The position numbers and the translations under genes were made by a program. A stretch of DNA of 64,000 nt from an uncultured Trueperaceae bacterium (GTDB lineage Bacteria; Deinococcota; Deinococci; Deinococcales; Trueperaceae), in assembly GCA_937873495.1 (NCBI GenBank), contig CALMXZ010000010.1, positions 62,001 to 126,000 of the forward strand, given 5' to 3'. Below are positions 1-64,000 of the stretch, piece after piece (within the stretch, counting starts at the first letter, position 1; the number at the start of each line of letters is the position of its first letter). Below the pieces are notes generated by a model, which was given only the letters and a program-made list of their open reading frames with translations, was not told where the DNA came from and did no database searches.

Positions 1-266
1 TTGTCGACCTCGGCGTCGCGGGCCGTGAGCATGATGATCGGCACCGCGGACTCGCCACGGATGCGCCGGGCGACCTCGAGTCCGTCCACGCCGGGAAGCA
101 TGAGGTCGAGGAGGACCAGGTCGGGGCGGGCGGCGCGCCACAGCTCGAGCCCGCGCGCGCCGTCGAACGCGCTCTCCACCCGGTAACCCTCGCGCCTCAG
201 GTAATCGGTGAGGATGCCTACCAGGTTCCGCTCGTCTTCGATGATGAGGAGCGTGCCCGTCGCCAT
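1..266 (-). CDS. Response regulator receiver domain (partial, OmpR-like)
   Basis: N-terminal receiver domain of a two-component response regulator, cut by the window edge after about 88 residues. Visible: the acidic pair E10-D11 in IIEDE, phospho-acceptor D54 in LLDLMLPG, and the switch Thr T81 in MLTARD. The tight D-L-M-L-P-G-xDG pattern is typical of OmpR/PhoB regulators, but the output domain lies outside the window. Start is the ATG at 266. No sensor kinase is visible on this side. Confidence 0.93.
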   Translation of the reverse strand, partial: MATGTLLIIEDERNLVGILTDYLRREGYRVESAFDGARGLELWRAARPDLVLLDLMLPGVDGLEVARRIRGESAVPIIMLTARDAEVD

Positions 267-363
267 CTTCTCCACTCTAGCCGCCTTGGGCGGTGCGGCC
301 GGACGTGCCGGCCGTTAGCGAGTCGGCGCCGGCTTCTTGCCAAGGTATGGGTGACATAGGCGG

Positions 364-402
364 ATCGAGCATCCACGCCTTGACGGTGCGCAGATGCTCG
401 AT
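364..402. terminator. Stem-loop, possible terminator
   Basis: Two 10-base arms (364-373 and 393-402) are perfectly complementary around a 19-base loop, and the stem extends by three pairs (361-363 with 403-405) if one G-T pair is allowed. There is no T tract. It sits 54 bases after the stop of the SHOCT gene and upstream of the response regulator, so it may end the former's transcript. The rest of 267-455 shows no gene. Confidence 0.4.
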
Positions 403-455
403 TCGGGCGCGGGACGTCTAGCTTGCTCCAACGCCCGGCCCGGCTCCGGTGATGG

Positions 456-938
456 CTAGGCTTGCGCCAGCGCCCGCTTGATCGCCTCTAGGTCCTCGAG
501 GCTGATCTCGCCCTTCGCGAAGCGCATGCGTGCCAGGTTCAGCGCCTTGTCGAACCGCGGCTGGCCTTCGCCGTAGTGGGCGAGCCCGCGCTTCAGGGTC
601 TCGAACTCCTGTGGGGTCACCTCGCCGTTGGCAAGACGCTCGCGGGCGGTCTGCCAGGCCTGGTCGTGTCCCGGTACGTCGTGCCCAAATCTACCGTGCC
701 CCGGGCCGAACGGCTCTCCCGCGCGGCTCCTGGCGTCGGGTCCCCACCTGAACCCCCAGCCATCGTCGTCGGGGCGTTCGCCGCGCCTGCCGCCCCATCC
801 GCCCCGCCAGCCACCGCGCACCACCGTCTTGATCAGGAACACGATGAAGAGGAAGAACAGTAGGGTACCGACGAGGTTCAAGAACCCCAGTCCGAACCCC
901 AAGCCGGCCCCGTGGCCGAATCCGAAAGCGTATGCCAT
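456..938 (-). CDS. Membrane protein with two C-terminal SHOCT domains
   Basis: 160-residue protein. A Gly/Phe-rich start leads into one transmembrane helix (about 21-40), then a Gly/Arg/Asp-rich linker (41-90), then two copies of the short C-terminal (SHOCT) motif: residues 96-120 (ARERLANGEVTPQEFETLKR) and 134-158 (ARMRFAKGEISLEDLEAIKR). SHOCT is a small helical hairpin usually found once at protein ends and thought to mediate oligomerisation; its function here is unknown. A ribosome binding site (AAAGGAG) lies 9 bases before the ATG. Single gene between unrelated neighbours. Confidence 0.85.
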   Translation of the reverse strand: MAYAFGFGHGAGLGFGLGFLNLVGTLLFFLFIVFLIKTVVRGGWRGGWGGRRGERPDDDGWGFRWGPDARSRAGEPFGPGHGRFGHDVPGHDQAWQTARERLANGEVTPQEFETLKRGLAHYGEGQPRFDKALNLARMRFAKGEISLEDLEAIKRALAQA

Positions 939-1162
939 ACAGGATCGCTCCTTTCGCCAGTCGGGCCGTTTGGCCCCCGGTCTGGAGCGAGGTTAGGGCG
1001 GGCGCTATGAAGGTCGAGGGTTCGCCGTGTGAACGTCGCGTGAAGGAGGAATCGCGCTAGGAGCGCGGTGGTGGCGAGCGCCGCGTGCCGGCGACGGCGG
1101 CCGGCGCGGGGGGCGCCACCGCCTGTCAGTGCGGGCCCTGGTCCGGGCCGACCGCGGCTCCC

Positions 1163-1211
1163 TTGACAAGCCCGACCGACCGGCGGATACTAAACCAGAT
1201 GGTTCAGTATC
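1163..1211 (+). promoter_or_regulatory. Consensus promoter with ArsR-type operator over the start codon
   Basis: A -35 TTGACA (1163-1168), 17-base spacer and -10 GATACT (1186-1191) would start RNA at about 1198-1199, where the ATG of the ArsR gene lies (1199), so the mRNA is leaderless. An imperfect dyad, 1186-1196 against 1201-1211 (10 of 11 pairs, 4-base spacer), covers the -10, the start site and the first codons. That is where an autorepressing ArsR dimer would bind. Confidence 0.85.
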
Positions 1212-1540
1212 AGGTGCAAGCGCCCCTCCACGAGACGTTCGCCGCCTTGGCGGACCCGACCCGCATCGCGTTCTTGGAGCGGCTGGAGCGCGCCGACGCG
1301 ACCATCACGCAGCTCGCCGACCGGGCGGGCATCTCGCTGCCTGGCGCGAGGAAGCACGTCAGGGTGCTGGAGGGCGTCGGGCTCGTCAGCACCCGCAAAC
1401 AGGGCAGGGCGCGCGTCTGCACGTTGGGGCCGCGCCGGCTGGAGCGGGAGGCCGCCTGGATCGAGGGCTACCGGCGCGTTCTCGAGGAGCGCTTCGACCA
1501 TCTCGGCAAGCTACTGGACCGCCTCAAGGAGGAGTCATGA
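1199..1540 (+). CDS. ArsR-family winged-helix repressor
   Basis: 113-residue ArsR/SmtB-fold regulator. Residues about 7-25 (HETFAALADPTRIAFLERL) are the classic N-terminal helix, followed by the helix-turn-helix ITQLADRAGISLPGARKHVRVL and the wing (GLVSTRKQGRARVCTL). There are no Cys clusters of the metal-sensing type. It belongs to the group paired with AHSA1/SRPBCC proteins, whose ligands are mostly unknown. ATG 1199 was chosen over an upstream in-frame start because it coincides with the predicted transcription start; no ribosome binding site is seen. It overlaps the next gene by ATGA and is probably autoregulated through the dyad at its start. Confidence 0.92.
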   Translation: MVQYQVQAPLHETFAALADPTRIAFLERLERADATITQLADRAGISLPGARKHVRVLEGVGLVSTRKQGRARVCTLGPRRLEREAAWIEGYRRVLEERFDHLGKLLDRLKEES

Positions 1541-2025
1541 CCGCGCAAGGAAAGAACTACAAGCACACGGCCGCGACCATCGATGACCGCACCATCCGCG
1601 TGGAGCGCATCTTCGACGCCCCGCGCGACCTCGTATGGCGTGCCTACTCCGAACCCGAACTCGTCGCGCAGTGGTGGGGCCGCGGCAACAAGGTCGACGT
1701 CGAGAGGTTCGAGTTCCATAGGGGCGGCCACTGGCGCTTCGTCGAGCACCACGAGGGCGGCTCCGACGGCTTCGAGGGGCGCTTCCGCGAGATCGAACCG
1801 AAGACGCTCATCTCCCAGACCTTCGAATGGGACGGCATGCCCGGCCACCCGAGCATCGACACGGTGGAGTTCAGCGACGCTAACGGCGGCAGCGCCACGA
1901 AGATCTCGACCACGTCGCAGTTCTTCAACCAGGAGGAGTGCGACGGCATGGCCGCGGCCGGCGCCGAGGCCGGCATGGCCCAGAGCTATGCGGCGCTGGA
2001 CGCCCTGCTTGAGCGGCTGAGATAG
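1537..2025 (+). CDS. AHSA1/SRPBCC domain protein
   Basis: 162-residue protein with the Aha1 C-terminal/SRPBCC helix-grip fold, which makes a hydrophobic pocket for ligands. Diagnostic stretches are RVERIFDAPRDLVWRAYSEP, the W-W of LVAQWWGRG, the central GGHWRFVEH, FEGRFREIEPKTLISQTFEW and the closing amphipathic helix (AGMAQSYAALDALLERL). ATG overlaps the arsR-like stop (ATGA), so the two are translated together. In this family, ArsR+AHSA1 pairs form small self-regulated units, but the ligand cannot be told from sequence. Confidence 0.9.
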   Translation: MTAQGKNYKHTAATIDDRTIRVERIFDAPRDLVWRAYSEPELVAQWWGRGNKVDVERFEFHRGGHWRFVEHHEGGSDGFEGRFREIEPKTLISQTFEWDGMPGHPSIDTVEFSDANGGSATKISTTSQFFNQEECDGMAAAGAEAGMAQSYAALDALLERLR

Positions 2026-2191
2026 GCCGTCGAGGCCGGTGGAGTTGGTGCCGCCGCGGTCCCCGCGCATGTCGGGTTGGCGGAGGGGGCGGAGTAGGGC
2101 GGAAGCGTACCCATCCGCTCAAGCCAACCAGCATGATGCGAGCGGAGTCATCAGGTGGTGGCAGTTGGCTCGTGCTCCGCGTTGACCTCAT

Positions 2192-2220
2192 GAAAATCCG
2201 GCACAGGCTGCCGGATTTTC
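2192..2220. terminator. Bidirectional hairpin terminator
   Basis: Perfect 12-bp stem (2192-2203 with 2209-2220) around a 5-base loop. The arms begin with GAAAA and end with TTTTC, so both strands give a GC stem followed by a short T run. It lies between two convergent genes (stops at 2025 and 2303) and probably serves both. The rest of 2026-2302 holds no recognisable gene. Confidence 0.75.
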
Positions 2221-2302
2221 GTGGGAGGGTAGACCTCGAAGGACGTGACGCATCGCGCGCGCCTGGTCCTCCGAGCGCAAGACAGGCGCTCGCCGAGTCG
2301 AG

Positions 2303-5300
2303 CTAGTCGAGCGTCGGCCCTTGATCCGCGAGCGCCACCTCGACCTCACCGTCGACCACGAACGCCTCCCCGCGCACCCGCACGGGAACGGGCGCGCCCT
2401 CCAGGAGCCGGAACAGCAGCGCCGCGCGAGAAAGTTTCACGTGAAACACCGAGCCGCGCCAGCCTAGCCTGAACTCGAGCGCGCTCCACCCCGCCGGTAG
2501 GCGCGGGTCGAAACGCAGCTCGCCGGCGTCGTCGCGCAAGCCGCCGAAGCCGCAGACCAGCGCCAGCCACGTGCCGCCCATCGCCGCGACGTGGACGCCG
2601 TCCGCCGTGTTCGCGTGCAGGTTCGCCAGGTCCGTCCATAGCATCCGCCGGAAGTGGCGGTAGGCGCGCCGCTGGTAACCGACCTCCGTGGCCATGATGG
2701 ACTGCACGGCGGCCGACAGGGTCGAGTCGCCCGTCGTGAGCGGGTCGTAGTACTCGAAGTCGCGGCGCTTCTGCTCGGTCGAGAAGCGGCTGCTCAGCAG
2801 GAACTCCGCGAGCACGAGGTCCGTCTGCTTGAGCACCTGGTGCCGGTAGATGACCAACGGGTGGTAGTGGAGGAGGAGGGGGCGCTTCTCGCGCGGCGTA
2901 GCCGCCAGGTCCCACCGTTTCCGGTTCAGGAACTCGGAGTCCTGGGCGTTGACGCCGAGGCGCTCGTCGAACGGCAAGGCCATCGCGGCGGCGGCGCGGC
3001 GCCACTCGGCTACCTCCGTCGTGGTCGTGCCAAGCAGGCCTGGTCTGCGCTCGGCTGCGTCTGCGGCGCGCTCCAGGTTGAGCCGCGCCATGGCGTTCGT
3101 GTAGAAGTTGTCGTTCACCACGGCGCTGTACTCGTCCGGGCCCGTCACGGAGTGGAGGTGGAAGCGCCCGTCGCGTTCGGAGAAGAAGCCGAGCGAGCGC
3201 CACATGCGGGCCGTATCGACCAGGATCTCGGCTCCGGGGCCGTCCAGGAACGCCTCGTCTCCCGTCACGGAGGCGTAGTGGAGCACGGCGTAGGCGACGT
3301 CCGCGCCCAAGTGGTACTGCGCCGTCCCGGCGGGGTAGTAGGCGGAGGCCTCCTCACCGTCGATGGTGCGCCAGGGAAAGAGGGCGCCAGCCACGCTCAT
3401 GACCGCGGCGCGGCGGCGGGCGGCGGGGAGCATGGCGTGGCGCAGCTCCAGGGTCGAGCGCGCGGCGGTCGGAAGCGTGTAGGCCAGGAACGGGAGGACG
3501 AAGACCTCCGTGTCCCAGAAGTAGTGGCCCGAGTAGCCGCTGCCGCTCACGCCTTTCGCGCTCACACCGCGCCCGTCCGCTCGCGCCGCGGCCTGGGCGA
3601 GCTGGAAGACGTTCCACCGGACGGCTTGTTGGAGGGCGCGTTCCCCCCGCTCTCGTGGCTTGGCGGCCTGCCCGGCCACCCGGCGGTCTTCGCTCGCCTC
3701 GGCATGCACGCGGACGTCGGCGCGTTCCCAGAACGCCGCGCACCAGGCCCGCTGCTCCTCGATCACGGTTTCCGCTTCGGGCACGTCGTCCATGAACCTG
3801 CCGGCGGCGGCGAGCAGTTCTTCGCCGTCGTCGGACCCGACCTGGCCGCCGTCCATGTAGACGACCTTCTTCACGATGGTGGCGCTCTCGCCGGCTTGGA
3901 GGTCGAACGCGAAGCGCGTCGCGCACCAGTCAGGGTGGACGGTCGTCTCGCCCGCGGGTTCGTGCTCGACGAGCGCCGCCACGCCCAAGCGGGACCGGCT
4001 CGTCCGGAACGCGAGGCCGACCCGCTGCTCGCTCACCGTTCGCCCCGTCGGCTCGAGGACCCGGCCCTCGAGCTCGTCGCTCCTGCGGGGGTCGAGGCCG
4101 TCGACCCGCCGCCGCGCGGCGAACTCGCCCTCGCCGTCCTGCCGGTTGACGAGCAGCGACTCCAGCTCCACGCGCACGGGCGCGTCGAGCGCCGTGACCC
4201 GGTAGGCGAGGAGCGCCAGGTTGCGGCGCGTGAACGACACGAGCCTGGTGGAGTCGACCTCAAGCCGCTTGCCAGCCGAGGTCCGCCATACGAGCCGCCG
4301 CCGCAGCGCGCCGGAGCGCAGGTCGAGGCTGCGCTCGTACTCCTCCAGCTCGACCGCGGCCAGGTCCAGGCGCTCGCCGTCGGCGGTCAAGCCGATCGTC
4401 TTGGTGTCCGGCACGTTGACGATGGTCTGACCGGCCGTGGCGAACCCGTACGCCGTCTCGGGGTACTCGATCTTCCAGGCCTCGAAGAAGCCGTTGATGA
4501 AGGTGCCGTGCTCATGCGCCGGCCCGCCCTCCTCGGCGTTCCCGCGCAGGCCGAGGTAGCCGTTGCCGAGGGCGAACAGCGTCTCGCTCACGCCGTCGAC
4601 CCCGGCCGGCGGGCGCTTCTCCACGAGGCGCCACTCGTCTGCCGGCCAGCGCTCGCGGTCGACACCACCGCCCGTGACACGGTCCGCGAGCGGGGCCAGG
4701 TCGGGCATCACGATGTCCGCCCCCGCCTCGCGGAGCGCGGAGGCGTCCGCGCCGACCCTGCTTCCCGTCGCACCACCGACGCCGACGACGAGGCCGAAGC
4801 CGCCCGCCCTGCCTGCCGCCACGCCGGAGATGGCGTCCTCTATCACCACGGCGTGCGCCGGCTCGACGCCGAGAACGGCGGCGGCGTGCAGGAACGCGTC
4901 CGGCGCCGGCTTGGAGGCGAGCGACAACTCGGCCGCCTCGAGCCCGCCCACCACGAGCGGGAAGCGCTCGGCGAGGCCGGCCGCCGCGAGCACCGTCCGC
5001 GCGTTCCGCGACCCGGAGACGACGGCGACCGTCACGCCGGCGGCGACCAGCGCGTCGACGAGCGCCACGGCGCCGGCGAAGGGCGTCACCCCTTCCTCGT
5101 CGAGCACCCGCTGGAACACGGCGTTCTTGCGGTTCCCTAGCCCGCATACCGTTTCGGCCTCCGGCGGGTCGTCCGGCGCGCCCCGCGGCAGGCTCAACCC
5201 CCTGGAGGCAAGGAGCGCCGCGACGCCGTCGTAGCGCTGGCGTCCGTCCAGGTGCTCGAAGTAGTCGCTCTCCTGGTATGGCGCCGCGCCGCGGCTCGCG

Positions 5301-5419
5301 AGGTAGGGCGCGAACAGCTCGCGCCACGCCGCCCTATGTACCTCGGCCGTCGGCGTGAGCACGCCGTCGAGGTCGAACAGGACCGCGTCGTAAAGACCCA
5401 GGTCCGGGATGTCGTTCAC
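2303..5419 (-). CDS. Fused beta-phosphoglucomutase-like HAD / GH65 disaccharide phosphorylase
   Basis: 1038 residues with two enzymes in one chain. Residues about 1-250 are a HAD phosphatase/mutase domain: nucleophile D17 in FDLDGVL, VVSGSRNA motif II, lysine in LASKPAPDAF, and VIEDAISG motif IV. The rest is a full GH65 protein: N-terminal beta-sandwich, then an (alpha/alpha)6 barrel with the FWDTEVF loop, general acid E763 in VTGPDEYSAV, KQTDLVL, and a small C-terminal beta domain. GH65 phosphorylases split maltose, trehalose or kojibiose with phosphate to beta-glucose 1-phosphate, which beta-phosphoglucomutase turns into glucose 6-phosphate, so the fusion could do both steps. The specificity is not readable. 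GTG start at 5419 lies 7 bases after a TATCCT hexamer and lacks a ribosome binding site. Confidence 0.93.
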   Translation of the reverse strand: MNDIPDLGLYDAVLFDLDGVLTPTAEVHRAAWRELFAPYLASRGAAPYQESDYFEHLDGRQRYDGVAALLASRGLSLPRGAPDDPPEAETVCGLGNRKNAVFQRVLDEEGVTPFAGAVALVDALVAAGVTVAVVSGSRNARTVLAAAGLAERFPLVVGGLEAAELSLASKPAPDAFLHAAAVLGVEPAHAVVIEDAISGVAAGRAGGFGLVVGVGGATGSRVGADASALREAGADIVMPDLAPLADRVTGGGVDRERWPADEWRLVEKRPPAGVDGVSETLFALGNGYLGLRGNAEEGGPAHEHGTFINGFFEAWKIEYPETAYGFATAGQTIVNVPDTKTIGLTADGERLDLAAVELEEYERSLDLRSGALRRRLVWRTSAGKRLEVDSTRLVSFTRRNLALLAYRVTALDAPVRVELESLLVNRQDGEGEFAARRRVDGLDPRRSDELEGRVLEPTGRTVSEQRVGLAFRTSRSRLGVAALVEHEPAGETTVHPDWCATRFAFDLQAGESATIVKKVVYMDGGQVGSDDGEELLAAAGRFMDDVPEAETVIEEQRAWCAAFWERADVRVHAEASEDRRVAGQAAKPRERGERALQQAVRWNVFQLAQAAARADGRGVSAKGVSGSGYSGHYFWDTEVFVLPFLAYTLPTAARSTLELRHAMLPAARRRAAVMSVAGALFPWRTIDGEEASAYYPAGTAQYHLGADVAYAVLHYASVTGDEAFLDGPGAEILVDTARMWRSLGFFSERDGRFHLHSVTGPDEYSAVVNDNFYTNAMARLNLERAADAAERRPGLLGTTTTEVAEWRRAAAAMALPFDERLGVNAQDSEFLNRKRWDLAATPREKRPLLLHYHPLVIYRHQVLKQTDLVLAEFLLSSRFSTEQKRRDFEYYDPLTTGDSTLSAAVQSIMATEVGYQRRAYRHFRRMLWTDLANLHANTADGVHVAAMGGTWLALVCGFGGLRDDAGELRFDPRLPAGWSALEFRLGWRGSVFHVKLSRAALLFRLLEGAPVPVRVRGEAFVVDGEVEVALADQGPTLD

Positions 5420-5426
5420 GAGCCGA

Positions 5427-5432
5427 AGGATA
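5427..5432 (-). promoter_or_regulatory. -10 hexamer, probably leaderless, for the HAD-GH65 gene
   Basis: TATCCT read on the minus strand, with 7 bases to the GTG at 5419. No convincing -35 is present. Confidence 0.45.
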
Positions 5433-5485
5433 GCGCGAGCTGCTTGACCCGACGCCCGCGCACGTGCCGCCGGCCGGAGGCACAG

Positions 5486-5491
5486 TACGCT
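5486..5491 (+). promoter_or_regulatory. -10 hexamer, probably leaderless, for the membrane protein gene
   Basis: TACGCT lies 6 bases before the ATG at 5498, and no ribosome binding site precedes that ATG. The divergent -10 of the HAD-GH65 gene is about 55 bases away. Confidence 0.45.
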
Positions 5492-5497
5492 CAAGCG

Positions 5498-6520
5498 ATG
5501 CGGCGTTTCCTTCGGAGACTCCTGGGCGTGGCGCTGGTGGCCGTGGCCGTCGCGCTCGTCGTCGGCAAGCTCTGGCTCGCCAGCGACGGCCCGTACCTCG
5601 AGGCGCTCCCCATGTACCCGTACTGCGCCGAAGCGAGCGCTGCGCTCGCCGAGGGGCGCCATCAGGACGCGCTCGAACTAGCGGAGGCCGGTGGCTGCGA
5701 CGGGGAGCTCGCGGCCGCGCAGGCGGAGTGGGACCGGTTCGGCGCCGTGGTGGGGCGGTGCGCGCAGGGCATCTGGACGGGGCGAGGCGAGGACGGCTAC
5801 GGCATCGGTTGCGCCATGGCGAGCGACCTAGTCGTCGTTGGCGATGTCCGCGACCTCGTGAGGCAGGGCGTCATCTGGATCCAGGGTGGGCAGACCGACC
5901 CAGTGCTCATAGCCTTGTCCGCAGCTGGGGTGGCGCTTACCTTCACGCCCCAGATCGGGGCGGGCGCCTCGCTGTTCAAGTCGGCCAGGCGAGCCGGCTC
6001 CATCGGCGAGCCCCTCGCCAAGAGCGTGGTGAAGCTAGCGGGCGAGCAGGCGTGGAAGCCGCTGGCCGGCATACTCGGCGATGCCGGGCGCATCGGGCGG
6101 AAGCTCCCCATCGGCCGGGCCAGCAAGGCGCTCGCTTACGCCGACGATGCGGGTGACCTTGCCGCGATCGCACGCTTCGTCGAGGTCGCCCCGAACCCGC
6201 TCCTCGGGCTCAAGTGGGGTGGCAAGGGTGTCACGCGGTTGGTGGACGACGGGCTCTACGCTCAAGCGGCGCTCCGTGGTCCGGCAGGCATCCGACTGGC
6301 CCTTGAACGGGGCGGTAAGGCGCTACTGACCAGACAGCCGCTCATGGTGTTCGCGGCCAAGACCCTCTACGTCAACGGCGACCGCCTACTGCCGCTCTTC
6401 CTTGGGGTGCTCACGTGGCCTTGGGTATGGGGTATAGCAGCGGCGCTGGCGCTCGCGGGGTTGGTGTTCGTGGCGTCGGGACGGCGGCGGGGTACGCGAG
6501 GGCCGGCCCCTGCGCGCTAA
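5498..6520 (+). CDS. Uncharacterised two-helix membrane protein
   Basis: 340-residue protein not recognised as any characterised family. It starts with an uncleaved-looking signal anchor (about 8-30), followed by a Cys-containing Ala/Glu-rich segment (residues 39-90, cysteines in MYPYCAEA, GGCDGEL, GRCAQG and GIGCAM), a VVGDVRDLVRQGVIW motif, a hydrophobic amphipathic stretch (PVLIALSAAGVALTF), several basic helices, and a C-terminal transmembrane helix (about 305-328) ending in a basic tail. Similar architectures with a VGDVRDL motif occur in hypothetical envelope proteins. It overlaps the convergent haemoglobin gene by 4 bases at their 3' ends. No function is proposed. Confidence 0.75.
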   Translation: MRRFLRRLLGVALVAVAVALVVGKLWLASDGPYLEALPMYPYCAEASAALAEGRHQDALELAEAGGCDGELAAAQAEWDRFGAVVGRCAQGIWTGRGEDGYGIGCAMASDLVVVGDVRDLVRQGVIWIQGGQTDPVLIALSAAGVALTFTPQIGAGASLFKSARRAGSIGEPLAKSVVKLAGEQAWKPLAGILGDAGRIGRKLPIGRASKALAYADDAGDLAAIARFVEVAPNPLLGLKWGGKGVTRLVDDGLYAQAALRGPAGIRLALERGGKALLTRQPLMVFAAKTLYVNGDRLLPLFLGVLTWPWVWGIAAALALAGLVFVASGRRRGTRGPAPAR

Positions 6521-6930
6521 CGCTCTTGACCGAAGAGCGCCCCCGTGAACCGCTGGGCGAACTGCTGCGCCATGGTGTGGATGGCGTCGGCGTACGGCGG
6601 CTCGTAGAGCTCGTCGAGCGTCTGCCGGAACAGCACCAGCCAGTCGTCGAAACGCTCGGGCGCCATGCCGGGCACGCCGAAGTGCGCGCCGAGCGGGTAA
6701 CCGCTGTAGCGCCCGCTCCTGAGCAGGACGCTCGACCAGAAGTCCTTCATCTGGGACATGTGCCGGTCCCAGCGCCCCTCGAGGCGCGGGTTGAAGACCG
6801 GTCCGAGGGTCGGGTGCTTCTGAACAGCGGCGTAGAAACGCTCGACGAGGATGGCGATGTTCTCGTCGTCGACCGTGTGGTGCAGTCCGCCCCTTGGTTC
6901 GCTGGCCGGGGCAACGGCGGCATCGCTCAT
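6517..6930 (-). CDS. Group III truncated haemoglobin
   Basis: 137 residues, a 2-over-2 helical globin of group III (Ctb-like). Features include HPTLGPVFNP (residues 39-48), MKDFWSSVLLRSGRYSG (61-77, invariant Trp 65), the likely proximal haem ligand H83 in PLGAHFG, and FDDWLVLFRQTLDEL. Group III globins bind O2 or NO tightly and are linked to nitrosative or microaerobic stress rather than O2 transport. ATG start is 6 bases after a TACCCT hexamer with no ribosome binding site. Upstream on the same strand are the CsoR-type and thioredoxin genes, but a 112-base gap suggests a separate transcript. Confidence 0.9.
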   Translation of the reverse strand: MSDAAVAPASEPRGGLHHTVDDENIAILVERFYAAVQKHPTLGPVFNPRLEGRWDRHMSQMKDFWSSVLLRSGRYSGYPLGAHFGVPGMAPERFDDWLVLFRQTLDELYEPPYADAIHTMAQQFAQRFTGALFGQER

Positions 6931-6936
6931 GCTGGG

Positions 6937-6942
6937 AGGGTA
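6937..6942 (-). promoter_or_regulatory. -10 hexamer, leaderless promoter of the truncated haemoglobin gene
   Basis: TACCCT on the minus strand, exactly 6 bases before the ATG at 6930. Confidence 0.5.
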
Positions 6943-7042
6943 GCACCTGCCGTCTGCGGTGCGATGGTGGCAAGGTTACGCAGCGACGGCGGCCGCCCCC
7001 TCGTTCCGGCGTTCCAGTGGCCAAGTCGGGCCAGCGCCCACC

Positions 7043-7318
7043 TCACGCCAACATCAAGAACAGCTTCTCGAACTCGTCAAGGGTGAGCTTGTCGGCGTGG
7101 TTCGGGGCGTCCGGTTCGGCCAGGCACTCCTGCATGGCGTTGCTGATGAGCACGACCCCGGCGCGGTCGAGCGCCTTCGACACCGCGGCGAGTTGGGTGA
7201 CGACATCGCGGCACGGCCTGCCTTCTTCGACGGCCTCTATCACGGCGGCCAACTGCCCCTGCGCGCGCCGGAGCCGGTGGACGATGCGGCGCCGCGCCTC
7301 GGGGTCGGCCGGGCTCAC
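7043..7318 (-). CDS. CsoR/FrmR-family repressor, CstR-like (no metal-ligand His)
   Basis: 91-residue four-helix DUF156 repressor: RRRIVHRLRRAQGQLAAV helix with the RRAQGQ DNA-contact motif, first Cys C36 (GRPCRD) and second Cys C65 (NAMQEC). Copper-sensing CsoR needs Cys-His-Cys, with His four residues before the second Cys; here that residue is Ala (A61), as ligand-poor as in persulfide-sensing CstR. With a co-transcribed thioredoxin, a thiol/persulfide or redox signal is more likely than copper, which is inference. GTG start overlaps the trx stop (GTGA). The probable operator is the ACCCCTAGGGGT palindrome at 7719-7730. Confidence 0.88.
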   Translation of the reverse strand: MSPADPEARRRIVHRLRRAQGQLAAVIEAVEEGRPCRDVVTQLAAVSKALDRAGVVLISNAMQECLAEPDAPNHADKLTLDEFEKLFLMLA

Positions 7319-7707
7319 GCGGTCGCCCCTTCGGCCGCCTCCGACTTCTCGGCCTGGGCGGCCACTTCCGCATGGACTTCCGCCATGTTCAGGCCGCGCA
7401 CGGCCGTGATGACCTGCTCCAGCTGCGCGCCGTTCAGCGCGCCAGGCTGGGCGAACACGAGCACGTTCTCCCTGAAGGCCATCAGGGTCGGGATGGACAT
7501 GATGCGGAAGGCGCCGGCGAGCTCCTGCTGCGACTCGGTGTCGACCTTGCCGAACACCACGTCCTGGTGGACCTCGGAGGCCTTCTCGAACACGGGCGCG
7601 AACGCGCGGCACGGCCCGCACCAGGCGGCCCAGAAGTCGAGGAAGACGATGTCGTTGCCCGCGATGGTCTCGTTGAAGTTGGTGGCGGTGATCTCTCTAG
7701 AAGCCAT
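7315..7707 (-). CDS. Thioredoxin
   Basis: 130 residues with the thioredoxin fold and the active site WCGPC (C30, C33), the cis-Pro loop MSIPTLMAFREN, and a 20-residue Ala/Glu-rich tail beyond the usual end (about 108-110 residues). It reduces protein disulfides in the cytoplasm. First gene of a two-gene unit with the CsoR/CstR-type repressor, translationally coupled by GTGA. The ATG has no ribosome binding site and lies 6 bases after a TATGCT -10 element that shares its first base with the repressor palindrome. Confidence 0.95.
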   Translation of the reverse strand: MASREITATNFNETIAGNDIVFLDFWAAWCGPCRAFAPVFEKASEVHQDVVFGKVDTESQQELAGAFRIMSIPTLMAFRENVLVFAQPGALNGAQLEQVITAVRGLNMAEVHAEVAAQAEKSEAAEGATA

Positions 7708-7713
7708 GGGCGC

Positions 7714-7730
7714 AGCATACCCCTAGGGGT
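7714..7730 (-). promoter_or_regulatory. Promoter and CsoR-type operator of the trx-repressor unit
   Basis: A perfect 12-bp palindrome ACCCCTAGGGGT (7719-7730), the G/C-tract form used by CsoR, FrmR and CstR repressors, abuts the -10 hexamer TATGCT (minus strand, 7719-7714). The -10 is 6 bases before the trx ATG, giving a leaderless transcript that a bound repressor would block. Confidence 0.8.
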
Positions 7731-7812
7731 TTGGCGACCGCGTGTCCCGCGCGTCGTACCTGCGGGGTGCCTTGACCTAAGGCCGCCTGCGTACGCCGAG
7801 CGGCGGTCGCCG

Positions 7813-8589
7813 TTACCTGACGGCCACCGAAGCCACCGCCAGGTCCACCTCGGCCTCGGCCACGGTCCGGCCTTCCCAGCGGAAGCGCACCAGCCAGACG
7901 GACTCCCCGAGCTGCTCGGCTTCCGAGACCCAACCGTCGAGCCCGCGCACCGCCGCCGCCACGCGCGCGTCCGTGAAGGCCAACGCGGCGGCTGCCGAAC
8001 TGCGCATGGAACGCCATTCGTCCACCGAAACGAGCGCCGGAACCTCGATCTCGACGATCCTCAGGTCTTCGAGCGAGCGCGCCCATTCGTTGGCGGAGCG
8101 CAGCGTGACGACGAGCGACTCGACCCCGCGCTCCACGAACACGGTCCATGCGTCGCGCGAGTCGTCGTAGGCGACCCAGATCCAGTCGTTGTCGTCGATG
8201 TCGCCGGCGAAGGCCAGGAACTCGCTGTCGTAGCGCAGGAAGCCGAGCAGAGCCTCCTCGGCGGCGGCGTACGACTCGTCGGCGATGCCGAAGCTCGAGT
8301 CCCAGGCGAACACGCGCCCGTCCGCGAGCCGGACCTGCGCCCAGCCGAGGGGAACGCCGTTGGCGGTGAAGAAATCGACGCGCCACAGCCCGTAGCGGTC
8401 CTGGGAGCCGTAGGCGCTCGCCGTCCAGCCGGCGTACTCGGCCAACCCGGTGGCGAACATCGGATGACCGGCCGCGACGGCGATGGCGCGCTGCGCGCCG
8501 GGGCCGCTATCCTGCGCCGCGGCGAGGGGGCCGCACGTCAGCGCCAGGAGGACGGCGAGGACCGCCGCGAACCGCCGAGCGCTGCTCAT
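7813..8589 (-). CDS. Secreted protein of unknown function
   Basis: 258 residues. A clear signal peptide (hydrophobic 8-24, cleavage likely after PLAAA-QD) precedes a mature domain with two repeated alpha/beta-like parts: VDFFTANGVPLGWAQVRLADGRVFAWD (28-residue core of the first) and VRFRWEGRTVAEAEVDLAVA near the end, resembling PepSY-like hot-dog repeats (Trp-x-V-x-F...A-x-V), although I cannot assign it firmly. Its ATG overlaps the DUF1501 stop (TGATG), so it belongs to the DUF1800-DUF1501 operon. The function is unknown; the periplasm is the likely location. Confidence 0.7.
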   Translation of the reverse strand: MSSARRFAAVLAVLLALTCGPLAAAQDSGPGAQRAIAVAAGHPMFATGLAEYAGWTASAYGSQDRYGLWRVDFFTANGVPLGWAQVRLADGRVFAWDSSFGIADESYAAAEEALLGFLRYDSEFLAFAGDIDDNDWIWVAYDDSRDAWTVFVERGVESLVVTLRSANEWARSLEDLRIVEIEVPALVSVDEWRSMRSSAAAALAFTDARVAAAVRGLDGWVSEAEQLGESVWLVRFRWEGRTVAEAEVDLAVASVAVR

Positions 8590-9914
8590 CACGCCCCCGG
8601 CCGCACGATGCCGCGGTAGTTCGCCCGGTAACCAGGGAAGACGCTGCCGACCGACGGGTTCTGCAAGCGCTGCACGAGGATCTCCGAGAGCACGTCGCGG
8701 AAGTCCGTCGTGATGGCCAGGTCGCCGTCGTCGAGGGCCGCGGGCGCCAACGACGGCCATACCGTGTGGACCCCGCCGCGCACGCTCCCACCCATCACGA
8801 GCATGGAGCCGCCCCGCCCATGGTCGGTGCCGCCGCTGGCGTTCTCCTCCAGCTTGCGGCCGAACTCGCTCATGGTCACGACCGTCAGGCGGTCCGAGCG
8901 ATCCGCCACGTCTTCGTAGAAGGCCGCGAGCCCGGCGCCCAACTCCTCGAGCAGGTTGGCGAACTGCCCCTCGACGCCGCCCTGCTCCTCGTGGGTGTCC
9001 CAGCCGCCGAGGTCGACGCATGCGACCTCGAGGCCGACATCGGCGCGGATGAGCTGGGCCACCTGCCGGAGCGCCTCGCCGAAGCTCGTCTCCGGGTAGC
9101 CGACCGAGCCGGAGTTGCCCCGTTCCAACCCGCCGTCCGCCGCGACGCGCCTGAGGTCGCGCATCGCGCTGAACACGCTCTCCGCCTCGCGCTCGAACGC
9201 CGAGCCGGCGCCGACGCTCCGGTAGAGTTCGCGCAGTCCGTCCTCGAGATCCGGCCTGAGGTGATCGGGGACGTTCAGATCGAAGCCGTCCAACGACTCG
9301 AGGGCGAGGGCCGCCTCCGGTCCTTGCAACGACGACGGCAGCAGCGTGCCCATCGCTACCGCCCGGAACGGCGAGTCGTTGGTCCACGGGACGGACTGCA
9401 GGTGGCGCGTGAGCCAGCCCGTCTGCGTGACGCGCACCCCCGGGGTGCCGCGCTCGATGTACTCCATGGCGTCGAAGTGCGACCGTGACGGGTCGGGCGA
9501 GCCGGCGGCATGGACGACGGCCAAGTGACCGGCGCGGTAGATGTCATGCAGACGCCCCAACGCCGGGTGGAAGCCGAAGAAGCCGTCGAGGTCGAGCACC
9601 CGCCCCTCCGGCACGGCGGTCTGCGACCGTCGGTCGTAGAAGGCCGCTCCCTCGCCGACGGGGACGATGGCTGCCAGGCTGTCCATGCCGCCGCGCAGGA
9701 AGACCACCACCAGGGTGTCGACCTCGCGTGGCGTCTGGGCGAACGCCACGAACGGCAGGTTGGGGAAGAGCGGTCTGGAGAGGAGCAGCGCGCCGGTCCC
9801 GACCATGCCCTTCACGAACGTGCGCCGGCTGACGCCGCGCTGGTCGAGGGTGCGGTACTCGCGGCAACCTGAAGGGTGGGTGGTGGGCGGCGGTTGGAGG
9901 ATGCGGCGGGACAT
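8589..9914 (-). CDS. DUF1501 family secreted protein (Tat substrate)
   Basis: 441 residues. The N terminus carries a twin-arginine signal (SRRTFVKGMVGTGALLL, about 28-45), so the folded protein is exported by Tat. The body is DUF1501, a distant alkaline-phosphatase/sulfatase-like fold: VVVFLRGGMDSL, HFDAMEYIERG, VDLGGWDTHEEQGG, VVTMSEFGRKLEEN and TDHGRGGSMLVMGG hold the conserved Asp/His residues expected to bind metal. Activity is unknown. ATG 9914 has GAGGAG six bases upstream. It follows the DUF1800 gene by 23 bases, a pairing seen in many bacteria. Confidence 0.9.
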   Translation of the reverse strand: MSRRILQPPPTTHPSGCREYRTLDQRGVSRRTFVKGMVGTGALLLSRPLFPNLPFVAFAQTPREVDTLVVVFLRGGMDSLAAIVPVGEGAAFYDRRSQTAVPEGRVLDLDGFFGFHPALGRLHDIYRAGHLAVVHAAGSPDPSRSHFDAMEYIERGTPGVRVTQTGWLTRHLQSVPWTNDSPFRAVAMGTLLPSSLQGPEAALALESLDGFDLNVPDHLRPDLEDGLRELYRSVGAGSAFEREAESVFSAMRDLRRVAADGGLERGNSGSVGYPETSFGEALRQVAQLIRADVGLEVACVDLGGWDTHEEQGGVEGQFANLLEELGAGLAAFYEDVADRSDRLTVVTMSEFGRKLEENASGGTDHGRGGSMLVMGGSVRGGVHTVWPSLAPAALDDGDLAITTDFRDVLSEILVQRLQNPSVGSVFPGYRANYRGIVRPGA

Positions 9915-9937
9915 CGGGTCTCCTCGAGCGGGCTGGC

Positions 9938-11341
9938 TCAGGTGAGTTGGAACGCGGGGGATGCCAGGATCAGGCCGATCAGAGAGGGTAGGCGCTCGTC
10001 GCGGAACTCTTGGGTAACGCGCTGGCTGGGGCGCAGGTCGCCAAGCGCGGTCAGCAGCGTCGAGCGGGTGCCGGGGTCGACGGGTCGACCGACCAGCCGC
10101 AGCCACAGGGCGTCCGTGAGCCCCCCGATCGTTGGAGCCTCCGGTACCACGGCGCTCAAGTCCAGGGTGATGGCACCGTCCGTCCAGCCGAGGCTGGAGT
10201 ACGCCAGCACCATGGCGGCGTTCCAGCGCTGGAGGAGGCCGTTGACGTTGAACCATGGGTCCGCGACGTCGGGGTAGCCGTTCGGTGGGAACCAGTTGTA
10301 CGGCAGGTGGCCCATCCGCTCGAGCGTCCAGGTGGGCGCCCAGGCGTCGTTGACCGCGATGCCGGGGGTGAGCGCCCGCAGCATCGCCACGACCGCCTCC
10401 ATGGGGCGGCGGAACTTGGTGCCCCGGGCCGCCCGGAAGCCCTCCGACGCGAAGAGCGTGCGCAGCATCGCGCGGATGTCGCCGTCCGTCGCCAGGAACG
10501 TGGCCGTGACGGCGGCGACGACCTCCTCGGGCGGCTCGTCCGAGACGAAGCGCCGGCAGAGCTTCTTGCTGACGAACCGCGCGGTGGACGGGTGGGTGGC
10601 AAGGATGTCGAGGACTTGCAGCCCGTCCTCGACGCCGCGGCCGGCGGCGATCCTGTGACCGAGCACGACCTTCTCCCCGTCGTCGTGGCGGTTGCGGTCG
10701 AAGACGAAGTCGCCGCGCCACTCCTGCTGCAGCGTCCAGCCGGTGAAGCACCGCGCCACCTCGACCACGTCCTGCTGCGTGTAGCCGCCGTCGACGCCGA
10801 GCGTGTGCAGCTCCATGACCTCGCGGGCGTAGTTCTCGTTCGGGTGGTCGCGGTTGCTGAAGGTGTTGTCAAGGTAGATGAGCATGCCCGGGCTGCGCGC
10901 CGAGGCGAGGAGGAGGTCGCGGAAACGCCCGAGGGCGTGGCTCCTGGCCACCTCCCGGTCGTCGACGACCTTCTCCGGGATCCTGTCGGGCAGCGGCACG
11001 TTGAAGTGATCGGTCCAGAACTCGACCATCTTCTCGAAGAGCTGGCGCTCGCTGTACGCGGCCCGGAACAGGCGCCCCCAGACGACCTGTTGGTTGACGG
11101 CGCCGTAATCCTCGTCAAGGGCGCGCCGCAGCCCGCGCACGTCTTCGAGCAGCACTGGGTGCTCCGCGAGGAAACGGTCCACGAGCGGGTCGTCGATGGC
11201 CTCATGGTCGAGCTGCCACTCCACGTAGCCGGTCTCGCCGAGCTCGCGCACGCGCTCCAGGTCCTGCGGTCTGGCCCCCCAGGTGAGGCGGTTGACGAGG
11301 TGCAAGTCGGCGTCGACGGAGCTCGACGGTTCAAGGTGCAT
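9938..11341 (-). CDS. DUF1800 family protein
   Basis: 467-residue DUF1800 protein, mostly helical. Recognisable blocks are HLVNRLTWGARPQDLERV at the start, MVEFWTDHFNVP, LGRFRDLLLASARSPGMLIYLDN, NENYAREVMELHTLGVDGGY and the central FTGWTL. This family is nearly always encoded beside DUF1501; the pair is suspected to act in the envelope, but no activity is established. ATG 11341 was chosen over a TTG two codons earlier. First gene of the operon and divergent from the BceR-type regulator gene, with only 76 bases between starts. Confidence 0.9.
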   Translation of the reverse strand: MHLEPSSSVDADLHLVNRLTWGARPQDLERVRELGETGYVEWQLDHEAIDDPLVDRFLAEHPVLLEDVRGLRRALDEDYGAVNQQVVWGRLFRAAYSERQLFEKMVEFWTDHFNVPLPDRIPEKVVDDREVARSHALGRFRDLLLASARSPGMLIYLDNTFSNRDHPNENYAREVMELHTLGVDGGYTQQDVVEVARCFTGWTLQQEWRGDFVFDRNRHDDGEKVVLGHRIAAGRGVEDGLQVLDILATHPSTARFVSKKLCRRFVSDEPPEEVVAAVTATFLATDGDIRAMLRTLFASEGFRAARGTKFRRPMEAVVAMLRALTPGIAVNDAWAPTWTLERMGHLPYNWFPPNGYPDVADPWFNVNGLLQRWNAAMVLAYSSLGWTDGAITLDLSAVVPEAPTIGGLTDALWLRLVGRPVDPGTRSTLLTALGDLRPSQRVTQEFRDERLPSLIGLILASPAFQLT

Positions 11342-11417
11342 GGGCAATCATTAGCTCTACGTGGGAGAGGTATGTGAGAGGTTGTAAGGTATGGGCCCAA
11401 GCGAAGGCGGCAGCGCC

Positions 11418-12113
11418 ATGCACCGTATATACCTGGTCGAGGACGAACCCAAGCTGGCCACCATGCTGGCCGCGCACCTGGAGCGCTACGGCTACGAGGT
11501 CGTGGTCGCGCGGCGCTTCGACGACCTCAAGAACGAGTTCCTGGCCTCCGGCGCCGGCCTCGTGCTCCTCGACGTCAACCTGCCTTGGTACGACGGCTTC
11601 TACTGGTGCCGTCAGATCAGGACCACGTCCAACGCGCCGGTGATCTTCATCTCGGCGCGCTCAGGTGAGATGGACCAGGTGCTGGCGATCGACAACGGCG
11701 GCGACGACTACATCGTCAAACCGTTCAACCTCGAGGTCGTCACGGCCAAGGTGCGCGGCGCGCTGCGGCGCGCTTACGGCGAGTACGCGCACGCCGGCGA
11801 CCTGACCGTGTCCGCCGCCGGCCTCACCTTTGACCCCTTGCGCATGGTCGCGGTTTTCGGGGGGCGCCTGGCGGAGCTGAGCCGGAACGAGGGCCAGCTT
11901 CTCGAAGTCTTGCTGAGGGCCGCCGGCAAGGTCGTAGGCAGGGAGGCGCTCCTCGAGGCCCTGTGGGACGACGCGGCGTTCGTCGATGACAACACGCTCA
12001 CCGTGAACGTGAACCGCCTGCGCAAGAAGCTGACGGAGCTGGGCCTTGCCGGCGTGGTCCGGACGGTGCGGGGCTCGGGCTACGCGCTCCAGCTCCCAGG
12101 GGGTGACGTGTGA
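11418..12113 (+). CDS. BceR-type OmpR-family response regulator
   Basis: 231 residues: receiver domain with phospho-acceptor D52 in LLDVNLPWYDGFYWC, the Trp-Tyr-Asp-Gly-Phe pattern typical of BceR/BraR regulators, then a winged-helix DNA-binding domain (SRNEGQLLEVLL, TLTVNVNRLRKKL, VRTVRGSGYALQ). It should control the adjacent ABC genes. ATG 11418, with GAAGGCGG before it, is preferred to the in-frame ATG 11391 because a -10-like TAAGGT (11385-11390) lies directly against the latter. Followed at 12186 by its kinase. Confidence 0.9.
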   Translation: MHRIYLVEDEPKLATMLAAHLERYGYEVVVARRFDDLKNEFLASGAGLVLLDVNLPWYDGFYWCRQIRTTSNAPVIFISARSGEMDQVLAIDNGGDDYIVKPFNLEVVTAKVRGALRRAYGEYAHAGDLTVSAAGLTFDPLRMVAVFGGRLAELSRNEGQLLEVLLRAAGKVVGREALLEALWDDAAFVDDNTLTVNVNRLRKKLTELGLAGVVRTVRGSGYALQLPGGDV

Positions 12114-12185
12114 TGAGTCGGGTCGGCCGACCGCGAGGTGGCGCGGCATGACGCGGTCTCCGAGGCTGCGCGGGCTCGCTCGCTC

Positions 12186-13259
12186 ATGAGACCCCTGGAC
12201 TACCTGCTCGACCGCTTGCCGCTCGTCCTCGGCTTCTCGGCTGCTCTCGTCTTCCTCCTCCTGGTCGTGCATCTCGCCGTCGCCCCGCTGCGCGCCGGCG
12301 ACGCCGGGTACATCTTCCTGCTTGGAGCAGTTAGCGCGTCCGTCTGCCTGTTCGTCGACTACCAGCGGCAACGCGGGTTCCGCTCGAGCGTGGAGCGCCG
12401 GTTGGCGACCGCAGCGGGGCGCTCGCTTCCTGGCGAGGGCGAGCCCCGTGGGGAGCGCGCGTCCGACGGCTTCGAGCCGGTTCAGCTCCCGCCGGCGAAG
12501 TCGCGCGAGCAGCGCGCGCTCACCGAGCTGCTCGCCAACTCGCAGCGCTCCGCGCTCGAAGGGCTGCAGCGCTATCGGCGCAGCGCAGAGGAGCATCGGG
12601 CGTTCGTAGACCTCTGGGTGCACCACATGAAGACACCGCTGGCCGTCCTGGAGCTGACGGTTCAGCAGCGCGAGGCGGAAGACGATTGGCGGAGCGTCGC
12701 CGAGGAGGTCGACCAACTCGCGCATGGCCTCGACCTCATGCTCACCGCCTCCCGCCTGGAGCGGTTCGAGTTCGACCTGAAGCCCGCGACGGTGGACCTG
12801 GTGAGCGTGGTCCGCGCGAGCGTGAACGAACTCAAGCGCGCCTGGATCCGCAGCGGCGTCTTCCCGAGCGTCGACGCGCCGGCCGAGCCCGTCGAGGTCG
12901 AGACCGACCCGAAGTGGCTCCAGGTCGTGCTGCGCCAGCTCCTCACCAACGCCATGAAGTACAGCGCGGCAGGCCAGAAGGTCAGGGTCGGCGTCAGGGC
13001 CCTGGATGGCGGCGGGGCGGTCATTAGCGTGTCGGACGACGGCATCGGTATCCCGCCCGAGGACCTGCCGCGCGTCTTCGACCGGTTCTTCACCGGCGCC
13101 AACGGTAGGCGCACGAAGGCATCCACCGGCATGGGGCTCTTTCTGGCGGCCGAGGTCTGCAGGCGCCTGGGGCATGAGCTGGTGGCCGAGTCGCGCGTCG
13201 GCGAGGGCGCCGCTTTCACCATCCAACTGAGGCCGCAGGGACTCCATCGGTTGCGATGA
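12186..13259 (+). CDS. BceS-type intramembrane-sensing histidine kinase
   Basis: 357 residues. Two transmembrane helices (about 11-33 and 41-57) with only a short loop between them and no extracellular sensor, as in kinases that take their signal from a partner ABC transporter. H-box WVHHMKTPLAVLEL with phospho-acceptor H146, N-box QLLTNAMKYS, G-boxes DDGIGIPPEDLPRVFDRFF and STGMGLFLAAEV. A GTG at 12138 is an alternative start that would add 16 residues; ATG 12186 gives the usual short N terminus before helix 1. No good ribosome binding site at either. Confidence 0.9.
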   Translation: MRPLDYLLDRLPLVLGFSAALVFLLLVVHLAVAPLRAGDAGYIFLLGAVSASVCLFVDYQRQRGFRSSVERRLATAAGRSLPGEGEPRGERASDGFEPVQLPPAKSREQRALTELLANSQRSALEGLQRYRRSAEEHRAFVDLWVHHMKTPLAVLELTVQQREAEDDWRSVAEEVDQLAHGLDLMLTASRLERFEFDLKPATVDLVSVVRASVNELKRAWIRSGVFPSVDAPAEPVEVETDPKWLQVVLRQLLTNAMKYSAAGQKVRVGVRALDGGGAVISVSDDGIGIPPEDLPRVFDRFFTGANGRRTKASTGMGLFLAAEVCRRLGHELVAESRVGEGAAFTIQLRPQGLHRLR

Positions 13260-13299
13260 GGCGCCCGTCGGCGCCGACGAGCGGGATGCCCCGCTGTCG

Positions 13300-13373
13300 C
13301 CCGCGATCGAACGCTGCGGGCGTCGCCGCGATTGAACGCGGCGGGCGCCGCCCGCGATCGAACACCGCGGGCG
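13300..13373 (+). repeat. Three tandem 23-bp hairpin repeats
   Basis: Copies at 13300-13322, 13325-13347 and 13351-13373 (spacing 25 and 26 bp) share a core CGATYGAAC and can each fold into a small hairpin (CCCGC/GCGGG, GCCGC/GCGGC, CCCGCG/CGCGGG). The outer pair changes from C-G to G-C in copy 2 on both arms, a compensating change. They lie between the kinase and the ABC ATPase gene and may be an attenuator or a protein-binding array. Confidence 0.7.
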
Positions 13374-13384
13374 GGTGACGGCGC

Positions 13385-13416
13385 CGTAAGGTTCCCGGGA
13401 GCGGGCGTAAGGTTCC
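13385..13416 (+). promoter_or_regulatory. Direct repeats, candidate response-regulator boxes
   Basis: CGTAAGGTTCC occurs at 13385-13395 and again at 13406-13416, 21 bp (two helical turns) apart. A related GGTAAGGCTTC lies at 13466-13476 and TGTAAGGT at 11383-11390 before the response regulator gene. A 16-bp direct repeat GCGGGTGACGGCGCCG (13371-13386 and 13423-13438) flanks the pair. This fits tandem binding of an OmpR-type regulator upstream of the ABC genes. Confidence 0.5.
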
Positions 13417-13443
13417 GCGATGGCGGGTGACGGCGCCGCGCCG

Positions 13444-13472
13444 CTAGGCTCCTCCCGTAACGGGAGGTAAGG
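13444..13472 (+). promoter_or_regulatory. -10 element and small inverted repeat before the ABC ATPase gene
   Basis: TAGGCT (13444-13449) could be the -10 of an internal promoter. Just after it, CCTCCCG (13451-13457) and CGGGAGG (13461-13467) form a 7-bp inverted repeat whose right arm includes the ribosome binding site of the ATPase gene (ATG 13479). It can act as an operator, or as a hairpin hiding that site if RNA starts further upstream. Confidence 0.4.
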
Positions 13473-13478
13473 CTTCAG

Positions 13479-14262
<784 letters not shown>

Positions 14263-14288
<26 letters not shown>

Positions 14289-16161
14289 CAACATCCGCGG
14301 CAGCGCCCTCCGCTACGCCGCCTTCTTCCTCAGCAGCACGTTCTCCGTCGTCCTGTTCTTCGTCTACGCGCAGTTCATCATGCACCCCGACGTGGCGGGC
14401 GGCTACGTCTACGGCGGCGACGCGACGCGGGTCGTGCTCATCGTGTGCGAGGTCCTCGTAGCCGTCTTCGCGTTCTTCTTCGTGCTCTACTCCAGCGGCG
14501 CCTTCCTCCGCGCGCGCAACCAGGAGTTCGGGCTGCTCGCGCTCATGGGCACCACCCGCGGCCAGCTCAGGCGGCTCATCTGGCTCGAGAACTCGGTCTT
14601 GTCGGTAGGAGCCATCGCCCTGGGCATAGGCCTAGGGCTCCTGCTCTCGCGCCTGTTCCTGCTAGGCATCAGCCGGGTCCTCGGGCTCGACGAGCCCATC
14701 CGGTTCCTCTTCGTGCCGAACGCCATCCTCCTGACCGCCGCGAGCTTCTTCGGCCTGTTCCAGCTCGTCACCCTGGTCGGCGGCTTCAGGATCGGCCGGC
14801 TGGAGGTCGTCGAGCTCATGCGCGCCGCCCGCAAGCCGCGCACCGTGCCGCGCGCCTCGGCCCTGCTCGCGCTGCTCGGAGCCGCGCTGGTGGTGGCGGG
14901 CTACGTCGTCGCCCTCGGGGTGGAAGGGGCTGGGGTCGTGCTTGCCTTCGTGCCCGTCGTGGCCGCCGTCGTGCTCGGCACGTTCCTCCTCTTCACACAC
15001 GGCAGCGTCCTGTTGCTGCGCCGGCTGCGCGGCGCCAGGGCCAGCTACCTGAGGGGCACGCGCATGCTGATCGTCTCGCAGCTGATCTTCCGGGTGCGCG
15101 ACAACGCCCGTCTCCTGGCCACCATCGCGACCCTGAGCGCCGTGGTGCTTGCCGCCGCCGGGTCGTTCTACGTCTTCAACCGCGGCTTCGAGCAAAGCCT
15201 GGAGGGCATGTACCAGCAGGAACTGGCGTTCGTCGAGCGGTCGGATGGCAGGTCCAGCCTCGGCCCGTCCGAAGTGGACGGCGTCCTGAGCCGCGACGCG
15301 GTCGCGCCCACGGTGAGGGCTTCCGTGCGTATCCACGAGCTGCGGTCCCGGGGCCCGGTGGCCGGGGAGGAGGGGTGGCTCGTGCTCGTCGGCGCGAGCG
15401 ACTATGCCGCCCTGGCGCGGGCGGCGGGGTTCGCCGCTGAGCCCGCGACCGCGCCCGCGACAGCGCCCACCTCGCTGCGCCTGGTGGCCGGCGCAGCGGT
15501 GCTGGGTGACGGCGGCGTCGGGGCCTCCCGCGTCGCTCCACCCGTGACGATGCCCCCGAGCCTGCAGGGCCCCTGGTACGTGGTCGACGACTCGGCGCTC
15601 GCAGGGCTGCCGACCGAAGGGCGCGAGTACGCGCCGGCCAGGTTCTGGCTGTACGACTGGCCGGAGAGCGCGGCCACGCGCCGGCTGGAGGCCGGGCTGC
15701 AGGAGGTCGTCTTGGCGGCTCCTCGTCAAGACGTCGATGCCCGCTTCATGGGGGTGCGTCAGCTCAGGCAGACGTTGGGGCTCTCGATGTTCGCCGGCGT
15801 GTTCGTCTCCCTCCTCTTCTTCATCGGGGCGGGCAGCCTCATCTACTTCAAGCTGTTCACCGAACTAGGTGAGGACCGCCGCCTGCACGGGCGCTTGCGT
15901 CGCCTGGGGGTCACGCCGGGCGAATCGGCCAGGGTCGTCACCGCCCAGATCGCGGTCATCTACCTGCTGCCCTTCGCGCTCGGCGCGGTCCATGCGGGCT
16001 TCGCTCTCGACGCGCTCGGCAGCCTCCTGCAGCAAGACGTGACGCGCTACAGCCTGGTGGTCATCGGGCTCTTCGCGGCGGTGCAGGGCGCGTTCTTCCT
16101 GCTCACGCGCTGGACGTACTTGAGGGCCCTGCGGCCGGGGGCCGTGGCCGTGCGGGCGTAG
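14263..16161 (+). CDS. BceB-type FtsX-domain ABC permease
   Basis: 632 residues with about ten transmembrane helices: the first at 17-40, an FtsX block at about 55-230, further helices near 280-310, a large external domain of about 200 residues (roughly 312-505, starting FNRGFEQSLEGMYQQELAFV), then three helices to the end. This TM1-7, external domain, TM8-10 order is the BceB signature; the external domain is where peptide antibiotics are sensed in Firmicutes homologues. Overlaps the ATPase gene by 26 bases, so it is translated with it. Ends the BceRSAB-like module. Confidence 0.9.
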
Positions 16162-16249
16162 GCGCCCGCGCGCGGGAGGCCGTGCCGGACCGGGGCCGAT
16201 GCCGAGCACGTGTAGGCTCCTGGCCATAGCTCCGCCCGCCGTCTCCGTA

Positions 16250-16255
16250 TAGCCT
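16250..16255 (+). promoter_or_regulatory. -10 hexamer, probably leaderless, for the tag-like gene
   Basis: TAGCCT lies 6 bases before the ATG at 16262 with no ribosome binding site in between. Confidence 0.45.
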
Positions 16256-16261
16256 TGGCGC

Positions 16262-16804
16262 ATGACGACCGAACCGGGTGACTACGCCGCCAGACCCGCC
16301 TGGGCCGAGCAGGACGACATCATGCGGGCCTACTACGATCACGAGTGGGGCGTGCCGGTCACCGACGAGCGCGAGCTGTTCGAGGCGCTGAGCCTGGAGG
16401 TGTTCCAGACGGGGCTCTCGTGGTCGACGGTCTTGCGCAAGCGCCCGGCGTTCCGCGCGGCGTTCGCCGGCTTCCGGCCCGACGTCGTGGCCGCGTTTCA
16501 GGAAGCCGACGTGGCCCGCCTGCTGGCGGACACCGGGATCGTCAGGAACGAGCAGAAGATCCGCGCCACGATCCGTAACGCGGCCGCCGCGGTGGCACTG
16601 CGCGAGCACGGCGGGCTGGTGGAGCTCGTCTGGTCGTTCCGTTCGGGCCCGGAAGCCGACGGTCATACGCGCACGCCCGAATCCGAGGCGCTCGCCAAAG
16701 CGCTGCGCGGGTACGGTTTCACGTTCGTGGGTCCGACGACGATGTACGCGCTCATGCAGGCGGTCGGAGTTGTCGACGTGAGACGAAGGCCGCAGGCCGT
16801 GTGA
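16262..16804 (+). CDS. tag: DNA-3-methyladenine glycosylase I, variant without zinc ligands
   Basis: 180 residues, closely patterned on E. coli Tag: YYDHEWGVPVTDERELFEALSLE, FQTGLSWSTVLRKRPAFRAAF, GIVRNEQKIRATIRNA and LAKALRGYGFTFVGPTTMYALMQAVG. It removes 3-methyladenine from alkylated DNA. The catalytic-pocket Trp/Glu region is present, but all four residues of the Tag zinc snap are missing: Cys4 aligns with Pro in RPAW, His17 with Tyr in YYDHEWG, and the C-terminal NDHxxxC is replaced by VDVRRRPQAV. The coherent loss suggests a zinc-free variant rather than simple truncation. Confidence 0.9.
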   Translation: MTTEPGDYAARPAWAEQDDIMRAYYDHEWGVPVTDERELFEALSLEVFQTGLSWSTVLRKRPAFRAAFAGFRPDVVAAFQEADVARLLADTGIVRNEQKIRATIRNAAAAVALREHGGLVELVWSFRSGPEADGHTRTPESEALAKALRGYGFTFVGPTTMYALMQAVGVVDVRRRPQAV

Positions 16805-16808
16805 GCTG

Positions 16809-16826
16809 ACCGGAGTCGACTCCGGT
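16809..16826. terminator. 18-bp perfect palindrome after the tag gene
   Basis: ACCGGAGTCGACTCCGGT begins 4 bases past the tag stop codon. It can form a short hairpin and may end the transcript, although no T run follows. A second small stem (16943-16948 with 16956-16961) lies further on. The rest of 16805-17052 contains no gene that I can support. Confidence 0.4.
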
Positions 16827-17052
16827 GGGTTCATCCTGCCGCGCCTCCGGGTCTTCGCCGTCACAGATCCTTGCGTGTCGTCCGCGGTCGGCCGTTCGTG
16901 ACCAGGCGGCGCTGATCCCAGCGGGTTGCGCTTCCGATAGACGACCCATCTTTCGTGGGTCAACATTGCCGACTTGCTAGTCACGGTGTCCCACCGCCCG
17001 ATGGACCGCTCTGTCGCCGGTACTTGCTGTCCAGCGGGGGAGCGGGCGTCAG

Positions 17053-17093
17053 TTGACAACATCCAAAGGCCTGTGTATCCTTCCGTGTATACA
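17053..17093 (+). promoter_or_regulatory. Consensus promoter with GntR/FCD operator
   Basis: TTGACA (17053-17058), 17-base spacer, TATCCT (17076-17081); RNA should start near 17088. The palindrome TGTATACA (17086-17093), typical of FadR/VanR-type GntR operators, lies on that start. Autorepression of the regulator gene that follows is likely. Confidence 0.8.
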
Positions 17094-17121
17094 TAGAAGT
17101 ATTTCTTGAGTGGAGGTGGCT

Positions 17122-17835
17122 GTGAAGCTGGCAACCAAGGTCTATTGGGATCTGAAGCGAGAGATCGCCACATCCGAACTCTTGCCTGGGACTTCGTTGC
17201 ACGAGCTGGACCTATGTGAGAAGTGGGGGGTAAGCAGAACGCCGGTGCGCGAGGCGTTGAAGATGCTCGCAGCGGAAGGTCTCGTCGAGTCGCGCCGAGG
17301 TAATGGCTACAGCGTTGCGCAGATCTCGCGTCAGGACGTCATCGAGGCCTATCAGGTCCGTATCTGGCTAGAACCGCCGCTTGCCGCCGTGGCGGCCAGG
17401 CTCGCCACGGCCGAAGTTATCGCGAAGCTCGGGTCGATAGTCGAACAGACGACGGTGGGTCTACCCGAAGGCGTTGTGGGGAAGGCCGCGTCCGAAACGG
17501 AGTGGGCGCTGCAAGAGGAGCTGCTTCTCGCTCGGGAGAAGCGTCAGCTCTGGACCGGTCTCGACGCCGACTTCCACACCATCATCGGTCAAGCGGCCGG
17601 TAACTCGTTGGCTAATACCTTCGTGCAGCACGCCCGGTTGGTCACCCAGCGAGCGAGTTACCTCATCCCGCCTGGCCGACTACGCCACAGCAACGACGAA
17701 CACCACGCGATCCTGCTGGCCATCTCATCGAGGGATGAGAAGGGAGCAGAGGGTGCGATGCGTGACCACCTGAACTCGACTTACAGAAGGCTCTATACCG
17801 CAGGTTGGATGGAAGTAAGCCCAGACGGGGGCTGA
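17122..17835 (+). CDS. GntR-family regulator, FCD type
   Basis: 237 residues: N-terminal winged helix (TKVYWDLKREIATSELLPGT, SRTPVREALKMLAAEGLVES, RRGNGYSVA) and an all-helical FCD ligand-binding domain with the metal/ligand pattern D-x3-H (LDADFHTIIG), RASYL and a late His in EHHAILLAI. FCD regulators sense organic acids made by the operon they control. GTG 17122 was chosen because GGAGG (17112-17116) is 5 bases upstream; an in-frame GTG at 17110 has no site. Its likely targets are itself and the transporter/hydrolase genes downstream. Confidence 0.9.
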   Translation: MKLATKVYWDLKREIATSELLPGTSLHELDLCEKWGVSRTPVREALKMLAAEGLVESRRGNGYSVAQISRQDVIEAYQVRIWLEPPLAAVAARLATAEVIAKLGSIVEQTTVGLPEGVVGKAASETEWALQEELLLAREKRQLWTGLDADFHTIIGQAAGNSLANTFVQHARLVTQRASYLIPPGRLRHSNDEHHAILLAISSRDEKGAEGAMRDHLNSTYRRLYTAGWMEVSPDGG

Positions 17836-17921
17836 GATTGACGAAAGGAGTTAATTCAGCTATCCGCTATGCGAGCGTAATCAAAGTTTCTAGACATCAA
17901 TGCTATAAGGAATGTGAAGCC

Positions 17922-19484
17922 ATGAAACTAGCATTACTTGCTGCAATTGCATTGCTGTTCTTACTTCCATCCTCCGCTCTGGCCCAAGAGCCTGTGTACG
18001 GGGGAACTTTAGTGATAGGACGGTCTTCTGACGCCATCACTCTCGATCCGAACGACGGCCCGGACGGAAGGTCGTCGGCTGTCGCCAAGCTCATAGCGGA
18101 GCCGCTTGTTCGGTTCCGCCCTGGTACCTCGGAAGTCGAGCCATGGCTGGCTACCTCTTGGTCCGTGTCGGATGACGGTCTCGAGTGGACGTTCCAGTTG
18201 AGAGACGGCGTCAAGTTTCACGACGGAACTCCGTTCAACGCCGAGGCCGTGGTGTTCACCTTCCTACGCATGCTCGACAAGGATCACCCCTACCACTACA
18301 TGGGCGCTTGGGTGCATGCCACCGGGCTGTTCTCGAACGTCAAGGACGTCGTGGCCGTAGATGATCTGACGGTCAAGTTCGTCCTCGCTAAGCCCTACTC
18401 GCCGTTCCTAACGGCGTTGACGAACGGACGCGCGGCCATCGTGAGCCCAACGGCCGTTGTCAATGACCCGGACAACTTCTTCAAGAACCCCATCGGGACC
18501 GGCCCTTACGTGATCAAGGAGTGGCGGACTGACGAACGGATCGTCCTGGAGCGGTTCGAGGGTTACTGGTCGGACCGGCCCTACTTGGACTCGATCATCT
18601 TCCAGGTGATCCCTGAGAGCGTCGCGCGGATACTTGCGCTTCAGAGGGGCGACATTCAAGCGGTGATCGAGGTGGACGCGATCTCGCGTCAGATGATCGA
18701 GAGCTCCCCGGGCCTGGTTCTGCAAGAGACCCCCGGTATCCTGCACGGCTACCTCACGGCCAACGTCGCGAAGGCTCCGTGGGACGATGTAAGGGTCAGG
18801 CAGGCGCTGTTCCATGCGTTGGATCGGCAGGCCTTGGCTGACGCCTTCTATCCAGGAGGTGCGGTTGCCAGAGGGGTCATGTCCCAGTCGTTCCTTGGCT
18901 TCGACGAAGACATCCCTTGGTACGACTACGATCCGGAAGAGGCGCGGAGACTACTGGCCGAGGCGGGTTACCCCAACGGCTTTGCCACCACGCTCTATAC
19001 GGTCGACGGGACCAGGCCCCACACTCCACAGCCGCGGGCCGCTTCTGAGGCCATTCAAAGCTACCTGGCTGCCGTTGGGATCCGAGTGGAAATCGTTGTA
19101 TCTGATACTGCGACATACCTGGACGCTGCACGTGCGGGTGAGCACGGCCTGCTCCTCGCTGGTTTCAGTCCGATCATGGCGGATCCTTGGACGGTCATGT
19201 ACACGCAGTTCGATTCACGCCGGGCCGTCCTTGGTTCTGCCAACAACTTCTCCTTCTACCGCAACCCCGAAGTCGACGCCTTGAACGATCTAGCCGACGC
19301 TGCGGCCGAGCCGGAACAGAGGGCGGCTTACTACCGCCAGATCCAGGAGATCGTGTACCGAGACGCCGTTCGAGTCGACCTGGCGGACATGAACGACGTG
19401 CTTGGCCTACGCGCCGAGGTCCACGACTTCTACCCGGACAGACAAGCTGGTTATGAACTGCAGTACACATGGCTAGGTAAGTAA
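17922..19484 (+). CDS. Peptide/nickel-type ABC substrate-binding protein (cluster A)
   Basis: 520 residues, SBP_bac_5 family. Signal peptide 1-21 ends ALAQ with no lipobox Cys, so it is a free periplasmic protein. Family blocks: EPLVRFRPGTSEVEPWLATSW, WTFQLRDGVKFHDGTPFNAEAV, NPIGTGPYVIKEW, DVRVRQALFHALDRQALAD and EARRLLAEAGYPNG. Homologues bind di- and oligopeptides, opines or other amides. It sits between the GntR gene and two deacylase genes, with its permeases at 21.7-23.5 kb. The first codons are strikingly AT-rich. A ribosome binding site AAGG is 11 bases before the ATG; a weak promoter (TTGACG 17838, TATCCG 17861) precedes it. Confidence 0.93.
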   Translation: MKLALLAAIALLFLLPSSALAQEPVYGGTLVIGRSSDAITLDPNDGPDGRSSAVAKLIAEPLVRFRPGTSEVEPWLATSWSVSDDGLEWTFQLRDGVKFHDGTPFNAEAVVFTFLRMLDKDHPYHYMGAWVHATGLFSNVKDVVAVDDLTVKFVLAKPYSPFLTALTNGRAAIVSPTAVVNDPDNFFKNPIGTGPYVIKEWRTDERIVLERFEGYWSDRPYLDSIIFQVIPESVARILALQRGDIQAVIEVDAISRQMIESSPGLVLQETPGILHGYLTANVAKAPWDDVRVRQALFHALDRQALADAFYPGGAVARGVMSQSFLGFDEDIPWYDYDPEEARRLLAEAGYPNGFATTLYTVDGTRPHTPQPRAASEAIQSYLAAVGIRVEIVVSDTATYLDAARAGEHGLLLAGFSPIMADPWTVMYTQFDSRRAVLGSANNFSFYRNPEVDALNDLADAAAEPEQRAAYYRQIQEIVYRDAVRVDLADMNDVLGLRAEVHDFYPDRQAGYELQYTWLGK

Positions 19485-19491
19485 GCTCTTC

Positions 19492-19517
19492 GGGGGCGCC
19501 CCCGAGGGGGCGCCCCC
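19492..19517 (+). terminator. GC-rich hairpin between binding protein and downstream operon genes
   Basis: Two identical self-complementary arms (19492-19503 and 19506-19517) pair into an 11-bp stem of only G and C with a 4-base loop. No T run. The position, 7 bases after the binding-protein stop, suggests a partial terminator or an RNA-stabilising 3' hairpin that raises binding protein over permease expression. Confidence 0.65.
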
Positions 19518-19583
19518 GCACCCGACAAGAAGCGACCGATGATCACTTGACGTTCCTTCGAAAGATCAAGTGCTGGGAGGGTA

Positions 19584-20600
19584 ATGGACATTTTACAGGT
19601 CGGTACGGCGAGTGCTCGTAGAGGTGAGCGAGCCTTCGGCGCCATCAAAGTAGCTGAACTCAATGACGGGTCTCCTGTGGAGATCCCGGTGGGAGTGCTG
19701 CATGGGGCCAAGCCCGGTCCGGTCGTCTGGATGCAGAACGGCGTCCACGGCATGGAATACACCGGCATGGGCGGTATTCAGCGAGTGCTGCACGGCTGCG
19801 ACCCACGGGAGATGGCGGGCTCCGTGGTCGGCATACCCATGGTGAACATCATGGCGTATCGCTATGGAACTCGCGGTGCTCCTCAAGACGGCCTCGACAT
19901 GAATCGTACGTATCCGGGCAAGCCGCTGGACACGGCGATGCACGTGTTCGCGCATACAGAGTTGGTACTCGACCAGATATTCTCCGAGATCAAGAGAGTA
20001 GCTGACTGCGTACTCGACTGTCATGCCGGCGGCTGGCACGCCTACATGTCGCCTTACGCTCAGTACGCAACGGGCATGGGTGGCGACGACACTTACGAAC
20101 AGAGATGCCACGAGTTGGCCGTTGCTACTGGGATGACGTTGATATGGCGCACCGAGTCGGCTTTCATGGAGGAGAAGGCTCCGGGCTCCTTGAAGGTGTG
20201 GGCGGCCAAACTCGGGATCCCGGGTCTGACGCTCGAAGTCGGAGGGGAAGGGAAGATGGTGGACCCCGAGGTGGCCCGCTTCCACCTTGCTCTGACGAAC
20301 GTGCTTCGGCATCTGGAAGTCATTCCTGGCAAGCCGGAGATCCCGGGGGAGCAGTACGAGGTCATCAAGGGTCACTGGCTCCGCCCTAGCACCGGCGGTT
20401 GCTTGGTCGTGAAGGCCAGGCCGCTCGAGCGGGTCAAGAAAGGCCAGGTGATCCACATAATCACGGACCTCCTTGGAAGAGAACGCGAGAGATTGCTTGC
20501 ACCCGTCGATGGCGTCGTCGTCGGCATAAGGACTCACGGGAAAGTGAACAGCGGAGACTACTGCGGCAACATCGGCCTCATCGCGAAGCGGGGTGCCTGA
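19584..20600 (+). CDS. AstE/aspartoacylase-type zinc deacylase, copy 1
   Basis: 338 residues, M14-like succinylglutamate desuccinylase/aspartoacylase family. Zinc ligands H55 and E58 in NGVHGMEY and H147 in LDCHAGG; arginine/asparagine substrate pair in GLDMNRTYPG; catalytic-Glu region LTLEVGG. The C-terminal beta domain (about 255-338) has a lipoyl/barrel-like fold (GQVIHIITDLLGRERERLLAPVDGVVVGI). Such enzymes cleave N-acyl groups from amino acids or related amides. GGGAGGG precedes the ATG. Its stop touches the next gene, a diverged duplicate. The middle residue of HGxE is Met rather than the usual Asp. Confidence 0.88.
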   Translation: MDILQVGTASARRGERAFGAIKVAELNDGSPVEIPVGVLHGAKPGPVVWMQNGVHGMEYTGMGGIQRVLHGCDPREMAGSVVGIPMVNIMAYRYGTRGAPQDGLDMNRTYPGKPLDTAMHVFAHTELVLDQIFSEIKRVADCVLDCHAGGWHAYMSPYAQYATGMGGDDTYEQRCHELAVATGMTLIWRTESAFMEEKAPGSLKVWAAKLGIPGLTLEVGGEGKMVDPEVARFHLALTNVLRHLEVIPGKPEIPGEQYEVIKGHWLRPSTGGCLVVKARPLERVKKGQVIHIITDLLGRERERLLAPVDGVVVGIRTHGKVNSGDYCGNIGLIAKRGA

Positions 20601-21602
20601 ATGAGCAAGGGCGCGATCACTGTCGGTACGGCTACGTCTTCCCGCGGAAGAACCGTTTTCGGCGAGCTGAAGGTAGCGGAACTCAACGACTCCAGCCCTA
20701 TCAGTATCCCCGTTGCGATCGTCCAAGGAGAAACGGACGGGCCGGTTCTATGGGTTCAGAACGGCGTTCACGGCGATGAGTATGTGGGTCTGGGGGCTAT
20801 CCAGTGGCTTCTGCGAGATCTGGACCCCGCGCGACTGCGCGGGACCGTGATCGCGTTGCCCGTCGTCAACATAATGGCTTACCGAGAACGCTCGCGAATG
20901 GCCTCCCAAGACGGGCTGGACATGAACCGGATGTACCCCGGCAAGCCGCTAGAGACGGCCATGCACTTGCAGGCGCATACTGAGCTGATCCTGTACGCTC
21001 TGACGAATTACATGAAGGAATACGCGGACGTAATCATCGATTGCCACGACGGATCGGCCATCGCCACCATGTCACCGTATGCGCAATACTTCGATGCGGC
21101 GAGCGAGGCGGGCAAGAAGAGCAGGGAGCTCGCCATAGCTACCGGCATGTCGATCGTGTGGCGGTCGTCGCCTGGCTTCATCGATGAGAAGGCGCCCGGA
21201 TCGCTCAAGACCTTCCTCAATCAGATCGGAATCCCGGGTTTGACCCTTGAGGTCGGGGGTCAGGGGCGGCTCGATCGCAAGGACGTCTCGCGGATGAACC
21301 TGGCGTTGCGTAACCTGATGGTGCACCTCGGCATGGTCGATGGGAAGCTCGAGCGCCCCGAGGAGCAGGTCTTCATCAACGCGGCCAAATGGCTTAGGCC
21401 GTCGAAGGGCGGCAGTTTCTGGCCCAACGTCGAGCCTCTACAGCGTGTATCACGCGGCGACCTGTTCGCCACGGTTACAGACCTGTTTGGCCGGGAGAAA
21501 GAGAGACTGCTAGCTCCTACCGACGGAATCGTCGTTGGGATCAGGACCAGTGGGACGGCGCATACGGGCGAATACTGTGGCAACGTGGCGGAGTTCGACT
21601 GA
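20601..21602 (+). CDS. AstE/aspartoacylase-type zinc deacylase, copy 2
   Basis: 333 residues, tandem paralogue of the preceding gene, with the same order of motifs: KVAELNDSSPISIPV, NGVHGDEY (zinc ligands H57, E60), GLDMNRMYPGKPLETAMH, DCHDGS (H149), LTLEVGGQG, and the C-terminal beta domain ending GTAHTGEYCGNV. ATG directly follows the previous stop. Two adjacent, clearly different copies suggest two acyl substrates, or a heteromeric enzyme, rather than gene dosage. Part of the same operon as permeases and HyuAB. Confidence 0.88.
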   Translation: MSKGAITVGTATSSRGRTVFGELKVAELNDSSPISIPVAIVQGETDGPVLWVQNGVHGDEYVGLGAIQWLLRDLDPARLRGTVIALPVVNIMAYRERSRMASQDGLDMNRMYPGKPLETAMHLQAHTELILYALTNYMKEYADVIIDCHDGSAIATMSPYAQYFDAASEAGKKSRELAIATGMSIVWRSSPGFIDEKAPGSLKTFLNQIGIPGLTLEVGGQGRLDRKDVSRMNLALRNLMVHLGMVDGKLERPEEQVFINAAKWLRPSKGGSFWPNVEPLQRVSRGDLFATVTDLFGREKERLLAPTDGIVVGIRTSGTAHTGEYCGNVAEFD

Positions 21603-21691
21603 TTCTGTGCAGGCGATGCGATTAGCGCTGCTTGAATCGCAACGAGTCCTATGCGCACAAGTATGACGGAGCGCTCCTGGGGACGGGATTA

Positions 21692-22693
21692 ATGGCTGGT
21701 TTGCTACTGAACCGCATTGGACAAGTGATTCTGGTGATGTTCGGAGCCTCGATTCTGGTGTTCCTGATGATCAGGGTTCTGCCAGGGGATCCCGTCCTGA
21801 TGATGCTGGGGGAATACGCGACGGCTGAGAAGATCGAACAGGTAAGAGAGGACATGGGTCTGAATCAGCCCCTTCACGTCCAGTACCTGACCTGGACTGC
21901 GAAGCTGCTACGAGGAGACTTCGGTCGGTCGTTTCGCAACGGCGAACTGATCTCGCGGGAACTGTCGACGCGCTTGCCGGCGACCGCCGAGTTGGGCCTG
22001 ATAGCACTGGCGGTCGGATCTCTCTTCGGGATCATGCTTGGCGTTATCGCAGCCATGAAGAAAGGATCGTTCTGGGATCACGGTGTGATGCTAGTGGCGG
22101 TAGCTGGCATCGCGGTTCCGGTGTTCTGGATAGGCCTGCTGTTGCTGATGGTCTTCACGGTAGTTTGGCCGGTACTGCCTGTGGGCGGTCGGGTCGGTGT
22201 CCTGACGTCCTTGCCTGGGCCCACGGGGTTCGTCCTCCTAGACGGGATCATCGCCTGGAAGCCGCAGCTGGTTTGGGAGGGGGTTCGGCATCTGATCCTG
22301 CCGGTTGTCTCCCTGGCGTCCTATCCGGCCGCGGCTGTCGCGAGAGTAACGAGGTCGAGCATGTTGGAGGTCCTGAACCTCGATTACATCCGCACTGCTC
22401 GAGCCAAAGGTGTACGGATGCTGAACGTGGTCATGCGTCACGCTCTTCGGAACGCGCTGATACCGATCGTGACCATCATCGGCCTCAGCATCGGCCCGGT
22501 GATCGGGGGAGCGGTTCTCACTGAGACGGTTTTCGGATGGCCGGGGCTAGGTCGGTACACCGTTGCGGCCATAACTTCTCGAGACTTCCCCGCTGTTCAA
22601 GCCATAGTTTTCCTGTCCGCGCTCGTGTTCGCTGCGACCAACGTGCTGGTCGACCTGGCCTACATGTTCATCAATCCTCAGGTGCGCAACTGA
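21692..22693 (+). CDS. DppB-type ABC permease (cluster A)
   Basis: 333 residues, six-helix inner-membrane permease of the dipeptide/oligopeptide family. N-terminal helix with FLMIRVLPGDPV, external loop (MGLNQPLHVQYLTW, GDFGRSF), and the EAA cytoplasmic loop (LDYIRTARAKGVRMLNVVMRHALRNALIPIV) that docks an ATPase. ATG 21692 is preferred to a TTG at 21632, since it starts just before helix 1 and has GGGACGGG upstream. Partner permease follows but is frameshifted; no ATPase gene is in the cluster. Confidence 0.9.
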   Translation: MAGLLLNRIGQVILVMFGASILVFLMIRVLPGDPVLMMLGEYATAEKIEQVREDMGLNQPLHVQYLTWTAKLLRGDFGRSFRNGELISRELSTRLPATAELGLIALAVGSLFGIMLGVIAAMKKGSFWDHGVMLVAVAGIAVPVFWIGLLLLMVFTVVWPVLPVGGRVGVLTSLPGPTGFVLLDGIIAWKPQLVWEGVRHLILPVVSLASYPAAAVARVTRSSMLEVLNLDYIRTARAKGVRMLNVVMRHALRNALIPIVTIIGLSIGPVIGGAVLTETVFGWPGLGRYTVAAITSRDFPAVQAIVFLSALVFAATNVLVDLAYMFINPQVRN

Positions 22694-22706
22694 AAGGGCA
22701 GTGCTA

Positions 22707-23545
22707 ATGGGCTGGAGGCGAGTCACTAGAGACAGGGCAATACTGGTCAGCGGCCTAGGGTTGGCCGTGTTGGCCGCCATCGTCATCCTGGCTCCGGTTC
22801 TTTCCCCTCAAGACCCGTTGTCGGTTGATCTAGGGCGGCGCGTAGTGCCGGGGTTCTGGTCACCTAGGGCCATCCCTGGGTTCTGGCTCGGCACCGACAA
22901 CCTGGGTAGGGACGTGCTCTCGCGTGTGATCATGGGGGGCGCGTTACGCTTGTTGCGGGCCTCTTGCCTACCATTCTGGCGACTGTGCTTGGCATCGTCA
23001 TCGGCAGTCTGGTGATGTTTTCAAAGCCGTTGGACGCGGTTGGCATGAGGCTGATGGATGTTCTGTTTTCCTTCCCTCACTTGCTGCTGGCCATGTTCGT
23101 CGTAGCGTTGTTGGGCGCCGGGCTGACGAACGCCGTCATCGCGATAGCGCTCGTGAATCTACCTCGTATGGCGCGTGCCGTCAGGGCGCAAGTGATCGTC
23201 ATCATGGAGCAGGAGTTCGTGGAAGCATCCAGGGCGTTGGGCAATCGTGCCGCCCGGCTGTTCATACGCCACGTGCTTCCTGGGGTCATACCCATCCTCG
23301 TAGTGCACTTCAGCTTGACTGCGGGTAGGTCCATACTCACGATCGCTGGCTTGAGTTTCCTCGGTTTGGGGGCGAGACCTCCCACGCCCGAATGGGGCTC
23401 GATGTTGTCTGAAGCGCGCGAGCTGATGTTCGTGGGCGCCTGGTGGGCCGTAACCCTACCGGGTTTGGCCATATTCGCCACGGTACTGCTCTTCAACATA
23501 TTCGGGGATGCGTTGCGCGACGTCCTCGATCCTCGGCGCGGGTAG
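22707..23545 (+). pseudogene. DppC-type ABC permease interrupted by a frameshift (cluster A)
   Basis: Reading from ATG 22707 gives a normal DppC start (helix 1, LGTDNLGRDVLSRVIMGG) and then nonsense to a stop at 23015. The remainder, GRVTLVAGLLPTILATVLG through ALRDVLDPRRG, continues in the -1 frame to 23545. The switch is at a run of six G (22934-22939): seven G would restore one 279-residue protein with six helices and the EAA loop (QEFVEASRALGNRAARLFIRHVLPG). This could be a sequencing error in the run, a real inactivation, or slippage on the G run that makes both products. Confidence 0.85.
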
Positions 23546-23634
23546 CTGCTGGTGGCCCGCCGCGCATGGGACGACGCCGTGCGGAACGAAGTAAGCCATA
23601 GAGCTGCCATCAGGTGGCGTGAAGGGAACAGGAA

Positions 23635-24915
23635 ATGAGCGATAAGGCGAACGGTCATATCAGTCGTGAGATCACGCTCGATGCTGATGGAAGGTGGTGG
23701 CACAGTAACCTCAACAAGCATCCGGCCGTGACCGTTGGAGAGAGCTTCGCGAAAACGATGATAATCAGGGATTGCACGCTCCGCGAAGGCGAGGAGATGG
23801 GGGGCGCGAGCCTCGGCATCGAACATAAAGTGCGTCTGGCGCGCTTAGCGGACGAGATCGGTATCCGCGAGATCGAAGTAGGGTACTGCGGTGCGATACC
23901 CGAGCATCAGGACATGGCGCGCGTCCTCAAAGACGCCGGGGTCCGGGCAAGCTTGACCTCGATCAACAGGTCTTACACGCGCGATGGTGAGTGGCAGAGG
24001 GAGGTCGACCTAGCCGTCGCAGCGGGCGTCGACTGCGTGCACTTCGTCGTCTTCTCGAACGAGGACCTGCTGGCCTCCGTGCCTTGGCTCGCTAAGGAGG
24101 ATGTGCCGGCCAGGGTGGTCGAGTGCGTCACCTACGCTCGAGCCTCGGGGGTCAAGGTCGGCTACGCGTTGGCCGGATCCGGGCGGACCGAGCTCGAGGA
24201 CATCCTGACCTGCGCGCGCGCGGCGGCGAGCGCGGGTGCCGAGGTCATCGGGGTAACCGACTCCATGGGATGCTCCACGCCGGAAGCCGTGGCCTTCTTG
24301 GTGAGGGAGGTGCGAGAGGCGGTCGGCCCCGAGCACATCGTGAGCTTTCATGGGCATAACACTTTCGGGCTGGCTACGGCGAACGCGCTGGCGGCCGCAC
24401 GTGCGGGTGCCGGGATGGTGGACACCGTGCCGCTCGGCATAGGAGAAGGCGCGGGGATCGCAGCGCTCGAGGAAGTGGTGTTCTCCCTGGAGGTCCTTTA
24501 CGGCGTGCGAACGGGACTCAACGTCAGTAAGATCGCCGACATGGCCCGGTTGGCTCGGGAGGCGTTCGGCGTAGAACTGATACCGACCAAACCGTTCATC
24601 GGCAACAGCATATACAGGCATACGATCGACAGCCACATAGCCAGCATCCTTAGGGGTAAGTGGCATTCGTGGGAGTGCATCCATCCGAGTGTCGTGGGGC
24701 AATCCCGCTCTTTAGAGTTTGCCAACTCGAAGATCCGGTCGGGGCGCTCGGGGGCGATCGGAGCGAAGATCTCTCAACTCGGCTACTCGCCAAGCGACGA
24801 AGAGGTGGAGGAACTCATCGGTCGTATCCGGCAGATGACCCTCGGACCCGGTTGGCTCTCGGAACAGGAAGTGGAGAGCGTCATCCACTCTGCATTTCAA
24901 GCCGACTCCAATTAG
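23635..24915 (+). CDS. DRE-TIM metallolyase (homocitrate/isopropylmalate synthase- or HMG-CoA lyase-like)
   Basis: 426 residues. A TIM barrel begins at about residue 42 with the family signature IIRDCTLREGEE (metal Asp and catalytic Arg), followed by EVGYCGAIPEHQ, VTDSMGCSTPEAV, and the metal-binding HGHNTFGLATANAL (His-x-His) and NAL..ARAGA near 240-260. It has no regulatory domain, so it is an open-chain aldol condensing or cleaving enzyme using an acyl-CoA and a 2-oxo acid, or the reverse. Substrate unknown. The first 40 residues are an unusual extension. Lies between the permeases and HyuB in one operon and may handle the carbon skeleton released by the hydrolases. Confidence 0.85.
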   Translation: MSDKANGHISREITLDADGRWWHSNLNKHPAVTVGESFAKTMIIRDCTLREGEEMGGASLGIEHKVRLARLADEIGIREIEVGYCGAIPEHQDMARVLKDAGVRASLTSINRSYTRDGEWQREVDLAVAAGVDCVHFVVFSNEDLLASVPWLAKEDVPARVVECVTYARASGVKVGYALAGSGRTELEDILTCARAAASAGAEVIGVTDSMGCSTPEAVAFLVREVREAVGPEHIVSFHGHNTFGLATANALAAARAGAGMVDTVPLGIGEGAGIAALEEVVFSLEVLYGVRTGLNVSKIADMARLAREAFGVELIPTKPFIGNSIYRHTIDSHIASILRGKWHSWECIHPSVVGQSRSLEFANSKIRSGRSGAIGAKISQLGYSPSDEEVEELIGRIRQMTLGPGWLSEQEVESVIHSAFQADSN

Positions 24916-24965
24916 TCGGACCCGTCTGCCACTCACCGGTTGACGGAGGGTTCGGAGGGAGAGTC

Positions 24966-26795
24966 ATGTCGTTGGAGTACGGTCCTAGCGGCAGGTTGGA
25001 ATCGCTACGCAATCGTTACCACGCCATCGTAGATGAGATGAGCGCCACGTTGCTTCGCACGGGTCATACGGTTTTCATAAAGGAGACTGGTGACTTCTCT
25101 TGTGCGCTCGTAACGCCTCAGGGAGAAGTGTTCTGCGCCCCGACCAGGCTCGGTATGATCAGGATCGTCGGTATGAACATGGCGACGGCGATCGCCGCGT
25201 CTGACCCTCCAGAAGAAGGAGACATCTGGATCGCCAACGACCCGTGGACCACGGGAGGGATGTCCACGCACCTTCCGGATGTCTTCCTATGGCAGCCAGT
25301 GTTCGTAGACGGTGAACTGCTGTGTTATGTGTGGAACTTCGTTCACGTATCCGATATCGGTGGCCGCGTCCCCGGCAGTATCTCACCCTCTTCCGTCGAG
25401 ATCTTCGAGGAGGGGCTCATCCTTCCCCCGACGCGGCTCTACAAGCGTCATGAGGTGAACGAAGAGGTACTCAGGATCGTGCTGGCCAACACCCGGATCC
25501 CCAAGCAGACGTGGGGCGACATAAAGGCGGCGGTGGCCGCGCTCAACATCGGGCGCCGACGGTTGATAGAGATGGTCGATCGCTATGGCATGGAAGCCCT
25601 CAGAAGCGCCCAAGAACAGCTGCTTGGCTGGGCGGAAGAGCGCGCGGCACTCCTGATCGACAAGATCCCAGATGGGGAGTACCGGTTCACGGACTACATG
25701 GAGGGCGCCGGGCTCCAAGGCCCCTTCGGCATCTCGGTGGCGCTCCGGGTAAGCGGGAGCAAGTTGCAGCTGGATTTCTCTGGGACCTCCCCGCAAGTCG
25801 CCTGCGCCTACAACATCCCTACAGGAGGCCGCGGACCGCATTACTACCTCACCACCGCGATAGTCACGCTTCTTAGGACCTGGGACAAGAACATCCCTTA
25901 TAACGGCGGATTGGTGCGGAACGTGTCGGTATACCTGCCAGAAGGCAGCGTGGTCAATCCTCGACCGGGCGCGGCGATCGGGGTTAGGGCGGCCACGATG
26001 CATCGGATCTACGATGTCGTGATGGGTTGCTTGGCGCAGGCCCTTCCCGGCGTCATTCCGGCTGCGGGGGCCGGTCAAGGCCCGGTGGTAGTCGTATCGG
26101 TCCCTGCGGCGGAAGGGAAAGACAGGAAGGTATCCGTCGTCCAGCCGCTGAGGGGCGGAAGCGGTGGGCGACCTCACTGCGATGGCATAGATGGCATAGA
26201 CATCACGGTGGGTAGCGGCCGCAACATCCCTACCGAGGTGCTCGAGCAGGAGATGCCGCTTCTGATTCATAAGTACGGGCTCCGGCCGAACTCCGCCGGC
26301 TACGGTGAGTTCAGGGGCGGTCTAGGGCTGGAGCTGGAGTTCGAAGTCCTCTGTGAGGAAGCCAAGGTGGCTTGCCGGGGACTCGAGCGTTACAGGCTCA
26401 GGCCTTGGGGGCTTGCCGGCGGACGCCCAGGCGGCTTGGGTCGGACGATTCGCAACCGGGGCGGCGATCAGGAAATCGACGAAGGAAGGTTCGATCTGCT
26501 GTCTCTCAAGCGGGGCGACAGGCTCTACTTCGCGACCCCCGGCGGCGGCGGTTACGGAGACCCCAGCCGCCGGGCCGAGTCGAAGATCCGGCGGGATCTG
26601 GTCGAGGAGCGGTTCGGTGACGGAGTGGGAACGTCGGAACGTGGGGCGGGTGCGCGCTCTGAACCCGGACGCGGCGCCGGCACGACTCCCATGGAAGACG
26701 GGGGAAGCGAGTCGCAGCCCGTCAGGGTGATGGCTTCGTTCGATCTAGGCTCGGAACGGATGGCCTTCGATGCCGACGGTGGCATGCATGACTGA
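24966..26795 (+). CDS. hyuB: Hydantoinase B / oxoprolinase family subunit
   Basis: 609 residues, HyuB family: early ETGDFSCALVTPQGEVFC, NDPWTTGGMSTHLPDVFLW, the PGSISPSSVEIFEEGLILPP block, NTRIPKQTWGDIKAAVAALNIG and the glycine-rich PGGGGYGDP. With HyuA it forms an ATP-dependent cyclic-amide hydrolase (N-methylhydantoin, 5-oxoproline) or an acetone/acetophenone carboxylase-like complex; sequence alone cannot separate these. The last 70 residues are a Gly/Arg/Asp-rich extension beyond the usual end. GGAGG lies 7 bases before the ATG. Its end overlaps the hyuA start by 8 bases. Confidence 0.9.
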   Translation: MSLEYGPSGRLESLRNRYHAIVDEMSATLLRTGHTVFIKETGDFSCALVTPQGEVFCAPTRLGMIRIVGMNMATAIAASDPPEEGDIWIANDPWTTGGMSTHLPDVFLWQPVFVDGELLCYVWNFVHVSDIGGRVPGSISPSSVEIFEEGLILPPTRLYKRHEVNEEVLRIVLANTRIPKQTWGDIKAAVAALNIGRRRLIEMVDRYGMEALRSAQEQLLGWAEERAALLIDKIPDGEYRFTDYMEGAGLQGPFGISVALRVSGSKLQLDFSGTSPQVACAYNIPTGGRGPHYYLTTAIVTLLRTWDKNIPYNGGLVRNVSVYLPEGSVVNPRPGAAIGVRAATMHRIYDVVMGCLAQALPGVIPAAGAGQGPVVVVSVPAAEGKDRKVSVVQPLRGGSGGRPHCDGIDGIDITVGSGRNIPTEVLEQEMPLLIHKYGLRPNSAGYGEFRGGLGLELEFEVLCEEAKVACRGLERYRLRPWGLAGGRPGGLGRTIRNRGGDQEIDEGRFDLLSLKRGDRLYFATPGGGGYGDPSRRAESKIRRDLVEERFGDGVGTSERGAGARSEPGRGAGTTPMEDGGSESQPVRVMASFDLGSERMAFDADGGMHD

Positions 26796-28827
26796 CCGCC
26801 CGACGTTGCGAGTGGGGGTCGATGTCGGTGGGACCTTCACGGACGCTCTCCTCGTGGACGAGGTTTCCGGGCGCTTCAGGCTGTTGAAGGTTCCCAGTGT
26901 GCCGGACGATCCGTCGAGAGCGGTGATGGACGCGGTCGCTGGTCTATTGGAAGAAGAGAGACGGGCACCCGCCGAGGTTCGGCTGTTGGTCCATGGGACT
27001 ACCTTGGGGATCAACACCCTCGTGCAACGCAAGGGAACACCGACAGGCCTGATCGTCACGCAGGGGTTCCGAGACATGCTGGAGCTGGGCCGGGGCCGGT
27101 TGCCTTCGATCCACAACTTCAATGCCGTGAACGTACCTCCGCTAGTCGGAAGAGACATGGTGGCCGAGGTCCGGGAGAGGCTCCTGGCCTCCGGTGAGGT
27201 GCGTTCGGCACTGGACCGCGCTGAGTTGCTGGACAAGGCGCGCATGCTCGTGGATCGGGGCGCTGAGGCCATCGCTCTGTGCTTCCTTCATTCGTACAGG
27301 AACCCGGTCCACGAGCTGGCCGCGGTCGAACTCATCAAGGACACCCTGCCGGGTGTCTTCGTGAGCGCTTCCCATCAGGTATGGCCTCAAGCGCGTGAGT
27401 ACGAACGGGCGATGGCTACCGTCATCAACGCTTACATCGGTGAGCCTATCTCCCGGTATTACGCCAAGGTCAAAGAACGACTGCTGAGCATCGGCATCGT
27501 CGCGCCGGTGGTCGTTACGCGGTCGGCTGGGGGAGTGATGTCGGTCGAAAGCGCGCGGCAGAGTCCGATCGAGACGATACTCTCCGGGCCCGCCTCGGGA
27601 GTATCGGGGGCCGCCAGCATCGGTGGGAAGATCGACGAGCCGCGGATCGTGTGCCTGGACATGGGTGGTACCACCGCCGATGTGTCCGTTGTGGATGGTG
27701 CTCCCGCCTACAGTTTCGAGACGACGGCAGCCGGGTTCACACTTTCGGTTCCGGCGATCGACATCGTGGCTATCGGTGCCGGTGGCGGATCGGTGGCGTG
27801 GGTCGATCCGAGCGGAGTCTTGAAGGTGGGCCCCCAAAGCGCTGGGGCCGAACCCGGGCCGGCGGCTTACGGGCGAGGGGGTGTAGAGCCGACGGTCACG
27901 GACGCCTATCTGCTGTTGGGCTACCTCGATTCCACCAATTTCCTCGGTGGGAAGATCGAGCTGGACATGGAGTCGGCCAGAGCAGCCATGGAGTCGCTCG
28001 CCTCTCGAACCGGAGAGACGGCGACCGAGGTAGCGGCTCAGATCATCGAGGTCGCGAACTCGAACATGTACGCAGAACTCATGCCTCTCCTCAGCAGGCA
28101 GGGGGTGGATCTGGAGTCGTTCGGCCTGTTCGTGTATGGCGGAGCGGGTCCGACCCAAGGGTTCATGGTGGCGGAAGAGCTGGGCATCCGACGAGTGATC
28201 GTGCCTAAGATCCCGGGAGGGATGTGCGCGCTCGGTGGATTGCTGAGCGACGTCAGATCGGAGTTCGTCAAGTCCTACTTCAGAGCGGGCGAACAGGTCG
28301 TCCCCAGCGAGCTGGAGGACGAGTTCTCGAAGCTGGAACAGGGAGCGCTGTCCTGGCTCGATTCCCAGGGCCTGGTGTTCGAGAGCCGGAGCTACGTCAG
28401 GTCTGCCGACATGCGCTACAAGGGCCAGTCGTTCGACATCAACGTGGCGGTTGGCTCCTGCGCATGGGATGAACTGAGGGAAGCGTTCCATGAGCGCCAT
28501 GAGTCGGTGTACGGACACTCCGATAGACGAGGCGAGCTCGAGATCGTTACCTTGCGCGTCCACGTGATAGGGGCTTTACCTCGGGTAGCTGACGGACCTC
28601 CCGCGGCGACCGCTGAGTTCGAATCGGTGCGCCACCGCCGTAGGAGCGCCTGGTTCAAAGGCGGTTGGCGCTCTGCCGACGTCTACGAGAGGGGAGCCAT
28701 CGCGGTGGACACGGTGCTGCGGGGCCCTGCCCTCGTCGAGCAGTACGACACCACGGTCGTCATCCCTCCTGGGTGGGAAGTCCGCTGCGACGTGAGCGGT
28801 AACCTTCTGGCGGAGTACAAGGTTTGA
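26788..28827 (+). CDS. hyuA: Hydantoinase A / oxoprolinase family subunit
   Basis: 679 residues, ASKHA-fold ATPase subunit. Phosphate-1 motif VGVDVGGTFTDALLVD near the start, HGTTLGINTLVQRKG, SGPASGVSGAA, the second nucleotide motif CLDMGGTTADVSVVDG and GGAGPTQGF. ATP phosphorylates the substrate carbonyl before ring opening by the HyuAB complex. ATG 26788 overlaps the hyuB end (ATGACTGA); an ATG 6 codons earlier is less likely. Last gene of cluster A, whose other enzymes are deacylases, consistent with stepwise amide cleavage of an imported compound. Confidence 0.9.
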   Translation: MTDRPTLRVGVDVGGTFTDALLVDEVSGRFRLLKVPSVPDDPSRAVMDAVAGLLEEERRAPAEVRLLVHGTTLGINTLVQRKGTPTGLIVTQGFRDMLELGRGRLPSIHNFNAVNVPPLVGRDMVAEVRERLLASGEVRSALDRAELLDKARMLVDRGAEAIALCFLHSYRNPVHELAAVELIKDTLPGVFVSASHQVWPQAREYERAMATVINAYIGEPISRYYAKVKERLLSIGIVAPVVVTRSAGGVMSVESARQSPIETILSGPASGVSGAASIGGKIDEPRIVCLDMGGTTADVSVVDGAPAYSFETTAAGFTLSVPAIDIVAIGAGGGSVAWVDPSGVLKVGPQSAGAEPGPAAYGRGGVEPTVTDAYLLLGYLDSTNFLGGKIELDMESARAAMESLASRTGETATEVAAQIIEVANSNMYAELMPLLSRQGVDLESFGLFVYGGAGPTQGFMVAEELGIRRVIVPKIPGGMCALGGLLSDVRSEFVKSYFRAGEQVVPSELEDEFSKLEQGALSWLDSQGLVFESRSYVRSADMRYKGQSFDINVAVGSCAWDELREAFHERHESVYGHSDRRGELEIVTLRVHVIGALPRVADGPPAATAEFESVRHRRRSAWFKGGWRSADVYERGAIAVDTVLRGPALVEQYDTTVVIPPGWEVRCDVSGNLLAEYKV

Positions 28828-28974
28828 CGATAGCCGGAGCCAGGCCGACGATGGTTACGTCGCTCATCGGAGCGCGGTAGTCGCGGCGGTGGGGGTCCGT
28901 CGTGACGAAGCGAAGACGGTCAGCCGGCCGGCTGCGGCGCGGTCGGGCGATCTCGGCCCCGCGTCGCCTACGTG

Positions 28975-30009
28975 CTACCGCGCGCCCATCAAGAGCGGCT
29001 CGCTACCTGTAGTCGCGTTGCCGAACACGGTTCTGAGCTTCGCCACCGAGTCCGGTGCGATGTCGAAGGCTAGTTCGGACGAGGTCGCTCGGATGCCCTG
29101 GGCCTTCAGGTCCAGGTCGGCCAACGCCAGTCCGGCACCGAACGTGTAGAGGATCACGTCCGCTTCACGGGCAGCGGCAAGGAACTTGTCGAGCGCGTCG
29201 ACGGTGAACGCTTCTACGTCGCTCGGGTCGATGCTGCTATAGAGAGACAGCAGGTTGAGCGAACTGTACAGGTAGTGCTCCTCGGCCAGCACGATCGCCG
29301 CCTTGCTCGGGTCCAACGCGGCCAACGCGTGGACCGTACTTGGCAGCGGTTCGGAGACGATGGTCAGGACCTCGTGGGCGGGGGCGAAGCGCGGTAGCTG
29401 CTGTTCGAGCCATGGGACGTTCCTGGCTACCGTCACCACGTAGAACGCTTCGGTCAAGGCGGACTTGGCCGCCTCGCTCTCCGCGGCGATCTCGTCGAAT
29501 GTCAGGGGCGTTGCCCTGACCGCCCGCCCCATGTGGTGCTCGAGGCGCCCCGCGTACTTCTTGGCGATGTGCGCCACGCGGTCCACGTACACCACGTGGC
29601 AGGGCACGTCGTCGCGCTGCGTTATCGAAGTGAGGCGTTGGATCATCTCCTGATCGGAGAAGCCAAGCGCCCGCGCCCGGTTACGCGCCTGTTCAACGGC
29701 GTCGTTGAGCAGCTCGTGGCGTACCGCGTTCACGCGGTCGAGATCGCTGAAACGACGGACGAACGAGCCCCTGCCGACCGTGGAGTCGATGAGCCCGTCG
29801 CTCTGTAGCGCCCGGTAGGCTTGGGCGACCGTGTGGTGGTTGACCCCCAGTTGCCGGGCGAGGTTCCTGACCGCCGGTAGCCGGGACGCGGGAGGCAGCT
29901 TCTCGGTGGTTATCAGGTAGCTCAGCTGGTACTTGAGCTGAAGGTAGATCGGAAGGTCGCCCGAAGGGTCGATCCTCACCTGGTGTAAAGCGTCAGCATC
30001 GTCGCTCAT
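28975..30009 (-). CDS. GntR-family regulator with long unassigned C-terminal domain
   Basis: 344 residues. Residues about 15-85 are a YtrA-like winged helix (PIYLQLKYQLSYLITTEKLP, NHHTVAQAYRALQSDGLI, GRGSFV). The remaining 260 residues are not a UTRA, FCD or aminotransferase domain; they alternate beta and alpha like a periplasmic-binding fold (DVPCHVVYVDRVAHIAK, VLTIVSEPLPSTV, ADVILYTFGAG), which suggests a small-molecule sensor. Divergent from cluster B, its probable target. A minus-strand promoter (TTGGTG 30109-30114, TATCCT 30086-30091) and a CTTTC/GAAAG inverted repeat (30048-30064) lie upstream. The 147 bases between it and hyuA hold nothing recognisable. Confidence 0.85.
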   Translation of the reverse strand: MSDDADALHQVRIDPSGDLPIYLQLKYQLSYLITTEKLPPASRLPAVRNLARQLGVNHHTVAQAYRALQSDGLIDSTVGRGSFVRRFSDLDRVNAVRHELLNDAVEQARNRARALGFSDQEMIQRLTSITQRDDVPCHVVYVDRVAHIAKKYAGRLEHHMGRAVRATPLTFDEIAAESEAAKSALTEAFYVVTVARNVPWLEQQLPRFAPAHEVLTIVSEPLPSTVHALAALDPSKAAIVLAEEHYLYSSLNLLSLYSSIDPSDVEAFTVDALDKFLAAAREADVILYTFGAGLALADLDLKAQGIRATSSELAFDIAPDSVAKLRTVFGNATTGSEPLLMGAR

Positions 30010-30047
30010 CAGATATCGTCACCCGCCTAGTGGCCGCGAAGCAGACT

Positions 30048-30064
30048 CTTTCAAGATACGAAAG
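30048..30064. promoter_or_regulatory. Inverted repeat, candidate GntR operator
   Basis: CTTTC (30048-30052) and GAAAG (30060-30064) flank a 7-base spacer. The site is just downstream of the probable start of the GntR gene transcript (-10 TATCCT at 30086-30091 on the minus strand). Confidence 0.4.
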
Positions 30065-30190
30065 AAGTACGAGCGTGTTTGCCCTAGGATAAAGTTTCGA
30101 GTCACGAACACCAAATAGCTGGTCGGCGCTCGCCGGTCGATGACTCGGGTGCCTCGGCGCGGGTGGGGCTCCTCGCGCCGAGCGGGCGTG

Positions 30191-30219
30191 TTGACAGTGA
30201 TATCACAATGTCCTAGTCT
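30191..30219 (+). promoter_or_regulatory. Consensus promoter of cluster B with palindrome in the spacer
   Basis: TTGACA (30191-30196), 17-base spacer, TAGTCT (30214-30219). The first 10 bases of the spacer are a perfect palindrome GTGATATCAC (30197-30206), placed where a bound repressor would exclude RNA polymerase. RNA from here has a leader of about 90 bases before the GTG at 30315. Confidence 0.75.
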
Positions 30220-30314
30220 ACTACCACAATCTATAGAGAGGCCGAAACGCAGAGGGTCGCGAAAGACCGCAAGGACAACCGTAACGCCGCTCGCAAAGCA
30301 CTCTGGAGGAGCAT

Positions 30315-31916
30315 GTGTCGCGTTTGAACGCCCCTTACCGCTGGATAGTGATGTTCGCCCTTGCAGCTCTGCTCGGCGCCGTTCCCGCCGCCCTCGCTCA
30401 GGGCGGATCCGGAAGCATCAGGATCGCCCTCCAAGCGATGCCGGAGGGCTTCAACCCGGTGCTACCGGCAGAGCTGAACGCCAACATAGTCACCGGGGCG
30501 ATGTTCGCTCCGTTGGCGGCCGTCAACCCGACGACGTTCGCGACCGAACCCTACCTGGCGGAGAGCTGGGAAGTCTCCGACGACCTGATGACCTGGACGT
30601 TCCACCTGCGCGAGAACGCCAAGTGGCACGACGGCGTGCCCATCACGGCCGATGACGTGAAGTTCACCTTCGACAAGATCAAGGACCCGGCCGAGTCGGC
30701 CAGCGCTTACGTCGCCGCCACCAACTTCGCCTCTGTCGACGTCATCGACGAGCACACGGTGCAGATTGTCCTCACCGCCCCTAACGCCCTCCTCCCCGAC
30801 ACCCTGAGCTCCGGCGGGTTCGAACCACTGCCCAAGCACGTCTACGAGGGCTTCGCCCACCTGGTGGACGCGGTCGACGCGAACACGCGCAACCCCGTCG
30901 GCAGCGGCGCCTTCCGCATGGCCGGCGTTCAGCCGGGTGCCCAGATCGACCTCGTCGCCTTCGACGACTTCTTCCTCGGCCAGCCGAAGGTTCCGGGGCT
31001 CACCTTCAAGATCGTGCGCGACCAGAACGCCGCCGTCGCCCAGATCCGCGCCGGCGAGCTGGACTACGTCTCCATCGAGGCCGTCCACCGGCAAGCCGTG
31101 GCAGCCGATCCACGCATGGAGATCTTCTCCGTCGCCGGCACCAGGTACGTGATGATGGCCATCAACATGTCCGACTACGAGCCGTGGCACACCATGTTCA
31201 GCGACGTGCGCGTCCGCAAAGCCATGATGTACGCGGTCGACCGCGTGGAGATCGCCGAGCACATCGGCCAGGGCCTCATGCCCGTGCTGGACGGCCTGAT
31301 GCCGACCACCCTCACGTGGATCCCCGCACCGGACATCGTCCCCTACCGCTACAACCCCGAACTCGCCATGCAGCTCCTCGACGAGGCGGGCTGGGTCGAC
31401 ACGAACGGTAACGGGATCCGCGACAAGGACGGCATGGAGCTGAGCTTCTATATCCTCGTCGACAGGGGCAACGCGGTCCGCGAGCAGATCACCCCGGTGC
31501 TGCAGGCTGCATGGCAGGCCATCGGCATGGAAGTCGAGTACTTCGCCACCGAGCGCACGGGCAGGTGGCTGGAGGAGACGAGGGCCGGAACGTTCCCGAC
31601 GCGCGTCTCAACGTTCCCCATCCCGAACGCCGACTGGGCCTACCGGCTGTTCCACAGCAAGGGTCTGAACAACAGCCAGCATTACGTCAACCCAGAGGTG
31701 GACGCCATCCTCGACACCATGCTCGCCAGCCCCGACATCGAGGTGCGCGGCCAGCTCCTCAAGCAGCTGCAGGAAGTGCTGAACGAGGACCCGTACGTGA
31801 TGCCGTTCTTCCTCGAGCCCACGCTGCACGCTATCGATAAACGGCTGCTGAACGTGCCGCACAGCGAGCTCCAGCGCGCCATGCCGTACACCTACCTCAT
31901 CAGCTGGGCGCAGTGA
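30315..31916 (+). CDS. Peptide/nickel-type ABC substrate-binding protein (cluster B)
   Basis: 533 residues, SBP_bac_5. Signal peptide about 8-29 (MFALAALLGAVPAALA-Q), no lipobox. Blocks: EPYLAESWEVSDDLMTWTFHL, NAKWHDGVPITADDVKFTFD, NPVGSGAFRM, FSDVRVRKAMMYAVDRVEIAEH and LAMQLLDEAGWVDTNGNGIRD. GTG 30315 is the start; GGAGGA is 5 bases before it, and an ATG two bases earlier is in another frame and stops at once. First gene of cluster B under a consensus promoter. Confidence 0.93.
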   Translation: MSRLNAPYRWIVMFALAALLGAVPAALAQGGSGSIRIALQAMPEGFNPVLPAELNANIVTGAMFAPLAAVNPTTFATEPYLAESWEVSDDLMTWTFHLRENAKWHDGVPITADDVKFTFDKIKDPAESASAYVAATNFASVDVIDEHTVQIVLTAPNALLPDTLSSGGFEPLPKHVYEGFAHLVDAVDANTRNPVGSGAFRMAGVQPGAQIDLVAFDDFFLGQPKVPGLTFKIVRDQNAAVAQIRAGELDYVSIEAVHRQAVAADPRMEIFSVAGTRYVMMAINMSDYEPWHTMFSDVRVRKAMMYAVDRVEIAEHIGQGLMPVLDGLMPTTLTWIPAPDIVPYRYNPELAMQLLDEAGWVDTNGNGIRDKDGMELSFYILVDRGNAVREQITPVLQAAWQAIGMEVEYFATERTGRWLEETRAGTFPTRVSTFPIPNADWAYRLFHSKGLNNSQHYVNPEVDAILDTMLASPDIEVRGQLLKQLQEVLNEDPYVMPFFLEPTLHAIDKRLLNVPHSELQRAMPYTYLISWAQ

Positions 31917-31961
31917 CGAGAGCCTCCTGAGCCCTAGGCGCCAGGCACGGACCATGACGAG

Positions 31962-31991
31962 CTTGTGGGGTCGCGACCGCGACCCCACAAG
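31962..31991 (+). terminator. Strong hairpin between binding protein and permease genes
   Basis: A 14-bp perfect stem (31962-31975 with 31978-31991) with a 2-base loop, without T run, 45 bases after the binding-protein stop and 30 before the DppB start. Same position in the operon as the hairpin at 19492-19517 in cluster A, with unrelated sequence. Confidence 0.65.
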
Positions 31992-32020
31992 TCTCGCCTA
32001 GGTCGCGGCAGCCAAGCTCT

Positions 32021-32962
32021 ATGTTCTCCTACGTTCTAAAGAGAGCTGTCTCGGCCGTGGTGGTTGTCGTGCTCGTCGCGACGCTCACGTTCCTGCTCAT
32101 CCAGGCCGCCCCGGGCGGACTCTCGATCCTGATGGACCCGAACATGTCGTCCGCCGAGGTGGCGCGGTTGAAACACAACCTCGGCCTCGACAGCCCCATC
32201 CACGTCCAGTACTTCAACTGGCTACGCAACGCCGTGCAGGGCGACCTGGGCGCGTCGCTCAGCTACGGAGGTCGGCCGGTCGCCGGCATGATCATGGAGC
32301 GCGTCCCCGCGACGTTGAAGCTGGGCGCGGCATCGTTGCTGCTGACGCTCCTGATAGGCATCCCCGCGGGCATAGCGGCGGGGCGGAGGCCGAACGGCCT
32401 GGTCGATCAGGTCATCGGTTTCCTGTCCTTCGTGGCGCTGGCCGTGCCGAGCTTCTGGCTGGGCATCATCCTGATGATCCTGTTCGGTGCGGAGCTCCGC
32501 TGGCTCCCGACGTCGGGGATGGGGCCCAAGGGCGACCTCGTCCTCGGCCTCAAACACCTGATCATGCCCGCCGTCGTCCTCGCCTCTTCCAGCGCGGCGG
32601 CCGTGATCCGCTACACCCGCTCCAGTTGGTTGGAGGTGGCCAGGCTCGATTACGTTCGTACGGGCCGCAGCAAAGGCCTTACCGAAGGCCGACTGGGCCG
32701 GCGGCACATCCTGAGGAACGCGCTCATACCCGTGGTCACGGTCGTCGGTGTGCAGCTCCCTAGGCTGGTGGGCGGCGCGGCGGTCATCGAGACGCTGTTC
32801 AGCTGGCCGGGCCTCGGCCAGCTGGGTGTTGACGCCGCACTCAGGCGCGACACCCCGCTCATCCTCGGCGTCACGCTGCTGGTGTCGGCAGCGGTGGTCG
32901 CCAGCAACCTCCTCGTCGACGTCCTGTACCCGGTCATAGACCCGAGGATCCGTTACTCATGA
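32021..32962 (+). CDS. DppB-type ABC permease (cluster B)
   Basis: 313 residues, six transmembrane helices; starts MFSYVLKRAVSAVVVVVLVATLTFLLIQ. External loop NLGLDSPIHVQYFNWL and GDLGASLSYG, and EAA loop LDYVRTGRSKGLTEGRLGRRHILRNALIPVV. Inner-membrane half of the importer served by the binding protein upstream. Its stop overlaps the next permease (ATGA). No ATPase gene is present in the cluster. Confidence 0.92.
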   Translation: MFSYVLKRAVSAVVVVVLVATLTFLLIQAAPGGLSILMDPNMSSAEVARLKHNLGLDSPIHVQYFNWLRNAVQGDLGASLSYGGRPVAGMIMERVPATLKLGAASLLLTLLIGIPAGIAAGRRPNGLVDQVIGFLSFVALAVPSFWLGIILMILFGAELRWLPTSGMGPKGDLVLGLKHLIMPAVVLASSSAAAVIRYTRSSWLEVARLDYVRTGRSKGLTEGRLGRRHILRNALIPVVTVVGVQLPRLVGGAAVIETLFSWPGLGQLGVDAALRRDTPLILGVTLLVSAAVVASNLLVDVLYPVIDPRIRYS

Positions 32963-33846
32963 CGCCGATCCAAGCGCCGGACGGCGCGATCGAGCGGGGC
33001 TCGCGCACCTCGCGGGTCAAGGCGGTCGCCCGCGCGCTTCGGCGCAACCCCCTCGCGGCGTGCGGCAGCGTATGGTTGTTCGCCCTGATCGTCCTGGTCC
33101 TCGGACAGCCCTACCTTGGGTTGCCGTCGCCGACGAAGCTGTCGCTCTCCAACCAGTTCCAGCCGCCGTCCAGGCAGCACGTCCTCGGAACTGACGAGAG
33201 CGGCCGCGACGTGTTCTCCCGCCTCCTCTCCGGTGGCAGGGTGTCGCTGGCGGTAGGTTTCGCCGGTGCGCTGCTTACCGTCCTGATCGCCTCCGTCCTC
33301 GGCCTGGCAGCCGGCTACTTCGGCGGGACCGTCGACGAGGTCCTGATGCGCCTGACCGACACCCTGATGGCCATACCGACGTTCTTCCTCATCATGGTGA
33401 TCGTCGCCATCTGGGGGTCCGGCGTGGTCGTCCTGGTGTTGGCTCTGGCCCTCACCAGATGGATGGACGTGGCTCGGCTGGTTCGGGCGGAGGTGCTGCG
33501 CACCAAGGACTTGGAGTACGTATCGGCCGCCACCGCCCTCGGCGGCTCGCACTGGCGTGTGATGGTCAAGCACTTGCTGCCGCAAGCCTTGCCCTCGCTG
33601 ATCGTGGCTACCTCGCTCAACGTCGGCTACGTGATGCTCGTCGAGGCCGCGCTGTCCTTCCTCGGTCTCGGCGTGCTCCCGCCTACGCCGAGCTGGGGGA
33701 ACATGTTGAGCGACAGCCAGTACTACGTCTGGTCCGCGCCCCAGCTCGCCGTCTACCCGGGCGTCATGATCACGTTGACCGTCCTGGCGTTCAACTCGCT
33801 AGGCGACGTCTTGCGCGACCTCGTCGACCCGAGGCTGTCCTCCTAG
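32959..33846 (+). CDS. DppC-type ABC permease (cluster B)
   Basis: 295 residues. A cytoplasmic N-terminal tail, helix 1 (about 33-52), the DppC hallmark HVLGTDESGRDVFSRLLSGGRVSLAVG, and the EAA loop LEYVSAATALGGSHWRVMVKHLLPQALPSL; ends GDVLRDLVDPRLSS. Intact, unlike the cluster A copy, and useful as a template for that frameshift. Coupled to DppB by ATGA. Confidence 0.92.
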   Translation: MTPIQAPDGAIERGSRTSRVKAVARALRRNPLAACGSVWLFALIVLVLGQPYLGLPSPTKLSLSNQFQPPSRQHVLGTDESGRDVFSRLLSGGRVSLAVGFAGALLTVLIASVLGLAAGYFGGTVDEVLMRLTDTLMAIPTFFLIMVIVAIWGSGVVVLVLALALTRWMDVARLVRAEVLRTKDLEYVSAATALGGSHWRVMVKHLLPQALPSLIVATSLNVGYVMLVEAALSFLGLGVLPPTPSWGNMLSDSQYYVWSAPQLAVYPGVMITLTVLAFNSLGDVLRDLVDPRLSS

Positions 33847-33908
33847 ATGACCGTGCACGACGACGGACCCATTCACGACTTCACTAGCGCAAGATGAAGG
33901 AGTTCGAC

Positions 33909-34976
33909 ATGGCTGGCTACCCTCACACGACCCTCGACGACGTTCTGCCCCACCCCCTGCAGAAGGGTCACCACACGACGGGCAAGACCCCGTACGTCTT
34001 CATCGACAGCTGCGTCCAGATCTGGGAGGACACGGAGTACGGGAAGCTGAGCGACTACTCCGCCGACGCGTACTGCATCACCACCTTCAGGCCGCACGAC
34101 GACGCCGGCAACGCGCTCGACGCGATCGCGGACTGGTACAAGATCGAGCGCAGCTACCCCAACATCCGCATCGCGCGCACCGCCCAGGACATCGTCGACG
34201 CGAAGGCCAACGGCCAGACCGCGATAATCATCAACTCGCAAGGCGGCGACTTCCTGTGTAGCTACATCGAACGGCTCGACGTCTTCCACGCCATGGGTCT
34301 GAGGATGATGTTGCCCGCGTACAACAACCGCAACGCCATCTGCGACGGCTGCCTCGAGCCCACGGACGCCGGGCTCTCGACGATGGGGCGCGAATGGGTG
34401 GCCGGCTGCAACCGTCTGGGCATCGTCATGGACCTGACGCACGTCGGGGCGCGCGCGACCTTCGAGGTGATGGAGCGCACCACGCAGCCGGTGGTGTTCT
34501 CGCACTCGAACCCGATGGGCCTCGTCGATAACGCACGCAACGTCACGGACGAGCAGATCAAGGCGTGCGCCGCTACCGGCGGGGTGGTCGCACCCACCAA
34601 CTGGGGGCCCCTCAACCTCAAGGCCGGATCCACCAAGCGCCCGACGGTGAACGACTACCTCGACGCCATCGACTACGTGGTCGACCTCGTCGGCATCGAC
34701 CATGTCGGTATCGGTACGGACATGTCGCACGGAACGTACCCGGACGGCGACAAGATCCGCGGCCTCCCCTCCAAGCGCTCGGTGGGCGGAGCCTACGCCG
34801 ACCACATCGAGCGCGCCCCGCGGTCGCGCCTGCGTTACGTGGAAGGGTTCGACGACTACGGCCAGCTCCCCTCCGTAGTCGAGCTGCTGAAGCAGCGCGG
34901 CTACAGCGAGGAGCACGTCCGCAAGGTGCTCGGGGGGAACTACTTGCGGGTCTTCCGCGCGGTCTGGGGCGCGTGA
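33909..34976 (+). CDS. M19 membrane-dipeptidase relative with altered metal site
   Basis: 355 residues, TIM-barrel renal dipeptidase family, which cleaves dipeptides often with a C-terminal D-residue. Kept: H178 (MDLTHVG), H199 (VFSHSN), substrate Arg in DNARNVTDEQ, and D271 (VGIGTDMSHG). Lost: the first metal motif His-x-Asp reads DSCVQ (residues 33-37), and the bridging Glu is Gln111 in NSQGG, so one of the two zinc ions may be absent or held differently. ATG 33909 was chosen because AAGGAG sits 6 bases before it; ATG 33894 has no site. Next gene overlaps by GTGA. Confidence 0.85.
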   Translation: MAGYPHTTLDDVLPHPLQKGHHTTGKTPYVFIDSCVQIWEDTEYGKLSDYSADAYCITTFRPHDDAGNALDAIADWYKIERSYPNIRIARTAQDIVDAKANGQTAIIINSQGGDFLCSYIERLDVFHAMGLRMMLPAYNNRNAICDGCLEPTDAGLSTMGREWVAGCNRLGIVMDLTHVGARATFEVMERTTQPVVFSHSNPMGLVDNARNVTDEQIKACAATGGVVAPTNWGPLNLKAGSTKRPTVNDYLDAIDYVVDLVGIDHVGIGTDMSHGTYPDGDKIRGLPSKRSVGGAYADHIERAPRSRLRYVEGFDDYGQLPSVVELLKQRGYSEEHVRKVLGGNYLRVFRAVWGA

Positions 34977-35965
34977 GCGCGGCCGCGGGGTCCGGCGGGA
35001 GCCCAGTCCGTACGCTCCTCCTCTCGCACCGCATCGGGGCGGAGACCGATGCGGTCTTGGCGGAGCGGTTCCCCGGGCTGAGGATCGTGCGACTCCCGGC
35101 GAGCGGGGATGTTCCAGAGGACGCGCGCGACGCCACGGTGCTCTACCGGGCCGGGATGCCGCACGACGCGCTCAGGACCGCGCTGGCCCAGCTGCCCCGT
35201 CTCGACTGGATCCATACGGCCTCCGCCGGGTTCAACTGGGTGCTGATCCCGGAAGTGGTCGCTCGGCCCATCCGCCTGACGCGCACGGCCCGCGTGCTCG
35301 ACGCCCCCATCGCGGAGTACGTGGTCGGCACTACCTTGGCGCTGCTGAAGGGTCTGCCCGGCCTGCTCGAAGCCCAACGCGCACGGCGGTGGGAGCGCGA
35401 GGTCGACGCCCGGGGCCTGCTTGGCGCCACCGTGGGCGTGATCGGCGCCGGCGCCATCGGCTCGGCCGTAGCCGCCAGGTTCCGCCCCTTCGGCGTCAGG
35501 GTGCTCGGGATGAAGCGCGACCCGACGCCGCTGGCCGAGTTCGACGAGATCCTCGCCCCCCACGAGCTGGATCGGCTTCTGACCGACTCCGATGTGGTGG
35601 TGGTGGCGTGCCCCTTGACGCCGGAGACCAGACACCTGCTCGGGGCGCGGGAGTTCGCGCTGCTGCGGTCAAACGCCGTCCTGGTCAACATCGCCAGGGG
35701 CGAGGTGCTCGTGGAGGCCGACCTGGTGGAGGCCTTGCGCGAACGGCGCTTCGCGGCGGCGGCGTTGGACGTCTTCAGCGAGGAGCCGTTGCCGGCCACC
35801 AGCCCGCTGTGGGAGCTAGACAACGTGATCCTCACGCCGCACGTCTCCTACGTCGACCCGAGCAACGCGCTTCGCGGCGTCGTCGAGTTCGCGGACAACC
35901 TCGAGCGCTACGTCGCCGGAACCCCACTGCTCAACGAGATCAAGTCGCGCGACCTTGGTTACTGA
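34973..35965 (+). CDS. D-isomer-specific 2-hydroxyacid dehydrogenase (cluster B)
   Basis: 330 residues, GhrA/glyoxylate-reductase-like. NAD(P) motif VGVIGAGAIGSAVAARF (about 150-166), catalytic Arg in VNIARGEVL, Glu in DVFSEEPLPATSPLWE and His in ILTPHVSYV. Interconverts a 2-oxo acid and the D-2-hydroxy acid. GTG start overlaps the M19 gene (GTGA), so it belongs to the catabolic operon and could reduce 2-oxo acids from D-amino acids, which is inference. A second family member is at 45.5 kb with the same SEEPLPATSPLW stretch. Confidence 0.92.
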   Translation: MSAAAGSGGSPVRTLLLSHRIGAETDAVLAERFPGLRIVRLPASGDVPEDARDATVLYRAGMPHDALRTALAQLPRLDWIHTASAGFNWVLIPEVVARPIRLTRTARVLDAPIAEYVVGTTLALLKGLPGLLEAQRARRWEREVDARGLLGATVGVIGAGAIGSAVAARFRPFGVRVLGMKRDPTPLAEFDEILAPHELDRLLTDSDVVVVACPLTPETRHLLGAREFALLRSNAVLVNIARGEVLVEADLVEALRERRFAAAALDVFSEEPLPATSPLWELDNVILTPHVSYVDPSNALRGVVEFADNLERYVAGTPLLNEIKSRDLGY

Positions 35966-36000
35966 CCGGGGCCCCTCGCGACGTTGTTAAGGAGCCAACC

Positions 36001-37044
36001 ATGCCGCCGTTCGCAAGCCTAGACGACCTGCCCGCTGCCCCGGGGCGCTACCACGTTCATCTGCCCGTCGCCCGCGACCTGTCCGGGCGCGGCGTCGGCA
36101 TCGACGTCATCGTCCACCAGGGTGCCGAACCCGGCCCCACCTTGACGGTCCTGTCCGGCATGCACGGCGACGAATGGCTGCACCTCGAGTTCTTCCGGCG
36201 CCTGGACTCCGAGCTCAGCCAGGACGCGCTGCGGGGACGCCTCCTGCTGGTCCCGATGGCCAACGCGGCCGCTTTCGCCAACCAGATGCGCAACGTCTTG
36301 CACGAGGCCGACGCGCCGGACATGAACCGGGTCTTCCCGGTGACGCCGAGGCCCCAGAACGGCCTGCCGGAGCAGCTCGCGGCCAAGCTGGCGCACGAGG
36401 TGCTGGCGCGCAGCGACGCGCTCCTTGACTTCCACCTCGGCATCTGGGGTTCGACGCTCGCTTCCAGCATCGTCGGGACCGACTTCAGCGACGCGCGCGT
36501 CAGCGCCGAGAGCCAGGAGCTGGCGCTCGTGTTCGGGCTCCCGCTCGTGTACCAGGCCAAGATGATGAGCGTCTTCCCAGGTCCGCGAGCCGCCCAGGCC
36601 TACACGGGCGAGATCCTCAAGATCCCCAGCTGCGGCAGCTTCCACGGCGGGGCGGGCTTCGACTCCGACCTCGAGGACGGCTGGATGGACGCCAACTATC
36701 GTGGGATCCGCAACGTCATGCGTCACCTCGGCATGGAGGACGGCGCCATCGAGCGCCCCAAGCGCTACCTCGTCTACGAGACCGTCCAGCGCATCAACCC
36801 GCGGAACGGCGGCTACCTCCGGCCGGAGAAGCGCCGCGATACGTTCGGCCGCGAGGTGCGGGCGGGGGAGCTGCTCGGGAAGGTCATCAGCCCCTTCACC
36901 TTCGAGACCATCGAGGAGCTGCGCGCACCGGTGGACGGCTACCTTGGCTACTGGGCGAGGAACTACCCCGTGCACCCAGGCGACTGGGCCTTCGCCGTCG
37001 TGCCGCGCGACCACGCTGGAACGCGTTGGATCGAAGTCGGATGA
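36001..37044 (+). CDS. AstE/aspartoacylase-type zinc deacylase, copy 3
   Basis: 347 residues, third member of the succinylglutamate desuccinylase family in this window, but more distant than the tandem pair in cluster A. Zinc ligands H55 and E58 (SGMHGDEW) and H145 (LLDFHLGIWG); DMNRVFPVTPRPQNG substrate loop; C-terminal beta domain with GELLGKVISPFTFETIEELRAPVDGYLGY. AAGGAG precedes the ATG by 6 bases. Lies between the dehydrogenase and amidase genes of cluster B. Probably removes an acyl or acid group from an amide; substrate unknown. Confidence 0.88.
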   Translation: MPPFASLDDLPAAPGRYHVHLPVARDLSGRGVGIDVIVHQGAEPGPTLTVLSGMHGDEWLHLEFFRRLDSELSQDALRGRLLLVPMANAAAFANQMRNVLHEADAPDMNRVFPVTPRPQNGLPEQLAAKLAHEVLARSDALLDFHLGIWGSTLASSIVGTDFSDARVSAESQELALVFGLPLVYQAKMMSVFPGPRAAQAYTGEILKIPSCGSFHGGAGFDSDLEDGWMDANYRGIRNVMRHLGMEDGAIERPKRYLVYETVQRINPRNGGYLRPEKRRDTFGREVRAGELLGKVISPFTFETIEELRAPVDGYLGYWARNYPVHPGDWAFAVVPRDHAGTRWIEVG

Positions 37045-37086
37045 GGCCGTTCGTGCGCCGGCACGGTTCGAGACGGGTGGTGGCCG

Positions 37087-37308
37087 ATGGCCGAAGAGCC
37101 TGAACCCAGCCCCGTCGGGTTCACCACCGCCGAGGTCGCCGTGCTGCTGGCGGCGCAAGGCTACCGGGTCCCCGACAGCGACCTGGAGGAGATCACGGAA
37201 CGCCTGCGGGGTCTGGTCGCCGGCCTCATGGCTTACGACGCCTACCGACCGTTCGACGTCGAACCGTGGGGCGAGTGGCCGAGGGTGGTGGCGGATGCCG
37301 GCGAGTGA
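37087..37308 (+). CDS. AtzG/GatC-like small amidase partner (tentative)
   Basis: 73 residues, mostly two acidic helices (TAEVAVLLAAQGYRVPDSDLEEITERLRGLVAGLMA) followed by an extended tail DAYRPFDVEPWGEWP. The size, fold pattern and position directly before an amidase gene match AtzG, the GatC-like chain that stabilises the AtzE amidase. It overlaps the amidase by 14 bases. The assignment rests on context and pattern, not on a clear signature. Confidence 0.6.
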   Translation: MAEEPEPSPVGFTTAEVAVLLAAQGYRVPDSDLEEITERLRGLVAGLMAYDAYRPFDVEPWGEWPRVVADAGE

Positions 37309-38731
37309 GTGGGTCTACCGCGGGGCGGTTGAGCAGTCGGAGGGCTTGCGCGCGGGCGAACTCGACGCGGTCGAGCTGACCGAGGCCTACCTCGCGCGGA
37401 TCGGGGCGCTAGACGGCCAACTGCGCAGCTTCATAACCGTGCTGGGCGACGAGGCGCTGGAGGCGGCCAGGCGCTCCGCCGAGCGCCTGCGGGCCGGCGC
37501 ACCCCTGTCGCGCCTCGACGGCATCCCCTTCGCGGTGAAGGACCAGATGCTCGTCGAAGGCGTGCGAGTGACGGGCGGGTCGCGCGTGCTCGCCAACTTC
37601 GTCGGAGAGCGGGACGCCACCGTCGTCAGGCGCCTGCGCGAGGCCGGCGCCGTCCTGCTCGGCACCCTCAACACCCACGAGTTCCACTCCGGGATGACCC
37701 GCGACCCGCTCTTCGGGAAGACCAGGAACCCCTGGAACCTCGAGCGCTCGCCGGGCGCGTCGTCGAGCGGCTCGGCCGCGGCCGTCGCCGCCGGCCTGTG
37801 CTCCTTCTCGCTCGGCGGCGACACCGGCGGGTCCATCCGCGCCCCGGCGTCCTACTGTGGCGTCGTCGGAGTTAAAGCGACCTGGTCGCGCGTCAGCCGC
37901 GACGGGGTCATACCGCTGGCCTACTCGATGGACTGCGTCGGCCCACTCGCCCGCCGGGTGGAGGACACCGCCCTGGTGCTCGAGCATCTGGCCGGCGCCG
38001 ACCCCCTGGACCCCACCGCCAGCCGCCTGCCCGTTCCCTCTTACGTGGAGGATCTGACGAGCGACCTCGCCGGTCTACGCGTCGGTGTCATCACGGAGAT
38101 GCTCGATCCCGCCGTGATCCAACCCGCCGCGATCGCGGCGACGGAAGCCGCGGTGACGGTGCTGCGAGAGCTGGGCGCCGCCGTGGTCCCCGTATCCGTA
38201 CCTCTCCTGCATCAGACGCGCTTCATCTCCGTCGCCCTAATCATGGCCGAAGCGGCCAGCCACCACCGCAAGTGGTTGCTGGAGCGTTACGAGGACTACG
38301 ACGTGAACACCCGCACCAACTTCCTGACGGGCGCGCTGCTGCCCGCCGGGGCCCTGGGCCAGGCCCAGCGCATGCGCTCCCTCGTTGCCCGGCAGGTCAT
38401 GGGGTGCCTGGAGGAGGTGGACGTGCTCGTAGGCCCGACGGCGGACGCGGCGTTCCCGCTGCAGCCCCGCGACTCCCTGCCGCTGCGCGAGGAAGTGCGC
38501 GCTTCGCTGAGGATGCCGGCCATGGCGAGCGGACCCCAGACGAGGGTGTTCAGCCTCTCGGGCCACCCCTCGCTGTCGGTCCCGTGCGGCTTCGACCCCG
38601 ACGGGCTGCCGCTAGGCCTGCAGTTGGCCACCAGGCACTTCGACGAGACCACGCTGCTGCGCGTCGCGCATGCTTACGAGGCGCGTACGCCTTGGCATAC
38701 CCGGCGCCCAGCCTTCATTGGCGCAACGTAG
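37295..38731 (+). CDS. Amidase-signature family hydrolase (AtzE/GatA-like)
   Basis: 478 residues with the Ser-cisSer-Lys triad: K82 in IPFAVKDQM, cis-Ser S157 in PGASSSGSAAA, nucleophile S180 in GGDTGGSIRAPASYCG. Hydrolyses an aliphatic or aromatic amide, or a 1-carboxybiuret-type intermediate as AtzE does. The C-terminal part (QLATRHFDETTLLRVAHAYE) is family-typical. Translationally coupled to the 73-residue AtzG-like peptide. Overlaps the convergent DppC gene of cluster C by 17 bases at the 3' ends. Last gene of cluster B. Confidence 0.92.
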   Translation: MPASEWVYRGAVEQSEGLRAGELDAVELTEAYLARIGALDGQLRSFITVLGDEALEAARRSAERLRAGAPLSRLDGIPFAVKDQMLVEGVRVTGGSRVLANFVGERDATVVRRLREAGAVLLGTLNTHEFHSGMTRDPLFGKTRNPWNLERSPGASSSGSAAAVAAGLCSFSLGGDTGGSIRAPASYCGVVGVKATWSRVSRDGVIPLAYSMDCVGPLARRVEDTALVLEHLAGADPLDPTASRLPVPSYVEDLTSDLAGLRVGVITEMLDPAVIQPAAIAATEAAVTVLRELGAAVVPVSVPLLHQTRFISVALIMAEAASHHRKWLLERYEDYDVNTRTNFLTGALLPAGALGQAQRMRSLVARQVMGCLEEVDVLVGPTADAAFPLQPRDSLPLREEVRASLRMPAMASGPQTRVFSLSGHPSLSVPCGFDPDGLPLGLQLATRHFDETTLLRVAHAYEARTPWHTRRPAFIGAT

Positions 38732-39551
38732 GGTCTAGCAAGTCCCTGAGCCAGTCGCCGAGGAAGTTGACCCCCATGACGGTCAGGAAGATCGCGAGGC
38801 CGGGCAGGGTCGTCACCCACCACGCGGTCGTCATGTAGGCCCGGCCGTCGGCCGCGATGCTGCCCCAGGTCGGGATGCTCGGCGGCACGCCGAGGCCTAG
38901 GAACGACAGCGAGGCCTCGGTGAGGATCATGGTGCCGACCTGCACGGTCGAGATGACCGTGAGCGGCGGGATGGCGGCGGGCAGCACGTGCTTCAGGAGT
39001 ATCCGCCAGTGCGGCACTCCGAGCGCCCTGGCCGCGGCGACGTATTCGCGACCCTTGACGGCCATGACCTGGGCTCGCATGACCCTGGCGTAGACGACCC
39101 AGCCCGTTATGACCAGCACGAGCACCAGGTTGGTCAGCCCCGGTCCGAGCGCCGCCAGGACGGCCAGGGCCAGCACCAGGAACGGGATGGCCATCTGGAG
39201 ATCGACGAGGCGCATGATCACCGCGTCGACCTTGCCGCCGACGTAGCCGGCGACGGCTCCGAGGATCAGGCCGATGGTACCGGCCCCCAGGACCGAGGCC
39301 AGCCCCAGGAGGATGGAGATCCTGCTGCCGTAGATGATGCGGCTGAGCAGGTCCCGGCCCAGCGGGTCCGTGCCTAGCGGGTGTTCGAGGGTTCCGCCCA
39401 GGAGCACCGGCGGTAGCAGCCGGGCCTTGGTCGACTGGGCCGCGGGGTCGTGCGGGGCGACCCAGGGGGCTAGCAGCGCCATGGCCGCGACTATGAGGAC
39501 GAGCCCGAAGCCGATCACGAAGGTGCGTTGGGTGAAGTGTCGTCTACGCAT
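38715..39551 (-). CDS. DppC-type ABC permease (cluster C)
   Basis: 278 residues. Helix 1 at about 11-32, DppC hallmark HPLGTDPLGRDLLSRIIYGSRISILLG, EAA loop REYVAAARALGVPHWRILLKHVLPAAIPPL, end GDWLRDLLDPTLRQ. Last gene of the minus-strand operon binding protein - creatininase - DppB - DppC. Six bases after DppB. No ATPase follows; the next gene is the convergent amidase of cluster B. Confidence 0.92.
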   Translation of the reverse strand: MRRRHFTQRTFVIGFGLVLIVAAMALLAPWVAPHDPAAQSTKARLLPPVLLGGTLEHPLGTDPLGRDLLSRIIYGSRISILLGLASVLGAGTIGLILGAVAGYVGGKVDAVIMRLVDLQMAIPFLVLALAVLAALGPGLTNLVLVLVITGWVVYARVMRAQVMAVKGREYVAAARALGVPHWRILLKHVLPAAIPPLTVISTVQVGTMILTEASLSFLGLGVPPSIPTWGSIAADGRAYMTTAWWVTTLPGLAIFLTVMGVNFLGDWLRDLLDPTLRQ

Positions 39552-39557
39552 GCGTCC

Positions 39558-40475
39558 CTAGCCGAGGGTGATCCGCGGGTCTATCGCGGCGTAGACCACG
39601 TCGACGATGAGGTTCACGAGCAGAACGCCGATGGAAGTGACGAACACGAACGCTTGCACCACCGGGTAGTCGCGGTTGAGGACGGCTTGCGTGGCCAGCC
39701 GTGCCATCCCTGGGAACGAGAAGACGAACTCCGTGACTATCGCCCCGCCCAGTAGGGCGCCGACCTGGAGCCCAAGGATGGTGACGGTCGGGATGAGCGC
39801 GTTCCGGAGCGCGTGCTTCCCGAACACGCGCACGTCGCCGAGCCCTTTCGCTCGGGCCGTTCGGACGAAGTCCTGCCGGATGACCTCGAGCATCGACGAG
39901 CGCACGGTGCGCGCCACTATGCCGATGGAGTAGGCGCCGAGGGTCACGCCCGGGAGGACCAGGGCGGCCGGCGACGTGTAGCCGAACACCGGCAGCCAAC
40001 CGAGCGCGACGCCGAACACGAGGATGAGGATCACGCCGAGCCAGAAGGTGGGCATGGACTGCCCGACCATGGCGAGCGCCATGACAAGGCTGTCCACCGC
40101 CGTGTTGCGCTTCACCGCGGCCAGGATGCCGAACGGGATGCCGATGAGCACGACGATCCCCATCGCCACGGCGGTCAGGTGCAGGGTGGCGGGCAAGCGC
40201 TCGAGTACCAGCCCCAAGGCGGGCTCGGAGAAGCGCACCGACGTTCCGAGGTCTCCACGCAGCGCATCGCGCCAGAAGTTCGCCAACTGCACGAGCAGGG
40301 GCCGGTCGAAGCCGAGTTCGTGACGGATCCGCTCTACGTCGGCGGAGCTCGCGCCGACGGGAACGAACAGGGCGAGGGGCTCGCCGGACAGGCGTGTCAG
40401 GAAGAACACGACCGTCAGTACCCCGGCGAGAACGAGCGCACCCTGCGCGAGCCGTCTGAGCACGAACTGCACCAT
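39558..40475 (-). CDS. DppB-type ABC permease (cluster C)
   Basis: 305 residues, six helices. VQFVLRRLAQGALVLAGVLTV start, FLTRLSGEPLALF, external ELGFDRPLLVQLANFW and GDLGTSVRFSEP, EAA loop QDFVRTARAKGLGDVRVFGKHALRNALIPTV. Ten bases after the creatininase gene and six before DppC. Forms the membrane channel with DppC for the binding protein at 41.3-42.8 kb. Confidence 0.92.
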   Translation of the reverse strand: MVQFVLRRLAQGALVLAGVLTVVFFLTRLSGEPLALFVPVGASSADVERIRHELGFDRPLLVQLANFWRDALRGDLGTSVRFSEPALGLVLERLPATLHLTAVAMGIVVLIGIPFGILAAVKRNTAVDSLVMALAMVGQSMPTFWLGVILILVFGVALGWLPVFGYTSPAALVLPGVTLGAYSIGIVARTVRSSMLEVIRQDFVRTARAKGLGDVRVFGKHALRNALIPTVTILGLQVGALLGGAIVTEFVFSFPGMARLATQAVLNRDYPVVQAFVFVTSIGVLLVNLIVDVVYAAIDPRITLG

Positions 40476-40485
40476 GGCGGCGGGC

Positions 40486-41304
40486 CTAGCCTGCGGTGCG
40501 GGTCAGGTGCGCCAGGAGCGTGCCGTGGTGTTCGAGGAGTTGAGTGATCGTGCGGCGCAGGTTCTCGGTGGCTTCTGCGATCATCGTCTCGCCCTTGGCC
40601 TTCGTCGCCAGCTTCGCGAGTCCGATGGTCCCGCTCGCGCTGAGCGCGTCGGTCTTCGGCAGCCCGAGGTCCACCTTCGTGGCCAGGAGCGCCTCCTCGG
40701 TGAACTTGAAGAACGGCAGGTCCCTCGGCCTCTCGTCGACGGCCTTGCCCTCGCGCACGAGCTCTGGAGCGAACGCCAGCATGAGCGACGTCTCGGACTC
40801 GTCGGCGTGCCAGGAGATGTCGCCCTCCAGCACGTTCCATGCGTCATGGATCGTGGCCGTCCACATGAGCTGGGCCACGACCTTGCCGCTCCGCTGCCTC
40901 AGCTCGTGGGCCGCCGCCGCGACCGCCTGCGTGTTGCCGCCGTGGCCGTTGACGACCAGGAGGATGTCGACGCCTTGGCGGAACAGGTCGAGGCCGATGT
41001 CGACGATGAGCCGGACCAGCGTGTCAAGGCCGATGCTCACGGTGCCAGGGAAGGCGTCGTGGTTGGCCGACGTCCCGTAATGGATCCCCGGAGCCACGAC
41101 GACCTGCTCCAGCCCTGCGGCGGCCCGGCTGCAGAGCGCGTCGACCATGATGGAGTCGGTGCCGAGGGGGAGATGGTGACCGTGTTGCTCGAGCGCGCCG
41201 ACCGGAAGGATGACCAGGTTGGGGCGCCGCTTCAGCACGGCGCCCACTTCTGGCCACGTCATCCTCGCCATCTCGACGGGGGGATGATCGTGCGAGTCGG
41301 TCAT
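40486..41304 (-). CDS. Creatininase-family amidohydrolase
   Basis: 272 residues. Metal ligands follow the creatinine amidohydrolase pattern: E39 and H41 with D50 in LEQHGHHLPLGTD, then the VNGHGGN loop (about 117-123) and a late acidic region HADESETS. Members open cyclic amides (creatinine), cleave formamides or act in cofactor synthesis, so the substrate is open. It begins 2 bases after the binding-protein gene, which is unusual: the enzyme is inserted between binding protein and permeases, implying that it acts on the imported compound. Confidence 0.9.
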   Translation of the reverse strand: MTDSHDHPPVEMARMTWPEVGAVLKRRPNLVILPVGALEQHGHHLPLGTDSIMVDALCSRAAAGLEQVVVAPGIHYGTSANHDAFPGTVSIGLDTLVRLIVDIGLDLFRQGVDILLVVNGHGGNTQAVAAAAHELRQRSGKVVAQLMWTATIHDAWNVLEGDISWHADESETSLMLAFAPELVREGKAVDERPRDLPFFKFTEEALLATKVDLGLPKTDALSASGTIGLAKLATKAKGETMIAEATENLRRTITQLLEHHGTLLAHLTRTAG

Positions 41305-41306
41305 GC

Positions 41307-42821
41307 TTACTTGACCGCCACGCCCCATAGGTAGATGGCTTCGTCCGGGCTGGGCTGCCAACCGGAGACGCGGGCCGTGACCCCGTAGACGTCGACTTGC
41401 TGGTACAGGAAGATGAACGGCGCCTGCTCGTGGACCAGCTCCTCTGCCTGTTGGTAGATGGCGAGGCGAGCTGCGCGGTCGACGGTCCGGGCGCCTTGGG
41501 CGAGGAGCGCGTCGAACTCCGGGTTGGTGTAGACGGAGTAGGCGGCGCCGGTGCCGAGCATCGCGGCGAGCCAGGCGTCGGCGTCCGGCACGGTAGACGC
41601 GCCCCAGAAGGCCGCGGTATCGAAGTCCTTGGCCAGGAGTCGGTTGATGAAGAGACCCCACTCCAGGACCTCGACGTCGGCGTCGATCCCGGCTTCGCGG
41701 AGCTGCCCGCCGACGGCCTGCAGGACCTCGCTGTCCCTGAGGTAGCGGCCTTGCGGCCCGTAGATCGTGATGCTGAGCGGGTTCTGCGCCGTGTAGCCCG
41801 CTTCCGCGAGCAACTCGCGCGCCTTCTCCGGATCGTAGGGGTACGCCTTGACGTCGGGGTTGAAGCCGAAGTACTCGCTCGAGAGCGCCTGGCCCTCGAG
41901 GACCTTGCCGTAGCCGCCGAGGATGTCGTCGACGATGGCCTGCTTGTCGACGGCGTAGTTGAGGGCCTGGCGTACGCGCACGTCGTAGAGCGGGGTGCTG
42001 CCGGGCTCGCCGTCCAGCGTTATGGCGATCATCATCAGCCGCAGGCCAGGGACGGGGGCGACGACGATCCCGGAGCGCTCGAGCAGGGAGGCCTGGTCGA
42101 CGGACACCTGGGTCACGATGTCGGCCTCGCCCGTCTGCAGGGCGGCCATGCGCGTGGCGGTCTCGGGGATCGACACGAACGTGACCTGATCGAGTTCCGG
42201 CGCGCCGCGCCAGTAGTCCGCGTTGGCGGCCAGGACGACCCGGTCGTCCTTGACCCAGCGCACGAGCTTGAACGGCCCCGTGCCGATGGGGTTCTGGCCG
42301 AAGGCGTCGTCGCCGACCTCCTCGATGTAGGCGGGCGGGACCATCGCGATGCGCGTTAGGTAGAGGGGCAGGGCGGGGGCCGGGCCGTCCGTGGCGATGC
42401 GCACCGTGTGCTCATCGACGACCGCGATGTCGGCGATCGGACGCACGTAGATCGTGGCGGGCGACTTCAGCTCGGGCTTGCTGACGCGGAGGAGGCTGTA
42501 ACGCACCGCTTCGGCGTTGAACGGCTCGCCGTTCGTGAACGTGACGCCCTCCTGCAGCTTGACTTCCCATGTCGTATCGTCGACGGCGACCAACGACTTG
42601 CCGAGCAGCGGGGTGATGTCGCTCGTAGCGTAATCGAGTTGGAACAGCGGTTCGTTGATGTGGTACGAGACGTTCAGCGTCTGCTGAACCGTGCTCCTTT
42701 GGGCGTCGAGCGTGTCGGGCGCCGTGCCTTGCGCGACCGTCAACGACCGTTGCGCCAACGCGCCCGTTGCGGCGGCGGCGAGGAGCGTGACGACCACCGA
42801 GAGTGCGAGCTTCAGTCTCAT
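41307..42821 (-). CDS. Peptide/nickel-type ABC substrate-binding protein (cluster C)
   Basis: 504 residues, SBP_bac_5. Signal peptide 1-23 (LALSVVVTLLAAAATGALA-Q), no lipobox. Family blocks: NEPLFQLDYATSDITPLLGK, VKLQEGVTFTNGEPFNAEAVR, NPIGTGPFKLVRW, LYDVRVRQALNYAVDKQAIVDD and KARELLAEAGYTAQNPLS. First gene of the cluster C operon; a consensus promoter and an inverted-repeat operator lie 97-150 bases upstream, divergent from an IclR regulator. Confidence 0.93.
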   Translation of the reverse strand: MRLKLALSVVVTLLAAAATGALAQRSLTVAQGTAPDTLDAQRSTVQQTLNVSYHINEPLFQLDYATSDITPLLGKSLVAVDDTTWEVKLQEGVTFTNGEPFNAEAVRYSLLRVSKPELKSPATIYVRPIADIAVVDEHTVRIATDGPAPALPLYLTRIAMVPPAYIEEVGDDAFGQNPIGTGPFKLVRWVKDDRVVLAANADYWRGAPELDQVTFVSIPETATRMAALQTGEADIVTQVSVDQASLLERSGIVVAPVPGLRLMMIAITLDGEPGSTPLYDVRVRQALNYAVDKQAIVDDILGGYGKVLEGQALSSEYFGFNPDVKAYPYDPEKARELLAEAGYTAQNPLSITIYGPQGRYLRDSEVLQAVGGQLREAGIDADVEVLEWGLFINRLLAKDFDTAAFWGASTVPDADAWLAAMLGTGAAYSVYTNPEFDALLAQGARTVDRAARLAIYQQAEELVHEQAPFIFLYQQVDVYGVTARVSGWQPSPDEAIYLWGVAVK

Positions 42822-42917
42822 GTTCTGTTCCTCCTGGCCTTCCTATGTGCCGTTGCACCCGTACTGACGTGAGGCCTTCGCTGGCTGCGTCTCGTGATGC
42901 CCACCGTCGTCCGAGCC

Positions 42918-42970
42918 TTCCACAATATGGAACGCGCACAAGAATAGAACGACGACCCTAACGGTGTCAA
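42918..42970 (-). promoter_or_regulatory. Cluster C promoter with IclR-type operator
   Basis: On the minus strand: -35 TTGACA (42970-42965), 18-base spacer, -10 TATTCT (42946-42941), predicted start near 42934. Directly after it is the inverted repeat TTCCA-5-TGGAA (42918-42932), a form used by IclR-family regulators. A half-matching TGGAACGC occurs again at the regulator's own start (43090-43097). Confidence 0.8.
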
Positions 42971-43068
42971 CGTGATGCAAGAGACCATTCCGACCATTGC
43001 ATCCTTCCTACGGCGGCTTTATCGCTGTAGAGACGACCTAGGAGTGTACGCGGCGCCCCGGCTCCGGC

Positions 43069-43074
43069 TATAAT
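43069..43074 (+). promoter_or_regulatory. Consensus -10 of the IclR-family regulator gene
   Basis: TATAAT at 43069-43074 places the RNA start near 43081. This decides the start codon: the in-frame ATG at 43073 lies inside the -10, so ATG 43091 must be used. Confidence 0.7.
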
Positions 43075-43090
43075 GGCGCCGTTCAAGATA

Positions 43091-43876
43091 ATGGAACGCA
43101 TCCCGGAATCATCGACCATCACGAAAGTCAGCGACCTGTTGGAGGCGCTGTCACGCATCGGGCGACCGGCGAGCCTCAACGAGCTGGCCGAAGTGCTCGC
43201 TTTCCCGAAACCCACCTTGCGGCGCCTGTTGCTCCAGCTGAAGGGTGTCGGGATGGTCATGCAGGACGAGGACAGTCGGCTCTACCGTCTCGGCAGCCGG
43301 CTGATCACGCTCGCTGCCGCCGTCCTGGAGGGGATGGAGGTCAGGCGCGCGGCGTCGGACATCCTCGACGACCTCATGAAGGCGACGGGTGAGAGCTCCT
43401 ACCTGGCGGTCCTCGATCAGATCAACAGCGTCTACGTCGACCTGGTGGAGTGCGACCGCTCGGTGAAGGTCCTTACCAAGGTGGGCGCGAGGCGCCTGGC
43501 CTGGACCACGGCGACGGGGAAGGTGATGCTGGCCTTCCTCCCGAACGAGGAGCGGAAGCGGCGCCTGTCCGCGGCGTTACGCGTCTCGAGCGCCATGACC
43601 TTGCCCGACCCGGCGTTGCTTGCCGCGCAGCTGCGCTCCATCCGCGAGGCGGGCTTCGCCGTCTCGCGGGACGAGGCCGAGATAGGCGTCACCGGCGTGG
43701 CCGCGCCCGTGCTCGACGCGGCCGGCGACTGCGTGGCGGCCCTCGCCCTCGGCATACCCACTTACAGGTTCTCCCCCGCGCTCGAGGCGCTAACGGTGGA
43801 AGCCACCGTCGCGGCCGCCGAAAGGTTGTCGGAGCGGATGAAGAGACTTCCGAGCCACACGTTGGCTTCGACTTGA
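43091..43876 (+). CDS. IclR-family transcriptional regulator
   Basis: 261 residues: winged-helix DNA-binding domain (SDLLEALSRIGRPASLNELAEVL, FPKPTLRRLLLQLKGVGMV) and a GAF-like effector domain (SSYLAVLDQINSVYVDLVECD, LAWTTATGKVMLAFL, AGFAVSRDEAEIGVTGVAAPV). ATG 43091 is chosen because the upstream ATG overlaps the TATAAT box. Divergent from the cluster C transport operon, over whose start a matching inverted repeat lies, and 14 bases ahead of an amidohydrolase gene with which it is probably co-transcribed. Confidence 0.92.
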   Translation: MERIPESSTITKVSDLLEALSRIGRPASLNELAEVLAFPKPTLRRLLLQLKGVGMVMQDEDSRLYRLGSRLITLAAAVLEGMEVRRAASDILDDLMKATGESSYLAVLDQINSVYVDLVECDRSVKVLTKVGARRLAWTTATGKVMLAFLPNEERKRRLSAALRVSSAMTLPDPALLAAQLRSIREAGFAVSRDEAEIGVTGVAAPVLDAAGDCVAALALGIPTYRFSPALEALTVEATVAAAERLSERMKRLPSHTLAST

Positions 43877-43890
43877 ACGAGGAGGAACGG

Positions 43891-45033
43891 ATGAAGTACG
43901 TAAGCAGCAAGGTCGCTATCACCGGAGATGGTCAGGTCGTCGACGACGCGGTGATCGCCATCGGCGACGACGGCAAGATCGCCGCCATCCTAGACGCGGT
44001 CCCCGAGGGCGGCGAGCATGTCGATTGGTCTGCTTACGTCGTGATCCCGGGGCTGATCGACGCCCACGATCACTTGAGCATCGACCTGGGCGACGAGGAA
44101 GCCCAGTCCAAGGAGAGCGTCGCCACGCACATGATCCGCAGCGTGCGCAACGCCAAGAAGATCCTGCACGCCGGGATCACGACCGTTCGCGACGTCGGCG
44201 CGCGCGACTACATCGACGTGGAGCTCAGAGACGCCTTCGCGCGTGGCGAGATCGAGGGGCCGAGGCTCGTCGTCAGCGGGCAGTTCATCACCCGCACCGG
44301 CGGACACGCCTGGTACTTCGCCGACGAGGCGGACGGGCCGGACGCGGTCGTCCGGGCCGTGAGGAAGCAGGCCAAGCACAACGTCGACCTGATCAAGCTG
44401 ATGGTCACCGGCGGCATCGGGACCCCCAACTCGGACCCGTGCCAGGCGGGCTTCTCCAAGGCCGAGATCGCCGCGGCCGTCACGGAGGCCCATACCCTCG
44501 GCTACAAGGTGTCCGGGCACATCCACGGCGGGCCGGCGGCCAGATGGTCGATCGAGAGCGGCCTCGACACCCTCGAGCACGGGATCTTCCTGACGGACGA
44601 CGACCTGCGGGCCATGGTCGATCACGGTACCTACCTCGTCGTCACCTACGGTCTAATCGATCTGGCGCTGAGCCTGCCTCACGTCCCCGCGTTCTACAAG
44701 GCCAAGGCGCGCACCGCCAAGGCCTCGTACGACGGCGTGTTGCGTAAGGCCGTCGAGTACGGCGTGAAGATCGCGGTGGGTGGCGACACCTACCATGCGG
44801 ACATGCCTGAAGAGCTGAGTGCCCTGGTCAAGGCCGGGATGACCCCGCTACAGGCGCTGGCCGCCGGCACCCGCAACGGCGCGGAGGCCAGCGGCGTCCT
44901 CGACCACACGGGGACGATCGCCGTCGGCAAGGATGCCGATCTGGTGGCGCTGGCGCGCGACCCGCGCGATGACGTCGCTGCCGTCGGCGATGTCAGGGGG
45001 GTCATGAAGCAGGGCACGCTCGTCCGACTTTAG
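43891..45033 (+). CDS. Metal-dependent amidohydrolase (imidazolonepropionase/prolidase-like)
   Basis: 380 residues, amidohydrolase superfamily TIM barrel flanked by a small beta domain. Metal ligands H59 and H61 in IDAHDHLS, bridging K169 in DLIKLMVTGG, H210/H212 in VSGHIHGG with H230 in DTLEHG, and the closing Asp in VGGDTYHAD. The Lys and the GGIGTP loop are like those of Xaa-Arg/Xaa-Pro dipeptidases and imidazolonepropionase. Strong site GAGGAGGAACGG before the ATG. Follows the IclR gene and is probably part of the same response as cluster C. Cytoplasmic, no signal peptide. Confidence 0.88.
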   Translation: MKYVSSKVAITGDGQVVDDAVIAIGDDGKIAAILDAVPEGGEHVDWSAYVVIPGLIDAHDHLSIDLGDEEAQSKESVATHMIRSVRNAKKILHAGITTVRDVGARDYIDVELRDAFARGEIEGPRLVVSGQFITRTGGHAWYFADEADGPDAVVRAVRKQAKHNVDLIKLMVTGGIGTPNSDPCQAGFSKAEIAAAVTEAHTLGYKVSGHIHGGPAARWSIESGLDTLEHGIFLTDDDLRAMVDHGTYLVVTYGLIDLALSLPHVPAFYKAKARTAKASYDGVLRKAVEYGVKIAVGGDTYHADMPEELSALVKAGMTPLQALAAGTRNGAEASGVLDHTGTIAVGKDADLVALARDPRDDVAAVGDVRGVMKQGTLVRL

Positions 45034-45041
45034 AGTTCGGT

Positions 45042-45089
45042 GCCGATCGGGAGATCGGCTCAGGGCGCGTTCGATGCGGACGCGCCCTG
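45042..45089 (+). terminator. Two consecutive hairpins after the amidohydrolase gene
   Basis: Stem 45042-45048 with 45053-45059 (7 bp, GGGA loop), then stem 45061-45070 with 45080-45089 (10 bp, 9-base loop). They begin 9 bases past the stop codon. No T run, as is usual in GC-rich genomes. Confidence 0.6.
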
Positions 45090-45167
45090 CGGTCGCCGTA
45101 GCGCTTCGGCCCGGTGGACACGGCGGGCCGAGGCGCTCGAGTTACGCGGCGTTCGGCTCGAGCCGAC

Positions 45168-45173
45168 TATCCT
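45168..45173 (+). promoter_or_regulatory. -10 hexamer of the SelW-like gene
   Basis: TATCCT, 35 bases before the ATG at 45209. RNA from here would have a short leader carrying the GGGAGGAAGGA ribosome binding site. Confidence 0.45.
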
Positions 45174-45208
45174 GTAGCCCTGACAGCCAAGCGGGAGGAA
45201 GGAACGCC

Positions 45209-45454
45209 ATGCCCAAACCCACCGTCCAGATCCAGTACTGCGTCCCGTGCGGGCATCTGCCGCGCGCGCTCGACGTGCAGAAGTCCATCCTCGAACGCTT
45301 CGGCCAGCGCATCGATGGCGTCATGCTCAAGACGGGCTCCGGCGGCATCTTCACCATCGACGTCGACGGCGAGCGCATCTACACGAAGCCGGACGAGTTC
45401 GATCTCGACGCGATCGCCCAGACCATCGAAGCGCGCGCCGCGCAGGCCGCCTGA
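45209..45454 (+). CDS. Rdx/SelW-family thioredoxin-like protein
   Basis: 81 residues. Thioredoxin-like Rdx fold with CVPC (C11, C14) near the start, where selenoprotein W has CxxU, followed by VQKSILERFGQRIDGV and the GSGGIFTIDVDGERIY beta-hairpin that defines the family. Thought to be a redox partner, possibly with glutathione-like thiols. GGAGGAAGGA precedes the ATG. Its stop is immediately followed by a dehydrogenase reading frame. Confidence 0.88.
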   Translation: MPKPTVQIQYCVPCGHLPRALDVQKSILERFGQRIDGVMLKTGSGGIFTIDVDGERIYTKPDEFDLDAIAQTIEARAAQAA

Positions 45455-45474
45455 GTCCGGCGGAGGCAGCCGCC

Positions 45475-46431
45475 ACGAAGGTCCTGTTCCCGACCAACGC
45501 CACCTTCGACTTCTCGAAGCAGGACGAGGGCGTCGAGTACGTGCCGTACGACCCGCTCCAGCGCGTCCCGGCCGAGCACCGCGACGCCACGGTGCTCGTC
45601 GCCTGGCTTAACCCGCCTGACAGGCTGGCGGAAGCGGCGGCGGACCTCACAGGCGTCAAGCTCGTCCAAGGCCTCATGGCGGGTGTAGACACGCTCGTCG
45701 CCGCGGGCTTCGGCGGGAGCGTGCCCGTCTGCAACGGCCGCGGGCTCCACGACCAGCCCGTGGCCGAGCACGCGGTCGCGCTGCTACTGGCGGCCGCGCG
45801 CCGGGTTCACCTCATGCGCGACGCCCAGCGCGAGCGGCGGTGGCCAGGCGAGCTTGGCGGCGCGCAGCCCGACAGGGACCCCGGCGTCTTCACCACGCTC
45901 GACGCCTCGAACGTGACGATCTGGGGCTTCGGGAGCATCGCCGCCAGGCTGGCGCCCATGCTGACGGCTCTCGGCGCCAAGGTGACCGGTGTCGCCACGG
46001 CGCCCGGCACCCGCTACGGCTACCCGGTACTCGGTCCCGACGGGCTCGATGCGCTCCTGCCCGGCACCGACGCCCTCGTGATGATCCTCCCGGCCTCGGA
46101 CGCGACGAGCGGCGCCCTGGACGCCAGGCGGCTGCGGCTGCTCCCACGCCACGCGTGGGTCGTCAACGTCGGGCGCGGCAACAGCGTCAACGAGCCCGAC
46201 CTCGTGCGCGCGCTGATGGCCGGCGAGCTGGGCGGAGCGGCGCTGGACGTGTTCTCCGAGGAGCCGCTCCCGGCCACCTCGCCCCTCTGGGCCTTGCCGA
46301 ACGTGATCATCTCGCCGCATGCCGCCGGCGGACGGCCGCTCGGCGCCGACGCCTTCGTGCGCGAGAACGTGAGGCGGCTGCTGGCAGGCGAACAGCTCCT
46401 CAACGTCGTGGACCGCGCGAAAGGGTACTGA
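45475..46431 (+). CDS. D-isomer-specific 2-hydroxyacid dehydrogenase with non-standard start
   Basis: 318 residues from the codon used here. NAD motif WGFGSIAARLAPML, catalytic Arg in VNVGRGNSVNE, Glu in DVFSEEPLPATSPLW, His in IISPHAAGG. No ATG, GTG or TTG exists in frame between the upstream gene and the conserved start. ACG 45475 gives M-KVLFPTN, the usual beginning of this family, and has GGAGG 8 bases before it; the alternative is CTG 45451 overlapping the previous stop (CTGA). A base error of T to C at 45476 would also explain it. Reduces 2-oxo acids to D-2-hydroxy acids or the reverse. Confidence 0.85.
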   Translation, partial: TKVLFPTNATFDFSKQDEGVEYVPYDPLQRVPAEHRDATVLVAWLNPPDRLAEAAADLTGVKLVQGLMAGVDTLVAAGFGGSVPVCNGRGLHDQPVAEHAVALLLAAARRVHLMRDAQRERRWPGELGGAQPDRDPGVFTTLDASNVTIWGFGSIAARLAPMLTALGAKVTGVATAPGTRYGYPVLGPDGLDALLPGTDALVMILPASDATSGALDARRLRLLPRHAWVVNVGRGNSVNEPDLVRALMAGELGGAALDVFSEEPLPATSPLWALPNVIISPHAAGGRPLGADAFVRENVRRLLAGEQLLNVVDRAKGY

Positions 46432-46524
46432 GCGACCAGGCGCGCGACGGACGCCCCGCGGCGGCGGCGCGGAACCGGCGGTTGGCGAGAGAGGCCCTTG
46501 GCGGCCGCGTGCGACCCGCCGCCC

Positions 46525-46827
46525 TCACCTCTCCAGCTCGAGCCCCATGTCCTCCCATAGATGAACGCCGCCGTCAAGGTTGGCGACCTCGCCGAAGCCG
46601 CGGCGGTCGAGGTAGGCCGCGGCCGAGGCGGAGCGCGAGCCGCTGGCGCACACGAGCACCAGCGGGGCGGTCAGCTCGCCCAGGCGCGCCACGAACTCGC
46701 CCAGGGGGATGTTCGTGGAGTCTGGCAGGTGTCCGGCGGCGAACTCCCACGGCTCGCGCACGTCGACGACCTTGGCGCCGCGCTCGCGCCAGCCGGCTAC
46801 GTCTTGGGGAAGGATGTCTTCGTACAC
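46525..46827 (-). CDS. Single-domain rhodanese
   Basis: 100 residues. Rhodanese fold with VVDVREPWEFAAGHLPDSTNIP and the active-site loop VCASGSRSA, where C60 carries persulfide sulfur. Transfers sulfur to thiols or cyanide, or acts as a persulfide carrier. Of two consecutive GTG codons, the second (46827) is taken as start because it lies 6 bases after a TAGAAT -10 hexamer, matching other leaderless genes here. No operon partners: the next minus-strand gene ends 38 bases upstream. Confidence 0.92.
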   Translation of the reverse strand: MYEDILPQDVAGWRERGAKVVDVREPWEFAAGHLPDSTNIPLGEFVARLGELTAPLVLVCASGSRSASAAAYLDRRGFGEVANLDGGVHLWEDMGLELER

Positions 46828-46833
46828 CACGCG

Positions 46834-46839
46834 ATTCTA
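46834..46839 (-). promoter_or_regulatory. -10 hexamer, leaderless promoter of the rhodanese gene
   Basis: TAGAAT on the minus strand, 6 bases before the GTG at 46827. The same hexamer sits in the same position before the DUF1684 gene. Confidence 0.55.
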
Positions 46840-46867
46840 GTCGCGAAGGCCTCGACGGCGCGACTGC

Positions 46868-48142
46868 TCAACCGGCCGCCCCCCGCCGCCTGATCACGAC
46901 GTCGACGAAGATGGACGCGAGCAGCACGATGGCGGTAGCGATGAGCTGGATGGCGGCGCTGAGGCCGAGGAGCGCCATGCCGTTGACGATGGCCGCGATC
47001 ACCACCCCGCCGAGGACCGCGTGGAGCGGGTGCCCGCGCCCGCCGAAGAGGCTCGTGCCCCCGATGACGGCCGTGGCGACGACGTACAGGACGATGGTGC
47101 CGCCGTCGAAGCTGGTGGACATCGAGCGCAAGCGCGAGGCGTAGACGATGCCGCCGACCCCGGCCGTCGTCCCGGCGAACGTGAACGCGAGGGTGCGTAC
47201 CCACCCGAGCGCTATGCCGGCGCGCCGGGCAGCTTCGGCGTTGCCGCCGATGGCGTAGACGTAGCGCCCGAAGCGCGTGCGGGTGAGCACGGTCGACCAC
47301 AGCAGGAGGACCGCGAACACCAGCGGGATGACGTAAGGCATCCCGCGCAGGGTGTACCGGCCGACTCCCCGGTCGGCGTTGGTAAGCAGCGCGATGGCGA
47401 CGGCGGCCACCGCCACGCCGAGCACCTTCAGGACGGTGGTCGAACGCCGTGGGGCCGCGATGCCGGTGGCGCGCCGCTTGGCATCGCCGCCGATCGTCAT
47501 GGCGGCGTAGCCGGCGACGACGGCGCCGGCCAGCGCCCAGCCGCCGAGCGGCGGGAGGGTGCCGTTGGCGATGCCCGTGATGGTCGCGTTCGGTATGGGG
47601 ATGGTGCCGCCGGTGCCGAGGATGATGATCATCGCGCCCTGCCACCCGAGCAGTCCGGCGAGGGTAACGACGAACGACGGGAGCCGCAGGCGCGTGACGA
47701 GGCTGCCTTGCAGGAAACCTATGGCGCCGGTCGCCAGCAGCGCCGTCGCGACGGCCGACCACCACGGCCAGCCGGTGCGCGCCTGGACGAGCTCCGTGAC
47801 GATGACCCCACCTATGCCGGCAACGTAGCCGAGCGAGAGGTCGATCTCGCCGAGGAGGAGCACGAAGACCTCGCCCATCCCGATGAGCATGAAGACGGAC
47901 GCCTGCACGAAGAGGTTGACGAGGTTGCCGGTCGAGAGGAAGCGGTCGTTGAGCAACTGGAAGATGATCGCGATGACGGCGACGCCGATCAGCACGGGTA
48001 GGACGTTGGCCCCACCCGCGACCGCCACCCGCCGCGGAGCCCCGGGCTCGGAGCCGCCCGCGTCATCGCGAACGGCCGAGCCTCCGAGCTCCGCGTCGTC
48101 CGGCACGGACGGGCCGGCCGCCCGGCCCGCGTCCGCGGTCAT
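46868..48142 (-). CDS. Sugar ABC permease (XylH/RbsC family)
   Basis: 424 residues, BPD_transp_2 family. A 45-residue polar N-terminal tail, then about ten to twelve helices, with the family block LLGEIDLSLGYVAGIGGVIV near helix 3, AGLLGWQGAMIIILGTGGTIP, and RTRFGRYVYAIGGNAEAARRAGI, the ATPase-docking loop. The long form with an extra helix pair in the middle resembles XylH. ATG overlaps the ATPase stop (ATGA). Third gene of a binding protein - ATPase - permease operon on the minus strand. Confidence 0.92.
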   Translation of the reverse strand: MTADAGRAAGPSVPDDAELGGSAVRDDAGGSEPGAPRRVAVAGGANVLPVLIGVAVIAIIFQLLNDRFLSTGNLVNLFVQASVFMLIGMGEVFVLLLGEIDLSLGYVAGIGGVIVTELVQARTGWPWWSAVATALLATGAIGFLQGSLVTRLRLPSFVVTLAGLLGWQGAMIIILGTGGTIPIPNATITGIANGTLPPLGGWALAGAVVAGYAAMTIGGDAKRRATGIAAPRRSTTVLKVLGVAVAAVAIALLTNADRGVGRYTLRGMPYVIPLVFAVLLLWSTVLTRTRFGRYVYAIGGNAEAARRAGIALGWVRTLAFTFAGTTAGVGGIVYASRLRSMSTSFDGGTIVLYVVATAVIGGTSLFGGRGHPLHAVLGGVVIAAIVNGMALLGLSAAIQLIATAIVLLASIFVDVVIRRRGAAG

Positions 48143-48918
48143 GCCGCCCGCGCCTTCCCCGTGGTCATGAACTCCACCACCGTCTGCACGTCGGTCTGCG
48201 TCGCGGGACCCTCGCTGACCACCATGCCGAGGCGCATGACGGCGATGCGGTCGGCCACGGCGAAGACGTCCGTGAGGTTGTGGGAGATGATGAGGACCCC
48301 GAGGCCCCGCTCGGCGAGGCGTCTCACCAGGCCCAAGACCTGGCGCGTCTGAGCGACGCCAAGCGCGGCCGTCGGCTCGTCGAGGATCACGAGCTTCGAG
48401 TTCCACATCACGGCCTTCGCGACCGCGACCGACTGGCGTTGCCCGCCGGACAGGGCGGCGACGGGCAGGCGCACGGACTGGACCGTCGTCACCCTCAGGT
48501 CGGCGAGCGTGCGCATGGCCGCCCGCTCCATCGCGTCCTCGTCGAGAAAGCCGCGCCTCACCGTCTCGCGGCCGAGGAACATGTTCTGCACCACGTCGAG
48601 GTTGTCGCATAGCGCCAGGTCCTGGTAGACGACCTCGATGCCGAGGGCGGCCGACTCGCGCGGCGTGCGCGGCCGCACCGGGCGGCCCTCCCAGAACATC
48701 TGCCCTTCGTCAGGCAGGTGCGTGCCGGCGATGACCTTGACGGTGACGGACTTGCCGGCGCCGTTGTCGCCGACGAGGGCCGTCACCTTGGCGGCGGGGA
48801 CGGTGAGGTTGACGCCGCGCATGGCGTGCACGGCGCCGAAGCTCTTGCGCACGTCCACCAGGCGCAGGAGCGGCTCGGCAGCCGCTCCGAGTGGTTGCCG
48901 AGCCGGCTCGTCACTCAC
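48139..48918 (-). CDS. Sugar ABC ATPase, single-domain (FrcA/XylG-like)
   Basis: 259 residues. Walker A GDNGAGKSVTVKVI (Val replacing the usual Thr after KS), Q-loop VVYQDLALCDNLDV, signature LSGGQRQSVAVAKA, Walker B LVILDEPTAALG, H-loop IISHNLTDV. Sugar importers of this class usually have a two-domain ATPase of about 500 residues; this one has a single domain and must dimerise, as in the FrcA type. GTG start. Its product is the only importer ATPase in the window and belongs to the CUT2 class, so it is unlikely to serve the three peptide-type systems. Confidence 0.92.
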   Translation of the reverse strand: MSDEPARQPLGAAAEPLLRLVDVRKSFGAVHAMRGVNLTVPAAKVTALVGDNGAGKSVTVKVIAGTHLPDEGQMFWEGRPVRPRTPRESAALGIEVVYQDLALCDNLDVVQNMFLGRETVRRGFLDEDAMERAAMRTLADLRVTTVQSVRLPVAALSGGQRQSVAVAKAVMWNSKLVILDEPTAALGVAQTRQVLGLVRRLAERGLGVLIISHNLTDVFAVADRIAVMRLGMVVSEGPATQTDVQTVVEFMTTGKARAA

Positions 48919-48926
48919 GTCCTGGC

Positions 48927-50099
48927 CTACTGCCCGATGCCCGCGGCCCGGCACTCGTCCGCGAGGCCGGCGCACAGGTCGGCCGCCTTCTGGAAGCCGT
49001 CCTTCACGACCGTGTCGGCGAGGTTCGCGGGTGTGACCCAGATGGGCTTGAGGAGCACGGACTGCACGTCGGAGCCGGCCTCCGAGTCCCGCGTGACGCC
49101 GTTCACGAGCGTTTCGGGCGGAGTGACCCCGGCGCGCAGGAAGACGGCGAGGGCCGCGGCGGCTTGGGCCTCGAGGTTGATGGGCTTGTAGACCGTGCCG
49201 CACTGGTAGCCGGCGAGGACGTTCTGGAGACCCTGCACCGTGGCGTCCTGACCGGTCGTCGGGAAGGTCTTGGCCGGCACGCCGAGCGTCTTGAGGTACG
49301 CGATCACGGCGTTGGCGTTGTCGTCGTTGGGGGTCACGACCGCGTTGATGTCGGAGTGCGCCGTGTACTGGCCCTCGAACGTGGTGCGGGCCTGCGCCGG
49401 GTCCCACGTGCCGGCCGGCTCGCCGACGAGCGTGTAAGTGCCTGCGCTGACGAGCGGGTCGATGACGGAGTGGTAGCCCTGCGCGAAGAGCGTGGCGTTG
49501 TTGTCCGTCGGCGCGCCGTTCATGATCAGGACGTGCGGGTCGGAGACGTTCCAGGCCTGCACGCACGAGACGAACCCGTCGCCGATGAGCTTGCCGACCT
49601 GGACGTTGTCGAAGCTCACGTAGTAGGCGCGCGACCCGCCGAGCGTGAGGCGGTCGTAGTCGATGACCTTCACCCCGTGGTCGAGCGCGTACTGCTCGAT
49701 CGAGGCGCCGACGCCCGAGGAGATGGGGTCGACGAGGAGCACGGTGGCGCCCTGGGTGATGGCGGCCTGCGCCTGCGTGAGCTGAGTCGACTCGCTGCCT
49801 TGGGCGTTCGTGACGATCACGTCCGCGTCAGGCACGCCCGCCGCGTGGAACGCCTGCTTGAGGAACGGCTCGTCGAACGCCGTGTACCTCGCCGAGGTCG
49901 TCGTCTCGGGCAGGAGCACGCCGATCTTCCCCTGGCCCTGCGCCGCCAACCCGGTGAGGGCTTGCATGGCGGAGAAGTCGCTGGTGAACGAATCTACCGC
50001 TAGCGACGAAGCGTCTTGTGCCCAGGCGAGGCTACCAAGGACCAGGCCGAGCAGCGCCAGGCGGGCGAGCCGCCACGATGACAGCATGCTTACTTGCAT
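48927..50099 (-). CDS. Sugar ABC substrate-binding protein (XylF-like)
   Basis: 390 residues, periplasmic-binding protein 1/LacI-like fold of CUT2 importers. Signal peptide about 1-27 (LALLGLVLGSLAWA-Q). Blocks: GKIGVLLPETTTSARY, DADVIVTNAQGSESTQLTQAQAAITQGATVLLVDP, VIDYDRLTLGGSRAYYVSFDN, VTPNDDNANAVIAYLKTLG and FPTTGQDATVQGLQNVLAG. These match xylose-binding XylF closely, including VSFDN. The extra Cys pair near the end (DLCAGLADEC) may form a disulfide. ATG 50099 or 50087. The 227 bases upstream hold no other gene. Confidence 0.92.
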   Translation of the reverse strand: MQVSMLSSWRLARLALLGLVLGSLAWAQDASSLAVDSFTSDFSAMQALTGLAAQGQGKIGVLLPETTTSARYTAFDEPFLKQAFHAAGVPDADVIVTNAQGSESTQLTQAQAAITQGATVLLVDPISSGVGASIEQYALDHGVKVIDYDRLTLGGSRAYYVSFDNVQVGKLIGDGFVSCVQAWNVSDPHVLIMNGAPTDNNATLFAQGYHSVIDPLVSAGTYTLVGEPAGTWDPAQARTTFEGQYTAHSDINAVVTPNDDNANAVIAYLKTLGVPAKTFPTTGQDATVQGLQNVLAGYQCGTVYKPINLEAQAAAALAVFLRAGVTPPETLVNGVTRDSEAGSDVQSVLLKPIWVTPANLADTVVKDGFQKAADLCAGLADECRAAGIGQ

Positions 50100-50326
50100 G
50101 ATCGCCGGCTTTCTCCCTGACGGACCACGTCATCGGGGCCCCGGCCGGTGTCGGCTTCAGTGCTTCGGTGGGTGCGGCGGGCTGCTGGCTAGGCCAGGGT
50201 CCGCTGCCTTGGAGCGACGGCACTGGCAGCGCGCCTGTCGGGCGTGGCCGCCCGCCATCAGGGCGACGAGGCGGCACGACCCGAAGCGCCTGTCAGCGTA
50301 GCGCCGCCGGTTGGCGAGAGGGTGCC

Positions 50327-50848
50327 TCAACCGTCACTGCGGGGCGCGAGGTCGTACGTCAACCAGGGCGTGCGCGTGGCTACCCGGTCGTACACGGCGC
50401 GCGCACGGTAGTTGTCGTCCGCGGTGATCCAGCGCACGACGGTCCAACCGCGGTGGCGCGCCTCGTCGCGCAGGGCCCCGAAGAGCGCCTGCGCTGCGCC
50501 GCTGCCGCGGGCCGCGGGCGCGACGAACAGGTCGTCGAGGTAACCGCCCTTCGACGCGTCGAGGGGGCGGGCGAACTCGCGGAAGTGCGCGAGGCCGACG
50601 GGCTTCCCGCCGGCGTCCAGGGCGAGGAGGCACTCGACCTCGCTCGCCGGGTCGAGGATCCAGCCCCAGACCCGGTCGCGCATCTCCTGCGTCTGGGCTT
50701 TGCGGTAGAAGTCCGCGTAACCCGCGTACAGCGCGTCCCAGGCCGCGCGGTGCTCGGCGGAGGGGCGCACGACGCTCGCGCTCGAGCCGCTCGCCCGCTC
50801 CCGGACCCGCGCGGCGGGTCCGCCACCAGCCGGGCCCGGGGCGCTCAT
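50327..50848 (-). CDS. GNAT-family acetyltransferase
   Basis: 173 residues. GNAT fold with the acetyl-CoA loop LFVAPAARGSGAAQALFGAL, the preceding YLDDLFV strand and DDNYRARAVYDRVATRTPW near the end, as in the RimI/aminoglycoside-type group acting on small amines. The first 30 residues are a disordered Gly/Ala/Arg tail. Its ATG overlaps the upstream PLP-enzyme gene (ATGA), suggesting an amino-acid-related acceptor, which is inference from context. Confidence 0.88.
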   Translation of the reverse strand: MSAPGPAGGGPAARVRERASGSSASVVRPSAEHRAAWDALYAGYADFYRKAQTQEMRDRVWGWILDPASEVECLLALDAGGKPVGLAHFREFARPLDASKGGYLDDLFVAPAARGSGAAQALFGALRDEARHRGWTVVRWITADDNYRARAVYDRVATRTPWLTYDLAPRSDG

Positions 50849-51936
50849 CGCGTCTTCCCCCGCGCGGCGACCGGCAGCACGGCGCACACCACGCCGCCGC
50901 GGTGCGCGTACACCTCGTCGTGCAGGTTGGACACCGGGCACACGTGGTTCGGCACCACCCTCAGGCGCTCGCCCACGACCGGCTTGTCGGCGCAGGCCGA
51001 GAAGTCGACGGCCCCGTGCTCCTCGGAGAGCTGCCACACGACGGCCCCTGGGTACTCGAGGACGTGGCCGTAGCCGCCGGCCGGGTCGCCGCGGAAGAGG
51101 TCGCTCGTGAGGGTCTTGGAGCCGGCGTCTATCACGCCGCGCTCGGCCGTCGGCTTGCTCACCAGCGTCACGTGGACGTGCAGGGCGCAATCTTCCAGCG
51201 TGGCCGAGCCGGCGGCGACGCTGTTGCGATCGTTGTAGACGTAAGTGCCCGCGCGGTGCTCCGTCGCCACGCCCGGCACGTGCGACCGCCACACGCCCGG
51301 CGTGCCGCCTACGGATACGACCCGCAGTTCGAGGCCCGCCTCCCCGAGCAGCTCGCGGGTCCGAGTCACGAAGCCAGGCACCACGTCGGAGTTGGGGTAC
51401 GTGAGGAGGCCGAGGAACTCGACGTTCGGCCGGCCGGCGGCGGAGCGCGCCAGCGCGACGGCCTCCTCCGGCGTCACGACGCCCTGGCGCCTCTTGCCGC
51501 ACTCGAACTCGACGAGCACGCCGATCGTGCGCCCCGCGAGCGCGGCAGCAGCGGCGACGGCGTCCAAGGCGACCTCGTTGTCCACCGCCACCCGCACGGT
51601 CGCCATGCTCGCCACTTGTGCCAGGCGCCGCACCTTGTCGGCGCCCATCACGTCGTAGGTGACGAGGATGTCGTCCAGCCCGGCCGCGGCCATGACCTCC
51701 GCCTCGCCGACGCTCTGCACGGTTATGCCGCGCGCGCCCGCCTCGACCTGCCAGCGCGCGAGGAGCGGGAGCTTGTGCGTCTTGATGTGGGGGCGGTTGG
51801 CTATCCCGTGCGCGTCGAGGTACTCCTGCAGGCGCCGGATGTTGCGCTCCACCACGTCGAGGTCGACGACCAGGCACGGGGTGTCGAGCGTCTCGATGCG
51901 CACGGCGGTCGGCATGGTTGATGCAGAGGGGCTCAT
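50845..51936 (-). CDS. D-threonine aldolase / D-serine dehydratase-like PLP enzyme
   Basis: 363 residues, fold-type III alanine-racemase barrel. PLP lysine K52 in RPHIKTHK, the consensus of D-threonine aldolases and DSD1-type D-serine dehydratases; SVGEAEVMAAAGLDDIL; and C-terminal metal ligands His and Cys in PNHVCPVSN. The enzyme cleaves or deaminates D-hydroxy amino acids with a divalent metal. ATG 51936 has AAGGAGG 5 bases before it; an upstream ATG at 52056 has no support. Coupled to the GNAT gene. With the M19-like and hydroxyacid genes it fits a D-amino-acid theme in this region. Confidence 0.9.
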   Translation of the reverse strand: MSPSASTMPTAVRIETLDTPCLVVDLDVVERNIRRLQEYLDAHGIANRPHIKTHKLPLLARWQVEAGARGITVQSVGEAEVMAAAGLDDILVTYDVMGADKVRRLAQVASMATVRVAVDNEVALDAVAAAAALAGRTIGVLVEFECGKRRQGVVTPEEAVALARSAAGRPNVEFLGLLTYPNSDVVPGFVTRTRELLGEAGLELRVVSVGGTPGVWRSHVPGVATEHRAGTYVYNDRNSVAAGSATLEDCALHVHVTLVSKPTAERGVIDAGSKTLTSDLFRGDPAGGYGHVLEYPGAVVWQLSEEHGAVDFSACADKPVVGERLRVVPNHVCPVSNLHDEVYAHRGGVVCAVLPVAARGKTR

Positions 51937-51983
51937 GTTCCTCCTTGGCCACCCAAGCGTACGCCGCGCAGGTCCGCGCCTGC

Positions 51984-52991
51984 TTAACCCCGAGCCAGCC
52001 GCTCGCCTGCCGTGACGGCGAAGGGGAGCCTGTTCCCCGGCGTCGGCATAGGGCACGTGGCGTACGGCGTATGCGCGCAGGGCGGGTGGTTGGCCCGGTT
52101 GAAGTCGAGGGTCACGCGGCCGTCGGTGGGCGCGCCCGTCGTCAGGAACCGCCCGCCCGAGTACGTTGCGCGGCGCTCACGTTCGTCATGGTGGCCGCGC
52201 GGGTCTTCGGCCGCAACGCCCTCGCCGGCTGCGCGTCCGTCCGCCGCTTCCTCGGCCGCGCCCAGGTCCTCGTTGCTCGCGTCGCGGAAGTTGATGAAGA
52301 GGCGCCCCTCTCCGGCTTCCGTCGCCAGCAGCGTCCAGCTCGTGCCTGCATGTACGAAGCGGACCCGCCCCGCCACGCGGTGCATGCTCACCTGGCCGAT
52401 GACGTTGCTGACCGGCACCTCCTCCTCCGCCTCGGGCGGGAGGAACTCCGCCTCGATCACCCATTCCGGCGCCGGGTCAAACCAGGCGAGGTCGCGCTCG
52501 ACGCTCCTCCGTTCGGCCGCGACGGGATCGTGCACCCGGACGCCCCAGAGGTCGCCGCGCCTCACGACACTGACGCGCGCGGGTCGCCGACCGGCGGTCG
52601 ACGTGGCGGCGCTCGCCGCGTGTGGGCTCGGCGGCGGTAGGTCGTCGGCGACGAAGGCCACGTCGCCGTCCGCCGTGAACTGCCCGGTGAACGGCTCCCC
52701 GCCGAGGAGCAGGGAGGCCCCCGCCGCCGGTACGAGCGTCGCGCGCTCGCCGGCGACGTTCACGCGAGCCACCTCGGTCGGGAAGCGCTCGGCCAGCCTG
52801 ACCGCGCTCCCCTCCGCGCTGCCGATGGTGTTCTCGCCCTCCTCCAACCACTCCAGGCACGTGATCGACCACCAGCCGTGAGGCCCGACGAGGCTCGCAG
52901 CACGCTGCTCGCGCCAGGCCATGAGACCGTCCAGCCAGGCTGTCGTCGCGGGGTCGCCGTCGGGGAGAGACCGTCCAGGTTCGCTCATCAC
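51984..52991 (-). CDS. DUF1684 family protein with an acidic insertion
   Basis: 335 residues. DUF1684 pattern: WREQRAASLVGPHGWWSITCLEWL, the central HDPVAAERRSVERDLAWFDP, INFRDASNE, TYSGGRFL, and the C-terminal LDFNRANHPPCAHTPYATCPMPTPGNRLP with three conserved Cys/His-type residues. Between FRDASNE and RATYSGGRFL, where relatives run directly on, there are about 32 extra Ala/Glu/Arg-rich residues. Function of the family is unknown. GTG 52991 is chosen since TAGAAT lies exactly 6 bases upstream; the next codon is ATG. Confidence 0.88.
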   Translation of the reverse strand: MMSEPGRSLPDGDPATTAWLDGLMAWREQRAASLVGPHGWWSITCLEWLEEGENTIGSAEGSAVRLAERFPTEVARVNVAGERATLVPAAGASLLLGGEPFTGQFTADGDVAFVADDLPPPSPHAASAATSTAGRRPARVSVVRRGDLWGVRVHDPVAAERRSVERDLAWFDPAPEWVIEAEFLPPEAEEEVPVSNVIGQVSMHRVAGRVRFVHAGTSWTLLATEAGEGRLFINFRDASNEDLGAAEEAADGRAAGEGVAAEDPRGHHDERERRATYSGGRFLTTGAPTDGRVTLDFNRANHPPCAHTPYATCPMPTPGNRLPFAVTAGERLARG

Positions 52992-52997
52992 CCGTCG

Positions 52998-53003
52998 ATT
53001 CTA
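52998..53003 (-). promoter_or_regulatory. -10 hexamer, leaderless promoter of the DUF1684 gene
   Basis: TAGAAT on the minus strand, 6 bases before the GTG at 52991. Confidence 0.55.
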
Positions 53004-53021
53004 GGCTCGCGCCGGGGTGGC

Positions 53022-53099
53022 GCGCGTCTCGCGCCTACGACCATGTAGGTGAAGGCCGCCTCCTGCTTCGAGGCGGCAGACGAGCGCGTCTCGCGCCTA
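53022..53099. repeat. 16-bp direct repeat flanking a hairpin
   Basis: GCGCGTCTCGCGCCTA occurs at 53022-53037 and 53084-53099. Between the copies is a stem-loop with 8-bp arms (53055-53062, 53070-53077). The region lies between the divergent DUF1684 and MFS genes; the rest of 52992-53257 has no gene. Purpose unknown. Confidence 0.6.
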
Positions 53100-53257
53100 G
53101 GGCCGTGGGGCGAGGGCCGGACTAGCGGCGTGGCTACCGGTCCGGCGCCCGCTCATTCCCATCGCCGTCCGTTCGGGGTTACCCTATGCCGGAAGTCCGG
53201 CGGTGGGGCCGCGCGTGACACTCGAGCAGTACCGGCACGCGACTTCATTACCGCACG

Positions 53258-54517
53258 ATGCGACCATCTCGTTCGTTCCTCTACCAATGTCTCGCCTCGA
53301 GCTTCGTGACGGCGGCCTCCAGCATGGTGGCCGTCATGACGCCCCTCTACGCCGTCAGCCTGGGCGTCGAGGCGCAGTGGCTCGGGCTCCTCATGGCGTT
53401 GCCGGGGATCATCCCGGTCCTGCTGGCGCTGCAGGTCGGACGGTGGGTCGACTCCATCGGCGTGGCCAGGTCGTTCTTCCTCGGCATCGCGGGCCTGCTC
53501 CTCTCGCCCCTGACGGTGATCGTGTTCCCCGGGATCGCCGCGCTCGCGGCTGCCAGGGTCCTGCTCGGCCTCTTCGTGCTCGTCTTCACGCTCGCGTCGC
53601 AGTCGCTCGTGGCATCGCTCACCAACGGCAAGTCGCACGAGAGCAACTTCGGCGTCCAGTCCACCTGGCTGGCCGGCGGGCGGATGGTCGGCCCCATCCT
53701 GGTCGGCACCATCATCGACGGCGCCGGTTACCGCATCAGCTTCGCGGCCGTCTTCGCCATGGTGCTGGTAGCGGCGGTCCTCGCCTATGAGGTGGCTAGG
53801 GCAGCGCCGCGAGCGTCCGGTGGGCGCCTCCGCCCGAGCCCGCTGCGCAAGGGCGCGGTCAGCTCGACGCTGCGCAACGTCGGGTTGCAGATGGCCGTGC
53901 TCACGAGCGCCGGCGTCTTCCTCGCCCTGACGATGCGGGAGGCGTTCCTCCCCGTGATGCTCGAGGGGATGGGCATGTCCGCCACGGTCATCGGCTCGCT
54001 CGTCAGCCTCGGCTCGCTCACCTCGGTGTTGATCAGGCCGGCCATGCCCGCGGTCATCCGGCTGCTCGGCGGCGCCGGCAACGCGCTCGTCACCTCCATG
54101 GTCGCCGTGGCCGTTGGCGTCGGCCTACTCTCGTTGGCGCAGAGCGTGGCCGGCTTCGCGGCCCTGGCCGTCACGGTCGGCCTCGGCACGGGCATCGCCT
54201 TCCCTCTGAGCATCGTGTCGGTGGCGTCGCACGTGCCGCTGCGCGACCGCGGCGTCGCCCTCAGCCTGCGCCTCTCGTTCAACAGCACGGTGGAGATCTT
54301 CGGTCCGATGCTGAGCGGGGTCGTCGTGGCCGCGACGTCCTTCCGCTTCGGCTTCGCCGCGGCCGGTGTGACGCTGGGGTGCATAACGCTCGTGTCTCTG
54401 GCGATCGTGAAGCGCTTCAACGCCGGCGCCATCCTAGGCGAGGGCGCCGGCACCGAGCGGGCCGGGCCGCAGCCCGAGCCCGAGCGGGGTGGGGCGGTGG
54501 GAGCGGCCGAGGATTGA
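53258..54517 (+). CDS. Major facilitator superfamily transporter
   Basis: 419 residues, twelve predicted helices. MFS marks: GRWVDSIGVARSF after helix 2 (motif A type), RVLLGLFVLVFTLA in helix 4, and GRMVGPILVGTIIDGAGYR in helix 5, which resembles the drug-antiporter motif C. A charged loop (about 180-205) separates the halves; the C-terminal tail is acidic and Pro-rich. The pattern suggests a proton-coupled exporter of small molecules, but no substrate can be assigned. Monocistronic; convergent with the TldE-like gene. Confidence 0.9.
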   Translation: MRPSRSFLYQCLASSFVTAASSMVAVMTPLYAVSLGVEAQWLGLLMALPGIIPVLLALQVGRWVDSIGVARSFFLGIAGLLLSPLTVIVFPGIAALAAARVLLGLFVLVFTLASQSLVASLTNGKSHESNFGVQSTWLAGGRMVGPILVGTIIDGAGYRISFAAVFAMVLVAAVLAYEVARAAPRASGGRLRPSPLRKGAVSSTLRNVGLQMAVLTSAGVFLALTMREAFLPVMLEGMGMSATVIGSLVSLGSLTSVLIRPAMPAVIRLLGGAGNALVTSMVAVAVGVGLLSLAQSVAGFAALAVTVGLGTGIAFPLSIVSVASHVPLRDRGVALSLRLSFNSTVEIFGPMLSGVVVAATSFRFGFAAAGVTLGCITLVSLAIVKRFNAGAILGEGAGTERAGPQPEPERGGAVGAAED

Positions 54518-54532
54518 CCGGCCGCGAGATCT

Positions 54533-54680
54533 TCGGTTTCTGGCGGGGCGTTAGCCGCCTGCGAAGTACTCGGCTTCCGACGGGGCGTCAGCTTCCCGCG
54601 GAGCATTCGGTTTCTGGCGGGGCGTTAGCCTCCCGCGGAGCATTCAGCTTCTGGCGGGGCGTTAGCCGCCCGCGAAGCTG
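54533..54680. repeat. Four tandem copies of a 37-bp repeat
   Basis: Units start at 54533, 54570, 54607 and 54644 with an exact 37-bp period and a shared core CGGGGCGTTAGC (GTCAGC in copy 2). Each can form a hairpin around that core (GGCGG with CCGCC in copies 1 and 4). Copy 4 overlaps the end of the TldE-like gene, including its stop codon, so the array appears to be an amplification of that gene's 3' end into the gap between two convergent genes. No spacers, so not CRISPR. Confidence 0.85.
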
Positions 54681-55975
54681 ACGTCCTCCACGCACAAGCT
54701 CGGCGCGTTGACGATGGTGCTGCCGTCCGTCGACCACGTCGGGTCGTCGCCCACCGCGCTCACGCGCTCCAAGAGCTCGAAGAGGTTGAACGCGATAGCG
54801 AAGTCGTCGACCGGGTGAGGCTCGCCGCCCACCGTCTCTATGCCCATTGCCTGAACGCTCACCTCGCCGCTGATGGGGTTGGCGCCCGCGTGCACGCCCA
54901 TGAGGTCGGTGACCAGCACGCCGTCGGCCTGGCCGATGCCGGCGCCCGGCAGGAGCAACAGGTTCGTCGGGCTGACGCTCAGGGTGCTCGAGTAGGTGCG
55001 GCTGGCATGACCCGTGTTGGGTTGGCCGGTGCGCCGAGCGGTGACGGAGTTGTGCATGAACGAGCGCAACACGCCTTCTTCGACGAGCGTGAGGCGAGCG
55101 CTCGCCGTGCCTTCCGAGTCGAAGGGGCGGCTGCCGAGGGCCCCGGGCAGCGTGGCGTCGTCGACGAGGGTGACGAGCGGCGAGGCGATGCGCTCGCCGA
55201 GCTTGCCCGCCAGACGGCTCTTGCCTTCGACCACGGACTTGCCGGAGAGCGAGTAGACGAGGAGCTCCAGGAGGGTAGTCACCACTTCCGGCTCGAACAC
55301 GGCGCGGCGCCTGCCGGTCTTCAACGGCTTGGCGCCGAGCTGCCTCCCGATGCGCCTGAGCATGGTCTGGGCGGTGCGGCCGGGGTCGAGCTGGTGGTAA
55401 TCGCCGGCCGGGTCGAGATGGTAGCCCTGCTTCACGCTCTCGCCTTCGCGCATGACGATGCCGCCGAGCAGGAGCGCGATGCCGGCGCGGTAGCCGCCGT
55501 CGACCCCGGCGGTGGAGCCGATCTCGACCTGTTGTTCCGCCTCCATGTAGCGCCCGAACTGCATGGCTTGCACCCGGGGGTCCGCGGTGACGGCTTGCTC
55601 GAAGCTAACGGACGTGGCGATCTTATCGGTGAGGGGGGCCGAGAGGCCCTCCCCGAGCAGGTCCGTGCGTCCGAGGGCCCGGCCTCTCGGCAGGGCGCCG
55701 CCGGCCGCCGGCGTGATGGCGGCGTTCGCCACCGCCTCGTCCAGCGCCCACGCGAGGGCGTCCGTCGTCAGCTCCTCCGTCGAGGCGTAACCGGTGCGGC
55801 CGTCGTCGACCACCCTGAGACCGATGCCGGCCCGCGTGGACGACTTGACCTCTGACGGCTTGCCGCCGCGCGCCTCGAGCATGAGCTGCCGCTCACTGGT
55901 GGAGAGGACCTCGAGCTCGACGCCGCGCTTGGCGGCCGCGGCTAGCAGCCAGGTCTTGGCTTCTTGGACTGTCAT
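54662..55975 (-). CDS. TldE/PmbA-like metalloprotease subunit
   Basis: 437 residues, PmbA/TldD family. N-terminal domain with RAGIGLRVVDDGRTGYASTEEL, central GRRRAVFEPEVVTTLLELLVYSLSGKSVVEGKS, and C-terminal PNTGHASRTYSSTLSVSPTNLLLLPG and TDLMGVHAGANPISGEVSVQAMG. The HExxxH zinc motif of the TldD subunit is absent, so this is the TldE-type chain, which in E. coli acts with TldD to degrade unfolded or leader peptides. No TldD partner lies in the window. A ribosome binding site (AAGAAGGGTGG) precedes the ATG. Confidence 0.9.
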   Translation of the reverse strand: MTVQEAKTWLLAAAAKRGVELEVLSTSERQLMLEARGGKPSEVKSSTRAGIGLRVVDDGRTGYASTEELTTDALAWALDEAVANAAITPAAGGALPRGRALGRTDLLGEGLSAPLTDKIATSVSFEQAVTADPRVQAMQFGRYMEAEQQVEIGSTAGVDGGYRAGIALLLGGIVMREGESVKQGYHLDPAGDYHQLDPGRTAQTMLRRIGRQLGAKPLKTGRRRAVFEPEVVTTLLELLVYSLSGKSVVEGKSRLAGKLGERIASPLVTLVDDATLPGALGSRPFDSEGTASARLTLVEEGVLRSFMHNSVTARRTGQPNTGHASRTYSSTLSVSPTNLLLLPGAGIGQADGVLVTDLMGVHAGANPISGEVSVQAMGIETVGGEPHPVDDFAIAFNLFELLERVSAVGDDPTWSTDGSTIVNAPSLCVEDVSFAGG

Positions 55976-56237
55976 GCGCCACCCTTCTTACGTCGTCGGG
56001 GCTCGAGTCCCGCTCGGTCCCGAGAGAGGAGTGTGCTCGGCCGCCTCCCGACAGCGGATCGCCATGACGGTACCAGCTTGGCGGGGCGGGCGGCGGGAAC
56101 CGAGACCCGAAGATGCCCTGGCCGGCGGCAAACGACCGGAGGGGGAAGGCATGATCCTCACGTGTGGGCTCCCGGCGAGCCGGAACCCCACCTTCCGACC
56201 CGCCCACGAGCCACAGGACCAGAACGCGTACGTGGCC

Positions 56238-56277
56238 TTGACGGATGCTGCGTCGGCCCGTAAGCTTCTAACAGAAG
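56238..56277 (+). promoter_or_regulatory. Promoter and inverted repeat of the TetR gene
   Basis: TTGACG (56238-56243), 17-base spacer, TAAGCT (56261-56266). CTTCT-3-AGAAG (56265-56277) spans the -10 and start. A further TGAGNNNNTACTT (56282-56294) matches the operator-like site before the transporter gene. The remaining 55976-56237 holds no gene. Confidence 0.65.
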
Positions 56278-56312
56278 TGACTGAGTGGATACTTAACGAA
56301 AGAAGGGGTTAG

Positions 56313-56969
56313 GTGCCGGAGACGAGAAGGACCACGAGGACCACCCGCCGCGAGCAGGCTGAGGCGCGGCGCCTGCAGATCATCGACGCCGCGCTCAACC
56401 TCTTCGCGCAGCATGGCTACGCTGGTACGTCGACGAAGCAGATCGCGCAGGAGGTCGGGATCACGGAAGGCCTCATCTTCCACTACTTCCCCACCAAGGC
56501 GGAGTTGCTCATCGCCGTGGCGCGGCAGCGCATGACGTTCCTCGCCGAGGCGCTCGAGCTCCTTGCGGGTCTCGAGGACCTGCCGGCGCGCGAGGTGCTC
56601 GGCAGCATCGTGCTCGGCTGGGTCGAGGTCATCCAGAGCCAGGCGGACATCGTCACCATGCTCCTCACCGAGTCGCAGACGAACGCGGAGCTGGGAGGGG
56701 CGTTCCGCGGGGTCGTCGACCAGCTCGCGGGGGCGCTGTCGGCCTACCTCACGTCGCGCGTCCGGGCGGGCGAGCTGCGCGCCGACCTTCCGGTGCGGGC
56801 GAGCGCGTTGATGTTCTTCTCGTCTCTCATGATGTTCTTCCTGACGAACCGCGGCCTGCCACCAGAGGAGTGGCGAGCGCGCGCTTCGCGCTTCACGGGC
56901 GAGATGCTGGATACCTGGTTCCGCGGGGCCCTCGCGACCACCGCCGGTCGAACCGCCGAGCCTGCCTGA
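56313..56969 (+). CDS. TetR-family repressor
   Basis: 218 residues: Arg-rich N terminus, then the TetR helix-turn-helix (AALNLFAQHGYAGTSTKQIAQEVGITEGLIFHYFPTKAEL in two parts, about 26-65) and a helical ligand domain. GTG start with AAGAAGGGG upstream. Probably represses itself and the downstream MMPL export operon: TGAGNNNNTACTT is found both before this gene and before the transporter. In this family the ligands are usually hydrophobic compounds handled by the transporter. Confidence 0.9.
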   Translation: MPETRRTTRTTRREQAEARRLQIIDAALNLFAQHGYAGTSTKQIAQEVGITEGLIFHYFPTKAELLIAVARQRMTFLAEALELLAGLEDLPAREVLGSIVLGWVEVIQSQADIVTMLLTESQTNAELGGAFRGVVDQLAGALSAYLTSRVRAGELRADLPVRASALMFFSSLMMFFLTNRGLPPEEWRARASRFTGEMLDTWFRGALATTAGRTAEPA

Positions 56970-57012
56970 GCGAGGGGGGCACCGCAGCGGCGAACGACCG
57001 TCTCCTGTTAAT

Positions 57013-57030
57013 TGAGCAAGTACTTGGTCA
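57013..57030 (+). promoter_or_regulatory. Palindromic operator before the MMPL gene
   Basis: TGAGCAAGTACTTGGTCA pairs at 16 of 18 positions around a perfect CAAGTACTTG core (57017-57026). Form and length are typical for TetR-family operators; the TetR gene ends 43 bases upstream. Confidence 0.7.
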
Positions 57031-57138
57031 TCAGAATGGAGAAGCGCTGAACATGACTCCGGGACCTCACCACCAGCTCCGCACCGGCGCCCGCCCCGAG
57101 CGCGCGCGCCGCGCCCGTTCCGCCGAACGTGGCCCCAC

Positions 57139-59418
57139 ATGACCCACGTCGCCCGCTTCGCGCTACAGCACAGCCGGGTCGTCATCGGCGTCTTCTTGGC
57201 GGTCACGGTGGTCCTGGCCATCAGCGCCACCCGGATCGAGACGGCCGCCGCGACGGAGTCCCTCTATCCGGACGACTCGCGCGTCGACGCCATCGCCGAG
57301 GAACTCCAGGCCACGTTCCGGCACCATGACCGTCTGCTGCTCGTCACGAGTGGCGACATCTACTCCGGCCCCACCATGGCGCGCGTCGCTGCCCTCAACG
57401 CGGCCCTGCAACGCCTGGCGGGCGTCGAGGACGTCACCTCCGTGGCAACGGCCAAGCGCATGGTCGACGACGACGGCTTCCTGATCGTCGACGACCTCAT
57501 ACCCAGGCAGGCCCCTGGCGTGGAGCCCGACGCGGAGGAGCTGGCAGCCGCCCGTGCCTACCTCGCCGGGTCGCCCATGTATCAGAACGTCACCCTCGTC
57601 AGCAGCGATGGGCGCCATGCCAGCTTCATCATCGAGATGGCCGATGGCCTGGACGCCAACGCGTTCGCGAAGAGCGTCGTCGAGACGGTCCGGACCGAAT
57701 GGGTGGGCGAGTACGCGCTCGCCGGCCAGGCGTTCACGAGCATGGAGCTGCAGTCGATCATCGGTCGCGACCTGCCCGTGCTGGGCGGCCTGGCACTCGT
57801 CGTCATCGTGCTGATGCTCTTCCTGAACTTCCGCACGCTGCAGGGCACACTACTGCCGCTCGCGTTGATCCTCCTGGGCGTGGTGTGGGGCATGGGCCTC
57901 TTCGGGCTCTTGGGCGGCAAGCTCATGGCACTGACGGTCATCGGACCCATCGCCGTCATGGCCGTGGCGAGCTCGTTCATCATCAACATGCTGGGCCGCT
58001 ACTACTTCGAGCTGGCGCACGGGGCAGGGAAGAGGGTCGCCATCGACAGGATGCTCGGCGAGACAGGCCTCGGGGTGATCGTGTCCGGCGTCGCGATCTC
58101 GGCCGCCATGAGCACCTTCATGCTCTCCAGCCTCCAGATGGTGCGCGGCCTCGGTCTGGTGGCGCTGCTGGGCGTCCTGGCGTCGCTCCTGGCCAGCATG
58201 GTCCTTCTGCCGGCCCTCCTCAACGTGCTTCCGGTCCCGAAGCACGTTGGCGACCCGGAGAACCCGGGTGGCCTCGCCAGGGTGCTCGCCAGCCTCGGGC
58301 GGCTGACCACCCGCCGGCCCCGCGTCGTCGTCCTCACCGCGGTCGCAGTAGTCCTGGCAGGCCTGGTCGGCGTCCCACGCATAGTCACCGATACCTCCAT
58401 CCTGGCGTTCTTCCCCGAAGGGGGCGCCACGCGCAGCAGCGTGGCCACCGTCGAGGAAGTGCTGGGGGGCTCCTCTACCATCACGGTGTGGTTGCAGGGC
58501 GACCTCGGTGACCCGGCGCTCCTGGCAGCCATGGAGGCCTACCAGCACGACGTGGCGAACCTCCCGGAACTGGGGGCCGGGCAGTCGATCGTGAACGTGA
58601 TCCGCGCCCTCAACCTCACGCTCACCGGCGAGGACGCGTTGCCCCGCACGCGCGAGGCGGTGGCGCAGGAACTACTGCTCTACCAGTCCTCTGGTGACGT
58701 GAGTGACCTGACGCGCTTCATGACCCTCGATCAGCAGCAGGGCGTCATCAACTTCGTGGCCAAGTCGATGTCGACCGAGCGCGTCGCGGCAGTGACGAAC
58801 GAGATGACTCGTCTGGCCGAAGCGCGCTTCGGCGATCTCGCGACCGTTAGATTCACCGGCAACCCTCTGCTCGAGCGCGAGATCGAGCAGGCCATGCGCC
58901 ACGATTTCGTGATCAGCCTCACCCTCGCCATCGCGCTGGTGCTGATCATAGACAGCTTCGTGCGGTCGTTCCGTGCGGCCGCGGTGACGATCATCGTGCT
59001 CCTCTCCACCGTGGCGTTGCAGTACGGCCTCCTCGGCTGGCTCGGGCTGCCCCTCAACCTCGCCACCATGCTCATGGGCGCCCTCGCCATCGGTGTTGGC
59101 GACTACGCCATCCACCTCACCGTGCGCTACATGGAGGAGCGCCGGCACGGCCGCGACCCGGAGCAGGCCGTCATGCACACCCTCTACAGCACGGGCAGGC
59201 AGATCCTCTTCACGGCCCTCACGCTCGGCGCCGGCTTCGGCGCTCTAGCCTTCGCCAGCTTCGTCCCTGTCGCTACCCTCGGCCGGCTCATGCTGCTCAC
59301 CGTAGGCCTCGTCGGAGTGGCCACCCTCACCCTCCTGCCTGCCGCCAGCCTCAGGTTCCTGCGCGACCCTCACGCTCGCGTCCACCTCTCCAAGGAGTTG
59401 ACCCATGAAGAAGTCTGA
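57139..59418 (+). CDS. MMPL/RND-superfamily exporter
   Basis: 759 residues, two repeated halves. Each has one helix, a periplasmic domain of about 150-170 residues and a five-helix bundle: helices near 17-33 and 210-370 in the first half, 397-415 and 585-740 in the second. Typical are ALVVIVLMLFLNFRTLQG, the GD-bearing helix region AIGVGDYAIHLTVRYMEER, and FPEGGATRSS. This HpnN/MmpL-like type moves lipids or hydrophobic molecules across or out of the inner membrane using the proton gradient. It overlaps the LolA-like gene by 14 bases, so the two are probably partners. Confidence 0.92.
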   Translation: MTHVARFALQHSRVVIGVFLAVTVVLAISATRIETAAATESLYPDDSRVDAIAEELQATFRHHDRLLLVTSGDIYSGPTMARVAALNAALQRLAGVEDVTSVATAKRMVDDDGFLIVDDLIPRQAPGVEPDAEELAAARAYLAGSPMYQNVTLVSSDGRHASFIIEMADGLDANAFAKSVVETVRTEWVGEYALAGQAFTSMELQSIIGRDLPVLGGLALVVIVLMLFLNFRTLQGTLLPLALILLGVVWGMGLFGLLGGKLMALTVIGPIAVMAVASSFIINMLGRYYFELAHGAGKRVAIDRMLGETGLGVIVSGVAISAAMSTFMLSSLQMVRGLGLVALLGVLASLLASMVLLPALLNVLPVPKHVGDPENPGGLARVLASLGRLTTRRPRVVVLTAVAVVLAGLVGVPRIVTDTSILAFFPEGGATRSSVATVEEVLGGSSTITVWLQGDLGDPALLAAMEAYQHDVANLPELGAGQSIVNVIRALNLTLTGEDALPRTREAVAQELLLYQSSGDVSDLTRFMTLDQQQGVINFVAKSMSTERVAAVTNEMTRLAEARFGDLATVRFTGNPLLEREIEQAMRHDFVISLTLAIALVLIIDSFVRSFRAAAVTIIVLLSTVALQYGLLGWLGLPLNLATMLMGALAIGVGDYAIHLTVRYMEERRHGRDPEQAVMHTLYSTGRQILFTALTLGAGFGALAFASFVPVATLGRLMLLTVGLVGVATLTLLPAASLRFLRDPHARVHLSKELTHEEV

Positions 59419-60184
59419 ACTCCCCAGCCTCGCGCGGACCACCCTCGCGCTGGTCTTGGCACTCGCCACCGTCGGCCTCGGCTCCGCCCAGAAGTACGCG
59501 GACGCCGCTGCCCTCACGGCCGCCATCGATGCCCGTCCCGAGCCCGCCACCAGCCAGGCCACCCTCACCATGACCATCACGACCGCCGACGGCCAGACGC
59601 TCACGCGTGAGATGCAGACGTGGAGTGAGGGCACCGCTAAGCGCATCATCAAGTTCACGGCGCCCGCAGACATCAAGGGCTCGGGCTTCCTGACCATCAC
59701 GGCCGCCGACGGCAGCGAGGAGAAGCTCGTCTACCTACCCGCGCTCGATCGCGTGCGGCGCATCGCCGGCGGGCAGCAGGGCGACTCGTTCTTCGGTTCC
59801 GACTTCACCTACGAGGACATCACTGGCCTCGACCAGGCCGACTACACCCACGAGCTGCTCGGGGTGAGGGACGGTCCGACGTACGTGGTCGAGGCCGTCC
59901 CGACACCCGCGAGCGGTTCGAGCTACGAGCGCCTCGTCATCGAGGTGCCCGAGGCCACGCTGGTGCCGCAACGCGTCGAGTACTACCGGGCGGGCGAGCT
60001 CGTGAAGGTCCTCACCGTCGCTGGCCTCGCCGAGGTGGCCGGGTACACCGTGGCCACCGAGCGGCGCATGGAGAGCGTGCGAGACGGCAAGGCGACCACC
60101 GTCACCGTCATCACCCAGTCGAACCTCGTGCTCGACGAGGCGCTCCCGGCCGACCTCTTCACCGAGCGCTTCCTGAGGCGCTGA
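59405..60184 (+). CDS. LolA-like periplasmic lipid carrier
   Basis: 259 residues, outer-membrane lipoprotein-sorting (LolA/DUF4292-like) family. Signal peptide about 1-28 (TLALVLALATVGLGSA-Q), then the half-barrel: TLTMTITTADGQTLTREMQTWSEG, RIIKFTAPADIKGSGFLTI, EKLVYLPALDRVRRIAGGQQGDSFFGSDFTYEDI and PQRVEYYRAGELVKVLTV. Its hydrophobic cavity would ferry a lipid from the MMPL exporter to the outer membrane. ATG lies inside the exporter gene. The barrel gene follows one base after its stop. Confidence 0.88.
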   Translation: MKKSELPSLARTTLALVLALATVGLGSAQKYADAAALTAAIDARPEPATSQATLTMTITTADGQTLTREMQTWSEGTAKRIIKFTAPADIKGSGFLTITAADGSEEKLVYLPALDRVRRIAGGQQGDSFFGSDFTYEDITGLDQADYTHELLGVRDGPTYVVEAVPTPASGSSYERLVIEVPEATLVPQRVEYYRAGELVKVLTVAGLAEVAGYTVATERRMESVRDGKATTVTVITQSNLVLDEALPADLFTERFLRR

Positions 60185-60185
60185 C

Positions 60186-61430
60186 GTGCGCGCTGCCACC
60201 ATCTCACGCAGGGTGCTGACGGCTGCGTTCATCCTGGCGCCGACCTGGGCCGTCGGCACCGTGCGCGCCGAGGCGCCGCAGCTGAGCGGGCGCGCGTCGG
60301 CCCTGTTCGGCGTCGCGGTCGACGGCGGTCTGAGCGTAGCCGCCGCCGACTTGGAACTGCGGCTCCAAGGAGAGGTGGGTTCCGGCTTCTTCCCCGACGC
60401 CGCCTACACGGCCGCCATCCAGGCGGGCTACGACGCGGCGACGGGCACCACTCGCTTCGAGCTCGACGAGGCGCATGTCACCCTCTACTTCACCGATGTC
60501 GACATCACGGTCGGCAAGCAGCGCAGGGCGTGGGGCTCGACGGACGGCGTGAACCCAGTCGACGTGCTCAACCCCCGCGACCTCACGTTCCCACCCGATA
60601 GCGAGAAGATCGCCGTGCCGATGCTGTACGGCTCCGTTCACGCGGGTGACGCGCGCGTGCAGCTCGCGGTTGTGCCGCTCTTCACCCCCTCCAGTGAGCC
60701 GGGCACGGCGTGGCGCACCGCCCCGACACCGACCCTACCGCCTGGCGCGACGGTCGTCGGGGTGCTACCGCCCGAGGTACACGTGCCCACGGCCGAGCTC
60801 GGCAACGTGCAGTTCGGCGCGCGCGCCACGTTAGCGGCTGGCGCGTTCGACGTGAGCGCCACGTACTTCACCGGTTTCCGCACCGAGCCGACGGCGAGCG
60901 CGCGTCTGGTGCCGACCGGCACCCCCGGCCAGTTCCACCTCCAGCCGGTGATCCGTTACGACCGCATGCAGCTGGTGGGGGTCGACTTCTCCGGCGCCAT
61001 CGGTCCGGTGGTGGTGCGCGGCGAGGCGGCCTACGAGTTCACCGCCGATGCGGACGGCACCGACCCGGCGGTGGGCAACCATTCGCTGCAAGCAGTGCTG
61101 GGCGGGGAGTACCTCATCCCCGGCGGCCCGCGGGTAGTGCTGCAGGGCGTGCTCGACTACACCGCTCCCGACGCTGGTGGAGAGGCCGACCCGACCTTCA
61201 AGACCATGACCGTGCTCGCGTACCAGTCGGATGCACGCACGAGCTTCGACCTCGTTTGGTTACAGAGCTTGGACGGCAGTGGCCTGATTGTGCCGGGCGT
61301 GGCGTACACGTTCGCGGACGGGGTGACGGGCGAGGCGAAGGCCTACGTTTTCTACGGCGGCGCGGGCACCGAGTTCGGTGGCTGGCGGAACAACAGTCAG
61401 CTGCGGGTGGCGGTGGCTTACTCCTTCTGA
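60186..61430 (+). CDS. Outer-membrane beta-barrel protein (DUF1302-like)
   Basis: 414 residues. Signal peptide about 1-29 (VLTAAFILAPTWAVGTVRA-E), then alternating amphipathic strands ending in the C-terminal Phe (RVAVAYSF), as needed for insertion by the BAM complex. The block VDITVGKQRRAWGSTDGVNPVDVLNPRDLTFP (two parts) is characteristic of DUF1302/porin-like proteins that accompany MMPL exporters. GTG start one base after the LolA-like stop. Completes an inner-membrane, periplasmic and outer-membrane export chain. Confidence 0.88.
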   Translation: MRAATISRRVLTAAFILAPTWAVGTVRAEAPQLSGRASALFGVAVDGGLSVAAADLELRLQGEVGSGFFPDAAYTAAIQAGYDAATGTTRFELDEAHVTLYFTDVDITVGKQRRAWGSTDGVNPVDVLNPRDLTFPPDSEKIAVPMLYGSVHAGDARVQLAVVPLFTPSSEPGTAWRTAPTPTLPPGATVVGVLPPEVHVPTAELGNVQFGARATLAAGAFDVSATYFTGFRTEPTASARLVPTGTPGQFHLQPVIRYDRMQLVGVDFSGAIGPVVVRGEAAYEFTADADGTDPAVGNHSLQAVLGGEYLIPGGPRVVLQGVLDYTAPDAGGEADPTFKTMTVLAYQSDARTSFDLVWLQSLDGSGLIVPGVAYTFADGVTGEAKAYVFYGGAGTEFGGWRNNSQLRVAVAYSF

Positions 61431-61531
61431 CCATCGACCGGGGTCGCCGGCTGTCGGTAGCTACCCGGACGGCCGGCGTTAACCCCCGCCTAACCGTGCC
61501 GTCGCAACCTATGCCGCAAGGAGGGTTCGAC

Positions 61532-62026
61532 ATGACACGACGCACTTTGATCATCGCCAGTCTCGCCGCCGCGGTGGCCTTCGCAGGAGGTAACACGCTC
61601 ATGGGCGCCATGCGGCCCGGCACGGCGTCCGGCCCGGCGAGTGACCAGTCCACCGACCCGACCAAGGTCGTCGCTACCCCGGGGTCCGCCCTCGTACCCG
61701 TGAACGGTGGTGAGGATGGGTGGATGCTGGTTGGTCCGGATGGAACGGTGCTCGCCGGGCCAGACGGTAGGCCACCGGCGACCCCCAATGTCCTCGACGC
61801 GGGGGCGGTGGTCGGGATCGCCGCCGCGTTCGACCCTGCCGTCCGAACTGGACGCGACACGCGGGACGGGCGGGGAAGCGACTGCGATGAGCCGGACCGC
61901 AGGCACGGTGACGACGATCACGACGACGATTACGACGATCACGACGACGATCATGACCGGGAAGGCTTGCGCTACCGGGTCACCGGCAGCCGGCCCGCGA
62001 CGACCCTGGTGCGGAGCGAGCGATGA
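61532..62026 (+). CDS. Membrane-anchored protein with Asp/His-rich tail
   Basis: 164 residues of no known family. N-terminal signal anchor (about 4-20), a Gly/Pro-rich middle (GEDGWMLVGPDGTVLAGPDG), and at about 125-143 an extreme Asp/His run (DDDHDDDYDDHDDDHD) that should bind divalent metal ions. AAGGAGG lies 7 bases before the ATG. Its end overlaps the next gene (ATGA), putting it in the ApbE/ferric-reductase-like operon, where a metal-binding or electron-transfer accessory role is conceivable. Confidence 0.7.
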   Translation: MTRRTLIIASLAAAVAFAGGNTLMGAMRPGTASGPASDQSTDPTKVVATPGSALVPVNGGEDGWMLVGPDGTVLAGPDGRPPATPNVLDAGAVVGIAAAFDPAVRTGRDTRDGRGSDCDEPDRRHGDDDHDDDYDDHDDDHDREGLRYRVTGSRPATTLVRSER

Positions 62027-62361
62027 ACCCCAAGCCTCGCCGCCCGAAGTTCGACAAGACGGCCTCGACGACCTGGCTGCTGGCGGTGTTGATCGGGTTG
62101 GGCGCGGGTGCGACGCTGCGCTTCGCGATGGACGACCGCGACGGGGCGGTAGCCGCGCGCTTGACGAGCGGGGAACGTCCCCCGCTCGCGGCTGCCGGGA
62201 CGAGCGTGCGCGTCGTGGTCGTGGACCCGAGCGGCCGTGTGATCGGCACCTACGACGGCTCGGACCTCGCCCCTCACGCAACCGTCGCGCCGGCCGCTAC
62301 AGGGGCAACGTTGCGCCGCGGTGAGTCGCGTTCCGCCGTAGCCGGCACGCGAGCGTCATGA
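62023..62361 (+). CDS. Small membrane-anchored protein with a TGAT motif
   Basis: 112 residues, no family recognised. Basic N terminus, one transmembrane helix (about 17-33), then a periplasmic domain with RVVVVDPSGRVIGTYDGSDLAP. Near the C terminus, residues 93-96 read TGAT, like the [S/T]GAT motif whose last Thr receives FMN from ApbE in FMN-binding domains. The apbE gene follows at once (ATGA overlap). A flavin-carrying role is therefore possible but unproven, and the domain is shorter than a usual FMN-binding domain. Confidence 0.65.
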   Translation: MNPKPRRPKFDKTASTTWLLAVLIGLGAGATLRFAMDDRDGAVAARLTSGERPPLAAAGTSVRVVVVDPSGRVIGTYDGSDLAPHATVAPAATGATLRRGESRSAVAGTRAS

Positions 62362-63230
62362 CAGCGCACTTCCCCTCGCTCGGCCCACGCCCAAGTCACA
62401 CCGGCGGCCGCCAGCGCCCCGCCCCCCCGCCGTCTACCGTGCGCGTCGAGTTCAGCGGCATGGGCACGACGATCGCGGTGCAAGCACCCGAAGCGCGGCG
62501 CCTGGCGACCGAGCTGCGCCGCCTCGAGGCGCTACTCACGCGTTTCGACCCCGCCGGGGGTGTCGCGGGCCTGAACCGCACCGGGCGGCTGCGCGACCCG
62601 GCGCCTGAACTCCTGGCGGCCGTCCGCTGGGCCGTGGAGGCGTGTCACTTGACGGACGGCCTGGTCACGCCGCTGGTGGGGCGCTCCCTCGAGTGGCACG
62701 GCTACTCCGGGAGTTGGAGCGAGGGCGTCGACTGGCAGGCTCGGGAGGGCAAGCCACCGCCCGTGCCGCCTATCGAGCAGCTCGTGGTGTCTGCCGACGA
62801 GATCGTCCTGCCGCCGGGCGCGGCCCTCGACTTGGGCGGCACCGCCAAGTCGTGGGCCGTGCAGCGCGTGGCCACAGGACTCGACCGGGTCGTGATCGAC
62901 GCCGGCGGCGACGTACTCATCCGCTCCGCCGCGCCGAGCCGAGTGAACGTCATGGGCGCCGCCGAGCCTTGGCACCTCGAGCTGCCCCCCGGCGCCTGGG
63001 CGGTAGCCACCTCGAGTGTGGCGCGCCGCGCTTGGCGTGGTGGTCATCACCTCATCGACCCGCGCACCGGCAGGCCCGTGCGTGGACGGTGGACGCAGGC
63101 CACGGTGGTCGGCCGCTCGCTCGCCCTGGCCGAGCTGGCCACGAAACTGCTGCTCCTGGGCGTGCCCGTCCCGGAGACGCTCCAGGTCGAGCAGGCCTGG
63201 GTCGTCGACCGGGACGGCACCCTCCGGTGA
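62358..63230 (+). CDS. apbE: FAD:protein FMN transferase
   Basis: 290 residues, ApbE family. GMGTTIAVQAPE opening strand, FDPAGGVAGLNRTG, ALDLGGTAKSWAV (the conserved Gly-x-x-K-G region, here K-S), VIDAGGDVLIR, and the metal/FAD loop GGHHLIDPRTGRPV. Transfers FMN from FAD to a Thr of a target protein, usually outside the cytoplasm. No lipobox or clear signal peptide at this start, so location is uncertain. Flanked by the TGAT-bearing protein and a haem membrane protein. Confidence 0.92.
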   Translation: MTAHFPSLGPRPSHTGGRQRPAPPPSTVRVEFSGMGTTIAVQAPEARRLATELRRLEALLTRFDPAGGVAGLNRTGRLRDPAPELLAAVRWAVEACHLTDGLVTPLVGRSLEWHGYSGSWSEGVDWQAREGKPPPVPPIEQLVVSADEIVLPPGAALDLGGTAKSWAVQRVATGLDRVVIDAGGDVLIRSAAPSRVNVMGAAEPWHLELPPGAWAVATSSVARRAWRGGHHLIDPRTGRPVRGRWTQATVVGRSLALAELATKLLLLGVPVPETLQVEQAWVVDRDGTLR

Positions 63231-63252
63231 CGAGCGTGACAGGACCGTTCTC

Positions 63253-63915
63253 GTGACCACTACCACCAGCGCCTCCCGCCTGAACCGTTACCTGGTGTGG
63301 CTGCCGCTCGCGGCCCTGAGCCTCTACTGGCTTCTGGCCTACGCCGGACTGGCACCCGGCGAGTGGACCTGGGGGTTCCTCCGCCTCACGGGCGTGATCG
63401 GCTACGCGCTCCTGGCCCTGAGCGTGGCGAGCGGCGCTCTCCTGGCCGCGCGTTTCGCGCCACCCGCCTGGCTGGCCAAGCCGCTGCAGTACGGGTGGCA
63501 CGGTCTGACGGCCGGGAGCGGTCTGGCACTGGTCGGCATCCACGTGGCGCTGTCGCTCGTGAGCGCGCACTACCCGCAGTCGCTGGACGGTGTGCTCGTG
63601 CCGGGGCTCGCCACGTTCTCGCCCTTCGCCATGGGTCTCGGCACGATCGGCACTTACTTGCTCCTCGCGCCGTACCTGAGCTTCGCCGGGCGCAGGGTCT
63701 TGAGCGGTCGCTGGGTGAAGGTGTTCCACCTGTTCGCCTACCCCGGGTTCGCTGCTGGCACGTTGCATGGGATGCTGGTAGGCAGCGACCGGCTCGCGTG
63801 GCTCTACCTTGCAGGGCTGGCGTTGGTTGCGTTCACCGTCTCGGTGCGGCTCGCGGAGGGGCGGTGCCCGAGGCTGGAGGCCGGAGCGCATGAGGCTGCT
63901 GGTCATCGAGGATGA
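63253..63915 (+). CDS. Ferric-reductase-like haem b membrane protein
   Basis: 220 residues, six helices of the ferric reductase/NOX-type transmembrane family. Two His pairs expected to hold b haems: YGWHGLTAG with [10 protein letters not shown] in the middle helices, and [14 protein letters not shown] with TLHGMLVG near the end. No NAD/FAD domains, so electrons must be passed from or to partner proteins, possibly the flavinylated neighbour. GTG 63253 is the only start near the conserved region. Overlaps the following response regulator gene by 26 bases. Confidence 0.88.
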
Positions 63916-64000
63916 CCCGCGTATAGGCGCCCCCCTCGTCGAGGCCTTGGAGGAGGGTGGTCACCGAGTCGCATGGGTCCAAGACGGCCCTGGTGGGCTC
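63890..64000 (+). CDS. Response regulator receiver domain (partial)
   Basis: First 37 residues of a two-component response regulator, cut by the window end: [20 protein letters not shown] with the acidic pair E7-D8-D9. Starts within the ferric-reductase-like gene, so it is in the same operon and may regulate it. The output domain and any kinase lie beyond the window. Confidence 0.9.

Follow-up and report, generated by a model that had tools for sequence, protein, structure and literature searches.

In gene clusters for ectoine catabolism, a ring hydrolase and EutE are encoded together with a GntR regulator and an importer (PMC5924519). The described clusters (enuR, ehu/ueh importer, eutD/doeA, eutE/doeB) share with the locus studied here, cluster A, a GntR-type regulator, a binding-protein importer and a ring opener followed by an N-deacetylase of the AstE family (PMC5924519, PMC7192451). 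The ATP-dependent lactamases (CapAB, 5-oxoprolinase, N-methylhydantoinase), for which the ATP phosphate motifs and GxxPGP have been defined (PMC8453981), have in common with it a two-subunit architecture, ASKHA plus metal subunit, with Asp-His-Asp-His ligands. Homocitrate and isopropylmalate synthases (HCS/IPMS) share with the DRE-TIM protein of cluster A the fold, the metal-site residues, the catalytic Arg and His and the post-barrel domain. Cluster A was detected in the window, i.e. the whole analysed stretch of 64,000 nucleotides from an uncultured Trueperaceae bacterium.

Gene content and boundaries of cluster A

Cluster A included nine genes, all on the + strand (17110–28827; Table 1), in the order in which they were first described. 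The sequence-only reading had placed the set within 17053–28827, and both limits held: the first is the beginning of the -35 hexamer TTGACA and the second the end of hyuA, which overlaps hyuB by 26 bp. Also the two diverged AstE-type deacylases in tandem named in that reading were recovered, with 53% identity and directly abutting genes (20600/20601). The importer was confirmed in part, as the SBP, DppB and DppC genes were present, but dppC was split over two frames and the ATPases were absent from the cluster.

Table 1. Positions of the features of cluster A in the window.
Feature	Position	Strand	Evidence or remark
Inserted segment, ~12.2 kb, contains all cluster A	16783..29020	.	no counterpart in same-genus genome
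Promoter-like site TTGACA-17-TATCCT	17053..17081	+	-35 hexamer TTGACA begins 17053
Palindrome TGTATACA, candidate operator of the GntR protein	17086..17093	+	just downstream of -10
GntR/FCD-family transcriptional regulator, GTG start	17110..17835	+	Pfam GntR 5.3e-18, FCD 4.8e-21
Dpp/Opp-type solute-binding protein (SBP)	17922..19484	+	SBP_bac_5 4.5e-105
Strong GC-rich hairpin, 3' of SBP gene	19491..19518	+	MFE -46.5 kcal/mol for 19480-19584, z -2.96
D1, AstE/AspA (DoeB-like) deacylase	19584..20600	+	AstE_AspA_cat 4.7e-21
D2, AstE/AspA (DoeB-like) deacylase	20601..21602	+	AstE_AspA Pfam match over cut-off
DppB-type permease, start most likely at 21692 (corrected)	21692..22693	+	BPD_transp_1 1.8e-40
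DppC-type permease, frameshifted	22707..23545	+	OppC_N and BPD_transp_1 in different frames (those of 22707 and 22940)
DRE-TIM (HMGL-like) enzyme, homocitrate-synthase-type post-barrel domain	23635..24915	+	HMGL-like 6.4e-50, HCS_D2 5e-6
HyuB, metal-site subunit, ATP-dependent lactamase-type hydrolase	24966..26795	+	Hydantoinase_B 3.4e-149; start most likely at 24966 (corrected)
HyuA, ATP-binding subunit	26770..28827	+	Hydantoinase_A + Hydant_A_N

A locus in a genome of the same genus (L094, G004:C3) was collinear with positions 13793–16782 and 29021–45785 of the window at 84–87% identity, and its two matching flanks were separated by 122 bp only. Inside the block of the window GC3 was 0.73–0.77, compared to 0.84–0.94 in the surroundings. 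The empty site in the same-genus genome and the foreign base composition match exactly the cluster A gene set, and the genes were gained together as one horizontally acquired block. As the set coincides with a discrete insertion that is missing in the sister species, it is not a chance grouping; the insertion forms the natural boundary of the unit, so that its genes can be examined jointly, as a single hypothesis. The idea of transposon-style ends was set aside: terminal repeats of at least 10 nt, direct or inverted, were absent from the block junctions, and no recombinase gene was found at the block. When a donor was sought through the best SBP matches (41–45%, in genomes of other phyla), the neighbourhoods were plain Dpp operons.

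The number of promoter-like sites in the region was near the shuffled expectation, so the site preceding the regulator gene is weak when taken alone. The palindrome occurred as a single copy in the window, where 0.04 copies would be expected on average. The GntR protein would repress the operon through this candidate operator, and a pathway intermediate would release the repression.

Importer and enzymes

The SBP gene most likely starts at the ATG at 17922, a correction to the first description, and its product scored 278 bits with the DppA model, under the cut-off of 1005 bits. The hairpin following the gene may represent a transcript end. The break in dppC was a 1-nt frameshift in a run of six Gs (22934–22939), and because of it the importer may not work in this assembly. 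The run reads G GGG GGC, and a programmed -1 shift is possible there. A complete importer of the Dpp type would need an SBP, two intact permeases and two ATPases in the cluster; of the two permeases only one was intact, and no ABC ATPase was encoded among the cluster A products. The whole genome included 65 Dpp/Opp-type SBPs but five matching ATPases, these located apart from cluster A, and sharing of ATPases among importers is therefore likely. The SBP and DppBC would bring the substrate in, powered by host ATPases encoded elsewhere.

Catalytic motifs were intact in those cluster A enzymes that could be checked. In HyuB, Asp43, His102, Asp105 and His127 aligned to the CapB metal ligands Asp41, His99, Asp102 and His124, and the HyuA translation carried the ATP phosphate motifs DVGGTFTD and DMGGT together with GAEPGP (GxxPGP). 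This supports HyuAB as a predicted ring-opening amide hydrolase with intact catalytic residues. HyuA was nearer to caprolactamase than to other named models (509.8 bits for CapA, cut-off 1000; HyuB 231.6 of 1000), but the scores of the pair were well under the equivalog cut-offs, too low for a substrate assignment. HyuA would use ATP (and bicarbonate) to activate the amide, whose ring the metal site of HyuB would open.

D1 and D2 formed one clade (support 100/100), and both had DoeB as the best NCBIfam match, with scores of 86.4 and 85.2 bits, far under the DoeB/EutE equivalog cut-off of 402.7. The zinc and catalytic residues of the M14 fold were kept in both (His57, Glu60, Asn109-Arg110, His149 and Glu217 in D2 numbering). 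The two deacylases would strip acyl or carbamoyl groups from the HyuAB product, like DoeB/EutE after ectoine ring opening. Both HyuAB and AstE are broad families.

In sequence as well as in fold, the nearest matches of the DRE-TIM protein were the homocitrate, isopropylmalate and methylthioalkylmalate synthases and not lyases, with about 22–32% identity to solved HCS/IPMS-type members and a fold match of Z 33–34. Its residues Asp46, Arg50, His239, His241 and His334 aligned to the metal and catalytic residues of Thermus thermophilus HCS. At the positions of the oxo-acid-binding residues Gln16, His72, Arg133, Ser135, Thr166 and Tyr303 of the same enzyme it had Glu54, Ile110, Gly176, Ala178, Ser210 and Trp346, and the pocket thus differs from that of homocitrate and isopropylmalate synthases. 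The protein fell below every curated family cut-off, including those of the best synthase model (227 bits, cut-off 517) and of HMG-CoA lyase (40.7 bits, cut-off 246). The enzyme would then form or cleave a C-C bond in the acid thus released, with an acyl-CoA as a possible partner.

Occurrence of the gene set and alternative explanations

The full cluster A set was found nowhere else in the collections searched. The importer, AstE and HyuAB recurred without the DRE-TIM gene in two genomes of the same family, L065 of G007 including AstE, SBP, DppB, DppC, Gfo/Idh, amidohydrolase, AstE, HyuA and HyuB, and L067 of G021 SBP, DppB, DppC, AstE, HyuA and HyuB. Sister AstE and HyuAB modules also carried M24 peptidases, S9 prolyl-oligopeptidases and MR-MLE enzymes, and AstE genes adjoined Dpp importers in other phyla too. 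Among plasmids, the closest relatives of D2 were 34% and those of the DRE-TIM protein 31% identical or less, and a HyuA relative of 45% had neither AstE nor DRE-TIM adjoining. The motif HxHNTxGLAxAN was present at 31 loci in 84,980 species genomes, all at about 32% identity or less and all lacking the cluster A set; the scan demands the exact motif, and divergent members could escape it. The DRE-TIM protein and fragment queries had no match in viral contigs, nor had a tandem-deacylase pattern query in genome contigs, for which the patterns were poorly chosen. The literature search found no report of AstE, hydantoinase and dipeptide transporter in one cluster. The earlier statement that no described pathway has this set thus applies to the complete set in the collections searched, but the arrangement minus the DRE-TIM gene is similar to that of ectoine catabolism, and relatives have it too. 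Of the catabolic scheme proposed at the same time, a regulated unit of import, HyuAB ring opening and AstE-type deacylation is supported by the intact residues, the gain as one block and the recurring Dpp-AstE-HyuAB operons. The metallolyase step is not supported as stated, as the nearest relatives of the DRE-TIM protein are Claisen-condensation synthases and it is at most a putative lyase.

On balance, cluster A is probably a catabolic operon that was acquired horizontally and is induced by its substrate, a cyclic amide or an N-acylated amino-acid-like compound. It has the look of a recurring kind of operon for scavenging one specific substrate, and an extra enzyme, the DRE-TIM protein, makes it unusual. 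An acyl-CoA-dependent Claisen synthase trapping the released 2-oxo acid, instead of a lyase, is a serious candidate for this enzyme, if short of an even chance. The closest matches, the post-barrel domain and the conserved metal-site and Arg/His positions agree with it, but the pocket is altered (the Gln, Arg, Ser and Tyr replacements and also Glu-Asp to Ala-Gly), Thr takes the place of the Asp after H-x-H-N, a feature of lyases, and the block has no downstream isomerase or dehydrogenase. The question concerns the DRE-TIM step alone, and a synthase would be compatible with the catabolic operon. That HyuAB is an acetone/acetophenone-type carboxylase is very improbable: the superfamily is common to both (ApcC 283 bits, ApcD 134 bits), but the caprolactamase models score higher, the third subunit of those carboxylases is missing and HyuAB adjoins deacylases in sister operons.

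Peptide scavenging is an unlikely function of the whole cluster. In it a modified or cyclic dipeptide or a pyroglutamyl peptide would be imported, HyuAB would open a diketopiperazine or 5-oxoproline ring, the AstE proteins of M14 fold would be peptidases or deacylases, and the DRE-TIM enzyme would be a separate assimilation step. The dipeptide-type importer, the numerous Dpp/Opp SBPs of the genome and the peptidases and MR-MLE enzymes of the sister modules fit with this, but cluster A itself has no M20, M24 or S9 peptidase, Dpp-type importers carry also non-peptides, and HyuA is closest to caprolactamase. Diketopiperazine and ergothioneine leads were set aside, with no matching pathway. It is quite improbable that the block is a decaying passenger of acquired DNA no longer functional. 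The dppC frameshift and the foreign origin, shown by low GC3 and absence in the sister species, would agree with decay, but the reading frames of all other genes are open and their active sites intact, and the sole defect is a homopolymer indel, which is a common assembly error and here also leaves the programmed shift possible. A more far-reaching form of the catabolic operon is conceivable and held tentatively: a new pathway whose DRE-TIM enzyme, with a new specificity (probably retro-Claisen or aldol-type cleavage), would be supplied by ATP-dependent ring opening followed by double deacylation. It would pass from one bacterium to another as a self-contained unit of 12 kb and rely on the ABC ATPases of the host.

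Comparison with described systems

Like cluster A, the operons L065 and L067 join an importer to AstE and HyuAB, and L065 also has two AstE genes, but both have other accessory enzymes and no DRE-TIM gene, and the proteins are only 28–43% identical. Cluster A points to a wide class of little-studied modules with a Dpp importer, AstE and a ring-opening hydrolase, and a defined substrate would aid the annotation of many related loci. An HMGL-like protein is located beside solute importers and amide hydrolases in L010 and L011 (same family), and beside citrate-lyase-like, MR-MLE and tripartite-transporter genes in L017, L022, L029, L037 and L042 (elsewhere). The identity to these is 26–36% and HyuAB and AstE do not adjoin there; cluster A also points to DRE-TIM proteins in catabolic clusters with a reaction still to be assigned.

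Compared to ectoine catabolism, cluster A has neither an aminotransferase nor a semialdehyde dehydrogenase, and no M24-family ectoine hydrolase (DoeA/EutD) was found among its nine products. The ring opener would instead be the ATP-dependent HyuAB, and two deacylases and the additional DRE-TIM enzyme are present. Cluster A is best read as an ectoine-catabolism-like module in which HyuAB would replace the ectoine hydrolase and to which a putative C-C enzyme has been added.

Gene content and origin of the block

The gene set proposed in the sequence-only reading was present according to the ORF listing and the Pfam and NCBIfam scans, and its bounds became sharper through an empty site in a sister genome. 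Cluster A (within G000:C10:62001-126000 of a 3.44 Mb genome) consists of nine genes in a row: a GntR/FCD regulator, a family-5 SBP, two AstE/AspA-type deacylases (D1 and D2), DppB, DppC, an HMGL-like DRE-TIM protein with a homocitrate-synthase post-barrel domain, HyuB and HyuA. The intergenic gaps of 0-99 bp and the 26 bp overlap of hyuB and hyuA make a single transcript plausible. TGTATACA, situated 3' of a promoter-like site, occurs once in the window, where 0.04 copies are expected, and its position and rarity would fit autoregulation by a GntR protein.

Positions of the features in the window and in loci of other genomes and replicons
Feature	Sequence	Position	Strand
Segment matching sister contig L094 (84-85% identity)	window	13793-16782	
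Promoter-like site (exact start)	window	17053	
TGTATACA	window	17086	
Cluster A genes	window	17110-28827	+
D1	window	19584-20600	+
D2	window	20601-21602	+
Six-G run in dppC	window	22934-22939	
Cluster B	window	28975-46400	
Segment matching L094 (87.5% identity)	window	29021-45785	
Long DRE-TIM protein	L017	2145-3380	
Long DRE-TIM protein	L022	855-2102	
Long DRE-TIM protein	L029	2647-3900	
Long DRE-TIM protein	L037	4698-5942	
Long DRE-TIM protein	L042	2521-3876	
Tandem AstE pair	L070	9184-10230, 10235-11200	+
Tandem AstE pair	L071	8385-9407, 9352-10398	-
Tandem AstE pair	L072	8904-9956, 9956-10939	+
Five AstE-family genes	L008	13965-29938	

In G004, a genome of the same genus, the permease gene that precedes cluster A and the regulator gene that follows it adjoin each other. 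The two aligned segments are separated by only 122 bp in L094, and the window thus holds about 12.2 kb of extra DNA, comprising cluster A with short flanks and no other content. All cluster A genes have a GC3 of 0.73-0.77 in comparison to 0.84-0.94 for the confidently called neighbours. Neither a recombinase nor terminal repeats were found at the block, and neither the 111-genome phylum sample nor the 390-genome relatives sample contained a close relative of the DRE-TIM protein or of D1 and D2. The empty site and the foreign composition taken together are most simply explained by a gain of cluster A in this lineage; if the block had instead been lost in the sister genome alone, the composition would be left unexplained. 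Gain as a whole unit, regulator included, is good evidence that the genes act together.

The separate cluster B is a second Dpp region, collinear with the sister genome at about 87% identity. Its genes, named from reading translations, include a GntR regulator, a dipeptidase, a hydroxyacid dehydrogenase, another AstE, an amidase, a creatininase-like protein and an amidohydrolase.

The importer

According to Pfam, dppC is broken across frames at the six-G run, so that the OppC N-terminal domain and the permease domain are read in different frames. The break could be an assembly error or a mutation. The downstream frame is -1 and the context G GGG GGC matches a slippery heptamer; a programmed -1 shift at this site is less likely, and the function of the importer depends on the nature of the frameshift.

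No ABC ATPase is encoded within cluster A. For its 65 family-5 SBPs, the whole genome encodes no more than five oligo_HPY ATPases, two pairs and one partial match, all outside cluster A, which suggests that many of its Dpp/Opp importers share ATPases. Sharing would explain the absence of ATPases from cluster A and from other Dpp triplets of the genome, and would ease the acquisition of SBP-DppBC-enzyme cassettes.

The enzymes

The main novelty of cluster A is a DRE-TIM enzyme with a rebuilt pocket. Its nearest solved relatives, both by sequence and by the predicted AlphaFold2 fold (mean pLDDT 68; most of the core is modelled well, the C-terminal stretch 314-371 poorly), are methylthioalkylmalate, homocitrate and isopropylmalate synthases. 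As the synthases (Z about 34) are nearer than the HMG-CoA lyases (about 29), its earlier naming as a metallolyase was not borne out, and condensing and cleaving reactions are both possible. Compared with the Thermus thermophilus homocitrate synthase, the protein retains three metal residues (Asp46, His239, His241) and two catalytic ones (Arg50, His334), while the oxo-acid pocket is replaced (Gln to Glu54, His to Ile110, Asp to His136, Arg to Gly176, Ser to Ala178, Glu-Asp to Ala-Gly at 180-181, Thr to Ser210, Asp to Thr243, Tyr to Trp346); these positions are assigned to the pocket after HCS structures. The protein therefore probably has a new substrate, judged from its residues.

DRE-TIM proteins adjoin Dpp importers and amide hydrolases also in two same-family genomes, one with an isochorismatase-fold hydrolase (L010) and the other with amidohydrolases (L011). 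A second group, the five long proteins of the table, has an H-x-H-N-T motif in common with the cluster A protein, and its neighbours, named from translations without a domain scan, are citrate-lyase-like, MR-MLE or tripartite-transporter genes. These long proteins, from Acidobacteria, Spirochaetales and Deltaproteobacteria MAGs, have a conserved N-terminal PWD-EGKW and the motif H-x-HNT-GLA-AN; in translation their neighbours resemble MR-MLE, HbpS-like and tripartite-tricarboxylate transporter proteins.

D1 and D2 are 53% identical, form a clade of their own (support 100/100), and no metal or catalytic position is lost in either. Their top NCBIfam match is the ectoine-pathway deacetylase DoeB, with a score far under the cut-off. 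Other tandem AstE pairs are conserved across three same-family genera (L070-L072), surrounded by Dpp, aminotransferase, S9 and M24 genes. Between genomes the first member is 84-85% identical, with zinc and catalytic positions intact; in the second, still 68-76% identical, His57, Arg110, His149 and Glu217 are replaced by Ser, Ala, Arg and Trp, which makes it a conserved pseudoenzyme partner. A Cytobacillus oceanisediminis plasmid (L008) has five AstE-family genes in about 16 kb with two Dpp-type importers, four of the five being 49-67% identical to one another.

HyuA has the ATP motifs DVGGTFTD, DMGGT and GAEPGP, and HyuB the Asp-His-Asp-His ligand set of the caprolactamase CapAB, in which these ligands are essential by mutation (PMC8453981). 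HyuA scored 509.8 bits against CapA, under the model cut-off of 1000, and at most 283 bits against acetophenone carboxylase subunits. From these motifs, ligands and scores, HyuAB is likely an amide-opening hydrolase. HyuB matches number one in this genome, and 16 and 14 in the same-family genomes G007 and G021, where several stand in tandem arrays.

Recurrence and comparison with ectoine catabolism

Searches of plasmids, of 390 genomes and, by motif, of 84,980 species genomes did not turn up the full set. Cluster A is a new variant of an importer-AstE-HyuAB core that recurs elsewhere: G021 has SBP-DppB-DppC-AstE-HyuA-HyuB with genes overlapping or nearly abutting (L067), and at L068 a Dpp importer and two AstE genes, one of which adjoins HyuB; G007 has AstE-SBP-DppB-DppC-Gfo/Idh-amidohydrolase-AstE-HyuA-HyuB (L065). 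On Cytobacillus, Pukyongiella, Neorhizobium and Deinococcus replicons, too, AstE lies next to Dpp importers, accompanied by genes for M24, amidohydrolase or creatininase proteins.

The earlier interpretation is partly supported: an order of import, ring opening and deacylation steps is the best-supported scheme, to which we give somewhat better than even chances. Ectoine catabolism clusters contain a GntR regulator, an importer, EutD and EutE (PMC5924519; PMC7192451). Cluster A was ruled out as a member, being without the M24 ectoine hydrolase and having deacylases that miss the DoeB cut-off. It has the same general plan of import, ring opening and then deacylation, but with HyuAB standing where EutD does.
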